Below, one piece after another: positions 1 through 64,000 of a stretch of DNA of 64,000 bases; position 1 is the stretch's first letter; each line of letters starts with the position of its first letter. The stretch is taken from the NCBI GenBank assembly GCA_003576905.1, contig QEVG01000012.1, forward strand, positions 31,458 through 95,457, written 5' to 3'. The translations under genes and the position numbers were made by a program. The notes beneath the pieces are model-generated. The model was not told where the DNA came from. It ran no database searches and saw nothing but the letters and a program-made list of their open reading frames with translations. Source of the stretch: Planctomycetota bacterium. Its GTDB lineage: Bacteria > Planctomycetota > Phycisphaerae > UBA1845 > UTPLA1.

Positions 1-1173
1 TATCTCGTCAATCTCGCAATCGGGCACACCCAGTAGACGCAGGAACTCGCGCATGTCCGACGCGAGCGGCGCGGAGACGGTCAAGGGCTTCTGGTGGATC
101 GGGTGCGTGACCGTCAACCGCGCGGCGTGAAGGAGTTGCCGCGTGAAGTAGGGCGTGTCGCCGTCCTCCGGGCGTCCGGAAACCTGGTGCCGCGAGACAT
201 GTCGCCCGCCGTAGAAGGGGTCGCCGACGATCGGGTGCCGGATGTGTGACATGTGAATACGGAGCTGGTGCGTACGGCCGGTCTTCGGGTGCAACTCCAC
301 CAGGCTGTACCCGCGGATTCGCTTGAGAACGCGGTAACGCGTTACCGCGGACTTGGACAGCTTTTTCTCGAACTTGCCGCCCATCCGCTCGGCGAAGCCC
401 GTCGCCACGTACCGGTCGTGCACGGTCGGGTGCTGGCCGATCGGCACGTCGATGATGTCCTCGTCGAATTCCGGCTCGCCGTGGACGAGGGCCAGGTACA
501 CCTTCTGCGTCGTGCGGTCCTCGAACTGCCGCGAGAGCCGCCAGTGCGCCTCGTCGGTCTTGGCCACGATCATGATGCCCGTCGTGTTCTTGTCCAGCCG
601 GTGCACGATGCCGGGGCGGAAGGGGTCGTCTGTTTTGGCCAGCGCCTTGCAGTAATGGGCCAGCCCGTTGGCGATGGTCCCACCCTGCGTTCTGCTCGCC
701 GGATGGACGATGATCCCCGCGGGCTTGTTGAGTGCCAGCACATAGTCATCCTCATACACGATATCCAGCGGGATCGGCTCCGGCGCGACGTCGTAGGCCG
801 GGGGCGGCGGGAAGTTGATCTCAATGACGTCGCCGCCCTCCATTTCGTAGCTCTTCTTGGTCGGGCGGCCGTTGACGAGGATGTCGCCCTGCTTGATCAG
901 CCGTTGAATGGCCATGCGCGAAACGCGCGGGAACTTCGCGATCAGGTACTTGTCGAGCCGCCGGCCCGGCAGCTTTCGGCGAACCTCGATGATCGCCCGG
1001 CGCCCGGTCTCTTCCTCCGGGGCTTCCACGACGAGCGCGTCTTCATCTCCGGCTCGAAGCGCGCGCGGCTCCGTTGCGTCGGCCAGGGCGTCGGCGAAGC
1101 CGAAGGCCTCGACCAAATCGCTTTCCGGCTCGCCGTCGTCCGTCCTTTCAGGCACGTCTTTCTCAGGCTTCAT
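1..1173 (-). CDS. rluD: RluA/RluD-family 23S rRNA pseudouridine synthase, C-terminus beyond window
   Basis: Converts specific uridines of large-subunit rRNA to pseudouridine in the cytoplasm. Read leftward from the ATG at 1173, the frame stays open for 391 codons to the window edge, so the C-terminus is missing. An acidic N-terminal extension of about 45 residues precedes an S4 RNA-binding domain (RLDKYLIAKF, then NGRPTKKSY). The catalytic domain follows, with the family signature HRLDKNTTGIM and its catalytic Asp near residue 194. The later conserved motif GRTHQLRIHMSHIRHPIVGD is also present. S4 plus this signature fits the RluD subgroup better than RluA or RluC, but the exact target uridines cannot be read from sequence. 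The next gene is divergent. Confidence 0.93.
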   Translation of the reverse strand, partial: MKPEKDVPERTDDGEPESDLVEAFGFADALADATEPRALRAGDEDALVVEAPEEETGRRAIIEVRRKLPGRRLDKYLIAKFPRVSRMAIQRLIKQGDILVNGRPTKKSYEMEGGDVIEINFPPPPAYDVAPEPIPLDIVYEDDYVLALNKPAGIIVHPASRTQGGTIANGLAHYCKALAKTDDPFRPGIVHRLDKNTTGIMIVAKTDEAHWRLSRQFEDRTTQKVYLALVHGEPEFDEDIIDVPIGQHPTVHDRYVATGFAERMGGKFEKKLSKSAVTRYRVLKRIRGYSLVELHPKTGRTHQLRIHMSHIRHPIVGDPFYGGRHVSRHQVSGRPEDGDTPYFTRQLLHAARLTVTHPIHQKPLTVSAPLASDMREFLRLLGVPDCEIDEI

Positions 1174-1239
1174 GGAACGCCATTGTAGGGGATGGCCCCC
1201 CGGCGGGGCCACGATTGGCGAAGCGGCGGGGATTGATTA

Positions 1240-1263
1240 GCCTTGCGGCTCGCGCCGCAAGGC
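1240..1263. repeat. Perfect 10-bp hairpin in divergent intergenic region
   Basis: GCCTTGCGGC at 1240-1249 and GCCGCAAGGC at 1254-1263 are exact reverse complements around a TCGC loop. The hairpin lies 18 nt upstream of the ATG of the membrane-protein gene and would fold in its leader if transcription starts further up. A second GC hairpin (GGCCCC/GGGGCC, 1194-1210) lies beside it. It could be an attenuating structure or a leftover terminator; there is no T-tract. Confidence 0.5.
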
Positions 1264-1281
1264 CCGCGCGGGAGGTCGTTC

Positions 1282-1857
1282 ATGCTGTCGATGGAAGAGA
1301 GAGCCGCCCTTGCCAAGCCGGTCCGTACACTTCAGATGATCGTGATCGCCCTGCTGATGGGCGTAGTCAGCTTCAATGTCGTGGTGCTGGTCCTTCGCCC
1401 GGGCGAGGCGGGGGGAACTCGTGCGCCCATCACACCGCATTCGGCCCGCGTCCTCGGGTATGCGGCGCTGGCCGTCGGAATCGCCGCGCTGCTGGGCCTG
1501 CCGCCGCTGGCGCGTCTCCTGGTGGCATCGGGGAGAAGGTCAATCGCGCGCGGATCGGCGCCGACACTTTCCGTCGGCGCGATGCGGACGGAAACGCGGG
1601 AACCGTTCATGCAGTCCGCCAAGGGACGGCTCTTTCAGCTCTACTTTACGCGGACGATCGTTTCGGCGGCGCTCGTGGAGGGGGCCGCGTTTGTCAATCT
1701 TGTGGCCTGCATGCAGGCGAGTTGGATGCCGAACCTGTACGTGATCGTTCTGCTGGCGGTGGCGCTGGCGGCGCAGACGCCGACGATGATGCGGGTGGAG
1801 ACCTGGCTGGAGCGTCAGGAGCGGATGCTCGAACAGGATCGGTCGTTGAGCGTTTGA
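1282..1857 (+). CDS. Small integral membrane protein, unknown function
   Basis: A 191-residue protein that I do not recognise. Four hydrophobic segments are visible at about residues 15-39, 58-82, 118-140 and 150-165, with a short charged C-terminus (ETWLERQERMLEQDRS). An in-frame ATG exists at 1243, but the start at 1282 is preferred because GGAGG at 1271-1275 sits at proper spacing and the earlier start would place an Arg-rich, hairpin-forming stretch in the protein. It is divergent from the pseudouridine synthase and 75 nt upstream of the dedA-like gene, with which it may be co-transcribed. Confidence 0.75.
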   Translation: MLSMEERAALAKPVRTLQMIVIALLMGVVSFNVVVLVLRPGEAGGTRAPITPHSARVLGYAALAVGIAALLGLPPLARLLVASGRRSIARGSAPTLSVGAMRTETREPFMQSAKGRLFQLYFTRTIVSAALVEGAAFVNLVACMQASWMPNLYVIVLLAVALAAQTPTMMRVETWLERQERMLEQDRSLSV

Positions 1858-1932
1858 TTCAGATGAGCTTCACGGCAGTTGCGTGCTGCATTATCATGCC
1901 GGTCAGTCAAGCAAAGCCACCGGGAAGAATGA

Positions 1933-2607
1933 ATGGAAATCCTCCACCAACTCGTTGACATCTTCCTTCACCTCGACAAGCACCTGGATGATGTATGTCG
2001 CAACTACGGCGCCTGGACCTACGGCATCCTGTTTCTGATCATTTTCTGCGAGACAGGTCTCGTGGTGACGCCCTTTCTGCCGGGAGATTCGCTGCTTTTT
2101 GCGACCGGCGCCCTCGCGGCCAACGGTTCACTAAGTCCGGGACTTCTGTTCGTACTGCTTTCGATTGCGGCAATACTGGGCGATACCGTCAACTATGCGA
2201 TCGGCAAGTACCTGGGGCCCAAGGTGCTGAAGGACGGGAAATCCCGATTCCTGAAAAAGGAATACCTCGAGAAGACACACGCTTTTTATGAGAAGTACGG
2301 CGGCAAGACCATCATCATCGCCCGATTCGTTCCAATCGTCCGTACTTTTGCGCCATTCGTCGCAGGCATCGGCACCATGACCTACGCCAAATTTTTTGCC
2401 TACAACGTGATCGGGGGTATCGCCTGGGTGGCGATATGCATGTTCGCCGGTTTCTTTTTCGGCAACCTGTCGTTCGTCAAGAAGAACTTCGAACTGGTAA
2501 TCCTGGCGATCATTTTCATTTCGGTGTTGCCCATGGTGATTGAGTATCTTCGCGCCAGATCCGCGACTCGAAAAGCCGAGACTGCGAATGTGCCGGCGCA
2601 GGACTGA
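1933..2607 (+). CDS. DedA family membrane protein
   Basis: A 224-residue DedA/SNARE-associated family protein of the inner membrane. Family members support membrane homeostasis, and several are thought to recycle lipid carriers such as undecaprenyl phosphate. The N-terminal signature [19 protein letters not shown] lies at about residues 38-56. The conserved block [20 protein letters not shown] is at about 122-141, followed by [14 protein letters not shown] and a hydrophobic C-terminal segment. Length is normal for the family. The ATG at 1933 is preceded by GGGAAG. The gene ends against a bidirectional hairpin terminator shared with mgtE. Confidence 0.92.
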
Positions 2608-2643
2608 CGTTGAAATGCACCCTCGATTCGCTTGCATTCAACG
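2608..2643. terminator. Hairpin between convergent dedA-like and mgtE genes
   Basis: CGTTGAAATGCA (2608-2619) pairs with TGCATTCAACG (2633-2643) with a single bulged A. It starts at the first base after the dedA-like stop codon and lies 24 nt past the mgtE stop. There is no strong T-tract. Its position between convergent genes supports a bidirectional terminator. Confidence 0.55.
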
Positions 2644-2666
2644 TTCGGCGAGTGGTATCACCATGG

Positions 2667-4058
2667 TCATAGAAGGGTTCCGCGCAGCAGGAACAGTGCC
2701 GTGGCGAAATAAATAAGAATGCCCGTCACGTCCACGAGCGTGGCAACGAAGGGCGTCGAGGAGACGGCGGGGTCGAAGCCGAGCCGTTTGAGGAGGATCG
2801 GCAGCATGGATCCGGTGAGCGTGCCGAAGAGGACGACGCCGACCAGGGCCGTGCCGACGACGAAGGCCACCAGCAGCGTACCATCGGGAGGAGCCTGACC
2901 TTTCGATACGCGGTACAAGCCGAGCGCGTATGCGGCCACGAACGCAGATAGGCCGAGGATCGATCCGAACATCAGGCCGGAGGCAAGCTCCCGGCGCATG
3001 ACGCGCCACCAGTCGGCAAGGGTTAGTTCGCCGATGGCCAGGGCGCGAATCACCAGCGACGCCGCCTGCGAGCCCGAATTTCCGCCGCTGCTGATGATCA
3101 GCGGGATAAACGCCGCCAGGATGACCACCCTTTCCAGTGTTGATTCAAAATTGTGCATGGCCGTGATGGTGAGCATCTCGCCGCAGAAAAGGAGAAACAA
3201 CCACGGGGCGCGCTTGCGCACCATGGTCATTGCGGTGACATCGAGATAAGGCTCGTCGAGCACCTGGACGGCGGCCATCTTCTGAACGTCTTCCGTTTCC
3301 TCCTGCTCGGCCACGTCCAGCACGTCGTCGACCGTGAGGATGCCCACCAGCACGTTGCTCGAATCGACGACCGGCAGGGCCGAGCGGTCGTATTTCTTGA
3401 AGGCCCGGACGGCGACTTCCTGGTCGTCGTGCGCCCGAAGATAGAAGTAGTGCCCGTCCATGATGTCCGAGACGCGTTCGTTGGGGTCGGCAAGCACGAG
3501 GTCGCGCAGGCGGATATCGTCGAGCAGGTGTCCGCGTTCGTCGGTGACGAAGACGACGTTGAGGGTTTCCTTTGCCCGTCCCACCTGTCGCAGATGCGAG
3601 AAGACGTGTGAAATGCTCCAGTCTTTTCGCACCGCCACATAATCCGGCGTCATCCGTCGCCCGATGGACTCCTCGGGGTAGCCGAGGAGCTTGACGGCCA
3701 CGCGCCGCTCCTCCGGCGAGAGGAGCCCGATGAGCCGCTGGGCGGCTTCTCCGGGCATTTCCTCGAGGAGAGCGGTTCGGTCGTCGGGCGCCATCTCATT
3801 CAGCACCGCCGCGACCTGTTCCTGCCCCAGCGCCCTCAGCACCGACTCCTGCAACTCGACGGGGAGGTATTCAAAGACGCTGGTGGCCTTCTCGCGCGGG
3901 AGGATACGAAAGACGACGGCCACTTGTTCAGGGGGAAGGTCGGCGAAGAGGTCGGCGACCTCGGTCGGCGGCAGATCGGCAACGGCATCGCGCAGCGCGG
4001 TGAAGTTCCGCGACTCGATCAGCTCTTCAATCTCCGGCTGCAGCAGTTCGCCGAGCAT
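2667..4058 (-). CDS. mgtE: Magnesium transporter MgtE
   Basis: A 463-residue Mg2+ channel of the MgtE/SLC41 family in the inner membrane. The order matches the family: an N-terminal helical domain (about 1-130, with LFADLPPEQVAVVFRILPRE), two CBS domains (about 135-260, the Mg2+-sensing gate), a plug helix, then five membrane segments (about 285-463). The membrane part carries GGNSGSQAASLVIRALA and the late Asp-containing motif FVATLVDVTGILIYF, which matches the ion-pathway region of the family. Length is typical. The 200-nt upstream region contains a hairpin, but I could not identify an M-box riboswitch by eye. Confidence 0.96.
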   Translation of the reverse strand: MLGELLQPEIEELIESRNFTALRDAVADLPPTEVADLFADLPPEQVAVVFRILPREKATSVFEYLPVELQESVLRALGQEQVAAVLNEMAPDDRTALLEEMPGEAAQRLIGLLSPEERRVAVKLLGYPEESIGRRMTPDYVAVRKDWSISHVFSHLRQVGRAKETLNVVFVTDERGHLLDDIRLRDLVLADPNERVSDIMDGHYFYLRAHDDQEVAVRAFKKYDRSALPVVDSSNVLVGILTVDDVLDVAEQEETEDVQKMAAVQVLDEPYLDVTAMTMVRKRAPWLFLLFCGEMLTITAMHNFESTLERVVILAAFIPLIISSGGNSGSQAASLVIRALAIGELTLADWWRVMRRELASGLMFGSILGLSAFVAAYALGLYRVSKGQAPPDGTLLVAFVVGTALVGVVLFGTLTGSMLPILLKRLGFDPAVSSTPFVATLVDVTGILIYFATALFLLRGTLL

Positions 4059-4130
4059 GACCGGCTCCGTTGATTTCGTACACGCGGGTCCGTATGGGTC
4101 GGGCGATTGTATCCACCGTTTCCATTCTGT

Positions 4131-4158
4131 GGAGCGCTTCCGCTCCTTTTCCGGAAAA
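4131..4158 (-). repeat. Hairpin and adjoining palindrome in mgtE leader region
   Basis: GGAGCG at 4131-4136 pairs with CGCTCC at 4141-4146 around a 4-nt loop and is followed at once by the perfect palindrome TTTTCCGGAAAA (4147-4158). Both lie about 75-100 nt upstream of the mgtE start. On the + strand this resembles hairpin plus T-run, but no + strand gene reads into it, so it is more likely a leader or operator element of mgtE. Confidence 0.4.
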
Positions 4159-4259
4159 GTTTATTGCAGGCGGAGTGTGAGGCGGTTCGGCCGCCCGCAT
4201 AGATTCGTCTTCTTCGGGTGCGGGGGTCCGATCGGCGCGTAATGAGCGGCGCGCCGCCA

Positions 4260-4718
4260 TCATGCGACGGTCGATGGTTCGCCGAATGCCGCCCTTCTCA
4301 GTCGTTCCACGCGTACCCTGAAGAATCTCCCCAGCGTTCGAATGCGGATCGCGTCGGCCCATCGCCCCGCCCCTTCTTCGAGCAGGTCCGGGCACAGCAA
4401 CATGGCCGCGGGGTGGTCGATGCCGCATCGTCGGGCGATGAATTCGAGGACCAGGCGGTCGGTCAGACGGATGCCCAGGTACTTGAGCCCCGCGGCGAAG
4501 ATGCGCCGCGGATGAGCCGACACGGCGTGCAGGGACTTCTGCTGTCGCCGACGGCTCCAGACGAACACGATGAGCAGAACGGTCGCGGCGCCGACCATGA
4601 ACCAGAGGAAGCCAGCCATGTCGGCGGTGACGGTATCCCGGGTGTTGAAGCCGCCCCGAAGCCCCTTGAGCCGCTCGACAATGGGGTTCTCAGCCAGAAT
4701 GAGGGGCAAGCGCGTCAT
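4260..4718 (-). CDS. Small single-pass membrane protein, unknown function
   Basis: A 152-residue protein without a recognised domain. One clear membrane segment lies at about residues 35-54 (FLWFMVGAATVLLIVFVW), followed by a basic cytoplasmic stretch (SRRRQQK). A soluble helical C-terminal half contains the sequence RLVLEFIARRCGIDHPAAML. The start codon overlaps the stop of the upstream HEAT-repeat gene as ATGA, so the two are translationally coupled and probably act together. Confidence 0.75.
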   Translation of the reverse strand: MTRLPLILAENPIVERLKGLRGGFNTRDTVTADMAGFLWFMVGAATVLLIVFVWSRRRQQKSLHAVSAHPRRIFAAGLKYLGIRLTDRLVLEFIARRCGIDHPAAMLLCPDLLEEGAGRWADAIRIRTLGRFFRVRVERLRRAAFGEPSTVA

Positions 4719-6730
4719 GCGGTATGGCTCTTTTCTGCCGACACTGCCGCCGGCACGATCTCAAGCGACCGGGCACCCTGAAGCCTTCGCAGGACCTGCC
4801 TCGCGGTGCGGGCGATGCGGGGATCGGGATCGCTTCCGGCCATCTCCTCGACGCGGGCGGCGAGGGTGGCAAGGTGCAGTTGGTCGATGACCCAGAGGGC
4901 CGTGCATCGATGTTCGACGCGACGGTCGCGCAGCATGGCGACAAGGGTCGCGGCCGCTCTGGGAACGTGCAGCTTGAGAAGGACGCGGACCGCCGCGCCG
5001 CGGACGTGGGCATCCGCGCCGTCCAGGAGCGGAATGAGAATGCCTGGCGAACGCATTGCGCCGATTGCGTCCAGTGCCTCGATGGCGCGGGCCTGAACCG
5101 AGGGACAATCGTGCACAACGGCACGCTCGAGGATCCGTCGCGCGGTCGTATCGCCGATGTCGGCGAGGGTCTGCATCGCCGCGGCGCGGACCTCCGCCGA
5201 GGGGTCGTTGCAGAGGCCGAACACTTCGCTTGAGAAGTGCGTGGCGAGTCCGAGGGTCAGCGTCAGGCGCAGGGCGCGGACGCGTTCGGAGGGCAGGGCG
5301 TCCATGAGCCGGGCGCGCAGATGGACCGACAGCCCGCCGACGAATTCGAGGGCATGACGCCCGGCCGAGGCGGCGAGGTCGGGCCCGATGCGTTCGAAGT
5401 TCTGCCAGAAGTCGTCGAAGGATTCGGAGAGCCCGGCGGAGTCGAGGAGGCGGGCCCACTCGGCGGGGCGGTCTTTGCGGAGCGCATGGGAGAGGCGCGG
5501 GGCGCGGCGGCGGCGGAACTCAATCTCGCGGCGGGCGACGGCGCGGACGGCGGCGTGCTCATGTTCTGCGGCGCGGTGGAGGGCGGCATCGGCCGCGGGG
5601 ACGTGCAGGCGCGTCAATGCCCAGGCCGCGCGGCGATTTGTCAACTCGTCTTCGACGAGGAGGAGGTTGGAGAGCACTGCGATCTTCTGTTCGATCGGAA
5701 TGCCGAGGTCGAGGAGCCAGCGGGGGACGAGGGCGCTCACGTCGGGCGGCAGGGCGAATGCGGCTTCGAATCCGCTCGCCAGCCATTCCAACGAGCGTAA
5801 GGTGGCGAGGTGGCGCCGGATGTCGGGGTCGAGCCCGAGCCAGGAGCGGCGGATGAAGGCGACGAAGAAGGCGGTGTCGCGGCAGGAAGCGAGCAGGGCG
5901 ACGATTCGGCGTCGCAGCGGCGCGTGCGCCAGGGCGACATAGACGAAGGGGGCCATTTCCGGGCGAAGTCGGTCGCCGATGATCTCGAGCATGGCGTGGG
6001 TGAGCTTGCCGCGGAGCAACGTGGCGCCCTGAAAGAGGGCGTCGTCGAGCGCGTCTGCCAGCCACATCGCGGCTTCAAGGACCTCGGGCCGGTGATGGCT
6101 CTCGAAGCCGGCGAGCGCCTCGCGCAGCGCGGTGAGGAGGAATTCTCGTTCCTCGGTCGTGCACCGCTGCGACGGGCTCCCTTCGCGGTCGCCCTCCGCT
6201 TCGTGCCCGGGATCATTCCCCCCGATCTCCTGTTCCGTGTTCCCTGCTGCCTCCAGATGAATCTCCGTCATTCTTCGCAGCGTCTCGGCGGCTTCGGCGC
6301 GGATTTTCGCGGCGCCGTCGTGAATGGCGAGCGAGGCGAGCCACGCCAGCCGGGGGGTGGCCGTGCGCCGGACGATGGCGAGGGCGTTGGCCCGGGTCTG
6401 CGTGTCGGGGCTTCGAATCGCGCCGCGCAGCGCGGGAAACAGCTTGGCGCAGCCGGCGACGACGCGCGCCTGCCCGGCCTCGGTGAGCCGGTCGAAGAGC
6501 TCGGGGACGCGAGCCAGTCCCTCGTCGCGTTCGCGGTCGAGGAGCATGTCGAGGATCTCGAGTTGAAGGAGCGGCGCGGCGTGAGGAAGCGCCGTCGCCA
6601 TCGCCTGATCCGCAGCGGCGTCGGTCGTGGTTCGAAGGAACTCCAGGATGCGCGGCCGGTCGTGCATGCGTTTCGCAATCCGCGTAGGCGCCCGCGTTGG
6701 AATCGGTCCGATTACATTCCGGGATGACAT
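4715..6730 (-). CDS. HEAT-repeat protein
   Basis: A 671-residue soluble protein built largely of HEAT-like helical repeats. Examples are the stretch ending ARVVAGCAKLFPALRGAI and, near the C-terminus, PSAEVRAAAMQTLADIGD, CPSVQARAIEALDAIGA and DAHVRGAAVRVLLKLHVP. Such repeats form protein-binding scaffolds; no catalytic motif is visible. The frame is open up to 7075, but that extension is Arg/Ser-rich and overlaps the methyltransferase gene. The ATG at 6730 (MSSRNVIG) is therefore chosen, with an ATG at 6667 (MHDRPRILEF) as the alternative. It is coupled by an ATGA overlap to the small membrane protein downstream, which could anchor it. Confidence 0.8.
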   Translation of the reverse strand: MSSRNVIGPIPTRAPTRIAKRMHDRPRILEFLRTTTDAAADQAMATALPHAAPLLQLEILDMLLDRERDEGLARVPELFDRLTEAGQARVVAGCAKLFPALRGAIRSPDTQTRANALAIVRRTATPRLAWLASLAIHDGAAKIRAEAAETLRRMTEIHLEAAGNTEQEIGGNDPGHEAEGDREGSPSQRCTTEEREFLLTALREALAGFESHHRPEVLEAAMWLADALDDALFQGATLLRGKLTHAMLEIIGDRLRPEMAPFVYVALAHAPLRRRIVALLASCRDTAFFVAFIRRSWLGLDPDIRRHLATLRSLEWLASGFEAAFALPPDVSALVPRWLLDLGIPIEQKIAVLSNLLLVEDELTNRRAAWALTRLHVPAADAALHRAAEHEHAAVRAVARREIEFRRRRAPRLSHALRKDRPAEWARLLDSAGLSESFDDFWQNFERIGPDLAASAGRHALEFVGGLSVHLRARLMDALPSERVRALRLTLTLGLATHFSSEVFGLCNDPSAEVRAAAMQTLADIGDTTARRILERAVVHDCPSVQARAIEALDAIGAMRSPGILIPLLDGADAHVRGAAVRVLLKLHVPRAAATLVAMLRDRRVEHRCTALWVIDQLHLATLAARVEEMAGSDPDPRIARTARQVLRRLQGARSLEIVPAAVSAEKSHTA

Positions 6731-6867
6731 CCGGAACGCGCCGCCAGGGTCGCTTGCGCAGTTTTCGCGCGGCGTTCGGCGAGCGGACGCGTGGCACCGA
6801 TAACAAGATGCACTGGCACCGAAACACGAAGGGGAGGGCGACCCGAAGTGAGGCCCCGCCAAGTCGG

Positions 6868-7677
6868 CTACGCGGCGGGCTTGGATACCTGGAACAGGTC
6901 GTACTGGAGCTTGCCCGAGCGGAGCAGCTTTTCGAGAACGGCGAGATAGAAATAGCGTGCCCGATAGCCGCCGGCGGATCTGAGTCCGCGGGCTCGGACT
7001 TCGGCGAGTCCGTCGGCGAGAGAGTCGGCGACCTTCCACGAGGCGTTTTCGTGATGCAGCGTGGTGAGGCCGCATGCAGCGAAGGTTAGTTCATAGTCGT
7101 CGACCGACCAGAGGCGGACGTTGGAGTTGAATTGGGTCGGCAGCCTGTTCATCAGGCCCGCAAGGGCAAAGAGCCGCTTGTATCGCGTGGTGATATCTCC
7201 GAGGCACAGGTATCCGCCGGGCTTGAGGACGCGTCGGCACTCCTGAATGAACGACTTCTTGTCCGGATAGTGCAGAGCCGATTCGAGATTAAAAATGACG
7301 TCGACGGAGTTGTCGGCAAGCGGCAGCGACTGGGCGTCGCCCTGGACAAACCGGGGTCGCCGATCCCGCTCCGCAGCTCGATCGTGCGCCGCGCGCACGC
7401 TGGACCAGCAGTACTCGAGGCTGATAATCCGCGCGGGGTTGAACCGGTCCATGATCCACCCGGAGGGTCCGCCGATTCCGCACCCGACGTCGAGCACGGT
7501 TGAGTCCGGGCCGATGGGCGTGTCGTGGAGGAGCTGCCAGACGAGTGCCCTTTGATGTTGGTCAAAGGAGCCGCATTTCGGTGAGGCCGCGTAGCCGCAG
7601 TTGTAGCCGGACAGGCCGTGAGCCTGCGTCAGATTCCAGTTCGGCTTGTAATGGGCCTCCATCGTCCGCTGCGACAT
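6868..7677 (-). CDS. Class I SAM-dependent methyltransferase
   Basis: A 269-residue methyltransferase. The SAM-binding motif I is VLDVGCGIGG (about residues 60-69), motif II has the acidic residue in SLEYCWSS, QGDAQSLPL forms the adenine-binding region, and ECRRVLKPGGYLCLGDI is the post-motif III block. The overall pattern resembles small-molecule C- or O-methyltransferases of the UbiE/sterol-methyltransferase type. The substrate cannot be inferred. The start at 7677 is preceded by AGGAAG. It is on the same strand as the HEAT-repeat gene (137 nt gap) and divergent from pyrD. Confidence 0.88.
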   Translation of the reverse strand: MSQRTMEAHYKPNWNLTQAHGLSGYNCGYAASPKCGSFDQHQRALVWQLLHDTPIGPDSTVLDVGCGIGGPSGWIMDRFNPARIISLEYCWSSVRAAHDRAAERDRRPRFVQGDAQSLPLADNSVDVIFNLESALHYPDKKSFIQECRRVLKPGGYLCLGDITTRYKRLFALAGLMNRLPTQFNSNVRLWSVDDYELTFAACGLTTLHHENASWKVADSLADGLAEVRARGLRSAGGYRARYFYLAVLEKLLRSGKLQYDLFQVSKPAA

Positions 7678-7826
7678 TCGAGCTTCCTTTCGCGCCGGGA
7701 GGGCGGTGTCGGGATTTTAGCAGAACTTCGCTTCGGCGTTCAGAGCCTCGCCGAAGATCGCCGGCGACGGGCCCCCTTTCGCGATCGGCGTGGTTGGCGG
7801 AGAATCCCGGTAAAGGAGCTCTCGTT

Positions 7827-8795
7827 GTGAACGCCGCCCCCGACCTGTCCGTTCAACTGGGCAAGGTGACGCTCAAGAACCCCGTGCTGACGGCGAGCGG
7901 CACGTGCGGATACGCCCACGAGTATTCTCCGTTTGTCGATCTGTCGCGGCTGGGCGGCTTCACGACTAAGAGCGTCACGGCCAGGCCGCGGCCGGGCAAC
8001 GCTCCGCAGCGGATCGTCGAGACGACCGGCGGCATGCTCAATGCGATCGGCCTTGCGAACGTGGGGGTCGACGAGTTCATGGCGGTCAAGGTGCCGGAGA
8101 TCGCGACGCTTGGCACGCACGTTTTTGTAAACGTCGCGGGGCACAGCATCGACGACTACGTTTCCGTATGCCGAAGGGTTGACACCGCCCCGGAGCTGTC
8201 GGGCGTTGAGCTCAACGTGTCGTGCCCGAACGTGTCGGACGGGCTCATGTTCGGGACCGACCCGGGCCTGCTCCGGGAGCTTGTCGGCGCGGTCCGCGCG
8301 GTGGTCCGCAACGGCGTGCTGATCGTCAAACTCTCGCCGAACGTAACGGACATCACGCACATGGCGCGGGCGGCGATCGACGGCGGCGCCGACGCGCTGT
8401 CGATGGTGAACACGTTCATCGGAATGGCCATTGACATCGAGAAGCGCCGGCCGGTTCTGGCCAACAACAGCGGGGGGCTTTCGGGGCCGGCGATCAAGCC
8501 GCTGGCCGTCCACCTCGTGCATAAGGTGTATCGCGACATCGCCCGCGACGCCGGTATCCCGATCATCGGGATCGGGGGGATCCGCGCGTGGGAGGACGCA
8601 GCGGAGTTTCTGCTGGCCGGTGCGAGCGCGGTGTCAATCGGTACGGCACTCTACGTGGATCCGACCACGCCGATCCGGATCATCGACGGCCTGGCGGCCT
8701 ATCTAACGCGCCAGGGCTGCGCGTCGGTGGGCGAAATCGTCGGGGCCATTCTTTCACCGCGCTCCGGCGCGTCGTCCACCGGCGCCGAAGGCTGA
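7827..8795 (+). CDS. pyrD: Dihydroorotate dehydrogenase, class 1B-like catalytic subunit
   Basis: A 322-residue FMN enzyme that oxidises dihydroorotate to orotate in pyrimidine synthesis. Motifs in order: NPVLTASGTCGYAHEY, KSVTARPRPGNAPQRIVETT, NAIGLANVG, the active-site loop NVSCPN with catalytic Cys near residue 133, GLSGPAIKPLAVHLV, and the phosphate-binding ending IIGIGGIR...GASAVSIGTAL. A Cys catalytic base marks class 1, and the sequence style fits class 1B, which normally pairs with PyrK; no pyrK is nearby. The frame is open further upstream, but the GTG at 7827 has AAGGAG at ideal spacing and matches the family N-terminus. Confidence 0.94.
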   Translation: MNAAPDLSVQLGKVTLKNPVLTASGTCGYAHEYSPFVDLSRLGGFTTKSVTARPRPGNAPQRIVETTGGMLNAIGLANVGVDEFMAVKVPEIATLGTHVFVNVAGHSIDDYVSVCRRVDTAPELSGVELNVSCPNVSDGLMFGTDPGLLRELVGAVRAVVRNGVLIVKLSPNVTDITHMARAAIDGGADALSMVNTFIGMAIDIEKRRPVLANNSGGLSGPAIKPLAVHLVHKVYRDIARDAGIPIIGIGGIRAWEDAAEFLLAGASAVSIGTALYVDPTTPIRIIDGLAAYLTRQGCASVGEIVGAILSPRSGASSTGAEG

Positions 8796-8978
8796 GCCTG
8801 CGCCGTCCGGGGCGGCGGCCGCATCGGCCGATTCCGCGAATCTCCGAGCTTCGATGCGTCGGCGCGGCAGGGCTTGCTCCGCCGGGAGGGTCCGCTACAC
8901 TGCCCCGCGACCAGCGGCAGGCCGGTGCGGACTGTCGAAACCTTTCTGGTCGTGGAAGCAATCAGAGGTGTCACAATA

Positions 8979-9542
8979 ATGTCAGCAATGCGCAAGGTTC
9001 GAACGTGCCTGGGAATTTTTTCGGGGCTTCTGCTCGCGGCCGGCGGCTGCTCCGCCACCAGCGCGGCGATGGAGACATTTCGCATCGGGAAGAACGTCGC
9101 GAAGAAGGACAGCTACCTGAAGATCTGGGTCGACGGGCACCCCGCCGAACAGAACGCGCTCAAGAAGGCCTATTTCGGTCACGCGTCGTTCAAGGTTGGT
9201 GAGACCGTCAGCACCCGTCCGACGTTCAAGTTCGACTTCATCGACCCCTCGAAGTTCGGGCGAATCACGGGGACGCATCTCGCGATTTACCAGGAGTTTG
9301 AGGGAGACTACTCCCACCAGGCGGAGTTCACGATCAACCCCGTCGGCACCGGGACCGACAACCTGATGCGGCCGAACATCGACTACAACCTCGGCGCGGT
9401 TCCTCCGACCCTCCAGTGCATGAACTTTGAGAAGCAGACCGTGCCCGGCGTCGAGTTGAAGGCCGGCGTCGATCACCTTCTGGTCTTCACGATGACCGGC
9501 GATCGCAGCGAGACGGTCCAGATCCTCATCAGCACGAAATAG
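8979..9542 (+). CDS. Probable exported lipoprotein, unknown function
   Basis: A 187-residue protein. The N-terminus has a basic start, a hydrophobic core (GIFSGLLLAAGG) and a Cys at residue 24, which fits a lipoprotein signal peptide although the -3 residue is Ala instead of Leu. The mature part is predicted beta-rich (FKFDFIDPSKFGRITG, HLAIYQEFEGDYSHQAEF) and I do not recognise a domain. GAGGTG at 8965-8970 supports the start at 8979 (MSAMRK). The open frame upstream of it is ignored. A strong terminator follows at 9582-9618, so this is the last gene of its transcript. Confidence 0.75.
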   Translation: MSAMRKVRTCLGIFSGLLLAAGGCSATSAAMETFRIGKNVAKKDSYLKIWVDGHPAEQNALKKAYFGHASFKVGETVSTRPTFKFDFIDPSKFGRITGTHLAIYQEFEGDYSHQAEFTINPVGTGTDNLMRPNIDYNLGAVPPTLQCMNFEKQTVPGVELKAGVDHLLVFTMTGDRSETVQILISTK

Positions 9543-9581
9543 ACAGCCCGCCGTCCGCGCGCTTGTATTCGGAACATCGCG

Positions 9582-9618
9582 ATGGCCGCCACGCCCTGCC
9601 GGACGTGGCGGCCATTTT
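9582..9618 (+). terminator. Rho-independent terminator
   Basis: ATGGCCGCCACG (9582-9593) and CGTGGCGGCCAT (9604-9615) form a perfect 12-bp stem around a 10-nt loop, followed by TTTT. It lies 40 nt after the stop of the lipoprotein gene. Confidence 0.85.
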
Positions 9619-9683
9619 CCTGATCAGGTCGGGAGCTCCCCGCGGCGGCTCGGCTTCGAACCGCCGACGGTCGATATAGTGGC

Positions 9684-10463
9684 ATGGAGACGCAGGCTGC
9701 TTCGGACGCCCATGCCGCTGGTTTTGCCGTCGCGGTCGGCGAACGATCGCGTGCATCAATTGCGGCGGTCTTGTTCGATGTCGACGGCGTCATCGCCGAC
9801 ACCGCCCGGCTGCACACGGAGGCATGGGCCAGGCTGGCGGCACTGGAGCGGCTTCCCTTCGATCGCGAAACCGCCGAGGCACTGCGCGGACTTTCGCGCG
9901 AGGACTCGCTCCGCCGGGTGTTGGGAGCGCGCCGGGTTACCCAGCAGTCCTTTCACGACATGCTTGACCGCAAGAACGCCTTCTATCTTGAGTTGCTCGA
10001 AGCCGCCGGTCCGGCCGACTGTCTTCCGGGGGCCGTGGGGCTTCTAGGCGAGTTTGCGGAACTGGGTATGCGGCGGGCCGCCGTGTCATTGAGCCGCAAT
10101 GCGGGCCGCGTCCTTGAACGGCTGGGCATTTTCGAACGGTTTGATGTCATCGTAGACGGCACCGCTCAGACGGGCGGTAGCGGACTGGACCGGTACCATC
10201 GCGCGGCGGCGCTGCTCGGCGTCGCTCCCCGCCGGTGCCTGGTGTTTGAGGACTCCGCCGCCGGTATCGCGACGGCGAAGAACGCGGGCATGCGGACGAT
10301 CGGCCTGGGTGATCCGCGCCGGCTGGCCGCCGCGGACATGGTGTTTGAATCGCTTCGGGGCGTGAGTGCCCGGTGCGTGCTTCGCTGGCTCGGTGGATCC
10401 GCCGCAACAGGCGAAGAGCCGCCGGCGCCCGGCGGTTGCCGCATCGTGGCGGGCCATGTCTAA
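9684..10463 (+). CDS. HAD-superfamily hydrolase, beta-phosphoglucomutase-like
   Basis: A 259-residue HAD protein. Motif I is FDVDGVIADT with the nucleophile Asp32 and acid/base Asp34, followed by the cap start TARLHTEAWARL, typical of beta-phosphoglucomutase relatives. Motif II is the Ser in AAVSLSRNAG. Motif IV is VFEDSAAGIATAKNAGM. The usual motif III Lys (KPAPD in beta-PGM) is not seen; the aligned region reads QTGGSGLDRYHRAA. Loss of this Lys may alter or reduce phosphotransfer. The gene ends 8 nt before gpsA, so it may be co-expressed with it and could act on glycerol phosphate or a sugar phosphate, but this is speculation. Confidence 0.82.
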   Translation: METQAASDAHAAGFAVAVGERSRASIAAVLFDVDGVIADTARLHTEAWARLAALERLPFDRETAEALRGLSREDSLRRVLGARRVTQQSFHDMLDRKNAFYLELLEAAGPADCLPGAVGLLGEFAELGMRRAAVSLSRNAGRVLERLGIFERFDVIVDGTAQTGGSGLDRYHRAAALLGVAPRRCLVFEDSAAGIATAKNAGMRTIGLGDPRRLAAADMVFESLRGVSARCVLRWLGGSAATGEEPPAPGGCRIVAGHV

Positions 10464-10471
10464 TAGGCGGC

Positions 10472-11476
10472 ATGGTCGAGCAGGTAGCCATCATCGGCGA
10501 TGGACAAATGGCCACGGTTTGCGGCGTGATGCTCGCCGACCGGGGCATACATGTCCGCATGTGGGGGCAGAATCCCGACCATATCGCCGCACTGAAGACG
10601 ACGCGGGAGAATCGCCGCTACCTGCCGGGCCTGCGAATACCGGAACGTGTGTCATTCACCGCGGATGAACGGGCGGTATTCGTGGCGGCGGAGTTGGTTA
10701 TCAACGCCGTGCCGTGCCAATACATCCGTAGTGTCTGGCAGCGGCTTGCGCCGTCATTCCCCGGAAACATTCCCGTTACCAGCGTCTCAAAAGGCATCGA
10801 GAATGATACGCTCCTCCGCCCGAGCCAGATCATCCAGAGCTGTGTCGGGCCGGTGCCGGTAGCGGCGCTATCGGGTCCGAGCATTGCGGCGGAACTGGCC
10901 AAGTGCCTTCCGGCCACGGTCGTTGCGGCGGCGTCGGACATGGCGCTGGCGCGGACCGTTCAGGAGGCGTTTTCGTCGCAGTGGTTCCGGGTGTACACCA
11001 ACGACGACCTGCTCGGCGTGGAGCTGGCCGGCGCAACAAAGAACGTCATCGCCCTTGCGGCGGGCATCGTGGACGGGCTTCGCGCCGGCGACAACGCAAA
11101 GGCGGCGCTGCTCTCGCGCGGGCTTGTGGAGATTACGCGTTTGGGCGCGGCCATGGGCGCGCGGCGCGAGACGTTTGCGGGCCTGGCCGGGCTGGGAGAC
11201 CTGGTGACGACGTGCGTATCGCCGATGGGCCGCAACCGGTCGGCAGGGCAGCTTATCGGCCAGGGCATGAACGTGGAGGAAGTCGTCGCATCGACGCCGT
11301 CAGTGATTGAGGGCATTCCCACCACGCGCAGTGTTTTTCAACTTGCGCGGCGCCACGGCGTGGAGATGCCGATCACCGAGGCGGTCCACGCGGTGCTGTT
11401 CGAGGGCAAGGAGGTCATCGCGACGCTCAGCGAATTGATGACCCGCAAGCTCAAGAGCGAGGACGCGGGTACCTGA
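10472..11476 (+). CDS. gpsA: NAD(P)-dependent glycerol-3-phosphate dehydrogenase
   Basis: A 334-residue enzyme that reduces dihydroxyacetone phosphate to sn-glycerol 3-phosphate for phospholipid synthesis. The N-terminal Rossmann loop is IIGDGQMATV (residues 7-16), with Ala where most GpsA proteins have the third Gly. Family blocks follow: VTSVSKGIENDT, VAALSGPSIAAELAK, and the catalytic region ELAGATKNVIALAAGIVDGL with Lys near 190. GDNAKAALLSRGLVEITRLG and the C-terminal GIPTTRSVFQLA complete the set. The ATG at 10472 sits 8 nt after the HAD gene stop; an in-frame extension back to 10373 would overlap that gene and is rejected. Confidence 0.95.
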   Translation: MVEQVAIIGDGQMATVCGVMLADRGIHVRMWGQNPDHIAALKTTRENRRYLPGLRIPERVSFTADERAVFVAAELVINAVPCQYIRSVWQRLAPSFPGNIPVTSVSKGIENDTLLRPSQIIQSCVGPVPVAALSGPSIAAELAKCLPATVVAAASDMALARTVQEAFSSQWFRVYTNDDLLGVELAGATKNVIALAAGIVDGLRAGDNAKAALLSRGLVEITRLGAAMGARRETFAGLAGLGDLVTTCVSPMGRNRSAGQLIGQGMNVEEVVASTPSVIEGIPTTRSVFQLARRHGVEMPITEAVHAVLFEGKEVIATLSELMTRKLKSEDAGT

Positions 11477-11524
11477 GCGTTCGTTTTCCGGGCGCGGGGC
11501 CGCGCAGAGCAGGGCAATCGTTTA

Positions 11525-12532
11525 ATGAGCCAGTCCACCGGCGGCGTGCTCGGCATCGGGATCATCGGCTGCGGCCGGGTGGTCGAGCGCCGGGTCGCGC
11601 CGGCGATCGGCCAGAGCGGAAATTCCACGATTGCGGCATTCTGCTCGCGCGACATCGCAAAGGCGCGGCATTTCGCCGACGTGTTCGGCGCGCCGGGGGC
11701 GCACATGCGCGTCGAGGATCTGCTGGCCGACGGCCGGGTGCAGGCCGTGTACATCGCAACACCCAACGCGCTGCACGCCGACCTGGCCGTCAAGTGCCTT
11801 CGCGGCGGCATGCACGTTCTCGTGGACAAGCCGATGGCCCTCTCGGCGGAATCGGCGCGGGAGATGATCGCCGCGGCGCAGCTGGCCGGCCGCCGGCTCG
11901 GCGTGCTTCATCAGCAGCGGTTTCACCCAGTCCACCTGCGCATCCTCGAGCAGGCGCGGAGCGGGCGCCTGGGGCGGATTCACTTCGTCCGCATGCAGAT
12001 GGGCTTCTGGTACGGCCAGGCGGAGAACTGGCGGCTGCGCCGGGCGGAATCGGGCGGCGGTGCGGCGATGGACCTCGGGCCGCACGCACTGGATGTCCTT
12101 CTTCAACTTCTCGGCCTGCCGAGCGCGGTCGACGCGCGGACGTATAATCTGCACTTCAAGGCGGAGGTGGAGGATTTTGCCGCGGCGCGGCTGGAGTTTC
12201 CCGGAGGGGCGGTGGCGCTCGTGGATTTTTCGTATTGCAGCCACCACTACGGCGGCCGGATCGAGGTGTTCGGGTGCGAGGGGACATGCCTCGCGGATGG
12301 CACTCTGCAACAGGCCGAGTCGTGCCGGTTCTGGTTGCGCCGAGGGGCGGATGCCCAGCCCATGGAAGAGTGGCCGAACCCGTCGTGTTTTCCGCTGATT
12401 ATTGATGATTTCGCCAGCGCGGTCCTGGAGGGGCGTGAGCCGACGGTCTCGATGCACGACGGCCTGGCGGTGATGCGCGTGGTGGATGCGATCTATTTGT
12501 CGGCGGCCCGCGGGACGCCCGTGACCCTGTGA
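11525..12532 (+). CDS. Gfo/Idh/MocA family oxidoreductase
   Basis: A 335-residue NAD(P)-dependent oxidoreductase. The Rossmann fold starts LGIGIIGCGRVVERR, and the family catalytic motif is seen as DKPMALSAESAREM (Lys near residue 102, more often EKP). The substrate-domain stretch GGGAAMDLGPHALDVLLQLLG contains the conserved DxGxH-type motif. Members oxidise or reduce sugars, inositols or related polyols; the substrate is not predictable here. It lies 48 nt after gpsA and 12 nt before an MFS transporter, suggesting a sugar uptake and processing unit. Confidence 0.9.
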   Translation: MSQSTGGVLGIGIIGCGRVVERRVAPAIGQSGNSTIAAFCSRDIAKARHFADVFGAPGAHMRVEDLLADGRVQAVYIATPNALHADLAVKCLRGGMHVLVDKPMALSAESAREMIAAAQLAGRRLGVLHQQRFHPVHLRILEQARSGRLGRIHFVRMQMGFWYGQAENWRLRRAESGGGAAMDLGPHALDVLLQLLGLPSAVDARTYNLHFKAEVEDFAAARLEFPGGAVALVDFSYCSHHYGGRIEVFGCEGTCLADGTLQQAESCRFWLRRGADAQPMEEWPNPSCFPLIIDDFASAVLEGREPTVSMHDGLAVMRVVDAIYLSAARGTPVTL

Positions 12533-12544
12533 GGCCCGCGCGCC

Positions 12545-13870
12545 ATGCCGAACTCCGCGGAAAAGCAAAGGTCGGCGAGCGAGGGGCCTCCGCGCGGCGG
12601 TCGCGGTTGGCGCGACTGGCTGGGCCTGAACGCGTCAACCTTCGCGCTGCTTGCGGCCATCCTGCTGATCACGGTGAGCACCGAGCTGTGGTCCCCGCTC
12701 CTTCCGGAGTATCTCAAGGCGCTGAAGAACCCCGCGAACGCCGCCGACCCGTGGTTCCTTCTGCTGATCGGGGCGTACGGCTTCTATCGCGACGGGCTGG
12801 AGGCGATCAATTACTACGCGGGCGGGGCGCTGGGGGCCTGGCTCAACACGCGGCGCGCCCTGCTGCTGTTCAACCTACTGCCCCTTGTCGGGCTGGGCGT
12901 ACTTCTTGCGTGGCAGTCTCCGGTCGCCGTTTTCCTGGCGATTCCGTTCATCTGCATCTGGGACTCCATCGCGGGGCCGGCGACGATTACCGTCGTGGGC
13001 GATGCGATCCCGCCAGACCGCCGCACGATGGCCTTCAGCCTTCAGGCGATCTTTCGGCGCGTGTCGCGGATCGTGGCCAACACGTTGAGCGGGCTGCTTG
13101 TCTGGCACCTGGGTCGGAAGGCCGGGATTCGCGCGGACGTGGCCATCTCAATTGTGCTTATTCTCATCGCGGCGGCGATCCAGTTCCGCATGATGAAGAC
13201 GACAAGTCGCGACCTGACGGCGGCCCTGCACCGGCCGAGGCACTTGCTGTCGCGGTTTCCCTCCGACCTCAAGCGGCTGCTCGCGGCGGATGTTCTCGCG
13301 AGATGGGCGGAGGGACTGGCGGGTCCGTTTGTCATTCTCTATTGCGTGCCGAGGCTGGCGAGCGACATGGCCGCCGGAACAGCGCTATACCAGTCGATGC
13401 TGCTGAACATTCAGGCCGTAACAAACATCATCCTTTATCTCATCATCGGTCCGTTGGCCAGCCGCGAGGGTCTCGCCAAGAAACCCTGGATCGGGCTTAC
13501 CTTTGTCTTCTTCGCGCTGTTTCCGATCAGCCTCGCGGTGCTCGGTCCGGCGGCGGGTGTCGCCGGCCTGGCCCTGGCATTTGTCTTCGGCGGCATGCGC
13601 GAGATCGGCGAGCCCGCGCGAAAGGCGATGATCGCGGATCTCGTTCCCGCGGACGTCAAGACACAGGCGATCGGGCTCTACTGGAGCGTTCGCAGCGTCG
13701 CGGTGATGTGGGCCAGCCCGGTGGGGGCGCTGGCGTGGATCGCGGGCGACCGCATTGAACCCGGCGCCGGGCCGCACGTGATGTTCGGACTTGCCGGCGT
13801 CGTCGGACTGATTGGGGCCGGCCTTTTCTTCGTTCGTTTCGGTCGAGCCCCGGTGGGCGTCGCAGAATAG
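12545..13870 (+). CDS. Major facilitator superfamily transporter
   Basis: A 441-residue inner-membrane protein with about 12 hydrophobic segments after a soluble 30-residue N-terminus. Typical MFS signs include ERRxxR-like basic loops between helices (DAIPPDRRTMAFSLQAIF and GEPARKAMIADLVPADVK) and two halves joined by a basic cytoplasmic loop (about 225-250). Some segments resemble drug or sugar efflux proteins, but the substrate is unknown. It starts 12 nt after the oxidoreductase stop and is likely the last gene of the HAD-gpsA-oxidoreductase-MFS run. Confidence 0.88.
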   Translation: MPNSAEKQRSASEGPPRGGRGWRDWLGLNASTFALLAAILLITVSTELWSPLLPEYLKALKNPANAADPWFLLLIGAYGFYRDGLEAINYYAGGALGAWLNTRRALLLFNLLPLVGLGVLLAWQSPVAVFLAIPFICIWDSIAGPATITVVGDAIPPDRRTMAFSLQAIFRRVSRIVANTLSGLLVWHLGRKAGIRADVAISIVLILIAAAIQFRMMKTTSRDLTAALHRPRHLLSRFPSDLKRLLAADVLARWAEGLAGPFVILYCVPRLASDMAAGTALYQSMLLNIQAVTNIILYLIIGPLASREGLAKKPWIGLTFVFFALFPISLAVLGPAAGVAGLALAFVFGGMREIGEPARKAMIADLVPADVKTQAIGLYWSVRSVAVMWASPVGALAWIAGDRIEPGAGPHVMFGLAGVVGLIGAGLFFVRFGRAPVGVAE

Positions 13871-13898
13871 CATCCGCTGCCGTTTTGCCCGTGTCACA

Positions 13899-13914
13899 TT
13901 GGCAGGCCTGCCAA
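13899..13914. repeat. 16-bp perfect palindrome upstream of clpB
   Basis: TTGGCAGGCCTGCCAA reads the same on both strands. It lies 29 nt after the MFS stop and about 115 nt before the clpB start. A looser inverted pair (AAACCAT at 13913-13919, ATGGTTT near 13943) follows. No CIRCE element (TTAGCACTC/GAGTGCTAA) is present. It could be an operator for clpB. Confidence 0.45.
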
Positions 13915-14030
13915 ACCATCGACCAAGTAACTGTCTGTAATTACATGGTTTATGGTGTATCGCGAATGGTACAGCCATTGCCCATTCATGGGGCGTCGGG
14001 CGGAAACCCCGCCCGGCATGGGAGAATGCG

Positions 14031-16676
<2,646 letters not shown>

Positions 16677-16754
16677 AAGCCATCCGGTCATGGGTTTCCG
16701 CGGCGGCTGCCGCAGGAGGCTCAGGAATTCCGTTCGGGAACGACCGGATCGGCG

Positions 16755-17891
16755 TCAGTCGTTCTTGTACTTGCGGTCCTTGCTCTTGGACGGGCCGCGC
16801 TCGCCTTTCTGCTCGCGCTCGATCTGCTTTTCGAGCAGGCGCCGCTGGCGTTTCTCCTGCTCATCGAAGGCCTGCTTCTCGCGTTCGGCGCGGCGCTTGA
16901 GTTCGTCATCGGAAACGCCCTTCTTGCGATAGCGCTCCGCCTCACGAAGTTGACGATTGCGAAGCGCCTCCTGCTCGCGCTCGATCCTGCGTTGAAGGGC
17001 TGTGCGATCTTCCTGCACGCGGTCATTCGAGATCACTCCGCGGGCACTTGTACCGCGTGGGATGATCTGGTCGGGCGTCCGGCGCGGCTTGGCGTCGGAT
17101 AGCCGGGGCCGGTATATCTGGAGGGCGTTGCCCTGGACCACGCGGGCGCGGTCGGGCGCGGCCGCGTCGCGGATGGAGTACCGCGGGACCGAGCGACCGA
17201 TGCGCTTCTCAATGTTCACGATGTTGATGTTGTTGTTGACGATCGTGTTGTTCACGATGTTGTAGTTCGTGACGTTTCGAGTCTGGTGGACGATATTGAC
17301 GTTTCGGACGCTTCGCGCGATGTAGGGCCGGATATTGCCTTCGCAGAAGCGGCGCTCCTCGACGAAATTCCAGTGATAATTGCGGATCGTGTCGAATCGA
17401 AGATGAAACGGCCCGATTCGGACATTGGCATGAATTGTATCGTCGGGCGGAAGCGGCGCCCAACCGACCCAGCCGGCCCCCTGGCGCCAGGCGACCCACG
17501 CCGGACCCCACACGCGACCCGGAACCCAGACCCAGCCATAATACCGGTCGAAGATCCATCGGCCGTAGTGATAGACGGCCCAGCCGAAGGGTTCATTGGA
17601 AACCCAGGTCCAGCCATACTCCGTCCACACCCAGTAGCCGTCCTGGTATGGCCGCCAGTCGTATTGCATGTTGTAGGGCGACCACACCCAGCCGAACTGC
17701 GGCATGTGAATCCACTCGCCGTAAGGCGCGAGCGACTCATAAAAGAAGCTCATATCCATCATCGGCGGCCGGGCCATGAAAGACCCCGCGCCGGGTGGAG
17801 GCAGGGGCTGGCCGTTCGCGGGGGCGACGTGAACGAACAACGCCGAGGTCGAGGCCAGGAGTGCGAGAGCGATCCATCGAATCTGTCGCAT
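16755..17891 (-). CDS. Exported DUF6600-type protein with aromatic repeats
   Basis: A 378-residue exported protein. It has a signal peptide (RWIALALLASTSALFVHVAPANG, about 5-27), then a Trp/Tyr-rich domain with recurrent motifs such as LAPYGEWIHMPQFGWVWSP, PYQDGYWVWTEYGWTWVS and YYGWVWVPGRVWGPAWVAWR, ending VGWAPLPP. This is the DUF6600 pattern. An Asn/Ile/Val-rich stretch (about 200-225, with VNNTIVNNNINIVNI) follows. The last 120 residues are highly charged, rich in Glu/Lys/Arg and coiled-coil-like. The function is unknown; envelope location is likely. The start at 17891 has GGAG upstream, and a TATACT box at 17951-17946 (minus strand) could be its -10. Confidence 0.85.
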   Translation of the reverse strand: MRQIRWIALALLASTSALFVHVAPANGQPLPPPGAGSFMARPPMMDMSFFYESLAPYGEWIHMPQFGWVWSPYNMQYDWRPYQDGYWVWTEYGWTWVSNEPFGWAVYHYGRWIFDRYYGWVWVPGRVWGPAWVAWRQGAGWVGWAPLPPDDTIHANVRIGPFHLRFDTIRNYHWNFVEERRFCEGNIRPYIARSVRNVNIVHQTRNVTNYNIVNNTIVNNNINIVNIEKRIGRSVPRYSIRDAAAPDRARVVQGNALQIYRPRLSDAKPRRTPDQIIPRGTSARGVISNDRVQEDRTALQRRIEREQEALRNRQLREAERYRKKGVSDDELKRRAEREKQAFDEQEKRQRRLLEKQIEREQKGERGPSKSKDRKYKND

Positions 17892-18408
17892 GGGTTTTCT
17901 CCAGGGGTGGTGGGTGACTCGCGGCGAGCTTTTCAGTCACGCCATAGTATAGGACATGCGGCGGACGCCGACGTTTGGCGGACCGCGGTGGGGTCCGAGG
18001 GAATAATAGACGAAAACCGGACCTTGTCCCGGTCCCGGCGCTGGTTCGCACAATTCACAGGGGCTGGCTTGTCCCTCCGACGGCGCGGACGGATCGCGTT
18101 GCACTGTTTTCGATCGACATCGACAATCGACCACTGCGTTAACTTTATTATGCATAGGGAGTTAATGATCCTTCATCTAACAGGGCGTTGGCTGGCCCTG
18201 TAAGCTCTGGGCCGTCGATCATACTGCGACGATCCCCGCGCCGCGGTGTAAAAGGTGGCGTCATCTGATGTTCCGCGCCCCGGGGGGTGTCGGGCGTCTT
18301 GCGGGGGCATCGCGGCCCGGCGGTTCTGCCGGCAGTGTGGGCCGCATGAATTGCGTTCGTTCGCCTCGCGGATACTGCGTCGCCGCTCGGTCGCGGCGGG
18401 TGGGTGCT
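17892..18408. other. 517-nt intergenic region with divergent promoters
   Basis: No convincing gene. The left part has a TATACT box on the minus strand (17951-17946) for the DUF6600 gene, without a clear -35. An AT-rich patch (about 18138-18165, TTAACTTTATTATGCAT) stands out in this GC-rich sequence and may hold the promoter of the secretion operon; a TCGACA box lies 18 nt upstream of TTTATT. A 7-bp hairpin follows at 18180-18201. The frame of the first pseudopilin-like gene is open from 18268, so part of this region could be coding if an upstream start is used. Confidence 0.5.
18180..18201 (+). repeat. Hairpin in the leader of the secretion operon
   Basis: ACAGGGC (18180-18186) and GCCCTGT (18195-18201) form a perfect 7-bp stem with an 8-nt loop, directly downstream of the AT-rich promoter-like patch and about 210 nt before the first gene. 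No T-tract follows, so a leader-regulatory role is more likely than termination. Confidence 0.35.
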
Positions 18409-19275
18409 ATGAGCTTGACACCGCGTTTCACGAGATGTGTTCCTCAAGGTCGATTGCGCTGTCCGCGGGCCGCCCGGCCGGCCGCAGCGCTCCTTGAAGT
18501 CGTGATCGCGATTTCGATTCTCCTGGTGGCGATGGCGGTCGTGGGCGCGACTTTTCAGAACGGCGCGCGAAACGTTGAACTGGCCGAGCGGATGAACCAG
18601 GCCGGGGCGTTGACAGATCGGCTTCTCGCGGAACTCGACCTGGGCCTTCTGACGATGACCGAAGGCGAGGCGAATGGTCCGCCGCAGGAGTTTTCGGGGT
18701 ATTTCGGTGAGGACGCGCCGCCGGGGCTGGCCTGGAAGGCGGAAGTCAGCAGGGACCCGAGCCTTCCGGGGATGCTCAAGGTCGGCGTACACATCATTGC
18801 CGGCGACCCCGAGGCGACCGACGGCCGGCAGCAGCGAATCCTCTCCACCTATGTCTGGCGCGCCGAGCCGCGAAACATCAACCTTGAGACGGACTTCGGC
18901 TTCTCTCAGGAACAATTGGACATGCTCACCGACGCGATACCCGGCGGGGCGGCGGTGCTCGACCCGACCAACTTCAACCCGCGCGATATTGCGAGCCTTC
19001 CACTCGACCAGTTACAGCAGCTTCTCCCGTTGATCATGCAGGCCCTTGGCGGCGGCATGATAGGCGGTCAACTTGATTCGCTCCTCCAGGCGGCGCAAAG
19101 CGGCGACCTTTCCGGACTTCAGGACCTCGCGCGCCAACTCGGCCAGCAGGGTGGCGCGGTACCCGGTCTGCCCGGCCTCCCGGACATGGGCGGCAGGCAG
19201 CCGGGTCGTGTGGGCGTGCAGCCGCCGGGCGGCCAGCAGGGGCAGCCCGGACAGCGCGGGGGAGGTCGTAAATGA
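18409..19275 (+). CDS. Type II secretion-like minor pseudopilin (GspI/PilV-like)
   Basis: A 288-residue prepilin-like protein. The type IV pilin N-terminal helix is AALLEVVIAISILLVAMAVVG with the conserved Glu at position 5 after predicted prepilin peptidase cleavage. The -1 residue would be Ala instead of Gly, and the pre-sequence is unusually long and basic (about 27 residues from this start). The C-terminal 90 residues are Gln/Gly/Pro-rich low complexity. ATGs at 18268 and 18346 are possible earlier starts; 18409 (MSLTPRF) gives the shortest leader. It is the first gene of the secretion operon and overlaps the next by ATGA. Confidence 0.75.
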   Translation: MSLTPRFTRCVPQGRLRCPRAARPAAALLEVVIAISILLVAMAVVGATFQNGARNVELAERMNQAGALTDRLLAELDLGLLTMTEGEANGPPQEFSGYFGEDAPPGLAWKAEVSRDPSLPGMLKVGVHIIAGDPEATDGRQQRILSTYVWRAEPRNINLETDFGFSQEQLDMLTDAIPGGAAVLDPTNFNPRDIASLPLDQLQQLLPLIMQALGGGMIGGQLDSLLQAAQSGDLSGLQDLARQLGQQGGAVPGLPGLPDMGGRQPGRVGVQPPGGQQGQPGQRGGGRK

Positions 19276-20213
19276 GATTGCGCGGGCGTCACCAGTATGC
19301 GCAGAATCTGCCGGCCCTGTGTGGCGCGGGCGCAGTTTTTGCGCGTGGCGGCGTCCGCCGGACGGCAAGGAGGCCGCTGACGGCCCGATGGCGAAGGGGC
19401 ATGACGCTCGTCGAAGTGTTGCTCTCATTGGGGCTGATCATCTTCGTCACTGCGGTCATGTTCGTTTTCTACGACGTTTCGCTGCGGTCGCGCGACTACG
19501 GAACCCGCCGGATCATCGATGGCAATCTGGCCCGCGTCGTCGCGGAAAGAATCGCCGAGGAAATCCGATCGGCAAATGGGTTCCTTCAGGGCGCCGGACC
19601 GGGCATCAACGGCAAGGAGCGGATCATCCGGGTTCAGACCGTCGTTCTTCCGGACAAGGAGCTATACGTCCGGCGAGCCATTCAGGACGACGCGCCGCCT
19701 GCTCAGAGCGATCTGCGGCAGGTTCAGTATTACCTGGCATATAACTACGACGCCTCGTTCGAGTACCCGGACGGTACGGTCGGGCCGGCGCCGCTGGGGC
19801 TGGTCCGCCGGGAAATCCGCACGCTGAACCAGGTCATGGTGCGCGACGATCAGCGGGAGTCCGTTGATCTGGATCTCTACGCGCCGGAGATGAAGTACCT
19901 CCGATTTCGTTACTTCGACGGCGTGGAATGGCTGGATCGGTGGGACCTGGGGACCGGGCCGGAGGGTGAGATGGGCAATTCCCTCCCGCAGGCCGTCGAA
20001 ATAACGGTCGGCTATGACGCGGTCCCGCCTCCCGAAGAGGAGGAGGAAGACCTCGATCTCGACCAGTCGGAGTTGTTGCCCGCGCCGCCTGAGACGTACT
20101 CGGAAAGCAAGTACACGATCGTCGTTCGGCTGCCGCAGGCGGATACGTTCTTCGGTTCGCGGCTGCTGCGCGCCCAGCGCCAACCGGCCGGCACGGAAGG
20201 GGGACAGCCATGA
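19272..20213 (+). CDS. Type II secretion-like minor pseudopilin (GspJ-like)
   Basis: A 313-residue prepilin-like protein. The cleavage and helix motif RRGMTLVEVLLSLGLIIFV lies at about residues 42-60, with Gly at -1 and Glu at +5 as in classical prepilins. The later part, with VAERIAEEIRSANGFLQGAG, and the large globular domain fit GspJ. The leader before the cleavage site is long (about 43 residues) and basic. The start ATG overlaps the preceding stop, and its own stop overlaps the next start, both as ATGA, indicating tight translational coupling of the three pseudopilin-like genes. Confidence 0.82.
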   Translation: MRLRGRHQYAQNLPALCGAGAVFARGGVRRTARRPLTARWRRGMTLVEVLLSLGLIIFVTAVMFVFYDVSLRSRDYGTRRIIDGNLARVVAERIAEEIRSANGFLQGAGPGINGKERIIRVQTVVLPDKELYVRRAIQDDAPPAQSDLRQVQYYLAYNYDASFEYPDGTVGPAPLGLVRREIRTLNQVMVRDDQRESVDLDLYAPEMKYLRFRYFDGVEWLDRWDLGTGPEGEMGNSLPQAVEITVGYDAVPPPEEEEEDLDLDQSELLPAPPETYSESKYTIVVRLPQADTFFGSRLLRAQRQPAGTEGGQP

Positions 20214-21952
20214 ACCCCTCTTCTCGTTCCGGTTCCGTACTTCATTGCAATCGCCGCCCGGTGCTGCGGCTTCGCCGGGCGCGGCGCGGCGGGCTTATCC
20301 TGATCGTCGTTCTGGTCATGATCTCGCTATTGTCGCTTCTGGCGGCGAGTTACGCGTTCATGGTGCAGGCCAACATGCGCGGGGCGATGGCGATTCACCA
20401 TCGGTTTCAGGCCCAGATGGCCGCGGAGAGTGGTTTTCAGCGGGCGGTCGCCGTGCTGCGTGAATCGCGCAACGACGCCGGCATCTGGTACAACAATCCG
20501 CAGCTCTTCCGGGCGATACTCGTCGAGGGTACCGAAGAGGAAGCCGAGGCAGACACGCAACAGCAGATTGCCAAGGTCAGCGAGACGGGCTGGTATGATA
20601 CCAGCGCGAAGCCCGCCTGGCGGTTCAGCCTGTATGCGCGAAACAGCGACGACCCCGTCACGGTTCGCTACGGCGTGACCGACGAGACGTCGAAGATTGA
20701 TCTGAACCGGGTTACCGAGGCGCAGCTCCGACGATTCCTTGAATTAACGATCCCGCAGGACACGGCGAACCCCGTCGACATCAACGTCCTCGTGGACTCG
20801 CTCCTCGACTGGCGGGAGCCGGGCAACCAGCCGCGGCCCAACGGAGCGAAGGACGAGTATTACCAGGGCCTGGAGCCGCCGTACCGGAGCAAGAACGCGC
20901 CGTTTTCGACGATCGAGGAACTACTCCTGGTTCGGGGGTTCAGCGCCTGGGTACTCTTCGGCGAGGACTACAACCGCAACGGTCTGCTCGATCCGAATGA
21001 GGACGACGCGGATGCTTCGTTTCCTCCGGACAACGGCGACGGAATCTTGTACGCAGGAATTGCGCCCTACCTGACACTCTGGTCACGCGAGACAAACATG
21101 TCGTCGGACCAGCGGCCGCGCATAAATCTGAACATGCAGGATACGCAGAAACTGCAGGAGCTGATTTCCGAGCAGTTCAGCGCCGAGATTGTCAACTATG
21201 TCCTTTCGGTTCGCGCGTCGGGCATGGCGTTTAACAGTGTTATGAATCTGCTTCCGGCGCCGCCGACGCCCGAGAGCGAGGAAGCGCCGCCCGAGGACGG
21301 ACTGCCGCCCGATTTACAGCCGCCTCCGGATGACAGCACGACGACACAACCCACGACGAATCCGGCGGATGGATTCGACGCCGGTTTGCAGGACGGTTCG
21401 ACCGATCTTAGTCAGTCTGAAAGTGCGTCCGAGAAAAGCCAGACGGCGAAGCCGCCTGAATTCAAGGACCTGACGCAGGAAGTTCCGCCGGGCACGTACG
21501 AGGATCTGCCGTTGATTCTCGACCGGCTCACGACGGACCCCGTGCCGCTGTACGTGGGCCGGCTGAATATCAGCACGGCCGCGCGGGAGGCGCTGGCGTC
21601 CATCGAGCAACTGACGGACGCGGAGATCGACGCGATCGTGGCCGCGCGCGTGGACCTGTCGCCGGAGGAGCGCCGGACGCCCGCGTGGCTTGTGGCGCGC
21701 GGCGTGCTGACCGAGCACAAGTTCCGCTGGATCCTGCCGCGGCTGGCGCTGGGCAGCTCGGTGTTTCAGGTGGAGTGCGTGGGATACGCGGATCACGTGG
21801 GCGTGATGGATCGGATGAACGTGGTCTTCGAGATGCGGGGACCGATCCCGCAGGTGCTGTACAAGCGGCGGCTCAACAATCTCGGGACGGCCTACATGCC
21901 GCACGGCGAGGAGATCCGCGCCGCGCAGCAGCAGGCGCCGGTGAATCGGTAG
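20210..21952 (+). CDS. Type II secretion-like minor pseudopilin (GspK-like)
   Basis: A 580-residue protein. The N-terminal segment RRGGLILIVVLVMISLLSLLAAS lacks the Glu at +5, as GspK proteins do; GspK caps the pseudopilus tip together with GspI and GspJ. MAAESGFQRAVAVLRES and YGVTDETSKIDLNRVTEAQL are GspK-like blocks, and helix-hairpin-helix-like stretches (NISTAAREALASIEQLTDAE) occur in the second half. A Pro/Asp/Thr-rich insert at about residues 355-425 contains TTTQPTTNP. At 580 residues it is longer than typical GspK (about 320). It is coupled to the J-like gene by ATGA, with a 49-nt gap to the PilM-like gene. Confidence 0.85.
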   Translation: MNPSSRSGSVLHCNRRPVLRLRRARRGGLILIVVLVMISLLSLLAASYAFMVQANMRGAMAIHHRFQAQMAAESGFQRAVAVLRESRNDAGIWYNNPQLFRAILVEGTEEEAEADTQQQIAKVSETGWYDTSAKPAWRFSLYARNSDDPVTVRYGVTDETSKIDLNRVTEAQLRRFLELTIPQDTANPVDINVLVDSLLDWREPGNQPRPNGAKDEYYQGLEPPYRSKNAPFSTIEELLLVRGFSAWVLFGEDYNRNGLLDPNEDDADASFPPDNGDGILYAGIAPYLTLWSRETNMSSDQRPRINLNMQDTQKLQELISEQFSAEIVNYVLSVRASGMAFNSVMNLLPAPPTPESEEAPPEDGLPPDLQPPPDDSTTTQPTTNPADGFDAGLQDGSTDLSQSESASEKSQTAKPPEFKDLTQEVPPGTYEDLPLILDRLTTDPVPLYVGRLNISTAAREALASIEQLTDAEIDAIVAARVDLSPEERRTPAWLVARGVLTEHKFRWILPRLALGSSVFQVECVGYADHVGVMDRMNVVFEMRGPIPQVLYKRRLNNLGTAYMPHGEEIRAAQQQAPVNR

Positions 21953-22001
21953 TGTCGAGAAAGTGGCATTAGCGGCCGGTCCGGCCGCAGCCGGGTGAAC
22001 G

Positions 22002-23942
22002 ATGGCCCTGGGCGCGAAACAGGTTTTGTCGCTCGACTGGAACCGCAGGGAACTGCGCATGGTCCTCGTGCGCCCGCGGTCCGACGGCGTCGATCTGCTC
22101 AAGGCCGTGTGCCTGCCCATCCCCGCCGAGGTGCGGGTCGAGGAGCCGCCCGCCTTCGGCGCGTTCATCCGCGAGTCGATGAAGCAGGCCCGGATTTCGA
22201 TCAGGAAAGTCATCCTCTGCGTGCCGCGTGACCAGGTCGTGCTGAACACGCTGAACGTTCCGCCGACACCGTCCGAGGAAATACCCGCGATCGTGCAGTT
22301 CCAGGTGGTCAAGGAACTCCCGTTCTCGGCCGATCAGGCCACGCTCGATTTCGCGGTGTGCGGTGCGTACGACCCCAAGGCCCCGAGCAGTGTGCTCGTC
22401 GCCGCCGTGCGCAACGAGGACCTGGCCTACTACGGCCGCGTCGCCGAGGCCGCCGGACTTTCGATTGAGTCGATCGGGCTTCGGCCCTATTCGAACATCG
22501 TCGCGGTCATGGGCAACGCGCCCGACCTGGCCCAGCGAAACGTCCTGGTCGTCGAGGTCGGCCCGCAGCTCACCGAGATCGACATCATCAAGAAAGGCGT
22601 CCTTGCCTTTTCGCGCAGCGCGTCGGTGGCGCTGGCCGAGTTCGGCGGCGGCGATGCCGAGGAGTACCGGGACAGCCGCATCACCGGTCCCAACGTCGCC
22701 AACCGCGAGCCTGACGAATGGTCAGGCCAGGCCATCTCCAACATGATGGTCGAGATCATCCGATCGCACGAAGCGTACCGCGCGACCGATCCCGGCTTCT
22801 CGCTCGACCACATCGTCGTGTGCGGATCGTCGGGACTCGAGGTGCAGCTCGCGCATTCGCTCGCGGCGCGCTTTGCGACGAAGGCCGATCTGTATATTCC
22901 CGACAAGGCCCTCGGCCTCTCGGCCCAGCGGGCACGCGAGTTGCGCGGGTTTTCCGCCGCCATCGGCCTGGCGATGGATCACGGCCGAAAAGGGCTCGCC
23001 CACTTCGACTTCCTCCATCCGAAGAAGCCGATCAGCAAGCGGCAGCTCCGGCTGCGGAAGCTTCCGGTCGCGGCGGCGACCATCGTGCTCTTTCTCGGTT
23101 CCGCAGTTACGTTCTACACCAAGTTCGTCTCTCCTCAGCTTGAAGCCGTCGAAAAGCTTCGCGACGAAGTGGCGCTGAAGAAGAAAGACGAAAAGAAGAT
23201 CAAGGATTTCAAGAGCCGCGTTGAGACCCTCGACGCATGGATTGAATCCGATCACGTCTGGCCCGAGGTGCTCGTCGCGCTGACCGAAGTCTTTCCCGAC
23301 CAGAAGGAGGCTTACGTTACGCGGCTCGACTTCGAGACGCGCAACCGGGGCCGGGGCGGCGGGCGCGAAAGCGTCGCCCGGCTGAAGTTCCGCACCGTTT
23401 CGCTCGGTGCCGTCAACGAACTGGCCAACCGCCTGCGCGAGGCCGGTTTCCGAAACGTCGTGCCCGGACGCGAAACGTCGTCTGGCACAAAGGACGCCTA
23501 CACGAAAGACACGGGCATCGACATGGAGGTTCCCGAGCGCGAAGTCCTGATGGCCTCGCGTGAAGCGCGCTTCCTCGAAGAGGAGGAGGATGCCGCGGAG
23601 CCTGTTTCGCCGGAATCGCCGCCGCCGGTCGAGCCATCGAACGCGAAGCCCGTCGAGCGAGGCCCGAAGAACGAATCGCGCCCGGCCGGATCCGATCCTG
23701 CAAACGGCGCGGCGCCTTCCGAGGAGAAGCCCGCGTCCCCCGCGGCTTCAGGTCCGAAAGCGCCGCACCCTTCGAACATCGGTTCCGCTGCGAATGCGCG
23801 GCCCGGCTCCGGCCGTGAAGCCGGCGCCGGCGGGCCGCCCGCCGCAGGGCCCGCCAAGGGACCGGTACGGTCCGCACCGGGTCGGCCTGATGGCCGCAAG
23901 GCCGTAAGCGCCCCGAAGCCCGGGCCGGGAGGGGGCGCATGA
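22002..23942 (+). CDS. PilM-PilN / GspL-like assembly protein
   Basis: A 646-residue fusion. Residues 1 to about 340 form a PilM/GspL-type actin-like ATPase domain, starting VLSLDWNRRELRMVLVRP. It includes NVPPTPSEEIPAIVQFQVVKELPF, the LVVEVGPQLTEIDIIKKG phosphate-loop region and DHIVVCGSSG. A basic stretch precedes one membrane helix at about 354-374, then a periplasmic PilN-like domain to about 520. The last 125 residues are Pro/Ala/Glu-rich low complexity. In type II secretion this inner-membrane platform component connects the cytoplasmic ATPase to the periplasmic parts. It overlaps the next gene by ATGA. Confidence 0.85.
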   Translation: MALGAKQVLSLDWNRRELRMVLVRPRSDGVDLLKAVCLPIPAEVRVEEPPAFGAFIRESMKQARISIRKVILCVPRDQVVLNTLNVPPTPSEEIPAIVQFQVVKELPFSADQATLDFAVCGAYDPKAPSSVLVAAVRNEDLAYYGRVAEAAGLSIESIGLRPYSNIVAVMGNAPDLAQRNVLVVEVGPQLTEIDIIKKGVLAFSRSASVALAEFGGGDAEEYRDSRITGPNVANREPDEWSGQAISNMMVEIIRSHEAYRATDPGFSLDHIVVCGSSGLEVQLAHSLAARFATKADLYIPDKALGLSAQRARELRGFSAAIGLAMDHGRKGLAHFDFLHPKKPISKRQLRLRKLPVAAATIVLFLGSAVTFYTKFVSPQLEAVEKLRDEVALKKKDEKKIKDFKSRVETLDAWIESDHVWPEVLVALTEVFPDQKEAYVTRLDFETRNRGRGGGRESVARLKFRTVSLGAVNELANRLREAGFRNVVPGRETSSGTKDAYTKDTGIDMEVPEREVLMASREARFLEEEEDAAEPVSPESPPPVEPSNAKPVERGPKNESRPAGSDPANGAAPSEEKPASPAASGPKAPHPSNIGSAANARPGSGREAGAGGPPAAGPAKGPVRSAPGRPDGRKAVSAPKPGPGGGA

Positions 23943-25516
23943 ACAAGCGCGAACGCACGTTGGCGATCATCGTCGGAGGCGCGATTGGGCTGACGGTCCT
24001 CTATCAGGCCGTCAACTTCATCTTTATCGCACCGGTGCGCCAGGCGAAGACGGATCTGGCCGACCTGGAGCGGGATCGCAACATGCTCGACGGCCTGATT
24101 CGCAGCCGGCGCAACCTCGCCCAGCGCTGGCTTGATTACTCTGCGAAGACGATTTCGTTTAACCGGCCGGAGGTGACGAACCGCTTCGCGCAGGACCTGA
24201 AGGACCTCGCCGAGAAGCACGGCTTCGCCAATCCGACGTTTACGCCGACCTCGGGAACGAAGATCGGCGCGAAGACGGAAATCTCCACCGCGGGATACCG
24301 CATCGCCGTGGAAGGCAGATACCCGAAGGTGCTCTTGTTCCTTCGAGATATCTACAAACTGCCCTATCTCACGGCAATCACGAAGATCAGCATCGCGCCC
24401 GTACTTATTCGCGGCCGCGCTCCGGACGAGGTGAAGACCGAGTTCACCATCGAAACGCCCATATTGCCGCAGATAGACAAGAAGATTTTCGAGGAAGTGG
24501 TCAACGCGACCACCATGCCGGCGGACGTTCTGGCGTCGGGCCCGCCGGCCCGCGAATGGGTTCGGCACGATGGAGAGGCCTACGGCCTGCTCGACCGGCG
24601 GAACATCTTCAAGCCCTACACACCGCCCCCCCAGAACGTCGTAATGGTCATCAACGACGACTGGAAGACCGTGGGGGCAAGAGTGCATTTTTACTGGGAA
24701 GGGGAAGTCCAGACGACCAAAGTCGACACAATTCCCAGCAAAGGACAGCTATCATTTACCGGCCCCGGCGACGTCATTGAAATCGAGGGTTCGTACGCCG
24801 ACGGAAAGACGTTCGGTCCCCAAAAGCTCGACTTCTCTTCGAAAAAGGACTGGACATACACCATTCCGGCGCATCATCCGCCGCCTCCGCCCGACTTCGT
24901 CCTGCTTGCGGTGGACAACAAGGACAAGAACCCCGTCGATTTCGACGTGATGCTGACGTTGAAGGACGGCCAGTCGCGAACGTACCCGACGATGCGCGCA
25001 CCGCCCGGCAAGGTCACCGACGTGCCGGAGTTTGAGGTGAAATCGCTGACGATCACCGCGACCTATTCGTCCGGAAAGAAGACGGCCCCGGCGACCTTTC
25101 AGCCCACGAAAGAAAAGCAGTTATTCGTCGTTCCGCCGGAGCCCGTCGAAACCGTCGCCCAGGCGGCTCAGCCCGTCAGCGACCCGCCGGCCGATCCGCA
25201 GTATACGGTTTCAGGCCTGGTGACCTACCGGGGGAACCACGAAATGATCGCCACGGCCGCCGGCAATAAGCGGGTGGTGATCGCGGCGGGCCAGCCCGCC
25301 TCGGTGGATGGCGGCGTCCTTCTGGGTGTTCATCCGCTGGGCGGCGTCGTGAAGATGCCGAGCGGCAGTTTCTATCTGTACCCGTTGGGGAAGAAGTTTA
25401 CGGATCGTGTTCGGCTGGAGGCCAGGGTGGAGGAAGAACTGCCGCAGGCGATCGACGCCTGGGCCTATGCCACCAAGACTCCGTCCGAGGACGGCGAGCC
25501 GGTAGGCAGCCAGTAG
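23939..25516 (+). CDS. PilO/GspM-like protein with extra periplasmic domains
   Basis: A 525-residue inner-membrane-anchored protein. A membrane helix at about 8-30 is followed by a coiled coil and a PilO/GspM-like ferredoxin fold to about 195 (AVEGRYPKVLLFLRDIYKLP). Two beta-rich repeats follow (about 233-310 and 318-395), each beginning with a VVMVINDD/VLLAVDNK-type strand and containing a Tyr-Ser/Ala-Asp/Ser-Gly-Lys turn. The last 100 residues (VSGLVTYRGNHEMIATAAGN, then LGVHPLGGVVKMPSGSFYLY) resemble the HR/PilP-type domain that contacts secretin N0; this last assignment is inference. It sits directly before the giant secretin, with an 85-nt gap. Confidence 0.75.
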   Translation: MNKRERTLAIIVGGAIGLTVLYQAVNFIFIAPVRQAKTDLADLERDRNMLDGLIRSRRNLAQRWLDYSAKTISFNRPEVTNRFAQDLKDLAEKHGFANPTFTPTSGTKIGAKTEISTAGYRIAVEGRYPKVLLFLRDIYKLPYLTAITKISIAPVLIRGRAPDEVKTEFTIETPILPQIDKKIFEEVVNATTMPADVLASGPPAREWVRHDGEAYGLLDRRNIFKPYTPPPQNVVMVINDDWKTVGARVHFYWEGEVQTTKVDTIPSKGQLSFTGPGDVIEIEGSYADGKTFGPQKLDFSSKKDWTYTIPAHHPPPPPDFVLLAVDNKDKNPVDFDVMLTLKDGQSRTYPTMRAPPGKVTDVPEFEVKSLTITATYSSGKKTAPATFQPTKEKQLFVVPPEPVETVAQAAQPVSDPPADPQYTVSGLVTYRGNHEMIATAAGNKRVVIAAGQPASVDGGVLLGVHPLGGVVKMPSGSFYLYPLGKKFTDRVRLEARVEEELPQAIDAWAYATKTPSEDGEPVGSQ

Positions 25517-25601
25517 ACATTAGTCCGGCGCGGACCGGCGCCCGGCGACCAATTCGCCGCGTGTCGGGCGGCCGCGGTTCGATAGGCGCGGAGGCACGAC
25601 G

Positions 25602-28600
25602 ATGAACAGGCAACCACACTCGCTCACGGGATACGCGGCCATCCGCGCCGTTTCTCTGCTCGCGACGCTTGGACTGGGAACGCTCTCCCTCCGCCCTGCC
25701 CTTGTTTGTGCCCAGAGCGAACCGGCCGCGACCCAGCCCGCATCCACGCCCGACAGCCTGGAGAAGGCCCGCCGCGCCGCCCTCGAGTCCATCGCGAAGC
25801 AGAAAGCCGCCGCCACCAGCCAGCCCGCGGCGCAGCTGCCGGCCATGCCCCCTCCGGTCACGCCGCCGGTCAAGGCGCCGCCCACCGAAAAGCCCACGAC
25901 CGCGCCCCAATCGACGCCCCCCGTAAAGCCCGGTCCGGCCGCGCCGCCGCCGGCCAAGACACCGCCGGATGCCGCTGGAACGGCACCTATGCAGCCGGCC
26001 GCCCCGAAGGAGCCGGTCAAGGGCGAGTTCACGACGCTGAGTTTCACGGTCTCGCCGCCGAGCCCCGAGGACCGGAGCTATCGGTTTGATTATGAGAACG
26101 CGCCGTGGGCCGACGTGCTCAACGATTTCTCGCGCATGAGCGGACTGGCCTTTCTCAATCCGCCCGATCCGCCCATCACCGACAATCTCACCTTCCGCAG
26201 TCCGAAGGACATGACCTATCGGGAGGCCCTGGCCCAGTTGAACGACCTGCTGGTCAATCGTCCGCTGAACAAGTATCTGATCCGGCAGCAGGACACCTTC
26301 CTCGTCATCAAGCGCCTGCCCGACTGGATGCGCGAGATCGAGCCGAGCCAGATGTTCGACTCCTTCGAGGAGATGGAGGCCTCCGACCCCGACGACTACG
26401 ACATCGTCCTTGTGAACATGGAGGTTCCCGAGGGCTGGTCGCCGTACGAGATCATCGAGAAGTACCGCCCGCTCTTCACCGACACCTACGGCACGCAGGT
26501 CAACGGCAACCGCCTCGAACTGACCGGCATGGTCTGGGAGCATCGCCGGTTCCGAAACGTCGTGTTCAAACTGGTGGACATGACCGACGGGCCGCCGCCC
26601 TCCGATCCGCGGCCCATGCTGCGCATCGAGCTGAAGAACGCCCGCGCCGCCGACGTCCAGACGATGCTGCGCCAGCTCTATCCGCTGACGGCGCCCGCGC
26701 CCGCGGCTGGACGAGGCCCCGGCGTCGACCAGACAGCCGAACTGGCCAAGAAAGTCGACATCCTCTCCGACGTCAAGAACAACATCATCATCGTCAAGGC
26801 CCCGCCGCGCATGCTCAGCGAGATCGCGGAGATGACGGCGAAGCTCGACACCGGAACGGGCCTCACCATGCCGGTCATGAAAGTCGTCAAGCTCGAATTC
26901 GCCGACCCGAACACCCTCGCCGGCACGCTCAAGCCCATCTTCATGAAAGAGCAGCAGGCCATCATGAAGCCGGACGGCCCCTACGTTTCGGCCGAGCAGA
27001 AGGCCGACATGGAGCGCGATATCTTCCCCGACCCGGCGAGTAACTCGGTGATCATCATCGGCGGAAAGTCCGGCGTCGAGGACGCCGAGCGCCTGGTTCG
27101 CCAATGGGACACGCCGGGCGAGAATACCATCGACGAGATCATCGAACTCAAGCACGCCGACGCTTCGGACATCGCCGGGATTCTCGCGCAGATCTTCCCC
27201 GCTGCGCCCAAGCCGGGTCAGACGGGCGATAAGTTCACGCCGCGCACGAGCACGTCGCTCCTCGTGTCCGTCTCGAAGCGGACCTACGAGAAGATGAAGG
27301 CCCTCATCGCGAAGCTGGACGTGCCCGGCGAGGATGAAGAGCAGGAGCACATTGTCCAGCCGAAGGCGATTCCCCCCAGCGCCCTCGCCGCCGTCCTGCA
27401 GCAGGCCATGAGCGGCGGCGGGCCGGGCGCTCCGCGCATTGCGGCGCCGAAGCGACCGGGCCAGCAGCCGCCGGCCCCGCCCGCCTCACCCTCCGGCGCC
27501 GGTCCGCGCTTCATCCCGGACGACGGAACGGGCTATTTGATTGTTTACGCGGTTGCGGAAGACTGGGACCGGATCGAGCCGCTGATCAAGAAGCTCGATG
27601 ACAAGGCCGAGACCTATCAGCCGCGGCTGGCTGTCTTTGCTCTGGCACGCGCCAATGCGACCGACGTCGTGAACATGCTCCAGCAGATGTTCCCGGCCCA
27701 GCCGCCGGCCGCCGGCGCGCCCGCGCCGCAGCAGGTCAGCTTCTTCGCCGATCTCTACAACAACGCGGTGCAGGTTTTCGCGTCGAACGAGTTCATCGCC
27801 AAGATCACGCCATTCATCACGCAGCTCGACATCGAGGCGACCGCGCCGCTCACCGTCATCAAGCTCCAGCATGCCGACGCCGAGACGATCGCGCCGATCC
27901 TCGCCCAGACCGTCGGCGGAACCGCCGTCTCCTCCGCGCCGCAGATTCGCCCGCAGCCGGGCAAACCGGGACAGCCGCCGCAGCAGCCGGCGCAGACCGT
28001 CGCCCCGACCGGGGGCTCGACGCGGATCGTCGCCGAGCCGATCACGAACTCGCTGCTCGTCTCCGCGCCGCCCAAGGACATGGAGCAGATTCGCAAGCTG
28101 GTTGACGAGATCGAGGCGGAGGCCTCCGAACAGAAGGCCAAGACGGAGGCGACGCGCGTGATCATGACGGCGAGTCACCGGCCCGCCGAAGAACTCGTCG
28201 AGACGCTGAAGTATCTCGCCGCGCCGCCGAAGCAGCTTCCCGGCGGGCCGCGCGCCGTCGTCGCCAATCAGGAAGTCGCCGCCGCCGAGGCCGAAGGGCT
28301 CAAGATTGTCGCAAGCGGCCAGCAGGTCATCATCGACGGCCCGCGTGACCAGGTCGCCAAGGCCATTCAGCTTTTCGAGCAGATCGACGTTCCGCGCGAA
28401 GGCATGATATTCCGCAAGTACGCGGTGAACGACGCGGAAAAGGACGTCGTCAAGCTGCGCGAGATGCTCGCCCAGAGCCAGCCGCCGACGGTGCAGACCG
28501 GCACCGCGCCGGGCGGCAAGGGCGGGCCTGCGGCGCGCCCGGCGCCGGCGCCCAAGCCGTCCGCGCCGGAGTCGATCCTGATTCACTCCGACTCGGAGGA

Positions 28601-31600
28601 CAACACGATCCTCGTCGGCGCGCGGCTGGAGTCGGACCTGAAGCAGGTCGAGGACATCCTCCAACTGATCTTCCGTGAACCGGTCGCGCTCGAAGGCGGA
28701 CCGGAAGGCAGCACCGACGGCCTGCCGTTCTTCATGGTCAAACTCCAGTATCGCAAGGCGTTCGACATCGCCTTCGACGTGGAGGACATCCTCAATCCGG
28801 ACAGCAAGGACAACGGCCTGCGCTTCGACGAAGGCCCGACCGAGAAGCTGCTGATGGTCCGCAACTGCCGGCCGGGTCAGCGCGAGCGCGTGGAGGAAGT
28901 CATCAAGGTCTTTGACGTGCCGGAGAGCGGCATCACGCGCGAAGGATTCCGCATGCTGGATTCAGAGAAGATGCCGCCGGAGATGCTCGTGCGGCTCCTC
29001 CAGCAGCAGTACAACAAGCCGATCAGCATGATTCCCCTGAGCGACGCGGCGGGGCGCGTCAAAGTCATCGACATTCACGCCGACGAGGAACCGGCCGCGC
29101 CGGTCGAGCGGACGCGCTCCGGCGACATCAACCCATGCGTCCTGCCCGCGACCATGCTTGTGTCGCTCGCGTCGCTCCCGATCGGTCAGGCCCGGGCCAA
29201 CGAGTCGGCGGAACTTCTCGAACCCGCCGTCTGCCCGATCTGCCATCAGAGCCCGTGCAGCCTTCCGACGCAGCTTCTTCGGTCGCTTGATGCCATCGCG
29301 ATGGCCCACTCCGACGACGGGCTGGAGCCGGAGGATGAATCGCAGGCTCCCAGGACCGGCACGCGCGAATTCTCCGCAAAGGAACCGAAAGTCGTTCAGC
29401 CGGCCGGGGAAGTCGCAGCGGGCGATAACCAGCCGGAGGCGAAGTCGCGGGACGAAGGCGTCAGCTTCCTCTACGATGCCGAGTCCGGCAAGATCATCCT
29501 GAAGGGGCCCGAAGAGGAACTCGAGATCATCGAGGAGCTCATTGACGAAATCACCAGCGAGGATCAGCCCACCGTCTTTCGTGTTTTCCCGCTGAAGTAC
29601 GCCGATGTCAGCGTCGCCGCGCAGCTTCTCGAACAGGTGTTCAACCAGGGCCAGGCCGTCGCCGCCTCCGGCCGGCGCGGCCGCCAACAGCAACAGCCGC
29701 AGATGCCCGTGCCGATGCCCCAGCAGCAGGGCGGCCAGCCCGGGCAGCCCGGCAAGCCTGGCCAGCCGAACCAGGCCCAACAGCAGCAGATGATGATGCA
29801 GCAGCAGATGGCGGCGCAGCAGGGCCCGACGCGCGTGAAGGTCGTTCCCGACCCGCGCACGAAGAGCCTCTTCGTCGCGGCGGTGCTGTCCGATGTGCCG
29901 CTGATTATCGAGGTACTGAAGAAAATCGACGCCCCGGTGGACGCGCTCGAAAAAACGATCAAGATCTTCAACCTCGAGAACCTCGACGCGACGCAGGTCG
30001 TCGTCAATCTGCGCGAAGTGCTCGGGGTCCAGCCGCCGGCCTCGGCGCAGGGGCCGCAGCAGCGCGGCGGCCGGGGCTTCCCACAGCAGGGCGGCCAGCC
30101 CCAGGAACAGCAGATTGTCCAGATGCAGGGCCAGCAGGGGCAATCGGTGACGCTTTCCTCCACCGAGAGCATCGAACTGACCGCCGACGCCCAGACGAAT
30201 TCGATCATCGCAAAGGCGCCGCCGGACACGCTCGCGCTGATCGAGGATCTGATCGAGCAGCTTGAGGCCAGAACCAACACGACCAAGGCGGAGATGCGCC
30301 GCGTTCCGCTGGTGCATGCCCGGGCCACCGACGTCGCCACCATCGTCAAGGAAGTCGCCACGCAGGTCGTTGGCGCGGGCGGCGGCGGGGGCGGCCGGTT
30401 CAGCCGCCGCTTTGGCGGCGGCGCGCCGGGTGGCGGGGGCGGCGGCGGTTCGACTGGACAGGTGTCGGTGAACGCCGATGCCAGGACGAACAGCGTGATC
30501 CTCGCCGGCGCGACGAAGGACGTGGAGCGCGTGGCGCAGATCGTGAAGGAGATGGATATCCCGAGCGACGGCGGCGCGATTCAGCAGTTCACCGTGAAGG
30601 GCGATGCATCGGCGATCGCCGCGACGCTCAAGTCGCTCTATGTGACCGGCAATGCCACCGACGTAATCATCACCGGCGATAACTCGACAGGTGTCGTCGT
30701 GGTAAAGGCCCCGCCGAACCTGATGAAGGAGATCGGCGACCAGCTCCAGGCGATGGATGACAAGGTGGCCGGCACCAAGGAGATCAAGACGATCAAGCTG
30801 GTCCTGGCCGACCCCGAACAGGTCGCCATGCGTCTACAGGAAATCTTCACGGCGACGCGCGGCGCCGGCGGCGCGCGCCAGACCATTACGATCAAAGGCA
30901 ACAAGAACAACAGCACCCTGTACGTGATGGGCGCGGACGAGGAGACCTTTGAGCAGATTCAGGGCGTCGCTACCGGAATGGACATGCAGCCCTCCGGCAT
31001 CCAGGTGAAGCGGTTCCCCCTTCAGCACGCAAACGCGACAGAGATCAACACCCAGCTGACCGACATGCTTGTTAAGGCCAAGGCGAGCGGCGGGCTGGAG
31101 GGCGTCAAGCTTGACTTCGTCGGGGCCGTGCCTGACCCGCGCACGAATTCGCTGATCGTCACGGGCGGGCCGATCACCTTCCTTCTGATCGGTGACGTGC
31201 TCAAGGAAGTGGACGTCCAGCCGTCGAACGAGATCGCCCGCGACACGCGCTCCTATCAACTGCCGATGTCCGTCGACATCAACCAGATGGCCGCGAACAT
31301 CCAGGCGGCCTTCGCTTCGTCGCCCGGCGCGAAGACGGGGCTCGAGCCTCCGACCGTCACGCCCAATGCGGCGAGCAACATGCTGATCGTCACGGCCAAC
31401 GGACGCCAGCACGAGGAGATCAAGACGAAGATCATCGATCCGGTGGTCGCCGCCGTGGGGTCGGAGTTCGCAGACTATCGCGTCCCGCTGAAGTTCATCC
31501 GGGCCGAGGACGCCAAGGCGACGCTCGAGGACTTCATGGTCAAGTGGCAGCAGAGCCGCGGCGGCAAGCCCCAGGACCGCTTTGCGATCACCGCCGACCA

Positions 31601-34600
31601 GAACAGCAACTTGCTGCTCGTCAACTGCACGCCGGCCACGAAGGAGTTCATCGACAAGCAGCTCGTCGAGATCGACGTGCCGACCGGCAAGCGCGAGACG
31701 CGCTTCGTCACGCTCAAGTACGCGCGGGCCGACGAAGTGGCCCGAGCGATGGCGACGTCGTTCCAGGGCAAGACCGTCCCGAACAGCAAGGGCCAGTGGC
31801 CGGTCACCGCCGTGCCCGACGTGACGTCGAACACGGTGATCGTCACGGCCATGAGCGACCTGTGGCCCGAGGTGGATGCCATGGTTGCGGCCCTCGACGT
31901 GGCCGGCGACAGCACGCGCGCCGAGACGACGGTCGAACTCGTCAACACGCGCCCGGCGGACGTGGCTCAGAGCCTGCAGCAGGTCTTCAACGCCGCCATC
32001 GCCGGCAAGCCCGGCCGCACCGCGCCGACGATCACCGCCGTGCCGGGCACGACCCGGCTCGTGGTCTTTGCGACGGAAAGCGAACTCGCCCAGATCCGAA
32101 ATCTCGTGACGCAGATCGACGAGGAAGGCTCGAAGGGGCGGATGGTCCACACCGTCACCATGCCTGAACTCGTGCCCGCCAAAACGGTCGCCGAGGCGAT
32201 CAAGCAGCTCTTCGGCACGAACCAGCCCGACGGCATCAAGGCCGAGTATCACGAACCGACGAACACACTCCTCGTCAGCGCGACCGAGCGGGAATTCGCG
32301 CGGATCAAGGAACAGGTGATCGACAAGATTTCCACCCAGCCGACCATCGGCACGATGAAGCCCTTCCGCATTCCGCTGAAGTACGCCGTCGCGGACGAAG
32401 TGGCCAAGACGCTACAGGAGTTCTTCGACAAGAAGGCCGGGTTGAAGAGCAACCAGAGCAACCTGCCGCCGTGGATGCGCGGCAACGAGCCGGCCAAGCA
32501 GATTGAAAACCAGGTCTCCATCGTCGCCGAGCCGACCAGCAACATGCTGCTGGTCTTCTGCACCGACGTGACCAAGGAACTGATCGACGAGATCATCAAG
32601 GAAATCGATATCGACCCAACGACCAAGAGCGTCATGGAGATGGTCACGCTCAAGTACGTCGACGCGGCGGAGATGCTCGAAATCCTTACCGAGTATCTGA
32701 AGGTCTCGAAACGGACGCCCGAGGACGGCGGCCGTCAGTTCGTGCCCTGGTGGGCCGATCGCGAGCAGAAGTCCGAGGACAAGACTGTTCTCGCCGGGGA
32801 CATGCGCCTCAAGGCGGTGGACTCGCTCAACGCGATCATCGTTGTGGGCAGCAAGGATGGCGTAGCCGACGCCGTCGCGAAGATAAAGGAGCTGGACGTC
32901 GAACGCCCGGACAGCGCCGACGCCCCCCAGCGGCTGGCGCTTGCAAACGGCAACCCCACCGAGATTGCCGACACGCTCACCAAGCTCTTTGCCGACCCCA
33001 ACCTCATCAAGAGCAAGGGCGCGAGCTACATCGCCCCGATCATCGTGGCCGACGAGGGCACCAAGAGCATCATCGTTCGCGGAAAGTCGTCCGACTTCAA
33101 CCTGATCAAGAAGATGGTTGATACGCTCGACAAGGAGATGGAGGGCGATACGGGGGCGGGCGTGCGCGTGCTGGCCGTCCCCGCCGGGCGGGACCTGGAA
33201 GAACTCGCCCGCAACATCGAGAAGCGGATCAACGACGCAGAGAACAACCGCAGCCGGATTCAGAAGGACTACAAGCCGAGCCTGGTGAGCATCGGGGCCG
33301 ACATTCAGGCCCGCGCCCTGGTCGTGGCGGGCTCGCGCGGCAAGTTTGAGGAGGTAAAGGCAATCGTCGACGAACTCGTGGCGATGGCCCCGACCGGCGG
33401 GACGAAGCGCGTGGTCATTCCGCTCAAACAGCTTACGCCGCAGGAAGCGAAACAGCTTATCGAACAGTTCCAGCAGAGCGGCAAGGGCAAGAGCGGCCCG
33501 CGCTCCGATGCACAATGGACGCGTAACCGTCGCTACGACGTAGGACGAGGCGTAAGGGGTGGGCGCCAAGTTGTATGCAGTATTCGACTCAATCCGGGTC
33601 ACACTCTCGGGCTAATCAACGCGCTTCAGAACAGAGCGCGACCGGAAACCGTCGAATTCTGTGAGTCGACAGAATCGACGGAGACCGCTGGGGTCCATGA
33701 ATCCGATTCGAGTGGCACACACGCGATCGCCTGCGCCGGTTCGCTGCCGGTGATCATGATGCAGGTGGCCCTGTCGGGCGCCATGGCCCAATCGTCCGCG
33801 TCGCAGCCTGCGACCAGGCCGAGTGGCCCGGTCATCGGCACGATCCGTCCGCGAGCCGCCACCACCCAGCCCGCCGCCCGTCCGCCTCAGCAGCCCGCGC
33901 GGCCCGGCGCGCAGCAGCCCGCCGGCCGTCAGATGACCGCCGAGGACATGATTCGCTCGGCCGTTCAGCGGGGCCAGATGGACGCGACGCAGATGACGGA
34001 TGCCGCAAAGGAGGCACTTGGCCGCAAGCTGTCCGGCGCGCCGATCTCCGTCGCCGAGGCCGGGGCCGACAACATCGTCATCGAGGCCTCGGAAGAGGAC
34101 ATCGAAGTGATCATGTCCATCCTGGAGATGCTCGACACCGCCGCCCCCGGCAAGATCATTGAGTACATCGCCCTGAGCAAGGCCAGCGCGACCGATCTGG
34201 CCAAGACCCTGACCGACGTATTCAGCAAGGTCGAGCAGAAGGGCCAGCGGCAGGTCCGCCCCGAGGACAAGGTCGACATCATCGCCGACCAGCGCACCAA
34301 TGGCCTCTACATCGCCGCCACCGAAGAGAAGATGAAGCAGGTGCGGTCGCTCATCGAGCAGAATGAGATCGCCGCCGGCAAGGTCCTCCAGCAGGTCAAA
34401 ACTTTCACCTTCCAGAACCGGCGCGTCGCCGAGGTCGGCGAAGTCCTCAAGAAAATGGTGACGGCCTACCTGACCCAGAAGGGACTCGATCCCAAGCTGA
34501 TCCAGCTTGAAATCGACCCGCAGACCAACACCGTCTTCGTCACCGCCAACGAGACCGACCTGGCCTTCGTCACCCAGATCATCGCCGGGCTTGACGCCGC

Positions 34601-37600
34601 GCTGCCCCCGCCGAAAGAGGGCGAGGCCCAGCCCATCGGCGAGGCGGATGTGATGATCATCCCCCTGCGAATCGCCCAGGCCGATGCCCTGGGCACGCTG
34701 CTTTCCGACCTTCTCAAAAAGGCCGCGACCGGCGACACGCCGATGAAGGACTTTATCCGCCGCTTCCGCCTGCTGGACGAGCGCGGCGAGCCCATCGCGA
34801 CCGTAAACCTCGACCGGCCTATCGTTATCTTCGGCGACAAGGAATCGAATTCGCTGGTCATCGCCAGTACCAAGGCCAACTGCCTCATCATGAAGCAGGT
34901 GGCAATGGCCTTCGACAAGGAGCCCGCCCGGGCGGAGGTCGCCTACAAGGTCTTTACGCTCCAGAATGCCGACGCGACCGAAGTCGCCGAACAGGTGAGC
35001 AAGCTGCTTACCGACGGTGAGAACCTGACCGCGCGGCCCGGCAAGTCGGAGAAGTCCGGCGTGCCCGACGGCGAGGCCGGGGCGCTCGTGTACAAGGCCG
35101 TGGTGACGGCCGATGCCCGGACGAACCAGGTCGTGCTGGTCGGCCGGCCGGAGGCGGTGTCGGTGCTGTCGGACCTGGTGACAGGCCTGGACGTGAAGGG
35201 GCTGGACGTAATGCCCTTCACGCTGGTGCAGCTTGAATATGCCAGTGTTACGGCACTCGAAAAGGCCCTGTCTGAGATGATGAAGGAGCGGGCCGAGGCC
35301 CTGCCCAAGGGCACGAGCGCGAACGCCGGCAAGAGCGAGACGGTCATCATCAAGGGCGACCCGCGGTCCAAGTCGCTGATCATTGCGGCAAAGGCCAACC
35401 GGCTCGAGGAGCTGCGCGGACTTATCAAGCAGCTTGATGTCCCGTCGACGGCCCTCGTGGACGACATCCGGACAATCACGCTCCGGAACACCAGCGCTGG
35501 AGACCTCGCCACGAAGCTCAAGGACCTGTGGGAACAGCGGGCGGCCCAGCAGGAGGGCGGCGAGAGCGGATTTAAGCTCGAAGTGCCGGCCATCGTCGCC
35601 GACGAGCGAAGCAACTCGCTGATCGTCGCCGCCAGCAAGGGCGACTTCGACGCCATCAAGGGCGTGGTCGACAAGATCGAGGCCCTCGAGCTGAACCCGA
35701 TGGCGAACATCTACGTGCTTCGGCTCAAGTTCAACTCCGCGAGCAGTCTCCAGGCCGCTTTCAAGGCTCTGTTCGAGAAACGCGCCCAGATGCGATCAGT
35801 CGACGGCAAGGTTCGGCCCGAGGACGAGGTGGCCATCGAGGTCGACGAAACGACCAACTCGCTGCTCTTTGCCGGCTCGCGCGAGAACTACGACGTGCTC
35901 GAGCTCAAGGTCAAGGAACTCGACCAGGAACTCGGCGTGCCGGGCGTCGTCGAGTACTTCGTCTGCGAGAACGTGGGCGCCAACCGCGTGAAGGACACGA
36001 TCGAGTCCCTTTTCGAGGACAACGGCGTCTATAAGCCCGGAGCCACGGGCGAAAGCGAAGCCGCCCAGCGCCGTGAAAAGGTGACCGTCAGCGTCGACGA
36101 TCGCTCCAACACGCTGATCGTCTCCGCAAGCCCCGAAAACATGGCTCTCGTCCGCGAAATTTATCAGCGGATGAACAGCGTCACCACGCCCTGGGACGTG
36201 GCCATCACCAGGATGGTCGTTCTGGAGCACGCCGACTGCGTGAAGATCGCGGCGCAGGTCGCGGATTACTTTAAGAAGCTGGACGAACTGCGCGACACCG
36301 GCGGCGAGGGCAGCACGAAGTCGGGCTTCGGAATCACCGTCTTCTCCGACGAACGAAGCAACCGGATCATCGTTGGCGGTACCAAGGACGGCATTGATAG
36401 CGCCGTCGAACTCATCAGGCGGCTCGACGTGCCGCCCGGCAAGCCCGGTCAGCTCACCGAGGTCTACACGCTGAAGGAGGCCCCGGCCGCCAAGATCGGC
36501 GAAATGATCAAGGCTGTCTTCGAGGAGCGCAACAAGCCGCGCGAGGGCGGCGAGGGCGCGGGCGTCCAGGTCCCGAGCGTCACCGTGACGGTCGAGCCGG
36601 ACGCCGGCCGCAATGCCCTGCTGATTAACGCCTCGCGCGAGGATCACTTGCTGATCGCCGACCTGATCTCGAGACTCGACCGCCCTTCGACCATCCTCCA
36701 GATGGCCCGCGTGATTCCGCTGGAAAAGGCCCCCGCCGAGCGAATCAAGGAGATTCTGGAGGAGCTGTACCAGAGCGGTGAAGGCGGCGAGGGCCGCGAA
36801 GGCGGAAAGGTCATCAGTGTCGTCGAGGACAAGCGGACGAACTCGGTCGTGGTGACGGCCCCGCCGGGCGAGCTGGCCAATATTGTGGCACTGGTGGAGC
36901 GCCTCGACACCACGGAAGTCAAGGGCCAGGCCGAGATCGGCGTCATACTCTGCGAGAATGAAGACGCGGAGAAGATGGCCGAAGTGCTCAACCAGATCAT
37001 GACCGGCCAGGGCGGCGAAGGGAGCACCGGCTCCACTGCCGCCACCGCGGAAGAGGGCGGGCAGCGGGCCCTTTCGTCGATGCTCATCTCCTATGCCGAC
37101 CGGGACCCGCGGGGACGCGAGATCTTTCTCAAGACGATCCGCGAAAACGTCCAGATCACCTTCAGCACGCGGACCAATAGTGTCATTGCTGTGGCTCCTC
37201 CGCCGACGCTTCGCCTCATCGAGAGCCTCGTCCGCCGGCTCGATACGATCCAGAAACGGTCGGTGCTGGTGAAGGTCTTCTCGCTGCGCAACTCGGACGC
37301 GACCAAGATGGTCGAGATCCTCGAGAACATGTTTGCCCAGGAAGAGGGCCAGGAAGAGGAGGCCGAGTTTCAGCGCGACCGCTCGGTCGAAGTCGAGGGC
37401 GGCACGACCTCCACCGGCGGCGTGCCGACGGCGGCCTCGCAGGAAGGCGACACGCGAAAAGGAACCTTCGGCCGGCCGAAGACGACGTTCGTACCCGATG
37501 AGCGGACGAACTCGATCATCGTCGCCGGCTGGCCGGAGGACATCGACGTTGTGGCCGACGTCATCGACCAGCTCGACTCGCGGCCGATCCAGGACCGCGA

Positions 37601-39011
37601 CAATTTCGTCTACACGCTGGTCAACCAGACGGCCGACGAAATGCAGGCCGCACTTCAGGAGTATTTCGACGCCGAGGTCCAGCGCCTCGAAAGCCTTGGC
37701 GAAACAGTCTCTCCGCAGCGGCTGATGGAGCAGGAGGTGTCGATCATCTCGCACCCTGAGTCCAACCAGCTCGTGATCTCGGCGAGCCCGCGCTACAAGA
37801 ACCAGGTTATCTCCATCATCGAGCAGCTTGATACCGCTCCGCCGCAGGTCATGATCCAGGTCATGATCGCGGAAGTAACGCTCGACGATCGCTTCGAGAT
37901 GGGCCTTGAGTTCGCGCTGCAGGAACTTCGCTTCAGCGAGACCGCCGTCGCCGACTCCAACGGCATCCTGCAGAGCAGCCATTTCGACGTGGTCGGCGGA
38001 ACCGACCTCGGCGCGGCCGGAAGCGGCCTGGGCGGCTTCTCGTTCACCATCACCGGAGAGGACTTCAACTTCCTCGTTCGCGCCCTTCAGGCCGACAGCC
38101 GCCTGGAGATCATCCAGCGCCCGATGATCATGTGTCAGGACAATCAGCAGGCGACGATCCAGATCGGCCAGTCCGTCCCGACGCCGCAGGGCGCGCAGAC
38201 CTTCGGCGGCCAGACCTCGACGCAGGTGACCTACACCGATGTCGGCGTCATTCTTAACGTCGAGCCGCACATCAACCCGGACGGCTTCGTCTATATGCTC
38301 GTCGAACCGGAAATCTCCTCGATCACCGATTCGACGATCCAGATCGCGCCGGGTTCCTTCGCCCCGATCTTCAACCGCCGCACGGCATCGACGAACGTAG
38401 CCGTGAAGGACGGTGAGACCGTGGTCATCGGCGGCCTGATCACCACCAGCGAAACCGAAAGCGAAAGCAAGGTGCCGCTGCTCGGAGACGTGCCGGGCCT
38501 GGGCATGCTGTTCCGCACGACCAACCGGCTCAAGAACCGCACCGAGTTAATGATCGCCCTCACGCCGAAAGTCGTGCGCACCGTCGAGGATGCGCGCCGC
38601 CTGAGCATCGAGAAACGCGACGAGTCCGGCATCATCACCGACGAGATGAAACAGAGCCCGCTGTTTGATCGCCTGCGCATCGAGCCGCCTGCCGAAACGC
38701 AGATCGAGGACTTCGAGACGTTGCCGGGCCAGGAAGAGGATATGATCCTCCAGGCGCCGCCCGTCGAGACCGCACAGCCCCTGCTTCAGCCGCCCCCGGT
38801 GGTCAGTCCCCGGCCCGTGATGCAGACGCCGCCCGGCCAGATGGTGCCGGTCACGCCGCCCCAGGTTCCGCCGCAGGCGCCGCCGTCTCCCCGGCCGGCA
38901 ACGCAGCCTCCAAAGTACGGGCCCAAGCCCACGCGATACGGCCCCGTGGTGCCGTCCGGCGAGGACGTCGTCGCCCGGCGAAACGCCGATTCGACGGGCG
39001 CCGGGCAGTAA
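25602..39011 (+). CDS. Giant secretin with about 40 tandem N-domain repeats
   Basis: A 4469-residue uninterrupted frame. It has a signal peptide (about 1-38) and a Pro/Ala/Thr-rich linker to about 145. An N0/STN-like domain (FDYENAPWADVLNDFSRMSG to LVIKRLP, about 160-240) and one further related domain follow. From residue 339 to about 4077 come about 40 secretin N-domain-like units of 70-95 residues, each an LkyADA...evLeelF half and an aDertNSLIV...I..lI..LD half. The pore domain (about 4079-4330) is normal: PPQVMIQVMIAEVTLDDRFE, TYTDVGVILNVEPHI, VAVKDGETVVIGGLI, VPLLGDVPGLGMLFR, LMIALTPKVV. A Pro-rich tail ends the protein. GspD and PilQ usually have three or four N domains and 600-900 residues. 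The protein would form an outer-membrane channel with an extremely long periplasmic part. It lies in an operon with pseudopilin-like, L-like and M-like genes. Confidence 0.9.
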   Translation: MNRQPHSLTGYAAIRAVSLLATLGLGTLSLRPALVCAQSEPAATQPASTPDSLEKARRAALESIAKQKAAATSQPAAQLPAMPPPVTPPVKAPPTEKPTTAPQSTPPVKPGPAAPPPAKTPPDAAGTAPMQPAAPKEPVKGEFTTLSFTVSPPSPEDRSYRFDYENAPWADVLNDFSRMSGLAFLNPPDPPITDNLTFRSPKDMTYREALAQLNDLLVNRPLNKYLIRQQDTFLVIKRLPDWMREIEPSQMFDSFEEMEASDPDDYDIVLVNMEVPEGWSPYEIIEKYRPLFTDTYGTQVNGNRLELTGMVWEHRRFRNVVFKLVDMTDGPPPSDPRPMLRIELKNARAADVQTMLRQLYPLTAPAPAAGRGPGVDQTAELAKKVDILSDVKNNIIIVKAPPRMLSEIAEMTAKLDTGTGLTMPVMKVVKLEFADPNTLAGTLKPIFMKEQQAIMKPDGPYVSAEQKADMERDIFPDPASNSVIIIGGKSGVEDAERLVRQWDTPGENTIDEIIELKHADASDIAGILAQIFPAAPKPGQTGDKFTPRTSTSLLVSVSKRTYEKMKALIAKLDVPGEDEEQEHIVQPKAIPPSALAAVLQQAMSGGGPGAPRIAAPKRPGQQPPAPPASPSGAGPRFIPDDGTGYLIVYAVAEDWDRIEPLIKKLDDKAETYQPRLAVFALARANATDVVNMLQQMFPAQPPAAGAPAPQQVSFFADLYNNAVQVFASNEFIAKITPFITQLDIEATAPLTVIKLQHADAETIAPILAQTVGGTAVSSAPQIRPQPGKPGQPPQQPAQTVAPTGGSTRIVAEPITNSLLVSAPPKDMEQIRKLVDEIEAEASEQKAKTEATRVIMTASHRPAEELVETLKYLAAPPKQLPGGPRAVVANQEVAAAEAEGLKIVASGQQVIIDGPRDQVAKAIQLFEQIDVPREGMIFRKYAVNDAEKDVVKLREMLAQSQPPTVQTGTAPGGKGGPAARPAPAPKPSAPESILIHSDSEDNTILVGARLESDLKQVEDILQLIFREPVALEGGPEGSTDGLPFFMVKLQYRKAFDIAFDVEDILNPDSKDNGLRFDEGPTEKLLMVRNCRPGQRERVEEVIKVFDVPESGITREGFRMLDSEKMPPEMLVRLLQQQYNKPISMIPLSDAAGRVKVIDIHADEEPAAPVERTRSGDINPCVLPATMLVSLASLPIGQARANESAELLEPAVCPICHQSPCSLPTQLLRSLDAIAMAHSDDGLEPEDESQAPRTGTREFSAKEPKVVQPAGEVAAGDNQPEAKSRDEGVSFLYDAESGKIILKGPEEELEIIEELIDEITSEDQPTVFRVFPLKYADVSVAAQLLEQVFNQGQAVAASGRRGRQQQQPQMPVPMPQQQGGQPGQPGKPGQPNQAQQQQMMMQQQMAAQQGPTRVKVVPDPRTKSLFVAAVLSDVPLIIEVLKKIDAPVDALEKTIKIFNLENLDATQVVVNLREVLGVQPPASAQGPQQRGGRGFPQQGGQPQEQQIVQMQGQQGQSVTLSSTESIELTADAQTNSIIAKAPPDTLALIEDLIEQLEARTNTTKAEMRRVPLVHARATDVATIVKEVATQVVGAGGGGGGRFSRRFGGGAPGGGGGGGSTGQVSVNADARTNSVILAGATKDVERVAQIVKEMDIPSDGGAIQQFTVKGDASAIAATLKSLYVTGNATDVIITGDNSTGVVVVKAPPNLMKEIGDQLQAMDDKVAGTKEIKTIKLVLADPEQVAMRLQEIFTATRGAGGARQTITIKGNKNNSTLYVMGADEETFEQIQGVATGMDMQPSGIQVKRFPLQHANATEINTQLTDMLVKAKASGGLEGVKLDFVGAVPDPRTNSLIVTGGPITFLLIGDVLKEVDVQPSNEIARDTRSYQLPMSVDINQMAANIQAAFASSPGAKTGLEPPTVTPNAASNMLIVTANGRQHEEIKTKIIDPVVAAVGSEFADYRVPLKFIRAEDAKATLEDFMVKWQQSRGGKPQDRFAITADQNSNLLLVNCTPATKEFIDKQLVEIDVPTGKRETRFVTLKYARADEVARAMATSFQGKTVPNSKGQWPVTAVPDVTSNTVIVTAMSDLWPEVDAMVAALDVAGDSTRAETTVELVNTRPADVAQSLQQVFNAAIAGKPGRTAPTITAVPGTTRLVVFATESELAQIRNLVTQIDEEGSKGRMVHTVTMPELVPAKTVAEAIKQLFGTNQPDGIKAEYHEPTNTLLVSATEREFARIKEQVIDKISTQPTIGTMKPFRIPLKYAVADEVAKTLQEFFDKKAGLKSNQSNLPPWMRGNEPAKQIENQVSIVAEPTSNMLLVFCTDVTKELIDEIIKEIDIDPTTKSVMEMVTLKYVDAAEMLEILTEYLKVSKRTPEDGGRQFVPWWADREQKSEDKTVLAGDMRLKAVDSLNAIIVVGSKDGVADAVAKIKELDVERPDSADAPQRLALANGNPTEIADTLTKLFADPNLIKSKGASYIAPIIVADEGTKSIIVRGKSSDFNLIKKMVDTLDKEMEGDTGAGVRVLAVPAGRDLEELARNIEKRINDAENNRSRIQKDYKPSLVSIGADIQARALVVAGSRGKFEEVKAIVDELVAMAPTGGTKRVVIPLKQLTPQEAKQLIEQFQQSGKGKSGPRSDAQWTRNRRYDVGRGVRGGRQVVCSIRLNPGHTLGLINALQNRARPETVEFCESTESTETAGVHESDSSGTHAIACAGSLPVIMMQVALSGAMAQSSASQPATRPSGPVIGTIRPRAATTQPAARPPQQPARPGAQQPAGRQMTAEDMIRSAVQRGQMDATQMTDAAKEALGRKLSGAPISVAEAGADNIVIEASEEDIEVIMSILEMLDTAAPGKIIEYIALSKASATDLAKTLTDVFSKVEQKGQRQVRPEDKVDIIADQRTNGLYIAATEEKMKQVRSLIEQNEIAAGKVLQQVKTFTFQNRRVAEVGEVLKKMVTAYLTQKGLDPKLIQLEIDPQTNTVFVTANETDLAFVTQIIAGLDAALPPPKEGEAQPIGEADVMIIPLRIAQADALGTLLSDLLKKAATGDTPMKDFIRRFRLLDERGEPIATVNLDRPIVIFGDKESNSLVIASTKANCLIMKQVAMAFDKEPARAEVAYKVFTLQNADATEVAEQVSKLLTDGENLTARPGKSEKSGVPDGEAGALVYKAVVTADARTNQVVLVGRPEAVSVLSDLVTGLDVKGLDVMPFTLVQLEYASVTALEKALSEMMKERAEALPKGTSANAGKSETVIIKGDPRSKSLIIAAKANRLEELRGLIKQLDVPSTALVDDIRTITLRNTSAGDLATKLKDLWEQRAAQQEGGESGFKLEVPAIVADERSNSLIVAASKGDFDAIKGVVDKIEALELNPMANIYVLRLKFNSASSLQAAFKALFEKRAQMRSVDGKVRPEDEVAIEVDETTNSLLFAGSRENYDVLELKVKELDQELGVPGVVEYFVCENVGANRVKDTIESLFEDNGVYKPGATGESEAAQRREKVTVSVDDRSNTLIVSASPENMALVREIYQRMNSVTTPWDVAITRMVVLEHADCVKIAAQVADYFKKLDELRDTGGEGSTKSGFGITVFSDERSNRIIVGGTKDGIDSAVELIRRLDVPPGKPGQLTEVYTLKEAPAAKIGEMIKAVFEERNKPREGGEGAGVQVPSVTVTVEPDAGRNALLINASREDHLLIADLISRLDRPSTILQMARVIPLEKAPAERIKEILEELYQSGEGGEGREGGKVISVVEDKRTNSVVVTAPPGELANIVALVERLDTTEVKGQAEIGVILCENEDAEKMAEVLNQIMTGQGGEGSTGSTAATAEEGGQRALSSMLISYADRDPRGREIFLKTIRENVQITFSTRTNSVIAVAPPPTLRLIESLVRRLDTIQKRSVLVKVFSLRNSDATKMVEILENMFAQEEGQEEEAEFQRDRSVEVEGGTTSTGGVPTAASQEGDTRKGTFGRPKTTFVPDERTNSIIVAGWPEDIDVVADVIDQLDSRPIQDRDNFVYTLVNQTADEMQAALQEYFDAEVQRLESLGETVSPQRLMEQEVSIISHPESNQLVISASPRYKNQVISIIEQLDTAPPQVMIQVMIAEVTLDDRFEMGLEFALQELRFSETAVADSNGILQSSHFDVVGGTDLGAAGSGLGGFSFTITGEDFNFLVRALQADSRLEIIQRPMIMCQDNQQATIQIGQSVPTPQGAQTFGGQTSTQVTYTDVGVILNVEPHINPDGFVYMLVEPEISSITDSTIQIAPGSFAPIFNRRTASTNVAVKDGETVVIGGLITTSETESESKVPLLGDVPGLGMLFRTTNRLKNRTELMIALTPKVVRTVEDARRLSIEKRDESGIITDEMKQSPLFDRLRIEPPAETQIEDFETLPGQEEDMILQAPPVETAQPLLQPPPVVSPRPVMQTPPGQMVPVTPPQVPPQAPPSPRPATQPPKYGPKPTRYGPVVPSGEDVVARRNADSTGAGQ
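29080..29460 (+). other. Insert 1 within an N-domain repeat of the giant secretin
   Basis: About 128 residues (about 1160-1287) interrupt the tenth repeat between its helical half (MPPEMLVRLLQQQY) and its NSLIV-type half (FLYDAESGKIILKG). The insert has a hydrophobic stretch with an Ala-x-Ala end (MLVSLASLPIGQARA, about 1184-1198), resembling an internal signal peptide. The Cys cluster CPICHQSPC (residues 1211-1219) lies in a protein otherwise almost free of Cys. An acidic Pro-rich linker follows. Codon use is like the surroundings. Confidence 0.6.
33475..34045 (+). other. Insert 2 within an N-domain repeat, with atypical codon use
   Basis: About 190 residues (about 2625-2815) split another repeat between KQLIEQFQQSGKG and VAEAGADNIVIEAS. 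The first 75 codons (about 33503-33735) use A/T in about half of third positions and include CTA, AGA, GTA, ACA and several CGA codons, unlike the strongly GC3 sequence on both sides; the product is Arg-rich with no visible domain. Then comes SLPVIMMQVALSGAMAQ (about 2713-2729), which looks like a signal-peptide core and cleavage site, and an ATQPA-type Pro-rich linker similar to the true N-terminus of the protein. Confidence 0.6.
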
Positions 39012-39060
39012 GATTCAGCGGTATCTGTGGTAAATCGATTGCCTGAGCGGGAAGCGAAGT

Positions 39061-39885
39061 ATGAAGAGAATGTCGGCAGTATGGCGACCCACGATTCCGG
39101 TCCTCGCGGCCGCGATGCTGACCGGCTGCGCCATGCAGCAGGACGGGAAGACGCCTCAGTGGATCTGGAAGGACCCGATCGTCCGCAGCAGCGCGGAGGA
39201 AAGCGGGCCGGTCGAACAGAACATCGTCCGCGTCAACAAGTTCTTCAGCCAGACACCCTGGCTTTCATATGCCAACGACGGCAGCCGCCGGGTGGACGGC
39301 GTCACGTTCTCGATTTACCTCGAGGGTCCGAACTCCCCCAAGGGCGTCTTCGGAACCGGCGTCATCACGGTGACCATGTACCGCCTCGACGCCGATGAGA
39401 CCGGCCGCGAAGTCGCGAAGAAGATCTATGAGTGGGAGTACGACGCGCAGGCGGCCTATCCGTTTCGCGCCAAGACTCAGACCGCGCTCGGCTGGGGATA
39501 CGGCATGCGGCTGCGCTGGGGAGAGAACCTCGACGTCGAGGGCCGCCAGGTCGCCTTCGTCATCAAGTACATGCGCGAAGACGGACGGACCGTCAGTTCC
39601 TCGCGCCAGGTGCTGAAGGTACCCGGCCCGGAAGGCGCTGGGCCGATCGTTCAGCGCACCGGTGGCGTTGTGGATGCTCCGCCCCCGAAGCCCAAACAGG
39701 TAACCAGCCGCGTCCGTTCCATTCAGCCCACTGAGACGACATCGGATGCGTCGACGGCTCCGAGGCAGCCGGTGGCGGCCCCGGCACCGCGCACACGACC
39801 CAAGCCGCGCGTGACCGTGACCGTTCAGCCAAAGCCCGATCGCCCGAAGCCCCGCTACGCCGGGCCGACCTCGGGAGAAGAATAG
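39061..39885 (+). CDS. Lipoprotein downstream of the giant secretin
   Basis: A 274-residue protein with a good lipoprotein signal: RPTIPVLAAAMLTGC, lipobox LTGC with Cys at residue 23. The mature domain (about 45-185) looks beta-rich (VDGVTFSIYLEGPN, GVITVTMYRLD, LGWGYGMRLRWGENLDV). The C-terminal 80 residues are Pro/Thr/Arg-rich. I do not recognise the domain. It starts 49 nt after the secretin stop and is in the same operon, so a role as a pilotin or as an outer-membrane accessory of the secretin is a reasonable guess, but it is much longer than known pilotins. Confidence 0.8.
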   Translation: MKRMSAVWRPTIPVLAAAMLTGCAMQQDGKTPQWIWKDPIVRSSAEESGPVEQNIVRVNKFFSQTPWLSYANDGSRRVDGVTFSIYLEGPNSPKGVFGTGVITVTMYRLDADETGREVAKKIYEWEYDAQAAYPFRAKTQTALGWGYGMRLRWGENLDVEGRQVAFVIKYMREDGRTVSSSRQVLKVPGPEGAGPIVQRTGGVVDAPPPKPKQVTSRVRSIQPTETTSDASTAPRQPVAAPAPRTRPKPRVTVTVQPKPDRPKPRYAGPTSGEE

Positions 39886-39915
39886 ACCTATTCTCGATAG
39901 TCCTTTTGCGGAGAG

Positions 39916-41205
39916 ATGGTACTGGCCGAACCTGCTCAAACGGAGACACCGGTTTCGCGCCGCGCGGCATGGCGCTGGCTCGCATTCGCGCTGGCCATCG
40001 CGGGGTGCCTGATCTGCCTTGTCCTCCTTCGCATGACCATCGGCGGGCCGGGCGACGCGTTCTCCGCCGCGGTCTGCTCGCCGGGCGCGAAAGTCAACTG
40101 CGACTATGTCCTTTCAAGCCCCTTTGCGAAGATAGGTCCGCTGCCCGCCGCGGCGGTCGGGCTGGCCTATTTCACGACGCTGGGAGCATGGATTCTTTTT
40201 GTCGGCGTCCCGTCGGCGCCGGCCAGCCGGTGGCGATGGGTGCCGCTTTCCCTTGCGCTGATCGGTGTCGTCCTTTCGGTGTGGTACATGTACGTCATGG
40301 CCGTAAGGCTGCCGGTCTGGTGTACATGGTGCCTCGCGGCGCACGTCGTAAACGGACTCCTTTTCGTGGCGGTGCTGCGGGCCAATTCGCCTGCGCCCGG
40401 TGCGGACGGCTCCGTACCGCCGCATCCGACGCCCGGCCGCGCGATTGGCGTTCTGGCCGGATGCGCGGCGCTGTTCGCGCTTATTGCGATGGGCGTTCTT
40501 GCGTTTCAGGCGCAGCTGGTCGCCCGCCAGTTGCATGCCGCTCTCCTCGAAGCGACAAACAATGCGGACTACATCGTCTGGCGATGGCAAAGCGAGCCCG
40601 CGCACGAGATCCCCGTGCGGGAGGACGACCTGCGGCTCGGCGCGGACGATGCGCCGCATACACTCGTTGTCTTTACCGATTTCGAGTGCGAAAAATGCGG
40701 ATGGTTCGGCCCGTACGCCCAGCGGCTGCTTCAGGCATTTCCAAAGTCGCTCCGCATTGTCTATAAGCAATTCCCCGTCTCTCCGGAATGTAACCCGGGC
40801 ATCAAGGCAGCGTTTCACGTGTTCGCCTGCGATGCCGCCCTCGCGGCGCTTGCCGCCGTGCGGGCGGGCAGCCCCGCCCAGGCCGCGGAATTTCATGACC
40901 TGCTCTACAAGAGCGCGCGGCTCCTTGGATCGCGCCCCTATTCAGCGATTGCGCGGAAGGTCGGCATCGATTCGGGCAGGTTCGAAACGGCCCTGGACGA
41001 TCCGGCGACGCGCGAACGCCTTGCCCGTGACGTTGAACTGGGTAGTCGCCTCGGCGTGACAGGGACGCCCGCGATGTTCCTCGACGGCCGCCGACTAGCC
41101 ACATGGCACATTCGAACCGATGAAATGAGGCCGAGAATCGACGTCGCGCGCACCGACGCGTTATGGAGCGCGTTGATGAAAAGCGGGACACCCCCGGCAC
41201 GATAA
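39916..41205 (+). CDS. VKOR-DsbA fusion, disulfide bond formation protein
   Basis: A 429-residue inner-membrane protein that would make protein disulfides in the periplasm and pass electrons to quinone. The N-terminal VKOR domain has helices at about 20-40, 75-97, 108-130 and 138-155, the loop cysteines Cys54 and Cys62 (CSPGAKVNC), and the active CxxC at 136-139 (CTWC). A fifth helix at about 175-198 leads to a DsbA-like thioredoxin domain with CEKC at 258-261 (VVFTDFECEKCGWFG) and the cis-Pro region GVTGTPAMFLDGR. All redox cysteines are present. It lies 30 nt after the lipoprotein gene and may be part of the secretion operon. Confidence 0.93.
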   Translation: MVLAEPAQTETPVSRRAAWRWLAFALAIAGCLICLVLLRMTIGGPGDAFSAAVCSPGAKVNCDYVLSSPFAKIGPLPAAAVGLAYFTTLGAWILFVGVPSAPASRWRWVPLSLALIGVVLSVWYMYVMAVRLPVWCTWCLAAHVVNGLLFVAVLRANSPAPGADGSVPPHPTPGRAIGVLAGCAALFALIAMGVLAFQAQLVARQLHAALLEATNNADYIVWRWQSEPAHEIPVREDDLRLGADDAPHTLVVFTDFECEKCGWFGPYAQRLLQAFPKSLRIVYKQFPVSPECNPGIKAAFHVFACDAALAALAAVRAGSPAQAAEFHDLLYKSARLLGSRPYSAIARKVGIDSGRFETALDDPATRERLARDVELGSRLGVTGTPAMFLDGRRLATWHIRTDEMRPRIDVARTDALWSALMKSGTPPAR

Positions 41206-41252
41206 GCGTCCGTCCCGCAATTGCCGCCGGGCCGCCGAACATCGAGCCGAAC

Positions 41253-42938
41253 TCAGTCGAGATACCCCAGCGCCCCGAGTCGGTTCGCGACCTCCTCCAT
41301 CTGCCGCTGCGTCAGCAGAGGCGATTCGGTCTCGTCCACCTTGCGCTCCTGCGGCGGCTCGAAGCGCACTTCCACGGGCTCGTTGAAAATGCTCGCCAGG
41401 ACGTTGCCGTCCATGTCCTTCGGTACGCGCTCGCCCAGCCCGGCCAGCACCGTCGGGGCGATGTCCTCGATGTGGGCGCGAATCTTCCGGCCGCTCGCGA
41501 TGCCCGGTCCGTTGGCGACGAATATGCCGTCGAGCCGGTGCGTGCCTTCGAGTCGGTCCAGCGGAACCCAGCGGACGGGCTGTGAACCGCGGATCTTCTT
41601 CACGACGGCGAGTCCGTCGGCCGGCGCCAGAAGCAGGTCCGGCATCCAGGGATAGTCCTGCCGGTGGCAGCCGTAAAGTTCCTCCGTGACGTACACGTCC
41701 TGGAAGATCCGCATCGCGCGTCCATTGCGGTCTTCACACGTCGCGGCGAGCAGCTTGCGGCGAATCTCGTCGCGGAGCCGCTCATAATCCGACGGTTCGA
41801 CAATCCCCTCCGGCTGTCGCCCCTTCAGGTTGATATACAGAAAACCGTAAATCCCCGCGTGCAGCACGCACGCCCGGGTTCGAGACCAGTCGAAGGCCAG
41901 GTCATGATCCAGCGATCCGGGCGCGGAAACCGGCGATCCGTTTTTCGCCCGCGTCAGCCGCCGCCACCAGACGGAGCCGCGCGTCTTCGCCCGGGCGAAG
42001 TTACTCCGCAAACCGAGGTAACCCCATTGCGCCAGCAGAAGATTGGGCTGCGCCTTGCCGTCCAGGCTGCCGTGCCCGTGATCGGACATCACGAGAATCG
42101 TCGCGTTCTTCTCCTTGGCGAGGGCGCGGAGCTTGCCGATGGCCACGTCCAGTTTCGCGAAGCAGTCGGCCGTGAGCTTGGCGCGATAGGGGCTGCTGTC
42201 CCTCGTCCGCGCGTCCAGGTAGCGCCAGGCCTTGTGCTGGAGATTGTCCACCAGCTTGAACAGCACCATCATCACGTCCCAGCCGTACTTGTCGCCGCAG
42301 AAACGGGCCAGGTCCACGCCGCGCTCGAAGCTCTGGCTGATGTATTCGAGGTTCTCTGCGAAGAGCTTGTCGCCGCCGAGGGCCTTGCGCTCCCATTTCT
42401 TTTCGTGCGTATAGTCCGGGTGCTTCGCGAGGATCTCCGCCTGCAATTCGCGTGGATAGGTGAAATCCTCCCCCGTGGGCGTATCGAAACCGCTGATCAT
42501 GAAACCGTTGACCGGTTCCGGCGGAAAGGTCATCGGCACGTTGATCGAGCCGACCTTGTATTTCTTTTCGCTGAGGATCTGCCAGATCGTCGGCTGGCTG
42601 ATTTTCTGATTATTGTTGAAGATCAGCTGGTTTGTTGCCGGGTCGTAGCGAAGGAAATCGATGATGCCGTGCTTGCCCGGTCCCTTGCCGGTCATGAACG
42701 TCGTCCAGGCAGCCGGCGTAATCGGCGGTCGCGTGGACTCGAGGCAGCCGCTTGTCCCACCGTCGATCAGCGCCTTGAGGTTCGGCATACTCCCCTGGGC
42801 CATCAGGGGATCGAGCACGTCGAATGTCGCGCCGTCCAGGCCGATCATGAGCACGCGATGCAGTTTCGGATCGATGCGATCAACCTTGGCGCCGGGCTTC
42901 GATACCACTGCTCTCAACCTCGAAAGAGGAAACGTCAC
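41253..42938 (-). CDS. AlkP-superfamily phosphodiesterase / nucleotide pyrophosphatase
   Basis: A 561-residue metal-dependent phosphohydrolase of the type I phosphodiesterase/nucleotide pyrophosphatase family. VLMIGLDGATFDVLDPLM gives the first metal Asp, and PPITPAAWTTFMTGKGPGKHG carries the nucleophile Thr region. MSDHGHGSLDGK supplies the later Asp-His pair. FVANGPGIASGRKIRAHIEDIAPTVLAGLG is the typical C-terminal block. No signal peptide is visible, so a cytoplasmic location is likely; the substrate is unknown. The start is a GTG at 42938, with a good promoter about 50-77 nt upstream. The gene is convergent with the VKOR-DsbA gene. Confidence 0.9.
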   Translation of the reverse strand: MTFPLSRLRAVVSKPGAKVDRIDPKLHRVLMIGLDGATFDVLDPLMAQGSMPNLKALIDGGTSGCLESTRPPITPAAWTTFMTGKGPGKHGIIDFLRYDPATNQLIFNNNQKISQPTIWQILSEKKYKVGSINVPMTFPPEPVNGFMISGFDTPTGEDFTYPRELQAEILAKHPDYTHEKKWERKALGGDKLFAENLEYISQSFERGVDLARFCGDKYGWDVMMVLFKLVDNLQHKAWRYLDARTRDSSPYRAKLTADCFAKLDVAIGKLRALAKEKNATILVMSDHGHGSLDGKAQPNLLLAQWGYLGLRSNFARAKTRGSVWWRRLTRAKNGSPVSAPGSLDHDLAFDWSRTRACVLHAGIYGFLYINLKGRQPEGIVEPSDYERLRDEIRRKLLAATCEDRNGRAMRIFQDVYVTEELYGCHRQDYPWMPDLLLAPADGLAVVKKIRGSQPVRWVPLDRLEGTHRLDGIFVANGPGIASGRKIRAHIEDIAPTVLAGLGERVPKDMDGNVLASIFNEPVEVRFEPPQERKVDETESPLLTQRQMEEVANRLGALGYLD

Positions 42939-42986
42939 CGGGTCGGCCGCGCTCCGACTGAATGAAAACCGGTCCAGCTTGACGGG

Positions 42987-43015
42987 ATAATACTCGCAAC
43001 GCGGCGGCCTCGCAA
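42987..43015 (-). promoter_or_regulatory. Sigma-70-like promoter of the phosphodiesterase gene
   Basis: On the minus strand TTGCGA (43015-43010) and TATTAT (42992-42987) are separated by exactly 17 nt. The predicted start of transcription is about 40 nt before the GTG start codon. Confidence 0.6.
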
Positions 43016-43018
43016 GGC

Positions 43019-43038
43019 ATTGTAGCCGTGGCTACAAT
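43019..43038. promoter_or_regulatory. Operator-like perfect inverted repeat
   Basis: ATTGTAGCC (43019-43027), GT, GGCTACAAT (43030-43038): two exact 9-bp half-sites with a 2-bp centre. It lies 3 nt upstream of the -35 box of the phosphodiesterase promoter, in the divergent region shared with the alpha/beta hydrolase gene, which suggests a dimeric regulator site. Confidence 0.55.
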
Positions 43039-43196
43039 TCACCGCGTTGCCGCCCTCCGCGGGTGTCAGACGCGCTCCGCGGCGCTGAAGTTCGCTGCGA
43101 TCCGGCTGGCGGACCGGAGCGTACGATATGGGCTTGCGCGCGGCCACCTTGCCCCCTGGCGCGTCTTCGTTGCGGGATCGGCGCGGGGCGAGCATC

Positions 43197-44348
43197 ATGC
43201 AGCCGATGGTGATGAGAACGCCTTACGATACGCGGTTCTATCGGGTTTGCGGCCTTCTCTTGGCGGCGCTGGCGAGCCTCGCGCCGATGTCGCAATTTGC
43301 CGCGGCCCAGGAAGCGGGAAGACCCGGCCGCCCGGACCAGTCAGGAGCAGCAACGCCCAAGAGCCAGCGCCGGCTCCCGCGCGGTTTCCTCGCGCGAGCG
43401 CTGAAGATGCCCGACGGCAAGTCTCGAAAGTACGCGATCTTCATTCCGCCGCAGTACAACGACGACGTAAACCACCGCTGGCCGGTCATTCTCTTTCTCC
43501 ATGGAAGCGGGGAAATCGGCGCCGACGGCATCCGGCAGACGACGGTCGGCATGCCCGTCTACGTGGCGCGGCTCGCAGCCCGGTTTCCTTTCATCGTCGT
43601 CATGCCGCAGGCGCACAAGATGTGGTTTCGCGGAGAGGAGGCGACCGCCGTCAGTCTCATCATGGAAGAGGTACACCATGACTATCGTACCGATCGGGAC
43701 CGCGTCTATCTCACCGGGCTTTCCATGGGCGGCTTCGCGACGTGGGAGATGTCCATTTTTCGGCCCGACCTTTTCGCCGCGATCGTGCCCGTCTGCGGCA
43801 TCGCTCCTCTCCAGTACATAAAGAACATCGTGCACATTCCGGTCTGGGCCTTTCACGGATCGCTGGACAAGAACGTCCCTGTGTCCGGTTCGCGCGACGC
43901 GGTCGCTGAACTTAAGCGGCTTGGGGCATCGCCGAAGTACACCGAGTATCCGAACCTCGGGCACAAATGCTGGGACCTCGCCTACGACAATCCGGAGCTT
44001 TATCGCTGGATGCTTCAATTCCGGCGTCCGCCGCCGCCGCGCGTGATCGACTACAGCTTCCCGGCCGGCATCGTCCGCGTCTGGTGGCTTGTGGTCGAAG
44101 GCGAAAAAAAGCCCAAGCGCCCTCCGCACGTTCGCGCGGAGATTCGCGACGACGGCCGCGTCGAGATTGTCAGCGAGGGCGTCATCGGGTGGGCCCTTAT
44201 TTCCGACGCCGAGCCACTTCCGCCGGGTCGCGAAATTGACGTCACTTGGAACGGAAAGCCCGTCTTCAAGGGGAAGTTCGAGGGAATCCTGGCCCTCGAG
44301 CCGCCGCGACCCTCCGGGGCCTCCACACAGCCATCGCCCGGGCGATGA
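43197..44348 (+). CDS. Exported alpha/beta hydrolase (esterase-like)
   Basis: A 383-residue exported hydrolase. The signal peptide is VCGLLLAALASLAPMSQFAAAQ (about residues 16-37). The alpha/beta-hydrolase features are the oxyanion region FLHGSGEIGADG, the nucleophile elbow GLSMGG, Asp in FHGSLDKNVPVSGSRD and His in YPNLGHKCWD. The pattern resembles phospholipase/carboxylesterase or polyester depolymerase-like enzymes of the PF02230/LpqC type. A C-terminal beta-rich extension of about 95 residues (from about 285) follows the catalytic domain and ends with STQPSPGR. The start at 43197 is preferred over the open upstream frame because the signal peptide begins there. It is divergent from the phosphodiesterase gene. 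Confidence 0.85.
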   Translation: MQPMVMRTPYDTRFYRVCGLLLAALASLAPMSQFAAAQEAGRPGRPDQSGAATPKSQRRLPRGFLARALKMPDGKSRKYAIFIPPQYNDDVNHRWPVILFLHGSGEIGADGIRQTTVGMPVYVARLAARFPFIVVMPQAHKMWFRGEEATAVSLIMEEVHHDYRTDRDRVYLTGLSMGGFATWEMSIFRPDLFAAIVPVCGIAPLQYIKNIVHIPVWAFHGSLDKNVPVSGSRDAVAELKRLGASPKYTEYPNLGHKCWDLAYDNPELYRWMLQFRRPPPPRVIDYSFPAGIVRVWWLVVEGEKKPKRPPHVRAEIRDDGRVEIVSEGVIGWALISDAEPLPPGREIDVTWNGKPVFKGKFEGILALEPPRPSGASTQPSPGR

Positions 44349-44359
44349 TGCCGGACCCT

Positions 44360-45037
44360 TCATCCGCCGCGCGTGAGGCGCGTGACCTCGATATGTGCCA
44401 GCCGCGTCGGCTCCGGCAGACGATACCCTCGTGTACACGCCAATGCCAACTGTACGGCATCGCCCAGCCGCGCCAGGTGCCCCACGCTGACATAGACCGG
44501 CTTCGCGCCCGCGCGCGTCCGCAGCGCGATCCCTATCGCTTCCTCCCGATGAAGGATCGGCGCCCGCCCGCCGGGAAGGTCGGCGGGTTCGTCGTGCGCA
44601 CCGCACAGAAGGCTCTTGGCGCATCCGAGGCATGGTCGGCCCAGCAGCAGGCCGACGTGGCACGCGATCCCGAATCTGCGGGGATGCGCCAGTCCGTGGC
44701 CGTCGAGCATGAACGCGTCCGGCTCCGTATGCAGCTTTCGCGCCGCGGCGAGCAGCGCCGGTGCCTCGCGAAAGCTGAGCAGCCCCGGCACATACGGAAA
44801 ACGGACAGGCCGGATGGCGCTCGCCGTCTCAACGACCGATTCCGTGGCGAGATTCCATACGACCCAGCATGCGACGATGCGCGTGCCGCCGTCTACAAAC
44901 GCGCAGTCGCCGCCTGCGACAACGCGTGTGCCCCGAGGAAGTCTCCGGTGAAGGACCTCCGACCGCAGCCGCTCCTGCAGGGCGATGGCCCGTTTCGGCG
45001 AGAGGCTCCACGGATGGCGCGGCGGCGGCAGTTTCAT
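44360..45037 (-). CDS. nfi: Endonuclease V
   Basis: A 225-residue DNA repair nuclease that cuts next to deoxyinosine (or inosine in RNA). Family motifs: VVAGGDCAFVDG with Asp44, the wedge PYVPGLLSFREAP (residues 81-93, with Tyr82 and Glu91), LDGHGLAHPRRFGIACHVG with Asp112, CAKSLL with Lys141, and KPVYVSVGHL with His187. All expected metal-binding residues are present. Length is normal. It is convergent with the esterase gene (11 nt between stops) and divergent from the large exported protein. Confidence 0.95.
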   Translation of the reverse strand: MKLPPPRHPWSLSPKRAIALQERLRSEVLHRRLPRGTRVVAGGDCAFVDGGTRIVACWVVWNLATESVVETASAIRPVRFPYVPGLLSFREAPALLAAARKLHTEPDAFMLDGHGLAHPRRFGIACHVGLLLGRPCLGCAKSLLCGAHDEPADLPGGRAPILHREEAIGIALRTRAGAKPVYVSVGHLARLGDAVQLALACTRGYRLPEPTRLAHIEVTRLTRGG

Positions 45038-45127
45038 GCACCGCGATTTTATCCGCGGACGCCGTACGAAGGGGATCGTATGCGCCGGTGCGTGCCGACG
45101 GTGAGTCGTCCCATGTCGCGATTCGAT

Positions 45128-45156
45128 TTGGCAGGTGGAGAGGTGGCGAATAGAAT
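45128..45156 (+). promoter_or_regulatory. Sigma-70-like promoter of the large exported protein gene
   Basis: TTGGCA (45128-45133), a 17-nt spacer and TAGAAT (45151-45156). The predicted transcription start is near 45163, giving a leader of about 50 nt before the ATG at 45212. This favours that start over in-frame codons further upstream. Confidence 0.6.
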
Positions 45157-45211
45157 AAGATCAGACAGAGTTTCCCCCTTGCCTTCCGGCCCCGACCCGC
45201 CGGCCCCTGCC

Positions 45212-48200
45212 ATGATGCGAAAAGCCCGCCATCCTCTGTCACCGCGTTCCTGGGTGTGCCATGCCTGCGCGGGCATTGCCATCATCACAGCCGCGCGCGC
45301 CTCGGCCGACATCATTCAGACGATTCAGGACGAGGAAATAGTCGGCCGCGTAACCCAGGGCGCCGACGGAATGCTCACAGTCATATCGGGCGATGCCTCC
45401 GGCAGGAAGGAACGCCGGCTGGCCCCCTCGGAAGTCAAGCAGCGCTGGCAGGCGGCGGACGAGCTCGAGCGGATCGAAGCAACGAAGGAAGTGGCCCGGC
45501 TGGCCCGGTGGACGGCCGCGTATTATCGCGCCGGGTACGAGACGCTCGCCAAGCGCTGCATGCGACGGGCCATGACCCTCGACAAGGCCTTTGCCGATGC
45601 CCCGGTCACCACGCGAACGGATCCCGCCCTGTTCGGGGGCGCGCGCCCCGGGAAGGATTTTTCGCGATTCTGGAATCTGGTCATTCTCGACGAAATGGAC
45701 GACCGCCTCGCGCCGGGCGATATCGGCGAACTTCTGAAAATCGCCGCATGGGCCAATCGCGCGGGACTTAAACAGGAAGCCGCATATTACCTCCGAAAAG
45801 CATGGAGCGATGACCGTTCCGCGCCCGAGATTGTCGACCTTGCCGCGAAATGGGGGGTTAAGCTCGAGGGCTGGCTCTCGATCGACCTGACGCCCGCGAT
45901 GGATGCCTCGCTCTTTTCCGACTTCGTGAGAGACGAGGGAACCAACGTGCAGCCCGATCCCGGCCGTGTCTTTTTCAATCTGCCGGTGCGGTTTGACCCC
46001 GATCTGGCCGGCGAAAAGCGCCGCGAAAACCCCAGCCTTACCCGCAACACGCTCAAACGAAAGGATGCCCGCGAGTTTTACGGCCTTCGCTCGCTCACCA
46101 TGCGAGACGGCCGGGTGCGCATTGACGGGCATGAAGTGCAGCCGGTTGTCGAGCGCATCACCTTGTTGCCGGGCGAAGGCGCGCGCCGCATGGCGGAGTT
46201 GCGAAACCAGCTCGGTCCTCGCAGCGCCGAAGTCCGTGCACAGGACGACAAGCAGCGCCCGCCGCGCGCCGCGCGTCAGACGCGTCTTCGTGGCCCGCCG
46301 ATCAATGAAAGAGCCACCGGCTGGGTGGCGTTCATTTTCGAACTGCCGGCCGACGCCGTTGAGTTCAAGGTCGCCTGGCCCGAGGGCGGCGAGGAGACGC
46401 TTGACCTGGGCTTCATACGCACCGCCGCCCTCATTTCGCCGGACGAAATCAAGCGCTCGGTTTCCGGCGCGATCAAGGGCGGTGAGCCGCCGGGATGGCC
46501 CTGGTCATCGGCCTCGGCGATCGTCTCGACCCTGGCCACGATCCAGTCGTCGTCGCCCGCAATGGCCGCGCTCGCCATTGAGCGGCTGCGCCGCATACGC
46601 ATCGAACTGGGCTGGCGGATCGGACCGGAAACACAGGCCGATCTCGACGCATGGTCGGAGGCGGTGGATGAATCCGTGCTGCGCTCGGCGATGCGGAGCG
46701 AGGAACAGGTTCGGCTCGCCGCATTTCGCTACTTCTGCGATTATCCGCCCCAGTATGAAGCGCCCGTTTCGACACATGCCATGGAGCTCTTGGCGCGTGC
46801 CGAGCCCGATTTGCAGTTTGCGTGGGTGCGCATGATTGACTGCGGACTGCGCCGCGATCCGTGCACCTATTGGTGGCGACAGGGCGCGCCGACACGGACC
46901 AGGGCGGACGCCGAGGCGGATTCATCCGGGGCAAAGGACCATGGGTCGGGAGGCTTTCCGCCGGCACCGCTGAAATCCTCGGCCCCTTCGACGGATGTCG
47001 CCCCCGTTCAGCGCCGCACCGCCCGCCTCCTCGAAGCGCTTCTCCAGTCCGAAGATGCCATCGTATGTTCCGAGGCGCTTGACATTCTCCTCTCGCTGCC
47101 TGAATCCGCGACCGACTGGAAGTTCATGCGGTTGGCCTCCGCCCCGGCGCAAGGCTATGCTCTTTCGCGGATCCGCGACATTCGAAGCGAGTCGTCTGTC
47201 TCGCAGCTGCTTCAGGCCCTCATGCTCAGTGCCCGACCCGAAATAGCCCAGGACGTCGCCCGCGAAGCGCGCATCCTCGGCCTTCGCGCGAAGGACACCG
47301 ATGCGTCTATCCTCACGCAATGGGCCGATCTCGACTCCGATGAGCGCCGCGCCGCCTTTCTCAAAGTTCTCTCCGGCGTTGCACTGGGCGAGCTGGTGTA
47401 CTCGAAACGCTTTTCACGAATGGTGGACGAGGCGCTTCACTCGGAAGAGTCCGTGCGGGAAGCCGCCTGGCGCTTTCTGCTGGCTCAGCTTCGACTCCGG
47501 CGCGAAAACACTGCCGCCGAGGCCTTCGCGCCCCCGTCACGCGGTTCGCCGGGCCGCGGGCCGTTCCCAGTGATGATCGATCCCGCCTCGCACGATGCGC
47601 TGCTTGACGGCGTGCTTGACGCCGCCCGCCGGGGGACTTCCCCGGTCCGGCTCGACGCCCTGCGCGCCCTTCTGGAGTTGGGCTACGCCGACGAGGCGGC
47701 GCGATGCATTATCGACGCGACCGGCGATTCCCAGGCGTCCGATCTGTCCTCCGCAGCGGACGCCTCTGCGACATGTCCGGACCCGATGCTCCTGATCGAT
47801 GATCCCACGGTCAATCGTTCAGACGCGATGCTGGCATTCCTGGGTCGATTCCTCGCGCCCGGTGCCGAAAAGCACGCGCCCGCGATCATCGCCTATCTGA
47901 ATACCCTGGCTGCCGAGACCCCGCCCTCGGAGCATTGGCGGATTCGCGCCGCCCTCAAGTGCGGAGTCAACATTGACGATCTCGATGCTCTTGGAAAGGC
48001 ACTCCCACCGCCTGCATCCCTCGGTGTCGAGCGCTGGCTCAGCAAGCTTTGTCACATGACTGACCAGGATCGCCAGCGCCTGACCACCGCGGCGACCCGC
48101 GCCGAGCGCGCCGATCGCCTCGCCCAGATAAACCTCCGCCGGGGCCGACTCGTCGACGGCCTGTATGGCGGACTTGTTGTCCTCGCGGTTACGTCGCGGG

Positions 48201-48871
48201 CCGAACGCTCGCCCGACGCTGCGGCCGGCGGACCCACCCAATGGAATCTCTCGCGACGCGTCACGCTCCCCTTGCCGCCGATCGAGCTTCGAGCGACCGA
48301 GAAGGATGACGGCCAGGTCTATGTCATCTGCCAGGGGTGTATCGTGGGCCGGGCATTCACCCTCGCCGGAAGCGATGGCGAACCCGTCCCCGACGACAAC
48401 GTCGTGGGCAGCGGACGCGTCATGGAGCAGGTGCTGCCCATTCGAAGCCCAAGGGCCTATTTTCCCGTTCTGACCGCCTCCCCTGCATGGTGGGACGTCG
48501 CGGGAGTCAAGCCCTTCGACGGCGGTGCGCCTCCGTCGCCCGAAGGAGAGGTGATCGGTCCATTGCGCCTGCCCAATCACAAGGTGTTGAAGGCGCCCAC
48601 GCCCGGCACGATCACGCTCGACGCGGCGCCGCTTTTGCGAGACGCCATCCGAAAGGCGGGGCTGCTCCCCAATGAGGACCTTGAGGAACTCGTGCCAAGT
48701 CCCTTTCTTGTCACGCTGCGCTACCGTTTGTTCGGCCTGTTCAGCGGCTGCGGTACCGATGTCCTGCCCGGCTACTATCCCCCGGATGACAAGAACCTGT
48801 CACGCGTAAAGACCTACGCCGGCCAGTGGCACATCATGAACATGATGCTGGTGATGGAAAAGCTTGACTGA
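45212..48871 (+). CDS. Large exported protein of unknown function
   Basis: A 1219-residue protein without a domain I recognise. The N-terminus has a basic region and a hydrophobic stretch ending in an Ala-x-Ala-type site (CAGIAIITAARASA), so export is likely. The first 100 residues contain a possible small beta-domain (EEIVGRVTQGADGMLTVISG) followed by helices. The middle has long helical stretches that may be irregular HEAT/TPR-like repeats (EEQVRLAAFRYFCDYPPQYE, EDAIVCSEALDILLSLPESA, EESVREAAWRFLLAQLRLRR). The C-terminus reads GTDVLPGYYPPDDKNLSRVK. The frame is open back to 44246, but that part lies opposite endonuclease V and is rejected. A good promoter is at 45128-45156. Confidence 0.78.
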   Translation: MMRKARHPLSPRSWVCHACAGIAIITAARASADIIQTIQDEEIVGRVTQGADGMLTVISGDASGRKERRLAPSEVKQRWQAADELERIEATKEVARLARWTAAYYRAGYETLAKRCMRRAMTLDKAFADAPVTTRTDPALFGGARPGKDFSRFWNLVILDEMDDRLAPGDIGELLKIAAWANRAGLKQEAAYYLRKAWSDDRSAPEIVDLAAKWGVKLEGWLSIDLTPAMDASLFSDFVRDEGTNVQPDPGRVFFNLPVRFDPDLAGEKRRENPSLTRNTLKRKDAREFYGLRSLTMRDGRVRIDGHEVQPVVERITLLPGEGARRMAELRNQLGPRSAEVRAQDDKQRPPRAARQTRLRGPPINERATGWVAFIFELPADAVEFKVAWPEGGEETLDLGFIRTAALISPDEIKRSVSGAIKGGEPPGWPWSSASAIVSTLATIQSSSPAMAALAIERLRRIRIELGWRIGPETQADLDAWSEAVDESVLRSAMRSEEQVRLAAFRYFCDYPPQYEAPVSTHAMELLARAEPDLQFAWVRMIDCGLRRDPCTYWWRQGAPTRTRADAEADSSGAKDHGSGGFPPAPLKSSAPSTDVAPVQRRTARLLEALLQSEDAIVCSEALDILLSLPESATDWKFMRLASAPAQGYALSRIRDIRSESSVSQLLQALMLSARPEIAQDVAREARILGLRAKDTDASILTQWADLDSDERRAAFLKVLSGVALGELVYSKRFSRMVDEALHSEESVREAAWRFLLAQLRLRRENTAAEAFAPPSRGSPGRGPFPVMIDPASHDALLDGVLDAARRGTSPVRLDALRALLELGYADEAARCIIDATGDSQASDLSSAADASATCPDPMLLIDDPTVNRSDAMLAFLGRFLAPGAEKHAPAIIAYLNTLAAETPPSEHWRIRAALKCGVNIDDLDALGKALPPPASLGVERWLSKLCHMTDQDRQRLTTAATRAERADRLAQINLRRGRLVDGLYGGLVVLAVTSRAERSPDAAAGGPTQWNLSRRVTLPLPPIELRATEKDDGQVYVICQGCIVGRAFTLAGSDGEPVPDDNVVGSGRVMEQVLPIRSPRAYFPVLTASPAWWDVAGVKPFDGGAPPSPEGEVIGPLRLPNHKVLKAPTPGTITLDAAPLLRDAIRKAGLLPNEDLEELVPSPFLVTLRYRLFGLFSGCGTDVLPGYYPPDDKNLSRVKTYAGQWHIMNMMLVMEKLD

Positions 48872-48906
48872 CGGGACATCCCGTCGCGCGGCCGCTCGAT
48901 GGGGCG

Positions 48907-50004
48907 TCAGGGGACGACCGTGACGCGCGAATGCCGGTCGACCAGCAGTTCATAGACTTCCGCCACGTCGTCGGGTTTGAGCCGGATGCACCCGAGCGAC
49001 ATGTTCTGCCCGATGCTCTCGGGATCGATCGTCCCATGAATGCCGAACCCCGTGCGGCCCACCGCCTCTCCGGCGAGCCCCTCCAGGCCCAGCCAGCGCT
49101 CGCCGATCGGGTTGTCGGGATCCTCCGCCAGGTAGTGCTGATTCGTGGTCGGGTCGGTCCAGTCGGGATTAATCAGCTTGGTGTTCACCGCCCAGGTTCC
49201 CGTGGGTGTTCCGCCATTGACGCCAAGACCCACGCGGTAACTTCGCACCAGGATGTCCTCCAGGTAGACATCCATGCGATGGTGCGTCTTGCTGATAATC
49301 GCGCTGAACGGGCCGCGAACGACCTTCAGAGTCTGGCCGACTCGAAGGCGGTGCGGGTCGGCCAGCTGGTTGATCTTCGCCAAAAGCTCCTCGGTGACCA
49401 TGTACTGCCGGCCGATGCTGTAAAGCGTGTCTCCGGCGGCGACGGTATGCACCTCCACCAGCGGATCGCCCGTGCCGATGGCACGTGAAAAGATCAGCGT
49501 TTGTGCGATGCGCAGCAGTTCGTTGCGCGCCTCCGCCTGTTCCTCGTCCGTCAGCTCCATTCGGAGCGCGGCGGCAAATTCCGTCCTGGCGCGGATGAAT
49601 TCGCCGCGCTGGACCGCCTGCCGGGCGGACTCCAGCGTATCGATTGCCGGAGAGGCTGGTTTCGGCGGCTGGGAGAGCGTGATTTCCACCGGCTGCGCGT
49701 TCGACGGCGGCTGGTTCGCCAGAACGCCCGCCGTCGGTTCCGCCGCGTCGGCGCGCTCTTCGATGGATTTTTCGTCGACCGGCATTGCCGACGGCTGCTC
49801 CGAGGTCGGCGCGGAGGGTCGTGTGGCGCGAAGCGGTGTCGGCGACGTGGATTGTGCAGTCGCTTCGACGCCGGGCGGTGACCCGCCCGATGCGACGACC
49901 GGGTTTTCCATGTCGGCGCGCATGTGCCGCCATGCGTAATAGCCCCATGCGCCCGCCGCGATGACGATAGCGGCCGAGAGGATCGTCCATGAACGCTTCA
50001 TCAT
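48907..50004 (-). CDS. LysM-containing L,D-transpeptidase
   Basis: A 365-residue envelope protein that would cross-link peptidoglycan stems or attach proteins to them. It has an N-terminal membrane anchor (SWTILSAAIVIAAGAWGYYAW) and a Pro/Thr/Ser-rich linker. A helical stretch of about 50 residues and a LysM domain follow (HTVAAGDTLYSIGRQYMVTE to GQTLKVV). The YkuD catalytic domain is at the C-terminus, with FGIHGTIDPESIGQNMSLGCIRL providing catalytic His and Cys. ATGs at 50004 and 50001 are adjacent; a TTG at 50025 with GGGAG upstream is an alternative that adds seven residues. It fits with lysA in this window: both imply meso-DAP peptidoglycan. Confidence 0.93.
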   Translation of the reverse strand: MMKRSWTILSAAIVIAAGAWGYYAWRHMRADMENPVVASGGSPPGVEATAQSTSPTPLRATRPSAPTSEQPSAMPVDEKSIEERADAAEPTAGVLANQPPSNAQPVEITLSQPPKPASPAIDTLESARQAVQRGEFIRARTEFAAALRMELTDEEQAEARNELLRIAQTLIFSRAIGTGDPLVEVHTVAAGDTLYSIGRQYMVTEELLAKINQLADPHRLRVGQTLKVVRGPFSAIISKTHHRMDVYLEDILVRSYRVGLGVNGGTPTGTWAVNTKLINPDWTDPTTNQHYLAEDPDNPIGERWLGLEGLAGEAVGRTGFGIHGTIDPESIGQNMSLGCIRLKPDDVAEVYELLVDRHSRVTVVP

Positions 50005-50359
50005 GCCAATGTCGATACCAGCCAAGGGAATACTCCCGTGATCGAAGGTGTCAGGGTGGTTTGCGGGATTGCAGGCTGACCTTCTGAGTCGCGGCTGCGC
50101 TCGGCGAAAGGCGTCGCGAACTTCCTTACGGGTAGGTTAGCGGCCTTGTTCGAGGAATCAAGCTCCGCCGCCACGAATGCCCGCCCTCTCGAATCTTAAG
50201 TATCTGGCGAATGCAGTGATACCACCCGAAAGCGTCGCCCGGACACGTGCAGCGCTCCCACGCGGTTGCCGGGCACTGTGAATTGTCCGCGCCGCGGTAG
50301 TAAAATGGACACCCTCGCGGAGGTCGGACCATGCCGCGGAATACCAGAAAGGGGAAACG
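50005..50359. other. 355-nt divergent intergenic region
   Basis: It lies between the L,D-transpeptidase and the phosphoesterase/GIY-YIG gene. I found no gene, tRNA or convincing hairpin terminator. A TAAAAT box near 50300 could be a -10 for the rightward gene, but no -35 at proper spacing is visible. Confidence 0.4.
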
Positions 50360-52501
50360 GTGCCCGGAGCGTTGACGGTTTTTCATACGGCGGACTCCCA
50401 CATCGGCGCGGAGATGCCCGGCAGGCCCCGGCTCAATGTGCATCGCCGCGGCCACGACTTCATCGAGAGTTTTCGCCGCGCGGTGCGTCGCGCCCTGTTC
50501 GGGGAGTGCGACCTGCTGATTCACGCCGGGGACCTCTTCGACTCCCCGGCCCCGACCGCCGCAGCCATCCTCGCCGCGGGAGAGCCATTGCTCGAGGTTG
50601 CCGCCGCGGGCGTGCCCGTCATCATTGTGCCCGGAAACCACGAGCGATCCGCGATACCTGACTGCCTGCTCCTTGCGCATCGCAACATTCACCTCGTGAC
50701 CCGCCCGGTCACGATTGCGCTGAAATGCGAGGGCCTGAACGTCGCGGTATCGGCATTCCCGTGTATCCGCCGGGCGTCCGCCGAACGGTTTCCTGCCGTT
50801 CTGGCAGAGACATCATGGCAGAAAAAGAACGCCGACATCCGCATCCTCGCGCTTCACCAAACTCTTGAATCCGCCACCTGCGGCCCGGCCGGTTACAGGT
50901 TTCGGAGCGGCGAGGACGTTATCGACCGGGCCGCCATCCCAGACAGTTTCCATTATGTTGCATGTGGACACGTCCACCGCCATCAGATTCTCAAGCCAAC
51001 CTGTGATGGTCAGCCGCCCATCGTCTACTCCGGATCGCCCGATCGCATTTCCTTCGCCGAGAAGGACGAACCAAAGGGATTCGTACGTGTCACCCTGGAG
51101 CATGAGCGACTCGTACCGGAGTTCGTCGAGCACGAGGTACGGCCGATGTGTGTGCTGCCCTTGGCCATTACCGGGCTTGCAGTGCCGCGAATTCGGGACA
51201 ACGTCTTCGACTGGCTCCTGGGCGTGGCGGCGGGCGCCGTCGCCCAACTGCGACTCACGGGCAGCCCCGCCGGCGGCGAATTAACCGGCCTTCGGCTCAC
51301 CGAGTTGGCACGGTCTCTCCGGCCGGATGTCCACTTTTCCATTTCCGCGCAGGGGATCGAATTCGAGCGTGGTCGCGATGCGCCCCGCGCGGTCTTCCGG
51401 GTTCGATCGGCATTTGCCTGTCTCGACGCGCCACCTGAATGCGTGGCGAGTGCGACCGTCGACCGGATTGCAGAGCTACCGGCCAGTCGCGGCGTGTACG
51501 CGCTGTACGATGCGGAAGACCGCCTCCTCTACGTCGGCAAGGCGGCGAATGTCCGCGCCCGCGTTCGCTCCCATCTTGCGCACTTCGGGCGGGCAAACTA
51601 CTTCAAGGGCTGGGCGGCCCAGGTCGCGCGGGCGGAGGCCCGCCGTGCCTACAGCGATCTGGAGGCTCATTTGGTGGAGGCGGAGCTGATACGGCGCCTG
51701 TCTCCGCCGTTCAATCAGCAGATGCGACGCTGGGCTCGTTACTGCTATGTGATCGAGCGCGATCCGCCTGGCGGCAAATTTACTATCGTCGCCGAGCCGG
51801 TCGACGGTTGTGACGATTGTTATGGTCCCTTCCGCAGCCGCGTGTCGGCGGAACAATTCATGGCGGCGGTCGCGCTGCATTTCGACATCGGCGATCGTGA
51901 GCCCGCGGCGGTCTCAACGACCGGGGCGCGCCGTCGCGCGGAGACCTTTGGCGCGTTCCCTGGGGCGCGATCGCCGGCGCAATGTATCCCCGCCGACTTG
52001 GATTCGCCGTGGCGCGTGGACGGAACTCCGGCGGATCGGCATCGCCGCCGAAGCGCGTTCCTTCGCGGGGAGGACGACGATTCGCTTCGAGAACTTGAAA
52101 CGCGCCTGGCGGCGCTTTCGACACCGCTTTCAGGTGAGGACATCGAGCCGATGGCGAACCTCGCAGCTGTGCTTCGTCAGGGTTTTGATCATCTTCGCCT
52201 GCTCCGAGAGGGCAGAGCCTTGATCGGTCGTTCGGTGCGGCTCTCCAGCGAGGAAAATGACGGACGCGTCGCGGAATTCACGCGCGAGGGTATCCGCTTT
52301 CGGATTCACGTATGGAATGATCCCGAGAAGATTCTGGTCGGCCAACTGCCTGCCGATTGCATGGGCCGCGTGGACGATCGACCCCTTCCGCGCCAGATTA
52401 TCGACGGCCTCGCCGCGGCGGTCAGAGCGCTCCGGCGTCAGGTCGCGACGGGCGATGGCGTCACAATCACGGATCGAACCGCCGCACTTTCTCGTCCGTG
52501 A
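50360..52501 (+). CDS. SbcD/Mre11-like phosphoesterase fused to UvrC/Cho-like GIY-YIG nuclease
   Basis: A 713-residue two-nuclease fusion. Residues 1 to about 240 are a calcineurin-like phosphoesterase of the SbcD/Mre11/YhaO type: Asp12 and His14 (TADSHIG), Asp58 (HAGDLFD), Asn93-His94 (VPGNHE), His166, and His204/His206 (CGHVHRH). A capping-like region extends to about 365. Residues 370-460 match the UvrC N-terminal nuclease: GVYALYDAEDRLLYVGKAAN with Tyr380, Tyr391 and Arg399, then AHLVEAELIRRLSPPFNQQM with catalytic Glu440. A UvrC-style GPFRSRVSAEQF segment follows. The last 170 residues are unassigned. The start is GTG with AGGGG upstream. A role in DNA end processing or excision repair is inferred. 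No sbcC-like ATPase gene adjoins it. Its 3' end overlaps the convergent folate gene by 35 nt. Confidence 0.88.
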   Translation: MPGALTVFHTADSHIGAEMPGRPRLNVHRRGHDFIESFRRAVRRALFGECDLLIHAGDLFDSPAPTAAAILAAGEPLLEVAAAGVPVIIVPGNHERSAIPDCLLLAHRNIHLVTRPVTIALKCEGLNVAVSAFPCIRRASAERFPAVLAETSWQKKNADIRILALHQTLESATCGPAGYRFRSGEDVIDRAAIPDSFHYVACGHVHRHQILKPTCDGQPPIVYSGSPDRISFAEKDEPKGFVRVTLEHERLVPEFVEHEVRPMCVLPLAITGLAVPRIRDNVFDWLLGVAAGAVAQLRLTGSPAGGELTGLRLTELARSLRPDVHFSISAQGIEFERGRDAPRAVFRVRSAFACLDAPPECVASATVDRIAELPASRGVYALYDAEDRLLYVGKAANVRARVRSHLAHFGRANYFKGWAAQVARAEARRAYSDLEAHLVEAELIRRLSPPFNQQMRRWARYCYVIERDPPGGKFTIVAEPVDGCDDCYGPFRSRVSAEQFMAAVALHFDIGDREPAAVSTTGARRRAETFGAFPGARSPAQCIPADLDSPWRVDGTPADRHRRRSAFLRGEDDDSLRELETRLAALSTPLSGEDIEPMANLAAVLRQGFDHLRLLREGRALIGRSVRLSSEENDGRVAEFTREGIRFRIHVWNDPEKILVGQLPADCMGRVDDRPLPRQIIDGLAAAVRALRRQVATGDGVTITDRTAALSRP

Positions 52502-53033
52502 CCAGCATGCGGACCTTCACGTCGTGGTGGGCCGCCGGGATGTTGTCCACGACCTGGATCTCCAGCGCGAATGCGCACGTGATCGCCTTGGGCCCGAGCT
52601 TTCCGAGAAATCGGTCGTAAAAGCCGCGCCCCCGGCCCAGTCGATTCCCGAACGGATCGAACCCCAGCCCTGGCACAATCACGAGGTCGATCAGTTCGAT
52701 CGGGATCGGCATGCCGCGAATCGGCTCGCGGATTCCGAACTGGTTGCTGCCGATGTCCTCGTCGAGATTGCGAATCTCGATCGGCATCATCTGCCGACTT
52801 TCCCAGAGAACCTGAGGGGCAACGACCTTTTTACGGTCCTGCCACGCCTGAAGCACGATGGCCGTCGTGTCCGCCTCGTGGGGCAGGCTCAGGTAGATCA
52901 TCATGATCTCGGCGCGGCGGTACTCCGGCTGCTGAAACAGCAGTTCCGCGGCGCGCTGAGATTGTTGACGGATCTCCTCGGGGGGAAGGGCGGCCAGCTC
53001 GGCCCGGAGTTTGCTGCGTAGTTCCTTTTTCAC
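52467..53033 (-). CDS. 5-formyltetrahydrofolate cyclo-ligase
   Basis: A 188-residue enzyme that uses ATP to convert 5-formyl-THF to 5,10-methenyl-THF. N-terminal VKKELRSKLRAELAALPPEE is the usual basic start, IMMIYLSLPHEADTTAIV the substrate region, and GLGFDPFGNRLGRGRGFYDR the family signature with the ATP-phosphate loop. The GTG at 53033 is chosen because GAGGG lies five bases upstream and it matches the family N-terminus. An ATG at 53078 would add 15 residues and has no ribosome binding site. The 3' end overlaps that of the phosphoesterase/GIY-YIG gene. Confidence 0.93.
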   Translation of the reverse strand: MKKELRSKLRAELAALPPEEIRQQSQRAAELLFQQPEYRRAEIMMIYLSLPHEADTTAIVLQAWQDRKKVVAPQVLWESRQMMPIEIRNLDEDIGSNQFGIREPIRGMPIPIELIDLVIVPGLGFDPFGNRLGRGRGFYDRFLGKLGPKAITCAFALEIQVVDNIPAAHHDVKVRMLVTDEKVRRFDP

Positions 53034-53165
53034 CAAACCCTCGCGCGGCTGAGCCGTAGGATATAGACTGGGACCCATCGATTCAATAGCATGCCGCTCG
53101 GGAATCGCCGAACCGTTGGAAAAAAATCCGCGCCCCTGACCCCGCGACGAAATTTACCGGGATTC

Positions 53166-54296
53166 ATGACCGAGGGCGGACAACCTTTCGTGACAAGTAG
53201 CTGGACATTCTCGCTCGCCGCATTCGCCACCGGCCTCACGCTCTCCGCCGCCAGCGCGCTCCTCGTGCGGCGGTGGTCGATCACGCGCGGATTCGTCGAT
53301 GTCCCCGGCGGGCACAAGGGACATGACGCGCCCGTAGCACTCGGCGGCGGAATCGCCATCACGCTCGCGGTTCTCCTCCCCATGATCGCCGCCGTCTCCG
53401 CCGCGAACCTTCTTGTCGGTCGCCCGCCTTCCTGGCTACCGGGCGAGGTCCTCGTCCACCTCGACGGAGTTGTCAGCAAGAACTTCGTCGCCTCTGGCAT
53501 TATGATTGCGGCACTGACGATGTGTATCCTCGGCCTGGCCGATGACGCCCGGCCGATGCACCCGAGGGCGAAGTTACTTGGTCAGTTCTTGATCGCCCTC
53601 TTCCTGGTCATGGCATGCGACCTGCGTCTCATGTCGCACCTGCCCTATTGGCTCTCGGTCCTTCTCTCCCTCCTGTGGATCCTGACTCTGACCAATTCGT
53701 TCAACTTCCTCGACAACATGGACGGGCTCGCCTCCGGCGTGGGAATGATTGCCGCCGCCGTCTTTGCCATGACCGCCATGAACGCCGGGCAGCTCTTCGT
53801 CCCGGTATGCTGCTGGCTGCTGGCCGGGGCCCTCGCGGGGTTTCTGCCGCTCAATTTTCACCCCGCGCGGATGTACATGGGTGACGCCGGCAGCCTGGTG
53901 ATCGGAATGCTGCTTGCGGTGTTCACGATCCTGACGACGTTCGCGTCACCATCCCAGGGACAGAGGCCGTTCGGAGTCCTTGCGCCGCTCGTGGTGATGG
54001 CTGTGCCGCTTTACGACACCGCCAGCGTCGTATTTGTGCGGTGGCGGCTCGGCGTGCCCGTCTGGGCGGGAGACCGCCGGCACTTCTCGCATCGACTCGT
54101 CCGTCGCGGCATGAGCGTCCCCCGCGCCGTGCTCGTCATCTGGCTGGCAACATTGGTGACATCCATGCCGGCACTGCTGCTGCCGGGGGCGAGCTGGCCG
54201 CTGGCGTGGGGCGTCGTGATTCAAACCCTCCTCGTCGTGACGCTCGTCGCGCTTCTCGAAACCGGCGGCCCGCGCGATGCGGTGGACGGCAAGTGA
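53166..54296 (+). CDS. WecA/MraY-family undecaprenyl-phosphate sugar-1-phosphate transferase
   Basis: A 376-residue inner-membrane enzyme with about 10-11 helices that transfers a sugar 1-phosphate (GlcNAc-1-P in WecA) to undecaprenyl phosphate, the first step of surface-glycan synthesis. Motifs: GHDAPVALGGGIAI near the N-terminus, LGLADDARPMHPRAKLLGQF, NSFNFLDNMDGLASG and HPARMYMGDAGSLVIG. The short HFSHRLVRRGMS loop fits WecA/TagO rather than MraY. The frame is open from 53091; the ATG at 53166 (MTEGGQPF) starts just before the first helix and is preferred. It is 3 nt upstream of the O-antigen ligase-like gene. Confidence 0.9.
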   Translation: MTEGGQPFVTSSWTFSLAAFATGLTLSAASALLVRRWSITRGFVDVPGGHKGHDAPVALGGGIAITLAVLLPMIAAVSAANLLVGRPPSWLPGEVLVHLDGVVSKNFVASGIMIAALTMCILGLADDARPMHPRAKLLGQFLIALFLVMACDLRLMSHLPYWLSVLLSLLWILTLTNSFNFLDNMDGLASGVGMIAAAVFAMTAMNAGQLFVPVCCWLLAGALAGFLPLNFHPARMYMGDAGSLVIGMLLAVFTILTTFASPSQGQRPFGVLAPLVVMAVPLYDTASVVFVRWRLGVPVWAGDRRHFSHRLVRRGMSVPRAVLVIWLATLVTSMPALLLPGASWPLAWGVVIQTLLVVTLVALLETGGPRDAVDGK

Positions 54297-54299
54297 CGA

Positions 54300-56666
54300 A
54301 TGGCTCAAGGCAAACGTACATCCCTCCACGCGACACCATCCGCGGAAGCCGGTTCTGCCCTGGTCGATAAGTTCTGCCTGCTCGTCCTCCTCGCATGGAT
54401 CCCCCTGCGCGCGGTCATCGGCGAGACCCACACCTTTGAGGTTCCCAGGCTCTTTCGCCACCTCGACGTGCCCGATGCCGCGATGCCCGCCACGACCTTC
54501 GTTCTGTTCTCGGTCATCACGGCGGTCGCCGCCATAGGCGCCCTCCGCGAGTGGCGATGTCTCGAGCGGGCCGGCTCCCGAACGGGAATCGAGCTTGGCG
54601 CGGCGGTGCTGGCGGCGGCCATGGCGATCTCGACCTTTCGCGCGGGCCAGAAGCACCTTGCCCTGATCGGCAGCCTGGATTTCCTCGGCCTGCTCATCTA
54701 CGCGATGGTTCTTCGCCGGCTGCTGACAAGACCGTGGCACGTTCGGCTCACCCTCTGTGTCATCGTCGCGGCCGGAGCGGTCGTCGTCGCGAAGTGCGCC
54801 TATCAGAAGTGGATCGAGACGCCGGACACCATTCGCTATTTCGAGGAAAACCGCGCCGAACTCCTCAAGGCCGGCTCCCCGGAGCAGGCCGAGCGGCAGG
54901 CAGGTTTCCTGCACGACTACGAGCAGCGCCTTCGCGCCGGCGCGGTCACGGGCTATTTCGCCCATCCGAATGTGCTGGCCAGCTATCTCATTCTTGTCAT
55001 CATGAGCAGCCTGGCGCTCGCCGCCGACCGATGGCGGCGCGTATCCCGCCGCGCCGTGCTCGCACCAGTTGCGATTGCCGCCGCGGCGGCGGGCATGCTC
55101 GTCTGCAGCCAGAGCAAGGGAGCCGGTCTCGCCTGCGCGCTGGCGCTCGCGGTGTGCACGGGCGCCTGGGCCGTTCGGCGATGGGTCGCCGTGCATCCGC
55201 GCACGGCAGCGGCGGGCGTTTGGATCACCCTGCTGACGGGGGCGGCTCTCCTGGTCGGCGTGCTGAGTGTCCGTCCGGAGGCACTCGGCCGCTCCATGCT
55301 GTTTCGGTACTTCTACTGGCAGGGAGCAGCCCGCCTCGTTCAGGACCAGGGCCTGCTTGGCATCGGGGCCGGAAATTTCGGCCGCCTGTTCACAAGGTAC
55401 AAGGATGTGGCATGCCCCGAGGATGTCGAGGACCCGCATAGCTGGGCGGTCAAAGCGCTCGCTGAGTGGGGGGGCATCGGCCTGGCGGGTTTGCTTCTCG
55501 TCTTCGTCGGAGTGACATGGAAACTGGCATCCGGAAGGACAGCCGCACAAGCGGTGGACGGGTCTGATTCTCCGCCAGATCGAGTCCGTCCGCGCGGCGC
55601 GGGGCCAGACCCGTCGATTCCGTACCCCCCGCCCGGCGGGGCGGTGATTCTCTGGACCGCCGCGCTCGCCGCCGTTGTGTTCGCGTGGTGGGCGATTCTC
55701 ATTTCCGGTGCGCACGGAGGATACGCCGCACTCGTGCTTCATCTTCCCGCAATCGTCTGGGTCGTCGGCTTCGCTGCCGTGTCGCTGGAGCCGGGGTCAC
55801 AGCGGCGATTCGCGGAAGGGCCGCTGGGGCCGGTTCTCGCGCCGCTCGTCGCGGGACTCATCGGCTTTATCGTGCACGCCGGTGTTGACCTGGCGATGTT
55901 CAACGGGGGTGCGGCGACGAGCTTCTTCGCCCTGATTGCCGTCTGCGTGGCTGTGCGGGACTTCATGCCCGCCGGCGATCGCCCGCCGGACCAGAGCGCG
56001 CACGCGCGTGTCGGTCTGAGCACCGCGCCGCCCGTCCTTGGTGTCGTCGCCGCGATTGCGAGTCTCGCGATCGTGGTTGGGCTGGCCGTCCCCGCGGGGC
56101 AGGCCGGCCAGCTTCTGCGCGTGGGACGCACGCAATCCGCCGCGGCAGACTGGGATGGCTATCTTGCCTCACCGGGGTTCGCGGCCTATTCCCGCGCCGT
56201 GGATGCGTACCCCCTCGACGCGACGGCCCTGGACGAACTCCTGGAGCAGCTTGAGCGTAGAGTTGCCCGCGTCGAGCACGCTGATTTTGCGTTGGCGCGG
56301 ATCGATGTGATGATGCGCCGCGACGGGCAGAGCGCCGCCGCCTGGCAGCACAAGGCCACTCTTTACTACCAGCGTTATGTTCTTGGCAGCGACGTGCAGG
56401 ACCTGCAATGCGCCGTCGACGCGATGCAAGAAGCCGTCGCGGCGTACCCGACCTCTCCCACGCGGCGATTGACTCTCGCCGACTTGTACGAGAAGCTGGC
56501 CACGACGACCGGTTCAGGTGACGCACGCAAGGCCGCGGCCGAGCAATTGCGGCAGGCGTTGGAACTGGATGAGGCGCGGGATTACGTATCAAAGCCACAT
56601 CGGTTTACCGATGAAACGACTAGGATGATCCGTTCGAGAATTCATGGTCTGCAAGCCGGGCTGTGA
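54300..56666 (+). CDS. O-antigen ligase/polymerase-like protein with helical C-terminal domain
   Basis: A 788-residue membrane protein of the Wzy/WaaL superfamily. About 12-13 hydrophobic helices occupy residues 20-600. The large periplasmic loop carries GIGAGNFGRLFTRYKDVA and DPHSWAVKALAEWGGIGLAGLLL, the typical ligase motif. A soluble C-terminal domain (about 625-788) looks TPR-like (AWQHKATLYYQRYVLGSDVQ, SPTRRLTLADLYEKLATTTG). It would polymerise or transfer lipid-linked glycans in the periplasm, and its coupling with the WecA-like gene (3-nt gap) supports this. Confidence 0.85.
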   Translation: MAQGKRTSLHATPSAEAGSALVDKFCLLVLLAWIPLRAVIGETHTFEVPRLFRHLDVPDAAMPATTFVLFSVITAVAAIGALREWRCLERAGSRTGIELGAAVLAAAMAISTFRAGQKHLALIGSLDFLGLLIYAMVLRRLLTRPWHVRLTLCVIVAAGAVVVAKCAYQKWIETPDTIRYFEENRAELLKAGSPEQAERQAGFLHDYEQRLRAGAVTGYFAHPNVLASYLILVIMSSLALAADRWRRVSRRAVLAPVAIAAAAAGMLVCSQSKGAGLACALALAVCTGAWAVRRWVAVHPRTAAAGVWITLLTGAALLVGVLSVRPEALGRSMLFRYFYWQGAARLVQDQGLLGIGAGNFGRLFTRYKDVACPEDVEDPHSWAVKALAEWGGIGLAGLLLVFVGVTWKLASGRTAAQAVDGSDSPPDRVRPRGAGPDPSIPYPPPGGAVILWTAALAAVVFAWWAILISGAHGGYAALVLHLPAIVWVVGFAAVSLEPGSQRRFAEGPLGPVLAPLVAGLIGFIVHAGVDLAMFNGGAATSFFALIAVCVAVRDFMPAGDRPPDQSAHARVGLSTAPPVLGVVAAIASLAIVVGLAVPAGQAGQLLRVGRTQSAAADWDGYLASPGFAAYSRAVDAYPLDATALDELLEQLERRVARVEHADFALARIDVMMRRDGQSAAAWQHKATLYYQRYVLGSDVQDLQCAVDAMQEAVAAYPTSPTRRLTLADLYEKLATTTGSGDARKAAAEQLRQALELDEARDYVSKPHRFTDETTRMIRSRIHGLQAGL

Positions 56667-56713
56667 CCATGTGGCAGTCATCAGGCAGCGGAGCTTACTC
56701 GCAGACTCCGGTG

Positions 56714-57994
56714 TCATTCCCGCTCGGCTGCCAGCAAATCTTCATAGGTCTCTCGCCTTCGGACGACCCGATACTGATTCCCATCGACCAGTATCTCCGG
56801 CGGGTTGGGGCGCGTGTTGTAGTGGCTGGCCATGACCATGCCGTAGGCGCCGGCGGTGAAGACGGCGACGAGGTCGCCACGCTGCATCGGGGGGAGCATT
56901 CGGTCTTTCGCGAGGAAATCTCCGCTCTCGCACACCGGGCCGACAACGTCCATCAGCCGCAGGCCCGGCATGCTCACGCCCTCTCCGCGCTGCGCCGGTA
57001 CGAACCCCGCCGCCGGCGCGACCGGCCAGATGAAGTGATACGCCTCATACAGCGCCGGTCGAATAAGGTCATTCATGCCCGCGTCGACGATCAGGAAGTC
57101 CCGCTCGCCCGATTTTTTCAAATACAGCACGCGGGTCAGGAGGATCCCGGCGTTCGCTGCGATGCTCCGGCCCGGCTCCAGGATAATCTTCAGGCCGCGG
57201 CCGCGAAGCAGCGGCACGATCGCCTCGGCATACCGAACCGCCGGCGGGGCCTCGGAGGCCTTGTAATGCGCCCCGAATCCGCCGCCGATGTCCAGCGTGT
57301 CGATGGCAAAGCCATCACCACGAAGCGCATCAATCAGACCGAGTGTCTTGGTGATTGCACTTACATAGGGCTCCACGCTGTTGACGGGCGAACCAATGTG
57401 CAGGTGAATGCCCGTGAGGCGGACGGCGTCTTGCCGCCCGTAGTCATTGAACACGCGGCGGGCACGTTCCAGGTCCACGCCGAACTTGGATTCCTTCTTA
57501 CCGGTCGAGGTGTACCGGTGCGTTTTCGGGTCGACATCGGGGTTGACCCGCAGCGCGGCGTTCACACTCGCCCCGCGCAGACGGGCGATGGCGATGAGGT
57601 TCTCAAGTTCCGCTTCCGACTCGATGTTGAACCAGCCGATCCGCGCGTCGATGGCCTGGTGAATCTCCGCGTCCGTCTTGCCGACTCCGGCAAACACAAT
57701 GTTCGCCGGGTCGCCGTCGGCCGCGAGGGCCCGATACAGTTCGCCGCCCGAAACCACGTCAAACCCCGCCCCGCGTTCCCGCAGCAGGCGGCAGATGGAC
57801 AGGTTCGCGCAGCTCTTGATCGAGTAGCAGATGATCGGGCGGACTTCCGCAAACGCCTTCGCGACCGCGTCGTAGTGGTGCAGCAGGGTCGCCGTCGAAT
57901 AGACATACGCCGGCGTGCCGACGTCCTCCGAGATGCGCGCGAGCGGCACGTCTTCGCAGTGAAGTTCACCGTTCTGATAATTAAAATGATCCAT
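56714..57994 (-). CDS. lysA: Diaminopimelate decarboxylase
   Basis: A 426-residue PLP enzyme making lysine from meso-diaminopimelate. The N-terminal barrel has YSIKSCANLSI with the PLP Lys60. HIGSPVNSVEPY, the Gly-rich DIGGGFGAHY and EPGRSIAANAG follow. The C-terminal domain has GPVCESGDFLAKDR with the active-site Cys, and FTAGAYGMVMASHYNTRPNP. All key residues are present. No Shine-Dalgarno site precedes the ATG; a perfect TATAAT box lies only 11 nt upstream, so the transcript may be nearly leaderless. Confidence 0.96.
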   Translation of the reverse strand: MDHFNYQNGELHCEDVPLARISEDVGTPAYVYSTATLLHHYDAVAKAFAEVRPIICYSIKSCANLSICRLLRERGAGFDVVSGGELYRALAADGDPANIVFAGVGKTDAEIHQAIDARIGWFNIESEAELENLIAIARLRGASVNAALRVNPDVDPKTHRYTSTGKKESKFGVDLERARRVFNDYGRQDAVRLTGIHLHIGSPVNSVEPYVSAITKTLGLIDALRGDGFAIDTLDIGGGFGAHYKASEAPPAVRYAEAIVPLLRGRGLKIILEPGRSIAANAGILLTRVLYLKKSGERDFLIVDAGMNDLIRPALYEAYHFIWPVAPAAGFVPAQRGEGVSMPGLRLMDVVGPVCESGDFLAKDRMLPPMQRGDLVAVFTAGAYGMVMASHYNTRPNPPEILVDGNQYRVVRRRETYEDLLAAERE

Positions 57995-58004
57995 GGTGGG
58001 GCGA

Positions 58005-58010
58005 ATTATA
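58005..58010 (-). promoter_or_regulatory. TATAAT -10 box just upstream of lysA
   Basis: On the minus strand TATAAT occupies 58010-58005 and the lysA ATG begins at 57994. Standard spacing puts the transcription start near 57998, a leader of about four bases. The -35 region (about 58028-58033) is a poor match. Confidence 0.45.
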
Positions 58011-58132
58011 CCCGCGCAGACCTGGCCGTCGCGGTGTCCGGGTCTCGGATTGCGGCTGAGCGGGGAACTCTCTCGCGAGGTCGCCGGGATTCGACACGGA
58101 CATGCGATGCGGAAACGATTTGCCGAGGGGGG

Positions 58133-58735
58133 TCAATCGTCCGCAGGCTGCGTCGTTGGCGCGGGCCTCTTCTCCGCGTCGTCGCCGCCGGCAGTCGGCG
58201 CCACCTCCGGCTTGACGATTTGCCCAGACAGGATGCCTCCGTAGCAGTTGCCGAACCACGTGCCCGCGTAGAAATCGCGATACACCATCACGCGCGCGGA
58301 ATACGTGCCGAGACCCGGCAGGCTCATGCTGTCGAGCGTGATGATCGGCGTATCCCCCGCCCATTTGACCTGCACGGTGACGGGGATGTTGACATTCTTA
58401 TCAACGTACTTTATCCGCGCGACGATCACCCAGTAGTCCTCGCCGGCCTTCGAGACCTTGGAGATCGCGTATTCCTCCGGCCGCGGTTCCGATAGCGGCC
58501 GACCGGTCAGGGGCTTGCCCTCTTCGCCCTGCACCATCTGCCACGTCCCTTTCAGTACGCTCCCCGAGAGCATCCTCCGGAAGTTTTCCTCCAGCTCGGC
58601 CCGGCGGGCGGTTGCCGTCTGTGGTTTCTTTTCTTCTGCGGTTTTACCGTCCGTTTCGGGCTGGGCGAGGGCACTTGCCCGGAACGTGCCGACCGCCGCC
58701 ATAGTCAGAAGGGTAATTCTCCAAATGCGGGTCAT
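58133..58735 (-). CDS. Small exported protein, unknown function
   Basis: A 200-residue protein with a signal peptide (IWRITLLTMAAVGTFRASALAQ, about 4-25), a charged helical stretch, and a beta-rich domain of about 120 residues (LKGTWQMVQGEEGKPLTGRP, DYWVIVARIKYVDKNVNIPV, GTYSARVMVYRDFYAGTWFG). It ends in a Pro-rich tail with TTQPADD. I do not recognise the family for certain. GGAGG at good spacing fixes the start at 58735; the open frame further up to 58969 is ignored. It lies 138 nt upstream of lysA on the same strand. Confidence 0.8.
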   Translation of the reverse strand: MTRIWRITLLTMAAVGTFRASALAQPETDGKTAEEKKPQTATARRAELEENFRRMLSGSVLKGTWQMVQGEEGKPLTGRPLSEPRPEEYAISKVSKAGEDYWVIVARIKYVDKNVNIPVTVQVKWAGDTPIITLDSMSLPGLGTYSARVMVYRDFYAGTWFGNCYGGILSGQIVKPEVAPTAGGDDAEKRPAPTTQPADD

Positions 58736-58979
58736 AAACCGCCTCCGTATCGCGGGTTGCTCACCATGAACTGAAACGGAATTGTCATGCCGCTCTTCCG
58801 CCGCGACAAGTCCGCCGATGCGAGGCCCTTTCCACGCGCGTGCCGTCCCTGCGTCAGGACGAAATGGACGCCGCGCCCTGACCGGATATACTGGCCTGCC
58901 TTGTGAATCGACACGGACAGCCGGGCGAAACGGCATCTCGTGATGCCGCCGACGCCGCCGTATCTGCAAGGAGCATTCG

Positions 58980-61133
<2,154 letters not shown>

Positions 61134-61165
61134 GCGCCACGACCCTTCTCGGACCGAAAACGAAG

Positions 61166-61208
61166 CGGGCGGCCCCGCGCAGTCTCACGCGCGCGTGCCG
61201 CCCGTTTT
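61166..61208. terminator. Terminator between prolyl oligopeptidase and CBS genes
   Basis: CGGGCGGC (61166-61173) pairs with GCCGCCCG (61197-61204), followed by TTTT. AAAA lies upstream at 61157-61160, so it can also serve the convergent CBS gene. Confidence 0.65.
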
Positions 61209-61254
61209 CCTGCGCGGTCGCCGGGAGGCCGGCGAGGCGGTCCCGAAGGGCGGG

Positions 61255-61689
61255 TCAATTGGGTCCGTGCATGTACTGGTGGAGCCAGTGAATGGTTTCT
61301 TCCTGCTCTTTGAGTTCGCGCGCGAGGATGTCGCCGCTGGATACCATCCCCACGAGCTTCGTGCCGTCGACCACCGGCAAGTGGCGGAGCTTGTTGCGGG
61401 TCATGGCCGAGCGGCAGGCCTCGATCGTCGTGTCCGGGGAGCAGACCGCGACCTTGGTCGTCATTACTTCGGAGACCTTGACCAGCGCCGGGTCCTTCCG
61501 GGCGGCGACAACGCGACAGAGGATGTCGCGCTCGGTGAAGATGCCGGCGATCCTGTCGCCATCCATGACCATGACGCAGCCGATCCGCCGCTCGTTCATG
61601 ATCGTGGCGGCCTGAAGAACCGTGGCATCGGGCGGGACGCGGGCCACGTCGCGGCCCTTGGATTCGAGAACGTGCCTTACCAGGGACAT
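61255..61689 (-). CDS. CBS-domain pair protein
   Basis: A 144-residue protein made of two CBS motifs, a module that binds adenosine nucleotides or other ligands. CBS1 runs from about 8 to 62 (ATVLQAATIMNERRIGCVMV, AGIFTERDIL) and CBS2 from about 75 to 130 (MTTKVAVCSPDTTIEACRSA, LPVVDGTKLVGMVSSGDIL). No other domain is attached, so it is probably a stand-alone energy- or stress-sensing regulator. It is convergent with the prolyl oligopeptidase gene. Confidence 0.92.
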   Translation of the reverse strand: MSLVRHVLESKGRDVARVPPDATVLQAATIMNERRIGCVMVMDGDRIAGIFTERDILCRVVAARKDPALVKVSEVMTTKVAVCSPDTTIEACRSAMTRNKLRHLPVVDGTKLVGMVSSGDILARELKEQEETIHWLHQYMHGPN

Positions 61690-62130
61690 GTCAAGCCCTC
61701 GCTCTGAAGGACTCCGGCGTCGATGGGACGACCTGCCGCCTGATTATATCCCGCAGCCGAAAAACGCCAGCGAAAAATGGCATTGGCAATGCGCTCCTGC
61801 CCGGCGGCGGCGAGCGCGTCGCGAGGGGCGCGACGAACCGACACGGCGCGGCCGCAGTGCGTCGCCGATGGCGAAGCAGGGACGGGCGACGGAGTCCCAG
61901 GCGCGGGCGACGGGGATTTCAACCGGGTGTGATCGCTTGTTGTGCGCCGGCGCCCGGCGGCGAGAGGGCGACTCCCCGATTTTGCCAGTCGCCATTCGCC
62001 GGTCCCTCGCCGCGGCCATGAGGAATGGGTCAATCTGCGAGATTGGAGTGCAGATCATACGACACGTGTTTTCGCAGTGGTCGGGCGGGCGCTGCGCACC
62101 GCGCGCATCCTGTCGTGTGTCCGGATAAGC

Positions 62131-62235
62131 AAACCTGAATGGGGGCATGCACAAATTATTTTTTGTCCTGAAAAACCGCGTTCCTTGCGCAGGAAGGCTG
62201 AATGAAACCTGAACAACCTGAATGCGTTCAGGTTT
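62131..62235. repeat. Cluster of ACCTGAA repeats with inverted copy
   Basis: AAACCTGAAT at 62131, AAACCTGAAC at 62205 and CAACCTGAAT at 62214 are direct copies. TTCAGGTTT at 62227-62235 is an exact inverted copy that pairs with AAACCTGAA at 62205-62213. Multiple half-sites over about 100 nt look like a binding array for a transcription regulator. Confidence 0.5.
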
Positions 62236-62617
62236 GGCGCGGGGCAGGGCGCGAACGTTGAGTTGCGGGTTTCGAGAGAGAAGCATCGGGGCGTCCTCCG
62301 GGCGCGGAGCGGGCGCGGGCGATGGGCGCGGGGGCATCCGCGCGATCGTGGGCCCGTTCTCGCGGGTTATTTCCTTCCTCCTTGCTCGCCGTGCGCGCGG
62401 TGGTGATAGGCAGAAGTTGTGGGGGCGTAAGCGCGGGATTCGGAGGAGGGGTCAGGCAGCTGCGTCGCGCGCACGGTTCGGGGGGGGAGCCGCGGGGCGC
62501 TGGGATGTAATCAGAGGCGGGCCAGGTGCGCGGGGCATTCGGCGGGTGAGCGATGGACGTGAATCACAATTCATGTTGGGCCGATTGGCTCGCACACAAA
62601 GAATTGATCCGATTTTG

Positions 62618-62646
62618 TTGACTGGCCTGCGTAGATAGATTATGTT
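62618..62646 (+). promoter_or_regulatory. Sigma-70-like promoter of the RHS-like gene
   Basis: TTGACT (62618-62623), a 17-nt spacer and TATGTT (62641-62646), about 85 nt upstream of the ATG at 62732. Confidence 0.55.
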
Positions 62647-62731
62647 TTCAGTGCCTTATCGGAGGCATCGAAGCACCGGCAATGGGCAAGGGTGTTTCAG
62701 ATTCGGGCGCAGTCCTTGAGAGAGGGCCACA

Positions 62732-64000
62732 ATGTACGTAACTACCTGTCCTCGCGATGTTTTTACATCCCCTGTGTCGTCTCGTCGCAGCCGCTTTCCT
62801 ATCAAGTACCCAGCCGGGATTGCATTCCGTCGCGCGGCGGTGTGTACAGGGCGTCGCGTCGCAATTTTCTTCGTGGCGCTGGCAGCGCTGCTTGCGCCAA
62901 CCGGTCGCATACTGGCGCAGCCGCAGTCCGGGCACGGGCTGCCGCAGCGGTGGGTGGCGGGGATGGCGGTGAGCCCGTACCAGACGGTGCACCTGCGCAC
63001 CGGTCGGGTCATCACGACGCTCCCGGTCGTCGGGTGGGGCGGACGCGGGCCGGGGGTGTCGTTTTCGCTTTATCACAACATGACATCGCCGCAGGGCGTT
63101 CTTCCGCTGGAGGCGTCGGGCGGCGGTTCGTCGGGCCTGATGGGGGACGCGAACGGGGACGGGGAAGTCGATCTGGCGGATGTCGACCCGTTCGTGGACA
63201 TCGTGCTGTCGGAGTCGGCGACGGCGGAGGAAGTCGCCAAGGCGGACTTTTCCGGGAATCAACAGGCCGATCTTGACGACCTGGACGGGTTCACGAGTTC
63301 GCTGCTGCTGTCGGGATCGCCGATGTGGACGCACAGCTACTGGATGCACCTGAGTTATGGCCCCGGGCTTGTGTATGTCCATCGCGACGACGGGCGCGTG
63401 GACACGTTCAAGTGGTATCAGGCGGAGAATCGATACCACGCCCCGGCCGGCATCTACGAAAGGCTTGAGTCGGAGTTGATCAACGGCCAGGGCGGCTACA
63501 CCCTGACAACGAAAGACCAGTGGCGGTATCGTTTCGAGGGGACGGGCGTTGCCGATGGCCAGAACACGACACGACTCGCATGGATCGCCGACGCCACCAC
63601 GGCGGTCGACGGCGAGGGCCTTCCGAAGAATCGGCTGACATTTGAGTACTTCGACGGCGAGGAGCATAGCGAGGAGCCGTACTATCGAAAGCTCCACAAG
63701 GTCATCGACGCCGCGGGGCGTGAGCTTGTACTCACGTACAACGCCCAGGGCGAGATTGCGACGATTACGGACCCGATCGGCCGCGTGTGGTGGCTCTTGT
63801 ACGAGAACTTTTCGGGGTACTGCGGCAATGATCCTATGTGCCCGGAGGGAGACGGGCCTTTTGTCGGCTTCCAGGGTCCGGACATGGACCCGGAGGCGCC
63901 TGCGCACCCGCCGATCCTCTGGGGCTACACGCTGGACTACGAGATTGCGGGCATTACGGACAAGAACGGCGAGGCGTACGCGTTCGAATACTTCGAGGGG
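62732..64000 (+). CDS. Exported RHS/YD-repeat-like protein with dockerin-like module, C-terminus beyond window
   Basis: 423 codons are visible and the frame runs off the window end. A long basic n-region (about 42 residues) precedes a hydrophobic segment (VAIFFVALAALLAPTG) and a probable cleavage near ILA-Q, so the protein is exported. Residues about 137-190 form a dockerin-type pair of calcium-binding loops (GDANGDGEVDLADVDPFV and DFSGNQQADLDDLDGF). The rest resembles the N-terminal part of RHS/YD-repeat proteins (LHKVIDAAGRELVLTYNAQG, ITDPIGRVWWLLYEN, ITDKNGEAYAFEYFEG), usually large cell-surface or toxin-delivery shells. GAGGG precedes the ATG at 62732. Confidence 0.85.
   Translation, partial: MYVTTCPRDVFTSPVSSRRSRFPIKYPAGIAFRRAAVCTGRRVAIFFVALAALLAPTGRILAQPQSGHGLPQRWVAGMAVSPYQTVHLRTGRVITTLPVVGWGGRGPGVSFSLYHNMTSPQGVLPLEASGGGSSGLMGDANGDGEVDLADVDPFVDIVLSESATAEEVAKADFSGNQQADLDDLDGFTSSLLLSGSPMWTHSYWMHLSYGPGLVYVHRDDGRVDTFKWYQAENRYHAPAGIYERLESELINGQGGYTLTTKDQWRYRFEGTGVADGQNTTRLAWIADATTAVDGEGLPKNRLTFEYFDGEEHSEEPYYRKLHKVIDAAGRELVLTYNAQGEIATITDPIGRVWWLLYENFSGYCGNDPMCPEGDGPFVGFQGPDMDPEAPAHPPILWGYTLDYEIAGITDKNGEAYAFEYFEG

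Follow-up and report, generated by a model that had tools for sequence, protein, structure and literature searches.

In the window (the whole 64,000-nucleotide stretch of DNA that was analysed), a run of genes resembling components of type II secretion systems (T2SS) leads up to a single very long secretin gene, which is followed by a lipoprotein gene:

18268..19275, plus strand: GspI-like minor pseudopilin, start codon unsure (weak NCBIfam match, E 0.0012, far below cut-off)
19272..20213, plus strand: GspJ-like minor pseudopilin (Pfam T2SSJ, E 5.1e-5, below cut-off)
20210..21952, plus strand: GspK-like protein (family matches)
22002..23942, plus strand: PilM/GspL-like platform protein (family matches)
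23939..25516, plus strand: GspM/PilO-like platform protein (by position and by eye; no family match in Pfam or NCBIfam)
25602..39011, plus strand: predicted giant GspD-type secretin, 4469 aa, some 41 N units ahead of a C-terminal pore (translation, Pfam, profile)
39061..39885, plus strand: lipoprotein conserved downstream of the secretin, candidate pilotin (alignment; putative role)

The secretin frame starts with an ATG at 25602 and continues without interruption to a stop codon ending at 39011, exactly the 13.4-kb frame of 4469 residues described in an earlier note on this DNA. The calculated mass, signal peptide included, is 482.6 kDa. The frame can be divided as follows:

25602..25712, plus strand: N-terminal signal peptide, about residues 1–37 (by eye)
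26028..26321, plus strand: possible N0-like region, about residues 143–240 (by eye only)
26622..28916, plus strand: Module A, nine N-unit matches, residues 341–1105, the last one weak (E 0.49) (profile)
28932..29024, plus strand: first half (strand-helix) of the N unit cut by inset 1, about residues 1111–1141 (by eye)
29025..29414, plus strand: inset 1, about residues 1142–1271 (gap in profile matches)
29415..29552, plus strand: second half of the N unit cut by inset 1, residues 1272–1317 (profile positions 29–73)
29580..33377, plus strand: Module B, N units, residues 1327–2592 (profile)
33414..33515, plus strand: first half of the N unit cut by inset 2, residues 2605–2638 (profile, alignment, model)
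33516..33998, plus strand: inset 2, residues 2639–2799, homologous to the place where split relatives have a gene boundary (profile, alignment)
33726..33791, plus strand: signal-peptide-like segment in inset 2, residues 2709–2730, ending A-x-A-Q (alignment, motif rule)
33999..34139, plus strand: second half of the N unit cut by inset 2, residues 2800–2846 (profile, model)
34158..37841, plus strand: Module C, N units, residues 2853–4080 (profile)
38082..38579, plus strand: secretin pore domain, residues 4161–4326 (Pfam; best PDB match PulD, 6hcg, E 2.9e-51)

An artefact of assembly or frame, by which several genes would have been joined, might be suspected, as related genomes do have separate genes (see below) and as third-position GC, 0.70–0.96 per block of 50 codons, falls to 0.54 in a single block (codons 2651–2700) that lies within inset 2. 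We consider this highly improbable. The window is free of N, and exact direct DNA repeats within the frame reach 18 nt at most, indicating that the array is neither recent nor mis-assembled. Moreover, 15 of the 17 genomes of the same family (f1, own genome included) have an open frame of 4261–5207 aa, in some cases on multi-megabase contigs (G099, G108, G109, G112); the secretin of the other two lies on contigs of 8.4 and 11.6 kb. Independent assemblies thus retain the single giant frame, which goes against the assembly artefact that the earlier note had itself held up as a danger to its reading.

Ahead of the pore, the Pfam family Secretin_N (PF03958) is found in 36 stretches of the protein (1036 bits), and the pore itself is matched by Pfam Secretin (PF00263) at residues 4161–4326 with an E-value of 8.2e-50 (169 bits, cut-off 27.5). 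A profile iterated on the protein matched 41 units over residues 341–4080, including a few half units and one weak match (1046–1105, E 0.49). At a stricter cut (domain E 0.01) 39 units are retained, and the gaps between them are 4–18 residues long in 35 of 38 cases. These counts, of the kind that the earlier note had proposed, agree with the roughly 40 N-domain units and the canonical C-terminal pore that it had claimed. Its N0-like domain was not borne out: Pfam N0 has no match anywhere in the protein, and a search of residues 141–336 against PDB sequences gave nothing significant, with an unrelated fibre protein as the best match (E 0.074). In known systems N0 touches the inner-membrane platform, its partner in the case of GspD being GspC.

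The array is disrupted by two insets, each of which breaks up one N domain. Inset 1 contains a hydrophobic segment (residues 1179–1196; 29136–29189) and a CPICHQSPC cluster; the profile search gave no match for the half unit preceding it, at about residues 1111–1141. The earlier note mentions neither the insets nor the N domains that they split, and it is equally silent on the signal-peptide-like segments and on the relatives with two or three genes described below.

The presence of I-, J-, K- and L-like genes upstream on the same strand upholds the view that the gene belongs to a real secretion operon. The earlier interpretation holds as to a real secretin, a secretion gene cluster and about 40 units; its N0 assignment was not backed by the Pfam and PDB searches. 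Genes of GspE and GspF type are located on other contigs of the own genome, not adjoining the secretin gene. In two relatives the cluster also contains F, G, H, K and PilM matches (L118) or E, G and PilM matches (L107). Alignment of the downstream lipoprotein from ten loci revealed an invariant G-C lipobox pair and three further invariant columns, and we propose it as a candidate pilotin. The own genome encodes four further secretin frames of 616–1066 aa. On another of its contigs (C54 of G000, 638–8829, minus strand), five consecutive matches to the T2SSE ATPase family occupy about 8 kb.

With regard to type, the GspD model TIGR02517 scores 1018 bits (cut-off 351), and the models of PilQ (367, cut-off 284) and SctC (285, cut-off 238) are passed as well, because the repeats inflate the scores. 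In a PDB sequence search, the ten best matches are all T2SS secretins. The closest sequences and the core-gene context are thus those of T2SS GspD, with which the protein shares the pore domain, the N-domain fold and the neighbouring T2SS genes. It differs from GspD, for which the accessible text of PMC10329019 gives four N domains (N0–N3), in its approximately 41 units, in the gene forms of its family that are split in two or three, and in its internal signal-peptide-like segments. The number of units makes it a variant rather than a standard GspD. As judged from sequence, the giant protein is probably a GspD-type secretin, with a predicted role as outer-membrane channel of a T2SS.

Giant secretins are widespread. 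A homology search with the pore region, which covered only proteins of 0.55–1.75 times the query length, scored 1487 candidates, and 628 of these proteins had E <= 1e-3. The best 120 of these 628 (own protein included) are 2494–6165 aa long and all have 23–61 units, with a median of 40; homologues of more than 2000 residues, which the earlier note had suggested looking for in other planctomycetes, thus do exist. The largest protein fetched (L109, genome G152; 6165 aa) has 62 unit matches. When a query of family f10 was used in a second search, 484 out of 1428 scored candidates were matches, 120 of them listed. A secretin match was found in all 114 genomes of the order that were searched, and class-wide some secretin match was found in 297 of 298 genomes. 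In family f3, 14 of 27 genomes have a frame of 4025–4916 aa; two of the remaining ones were fetched, and both pore frames begin at a contig edge. Among the matches listed, frames of more than 3000 aa occur also in f6, f10, f16, f17, f18, f22, f24, f26 and f27, and none in f11, f12, f21, f23 and f25. Giants are also encoded in genomes assembled into just one or two contigs (G124, 5073 aa; G141, 4634 aa; G254, 4856 aa; G324, 3776 aa). Where a relative with a giant has a name, it is a MAG of Phycisphaerae, Phycisphaerales or Planctomycetota.

Secretins of Pirellulaceae and Gemmataceae lie near those of the order on the pore tree, but have 4–8 times fewer units than the giants: at 24 non-giant loci five units were counted in 19, six in two and four in one, and one had none at the cut-off. 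The remaining locus, from a Gemmataceae MAG (L080), encodes a secretin of intermediate size outside the giants (2425 aa, 10 N units). In the pore-region tree (65 rows), the fused proteins of f1 and of f3 (with f6) form separate clades with the split families between them, and fused giants from other families of the class fall outside both; several branches are weak, so that the number of splits and fusions is unsettled. Most fused giants fetched from outside the order have no inter-unit gap longer than 90 aa; f16 (L122) and some others do.

In five families (f2, f4, f5, f7, f8), the pore frames do not exceed 1908 aa among the matches listed. We examined 32 loci of such split families (L036–L046, L115, L130–L149), and at 30 of these a pore-less gene with N units is situated directly upstream of the pore gene on the same strand. 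Three genes are present at two loci, both in f2, encoding 1281, 1243 and 1600 aa (L115) and at least 895 (edge-cut), 869 and 1441 aa (L130). Two genes are seen at 27 of the 30 loci, including six in which the upstream frame is cut by the contig edge; a further gene may precede the edge-cut first frame at each of these (L042, L135, L136, L137, L142, L148) and at L130. The gene number at L149 (G093) is unsure, as there are 111 N and overlapping upstream frames. The upstream gene is absent at L036 and L037. N-unit genes at unlinked loci in the genomes concerned (G031, G035) were considered and rejected: the fetched pieces contain runs of N, the L037 frame opens with unrelated protein sequence, and L124 and L125 contain near-identical unit text, suggesting that G031 and G035 are joined scaffolds. 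The loci L036, L037 and L124–L126 (G035, G031) are from one-record genomes with runs of N inside genes.

Nine gene pairs were inspected by eye. In these, the last part of the upstream gene encodes the strand-helix portion of an N unit and then a tail that is basic or of low complexity. The downstream gene opens with a sequence like a signal peptide, which leads through a low-complexity linker into the strand-strand-helix half. Boundary profiles built solely from 12 fused proteins (alignment A1) were run against 30 upstream and 30 downstream genes: for 26 of the former the best match fell within 90 residues of the C-terminal end, and for 29 of the latter within the first 420 residues, although a few of these matches are weak. 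Generic half-unit profiles performed less well: only 9 of 32 upstream genes gave an orphan first half, 27 of 32 downstream genes gave an orphan second half, and the two A/B boundaries examined with them yielded no half of either kind. When the split genes are joined and compared with a fused protein, the reciprocal-best units are collinear. The profile matches and this collinearity indicate that inset 2 (residues 2639–2799) corresponds to a gene boundary, and they show that the N domain broken up by inset 2 is also the one in which the B/C boundary of the split forms falls. By eye only, inset 1 sits at the place of the A/B boundary.

These comparisons would fit a protein built from three modules: A, B, and C, the last of which includes the pore. 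At each joint, an N domain would be composed of the strand-helix half of one module and the strand-strand-helix half of the next, and in fused proteins the two halves would be linked by a long loop retaining the signal-peptide sequence of the next module. If so, the split N domain would represent a naturally occurring ring module that two polypeptides complete together. That a widespread group with about 40 units occurs in one-, two- and three-gene forms points to selection for the entire tower.

Inset 2 contains a hydrophobic segment ending in A-x-A-Q. The rule describing it, written post hoc with the sequences already seen, holds for 53 of 64 close giants (P0001–P0064, own protein included); shuffled sequences gave 0.08 matches per protein, and of the other giants 20 of 169 comply. 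The segment in inset 1 is less regular, and complies with the same rule in 11 of the 64. In alignment A1 the Ala at -3, the Ala at -1 and the Gln at +1 are aligned in all 12 rows, though in L050 and L051 the A-Q pair is aligned only by means of a gap, their own site being A-x-G-Q. We read the f1 insets as probable traces of a gene fusion that swallowed the signal peptide of the next module, and the presence of these segments makes splitting followed by fusion the likelier path for f1. A retained segment of this kind provides a testable case of a fusion swallowing an export signal.

What became of the swallowed segment can be envisaged in several ways. It may be an inert scar, the chain being exported whole as one polypeptide in which the segment has no role, and we rate this at just short of an even chance. 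An internal hydrophobic segment would have the wrong orientation in the translocon for signal peptidase, and inset 2 of three fused f3 proteins (L047, L048, L049) is hydrophobic with no A-x-A-Q in the stretch inspected. Against a mere scar, the segment is kept in those 53 of 64 proteins of the own group and is more conserved in A1 (0.52) than the rest of the inset (0.40 and 0.42), the flanking units having 0.62 and 0.63. A bolder reading is that the fused chain is processed by signal peptidase. As a polyprotein, one exported precursor would be cleaved by signal peptidase I, yielding three chains still locked to each other through the split N domains and giving a tower of about 40 rings and more than 100 nm, which the sister families would assemble from two or three genes; this we put forward tentatively, as rather unlikely. 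It is less probable still, indeed doubtful, that Module C is additionally started at an internal start codon of the fused frame and exported as a separate chain. An in-frame ATG is found at a fitting distance in L052, L053, L073, L076 and L079, but neither in the window nor in L072 is a start codon placed so as to yield a complete signal peptide, and sequence resembling a ribosome-binding site precedes it at only one of 12 loci (L079). Over these 12 loci inset 2 has no conserved start codon, though some relatives have one.

As for the fold, the two halves of the N unit that inset 2 divides fit, in a predicted model, onto the N1-N2 domains of XcpQ. Model A has a mean pLDDT of 63.6 and a pTM of 0.28, and across these two domains some templates give a poorer fit (3ezj, rmsd 11.8 over 122); Model B is poor (pLDDT 63.6, pTM 0.32). 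In Thermus thermophilus PilQ, according to the accessible part of PMC5745081, six N domains are stacked as six rings deep into the periplasm in a complex of 350 Å. On the basis of the fold and of this precedent, our best guess is that each unit would stack as a ring and so lengthen the channel. About 15 protomers would line up as in solved GspD, each unit adding one ring; as most of the GspD entries matched have 15 chains, a 15-mer of the giant protein would amount to approximately 7.2 MDa. Assuming that about 120 Å of the 350 Å of PilQ represents pore and cap, a ring would take about 38 Å and 41 units would extend over about 157 nm; at 25 Å per ring the length would be about 100 nm.

Alternatively, only the last few units might form rings, with the other 30 or more serving as a flexible beads-on-string tether or a folded bundle, extending to or binding the inner membrane, the cell wall or cargo. 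The long low-complexity loops in many units and the low model confidence for stacking would suit such an arrangement, as would the observation that the units of Module C are the most regular in collinearity with relatives. We nevertheless think it unlikely, since most inter-unit linkers are short (the 35 of 38 gaps above), the predicted pair of neighbouring units packs like XcpQ N1-N2, and all six N domains stack in Thermus PilQ. The preferred reading is a T2SS secretin with about 41 units in one chain, which would probably stack as rings to form a periplasmic conduit of about 100–150 nm; to the GspD-type channel and this ring-stacked conduit taken jointly we assign a probability of roughly 0.6. 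Weighing against it are the low confidence of the models, the N0 domain that the searches did not find, the lower yield of the generic half-unit profiles, the two loci without an upstream gene, and the location of the GspE and GspF genes away from the secretin gene.

The accessible literature puts the average secretin at 555 aa in a 2016 survey (PMC4827864). In what is available of a 2021 review, six rings set Thermus PilQ, a protein of 757 residues, apart from all known secretins (PMC8578077). Six rings are also the maximum for a characterised secretin in the accessible texts of the literature covered; here, a widespread group has about 40 units. In the Tad pilus, RcpC is reported, in the part of PMC12307814 at hand, as a separate protein acting with RcpA as a periplasmic conduit; that text does not describe RcpC as secretin N domains, whereas in the relatives of the giant the additional proteins are arrays of N units, with the cut falling inside a domain. 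Planctomycetota are enriched among proteins over 5000 aa according to a survey, and the word secretin is absent from its available text (PMC11573180). Within a coverage that left out preprints and most subscription journals, a literature search found no description of a giant or split secretin, just as the earlier note had known of none. For Planctopirus limnophila, a member of the order Planctomycetales (accessible text of PMC11131199), the portions available of PMC5394234 describe an enlarged, variable periplasm with crateriform structures connecting outer and inner membrane, and refer to unexplained macromolecule uptake by planctomycetes. The best reading in this context is a secretin that would act as a long tube bridging the enlarged periplasm: the pseudopilus would work through the tube, and secretion would cross the wide and variable planctomycete periplasm. 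This raises the question of what spans a 100-nm periplasm and how a pseudopilus would work through such a tube. Given the enlarged periplasm and the unexplained uptake, the giant secretin makes an open question of cell biology testable.

Elsewhere in the window, a DUF6600 protein (16755–17891, minus strand) is encoded between a ClpB-type chaperone gene (14031–16676) and the T2SS genes, and an open frame of 1541 aa without Pfam match extends over 44246–48871. Two genes downstream of the secretin, positions 39916–41205 encode a VKOR-DsbA fusion (disulphide formation); inset 1 of the secretin has the CPICHQSPC cysteine cluster noted above.
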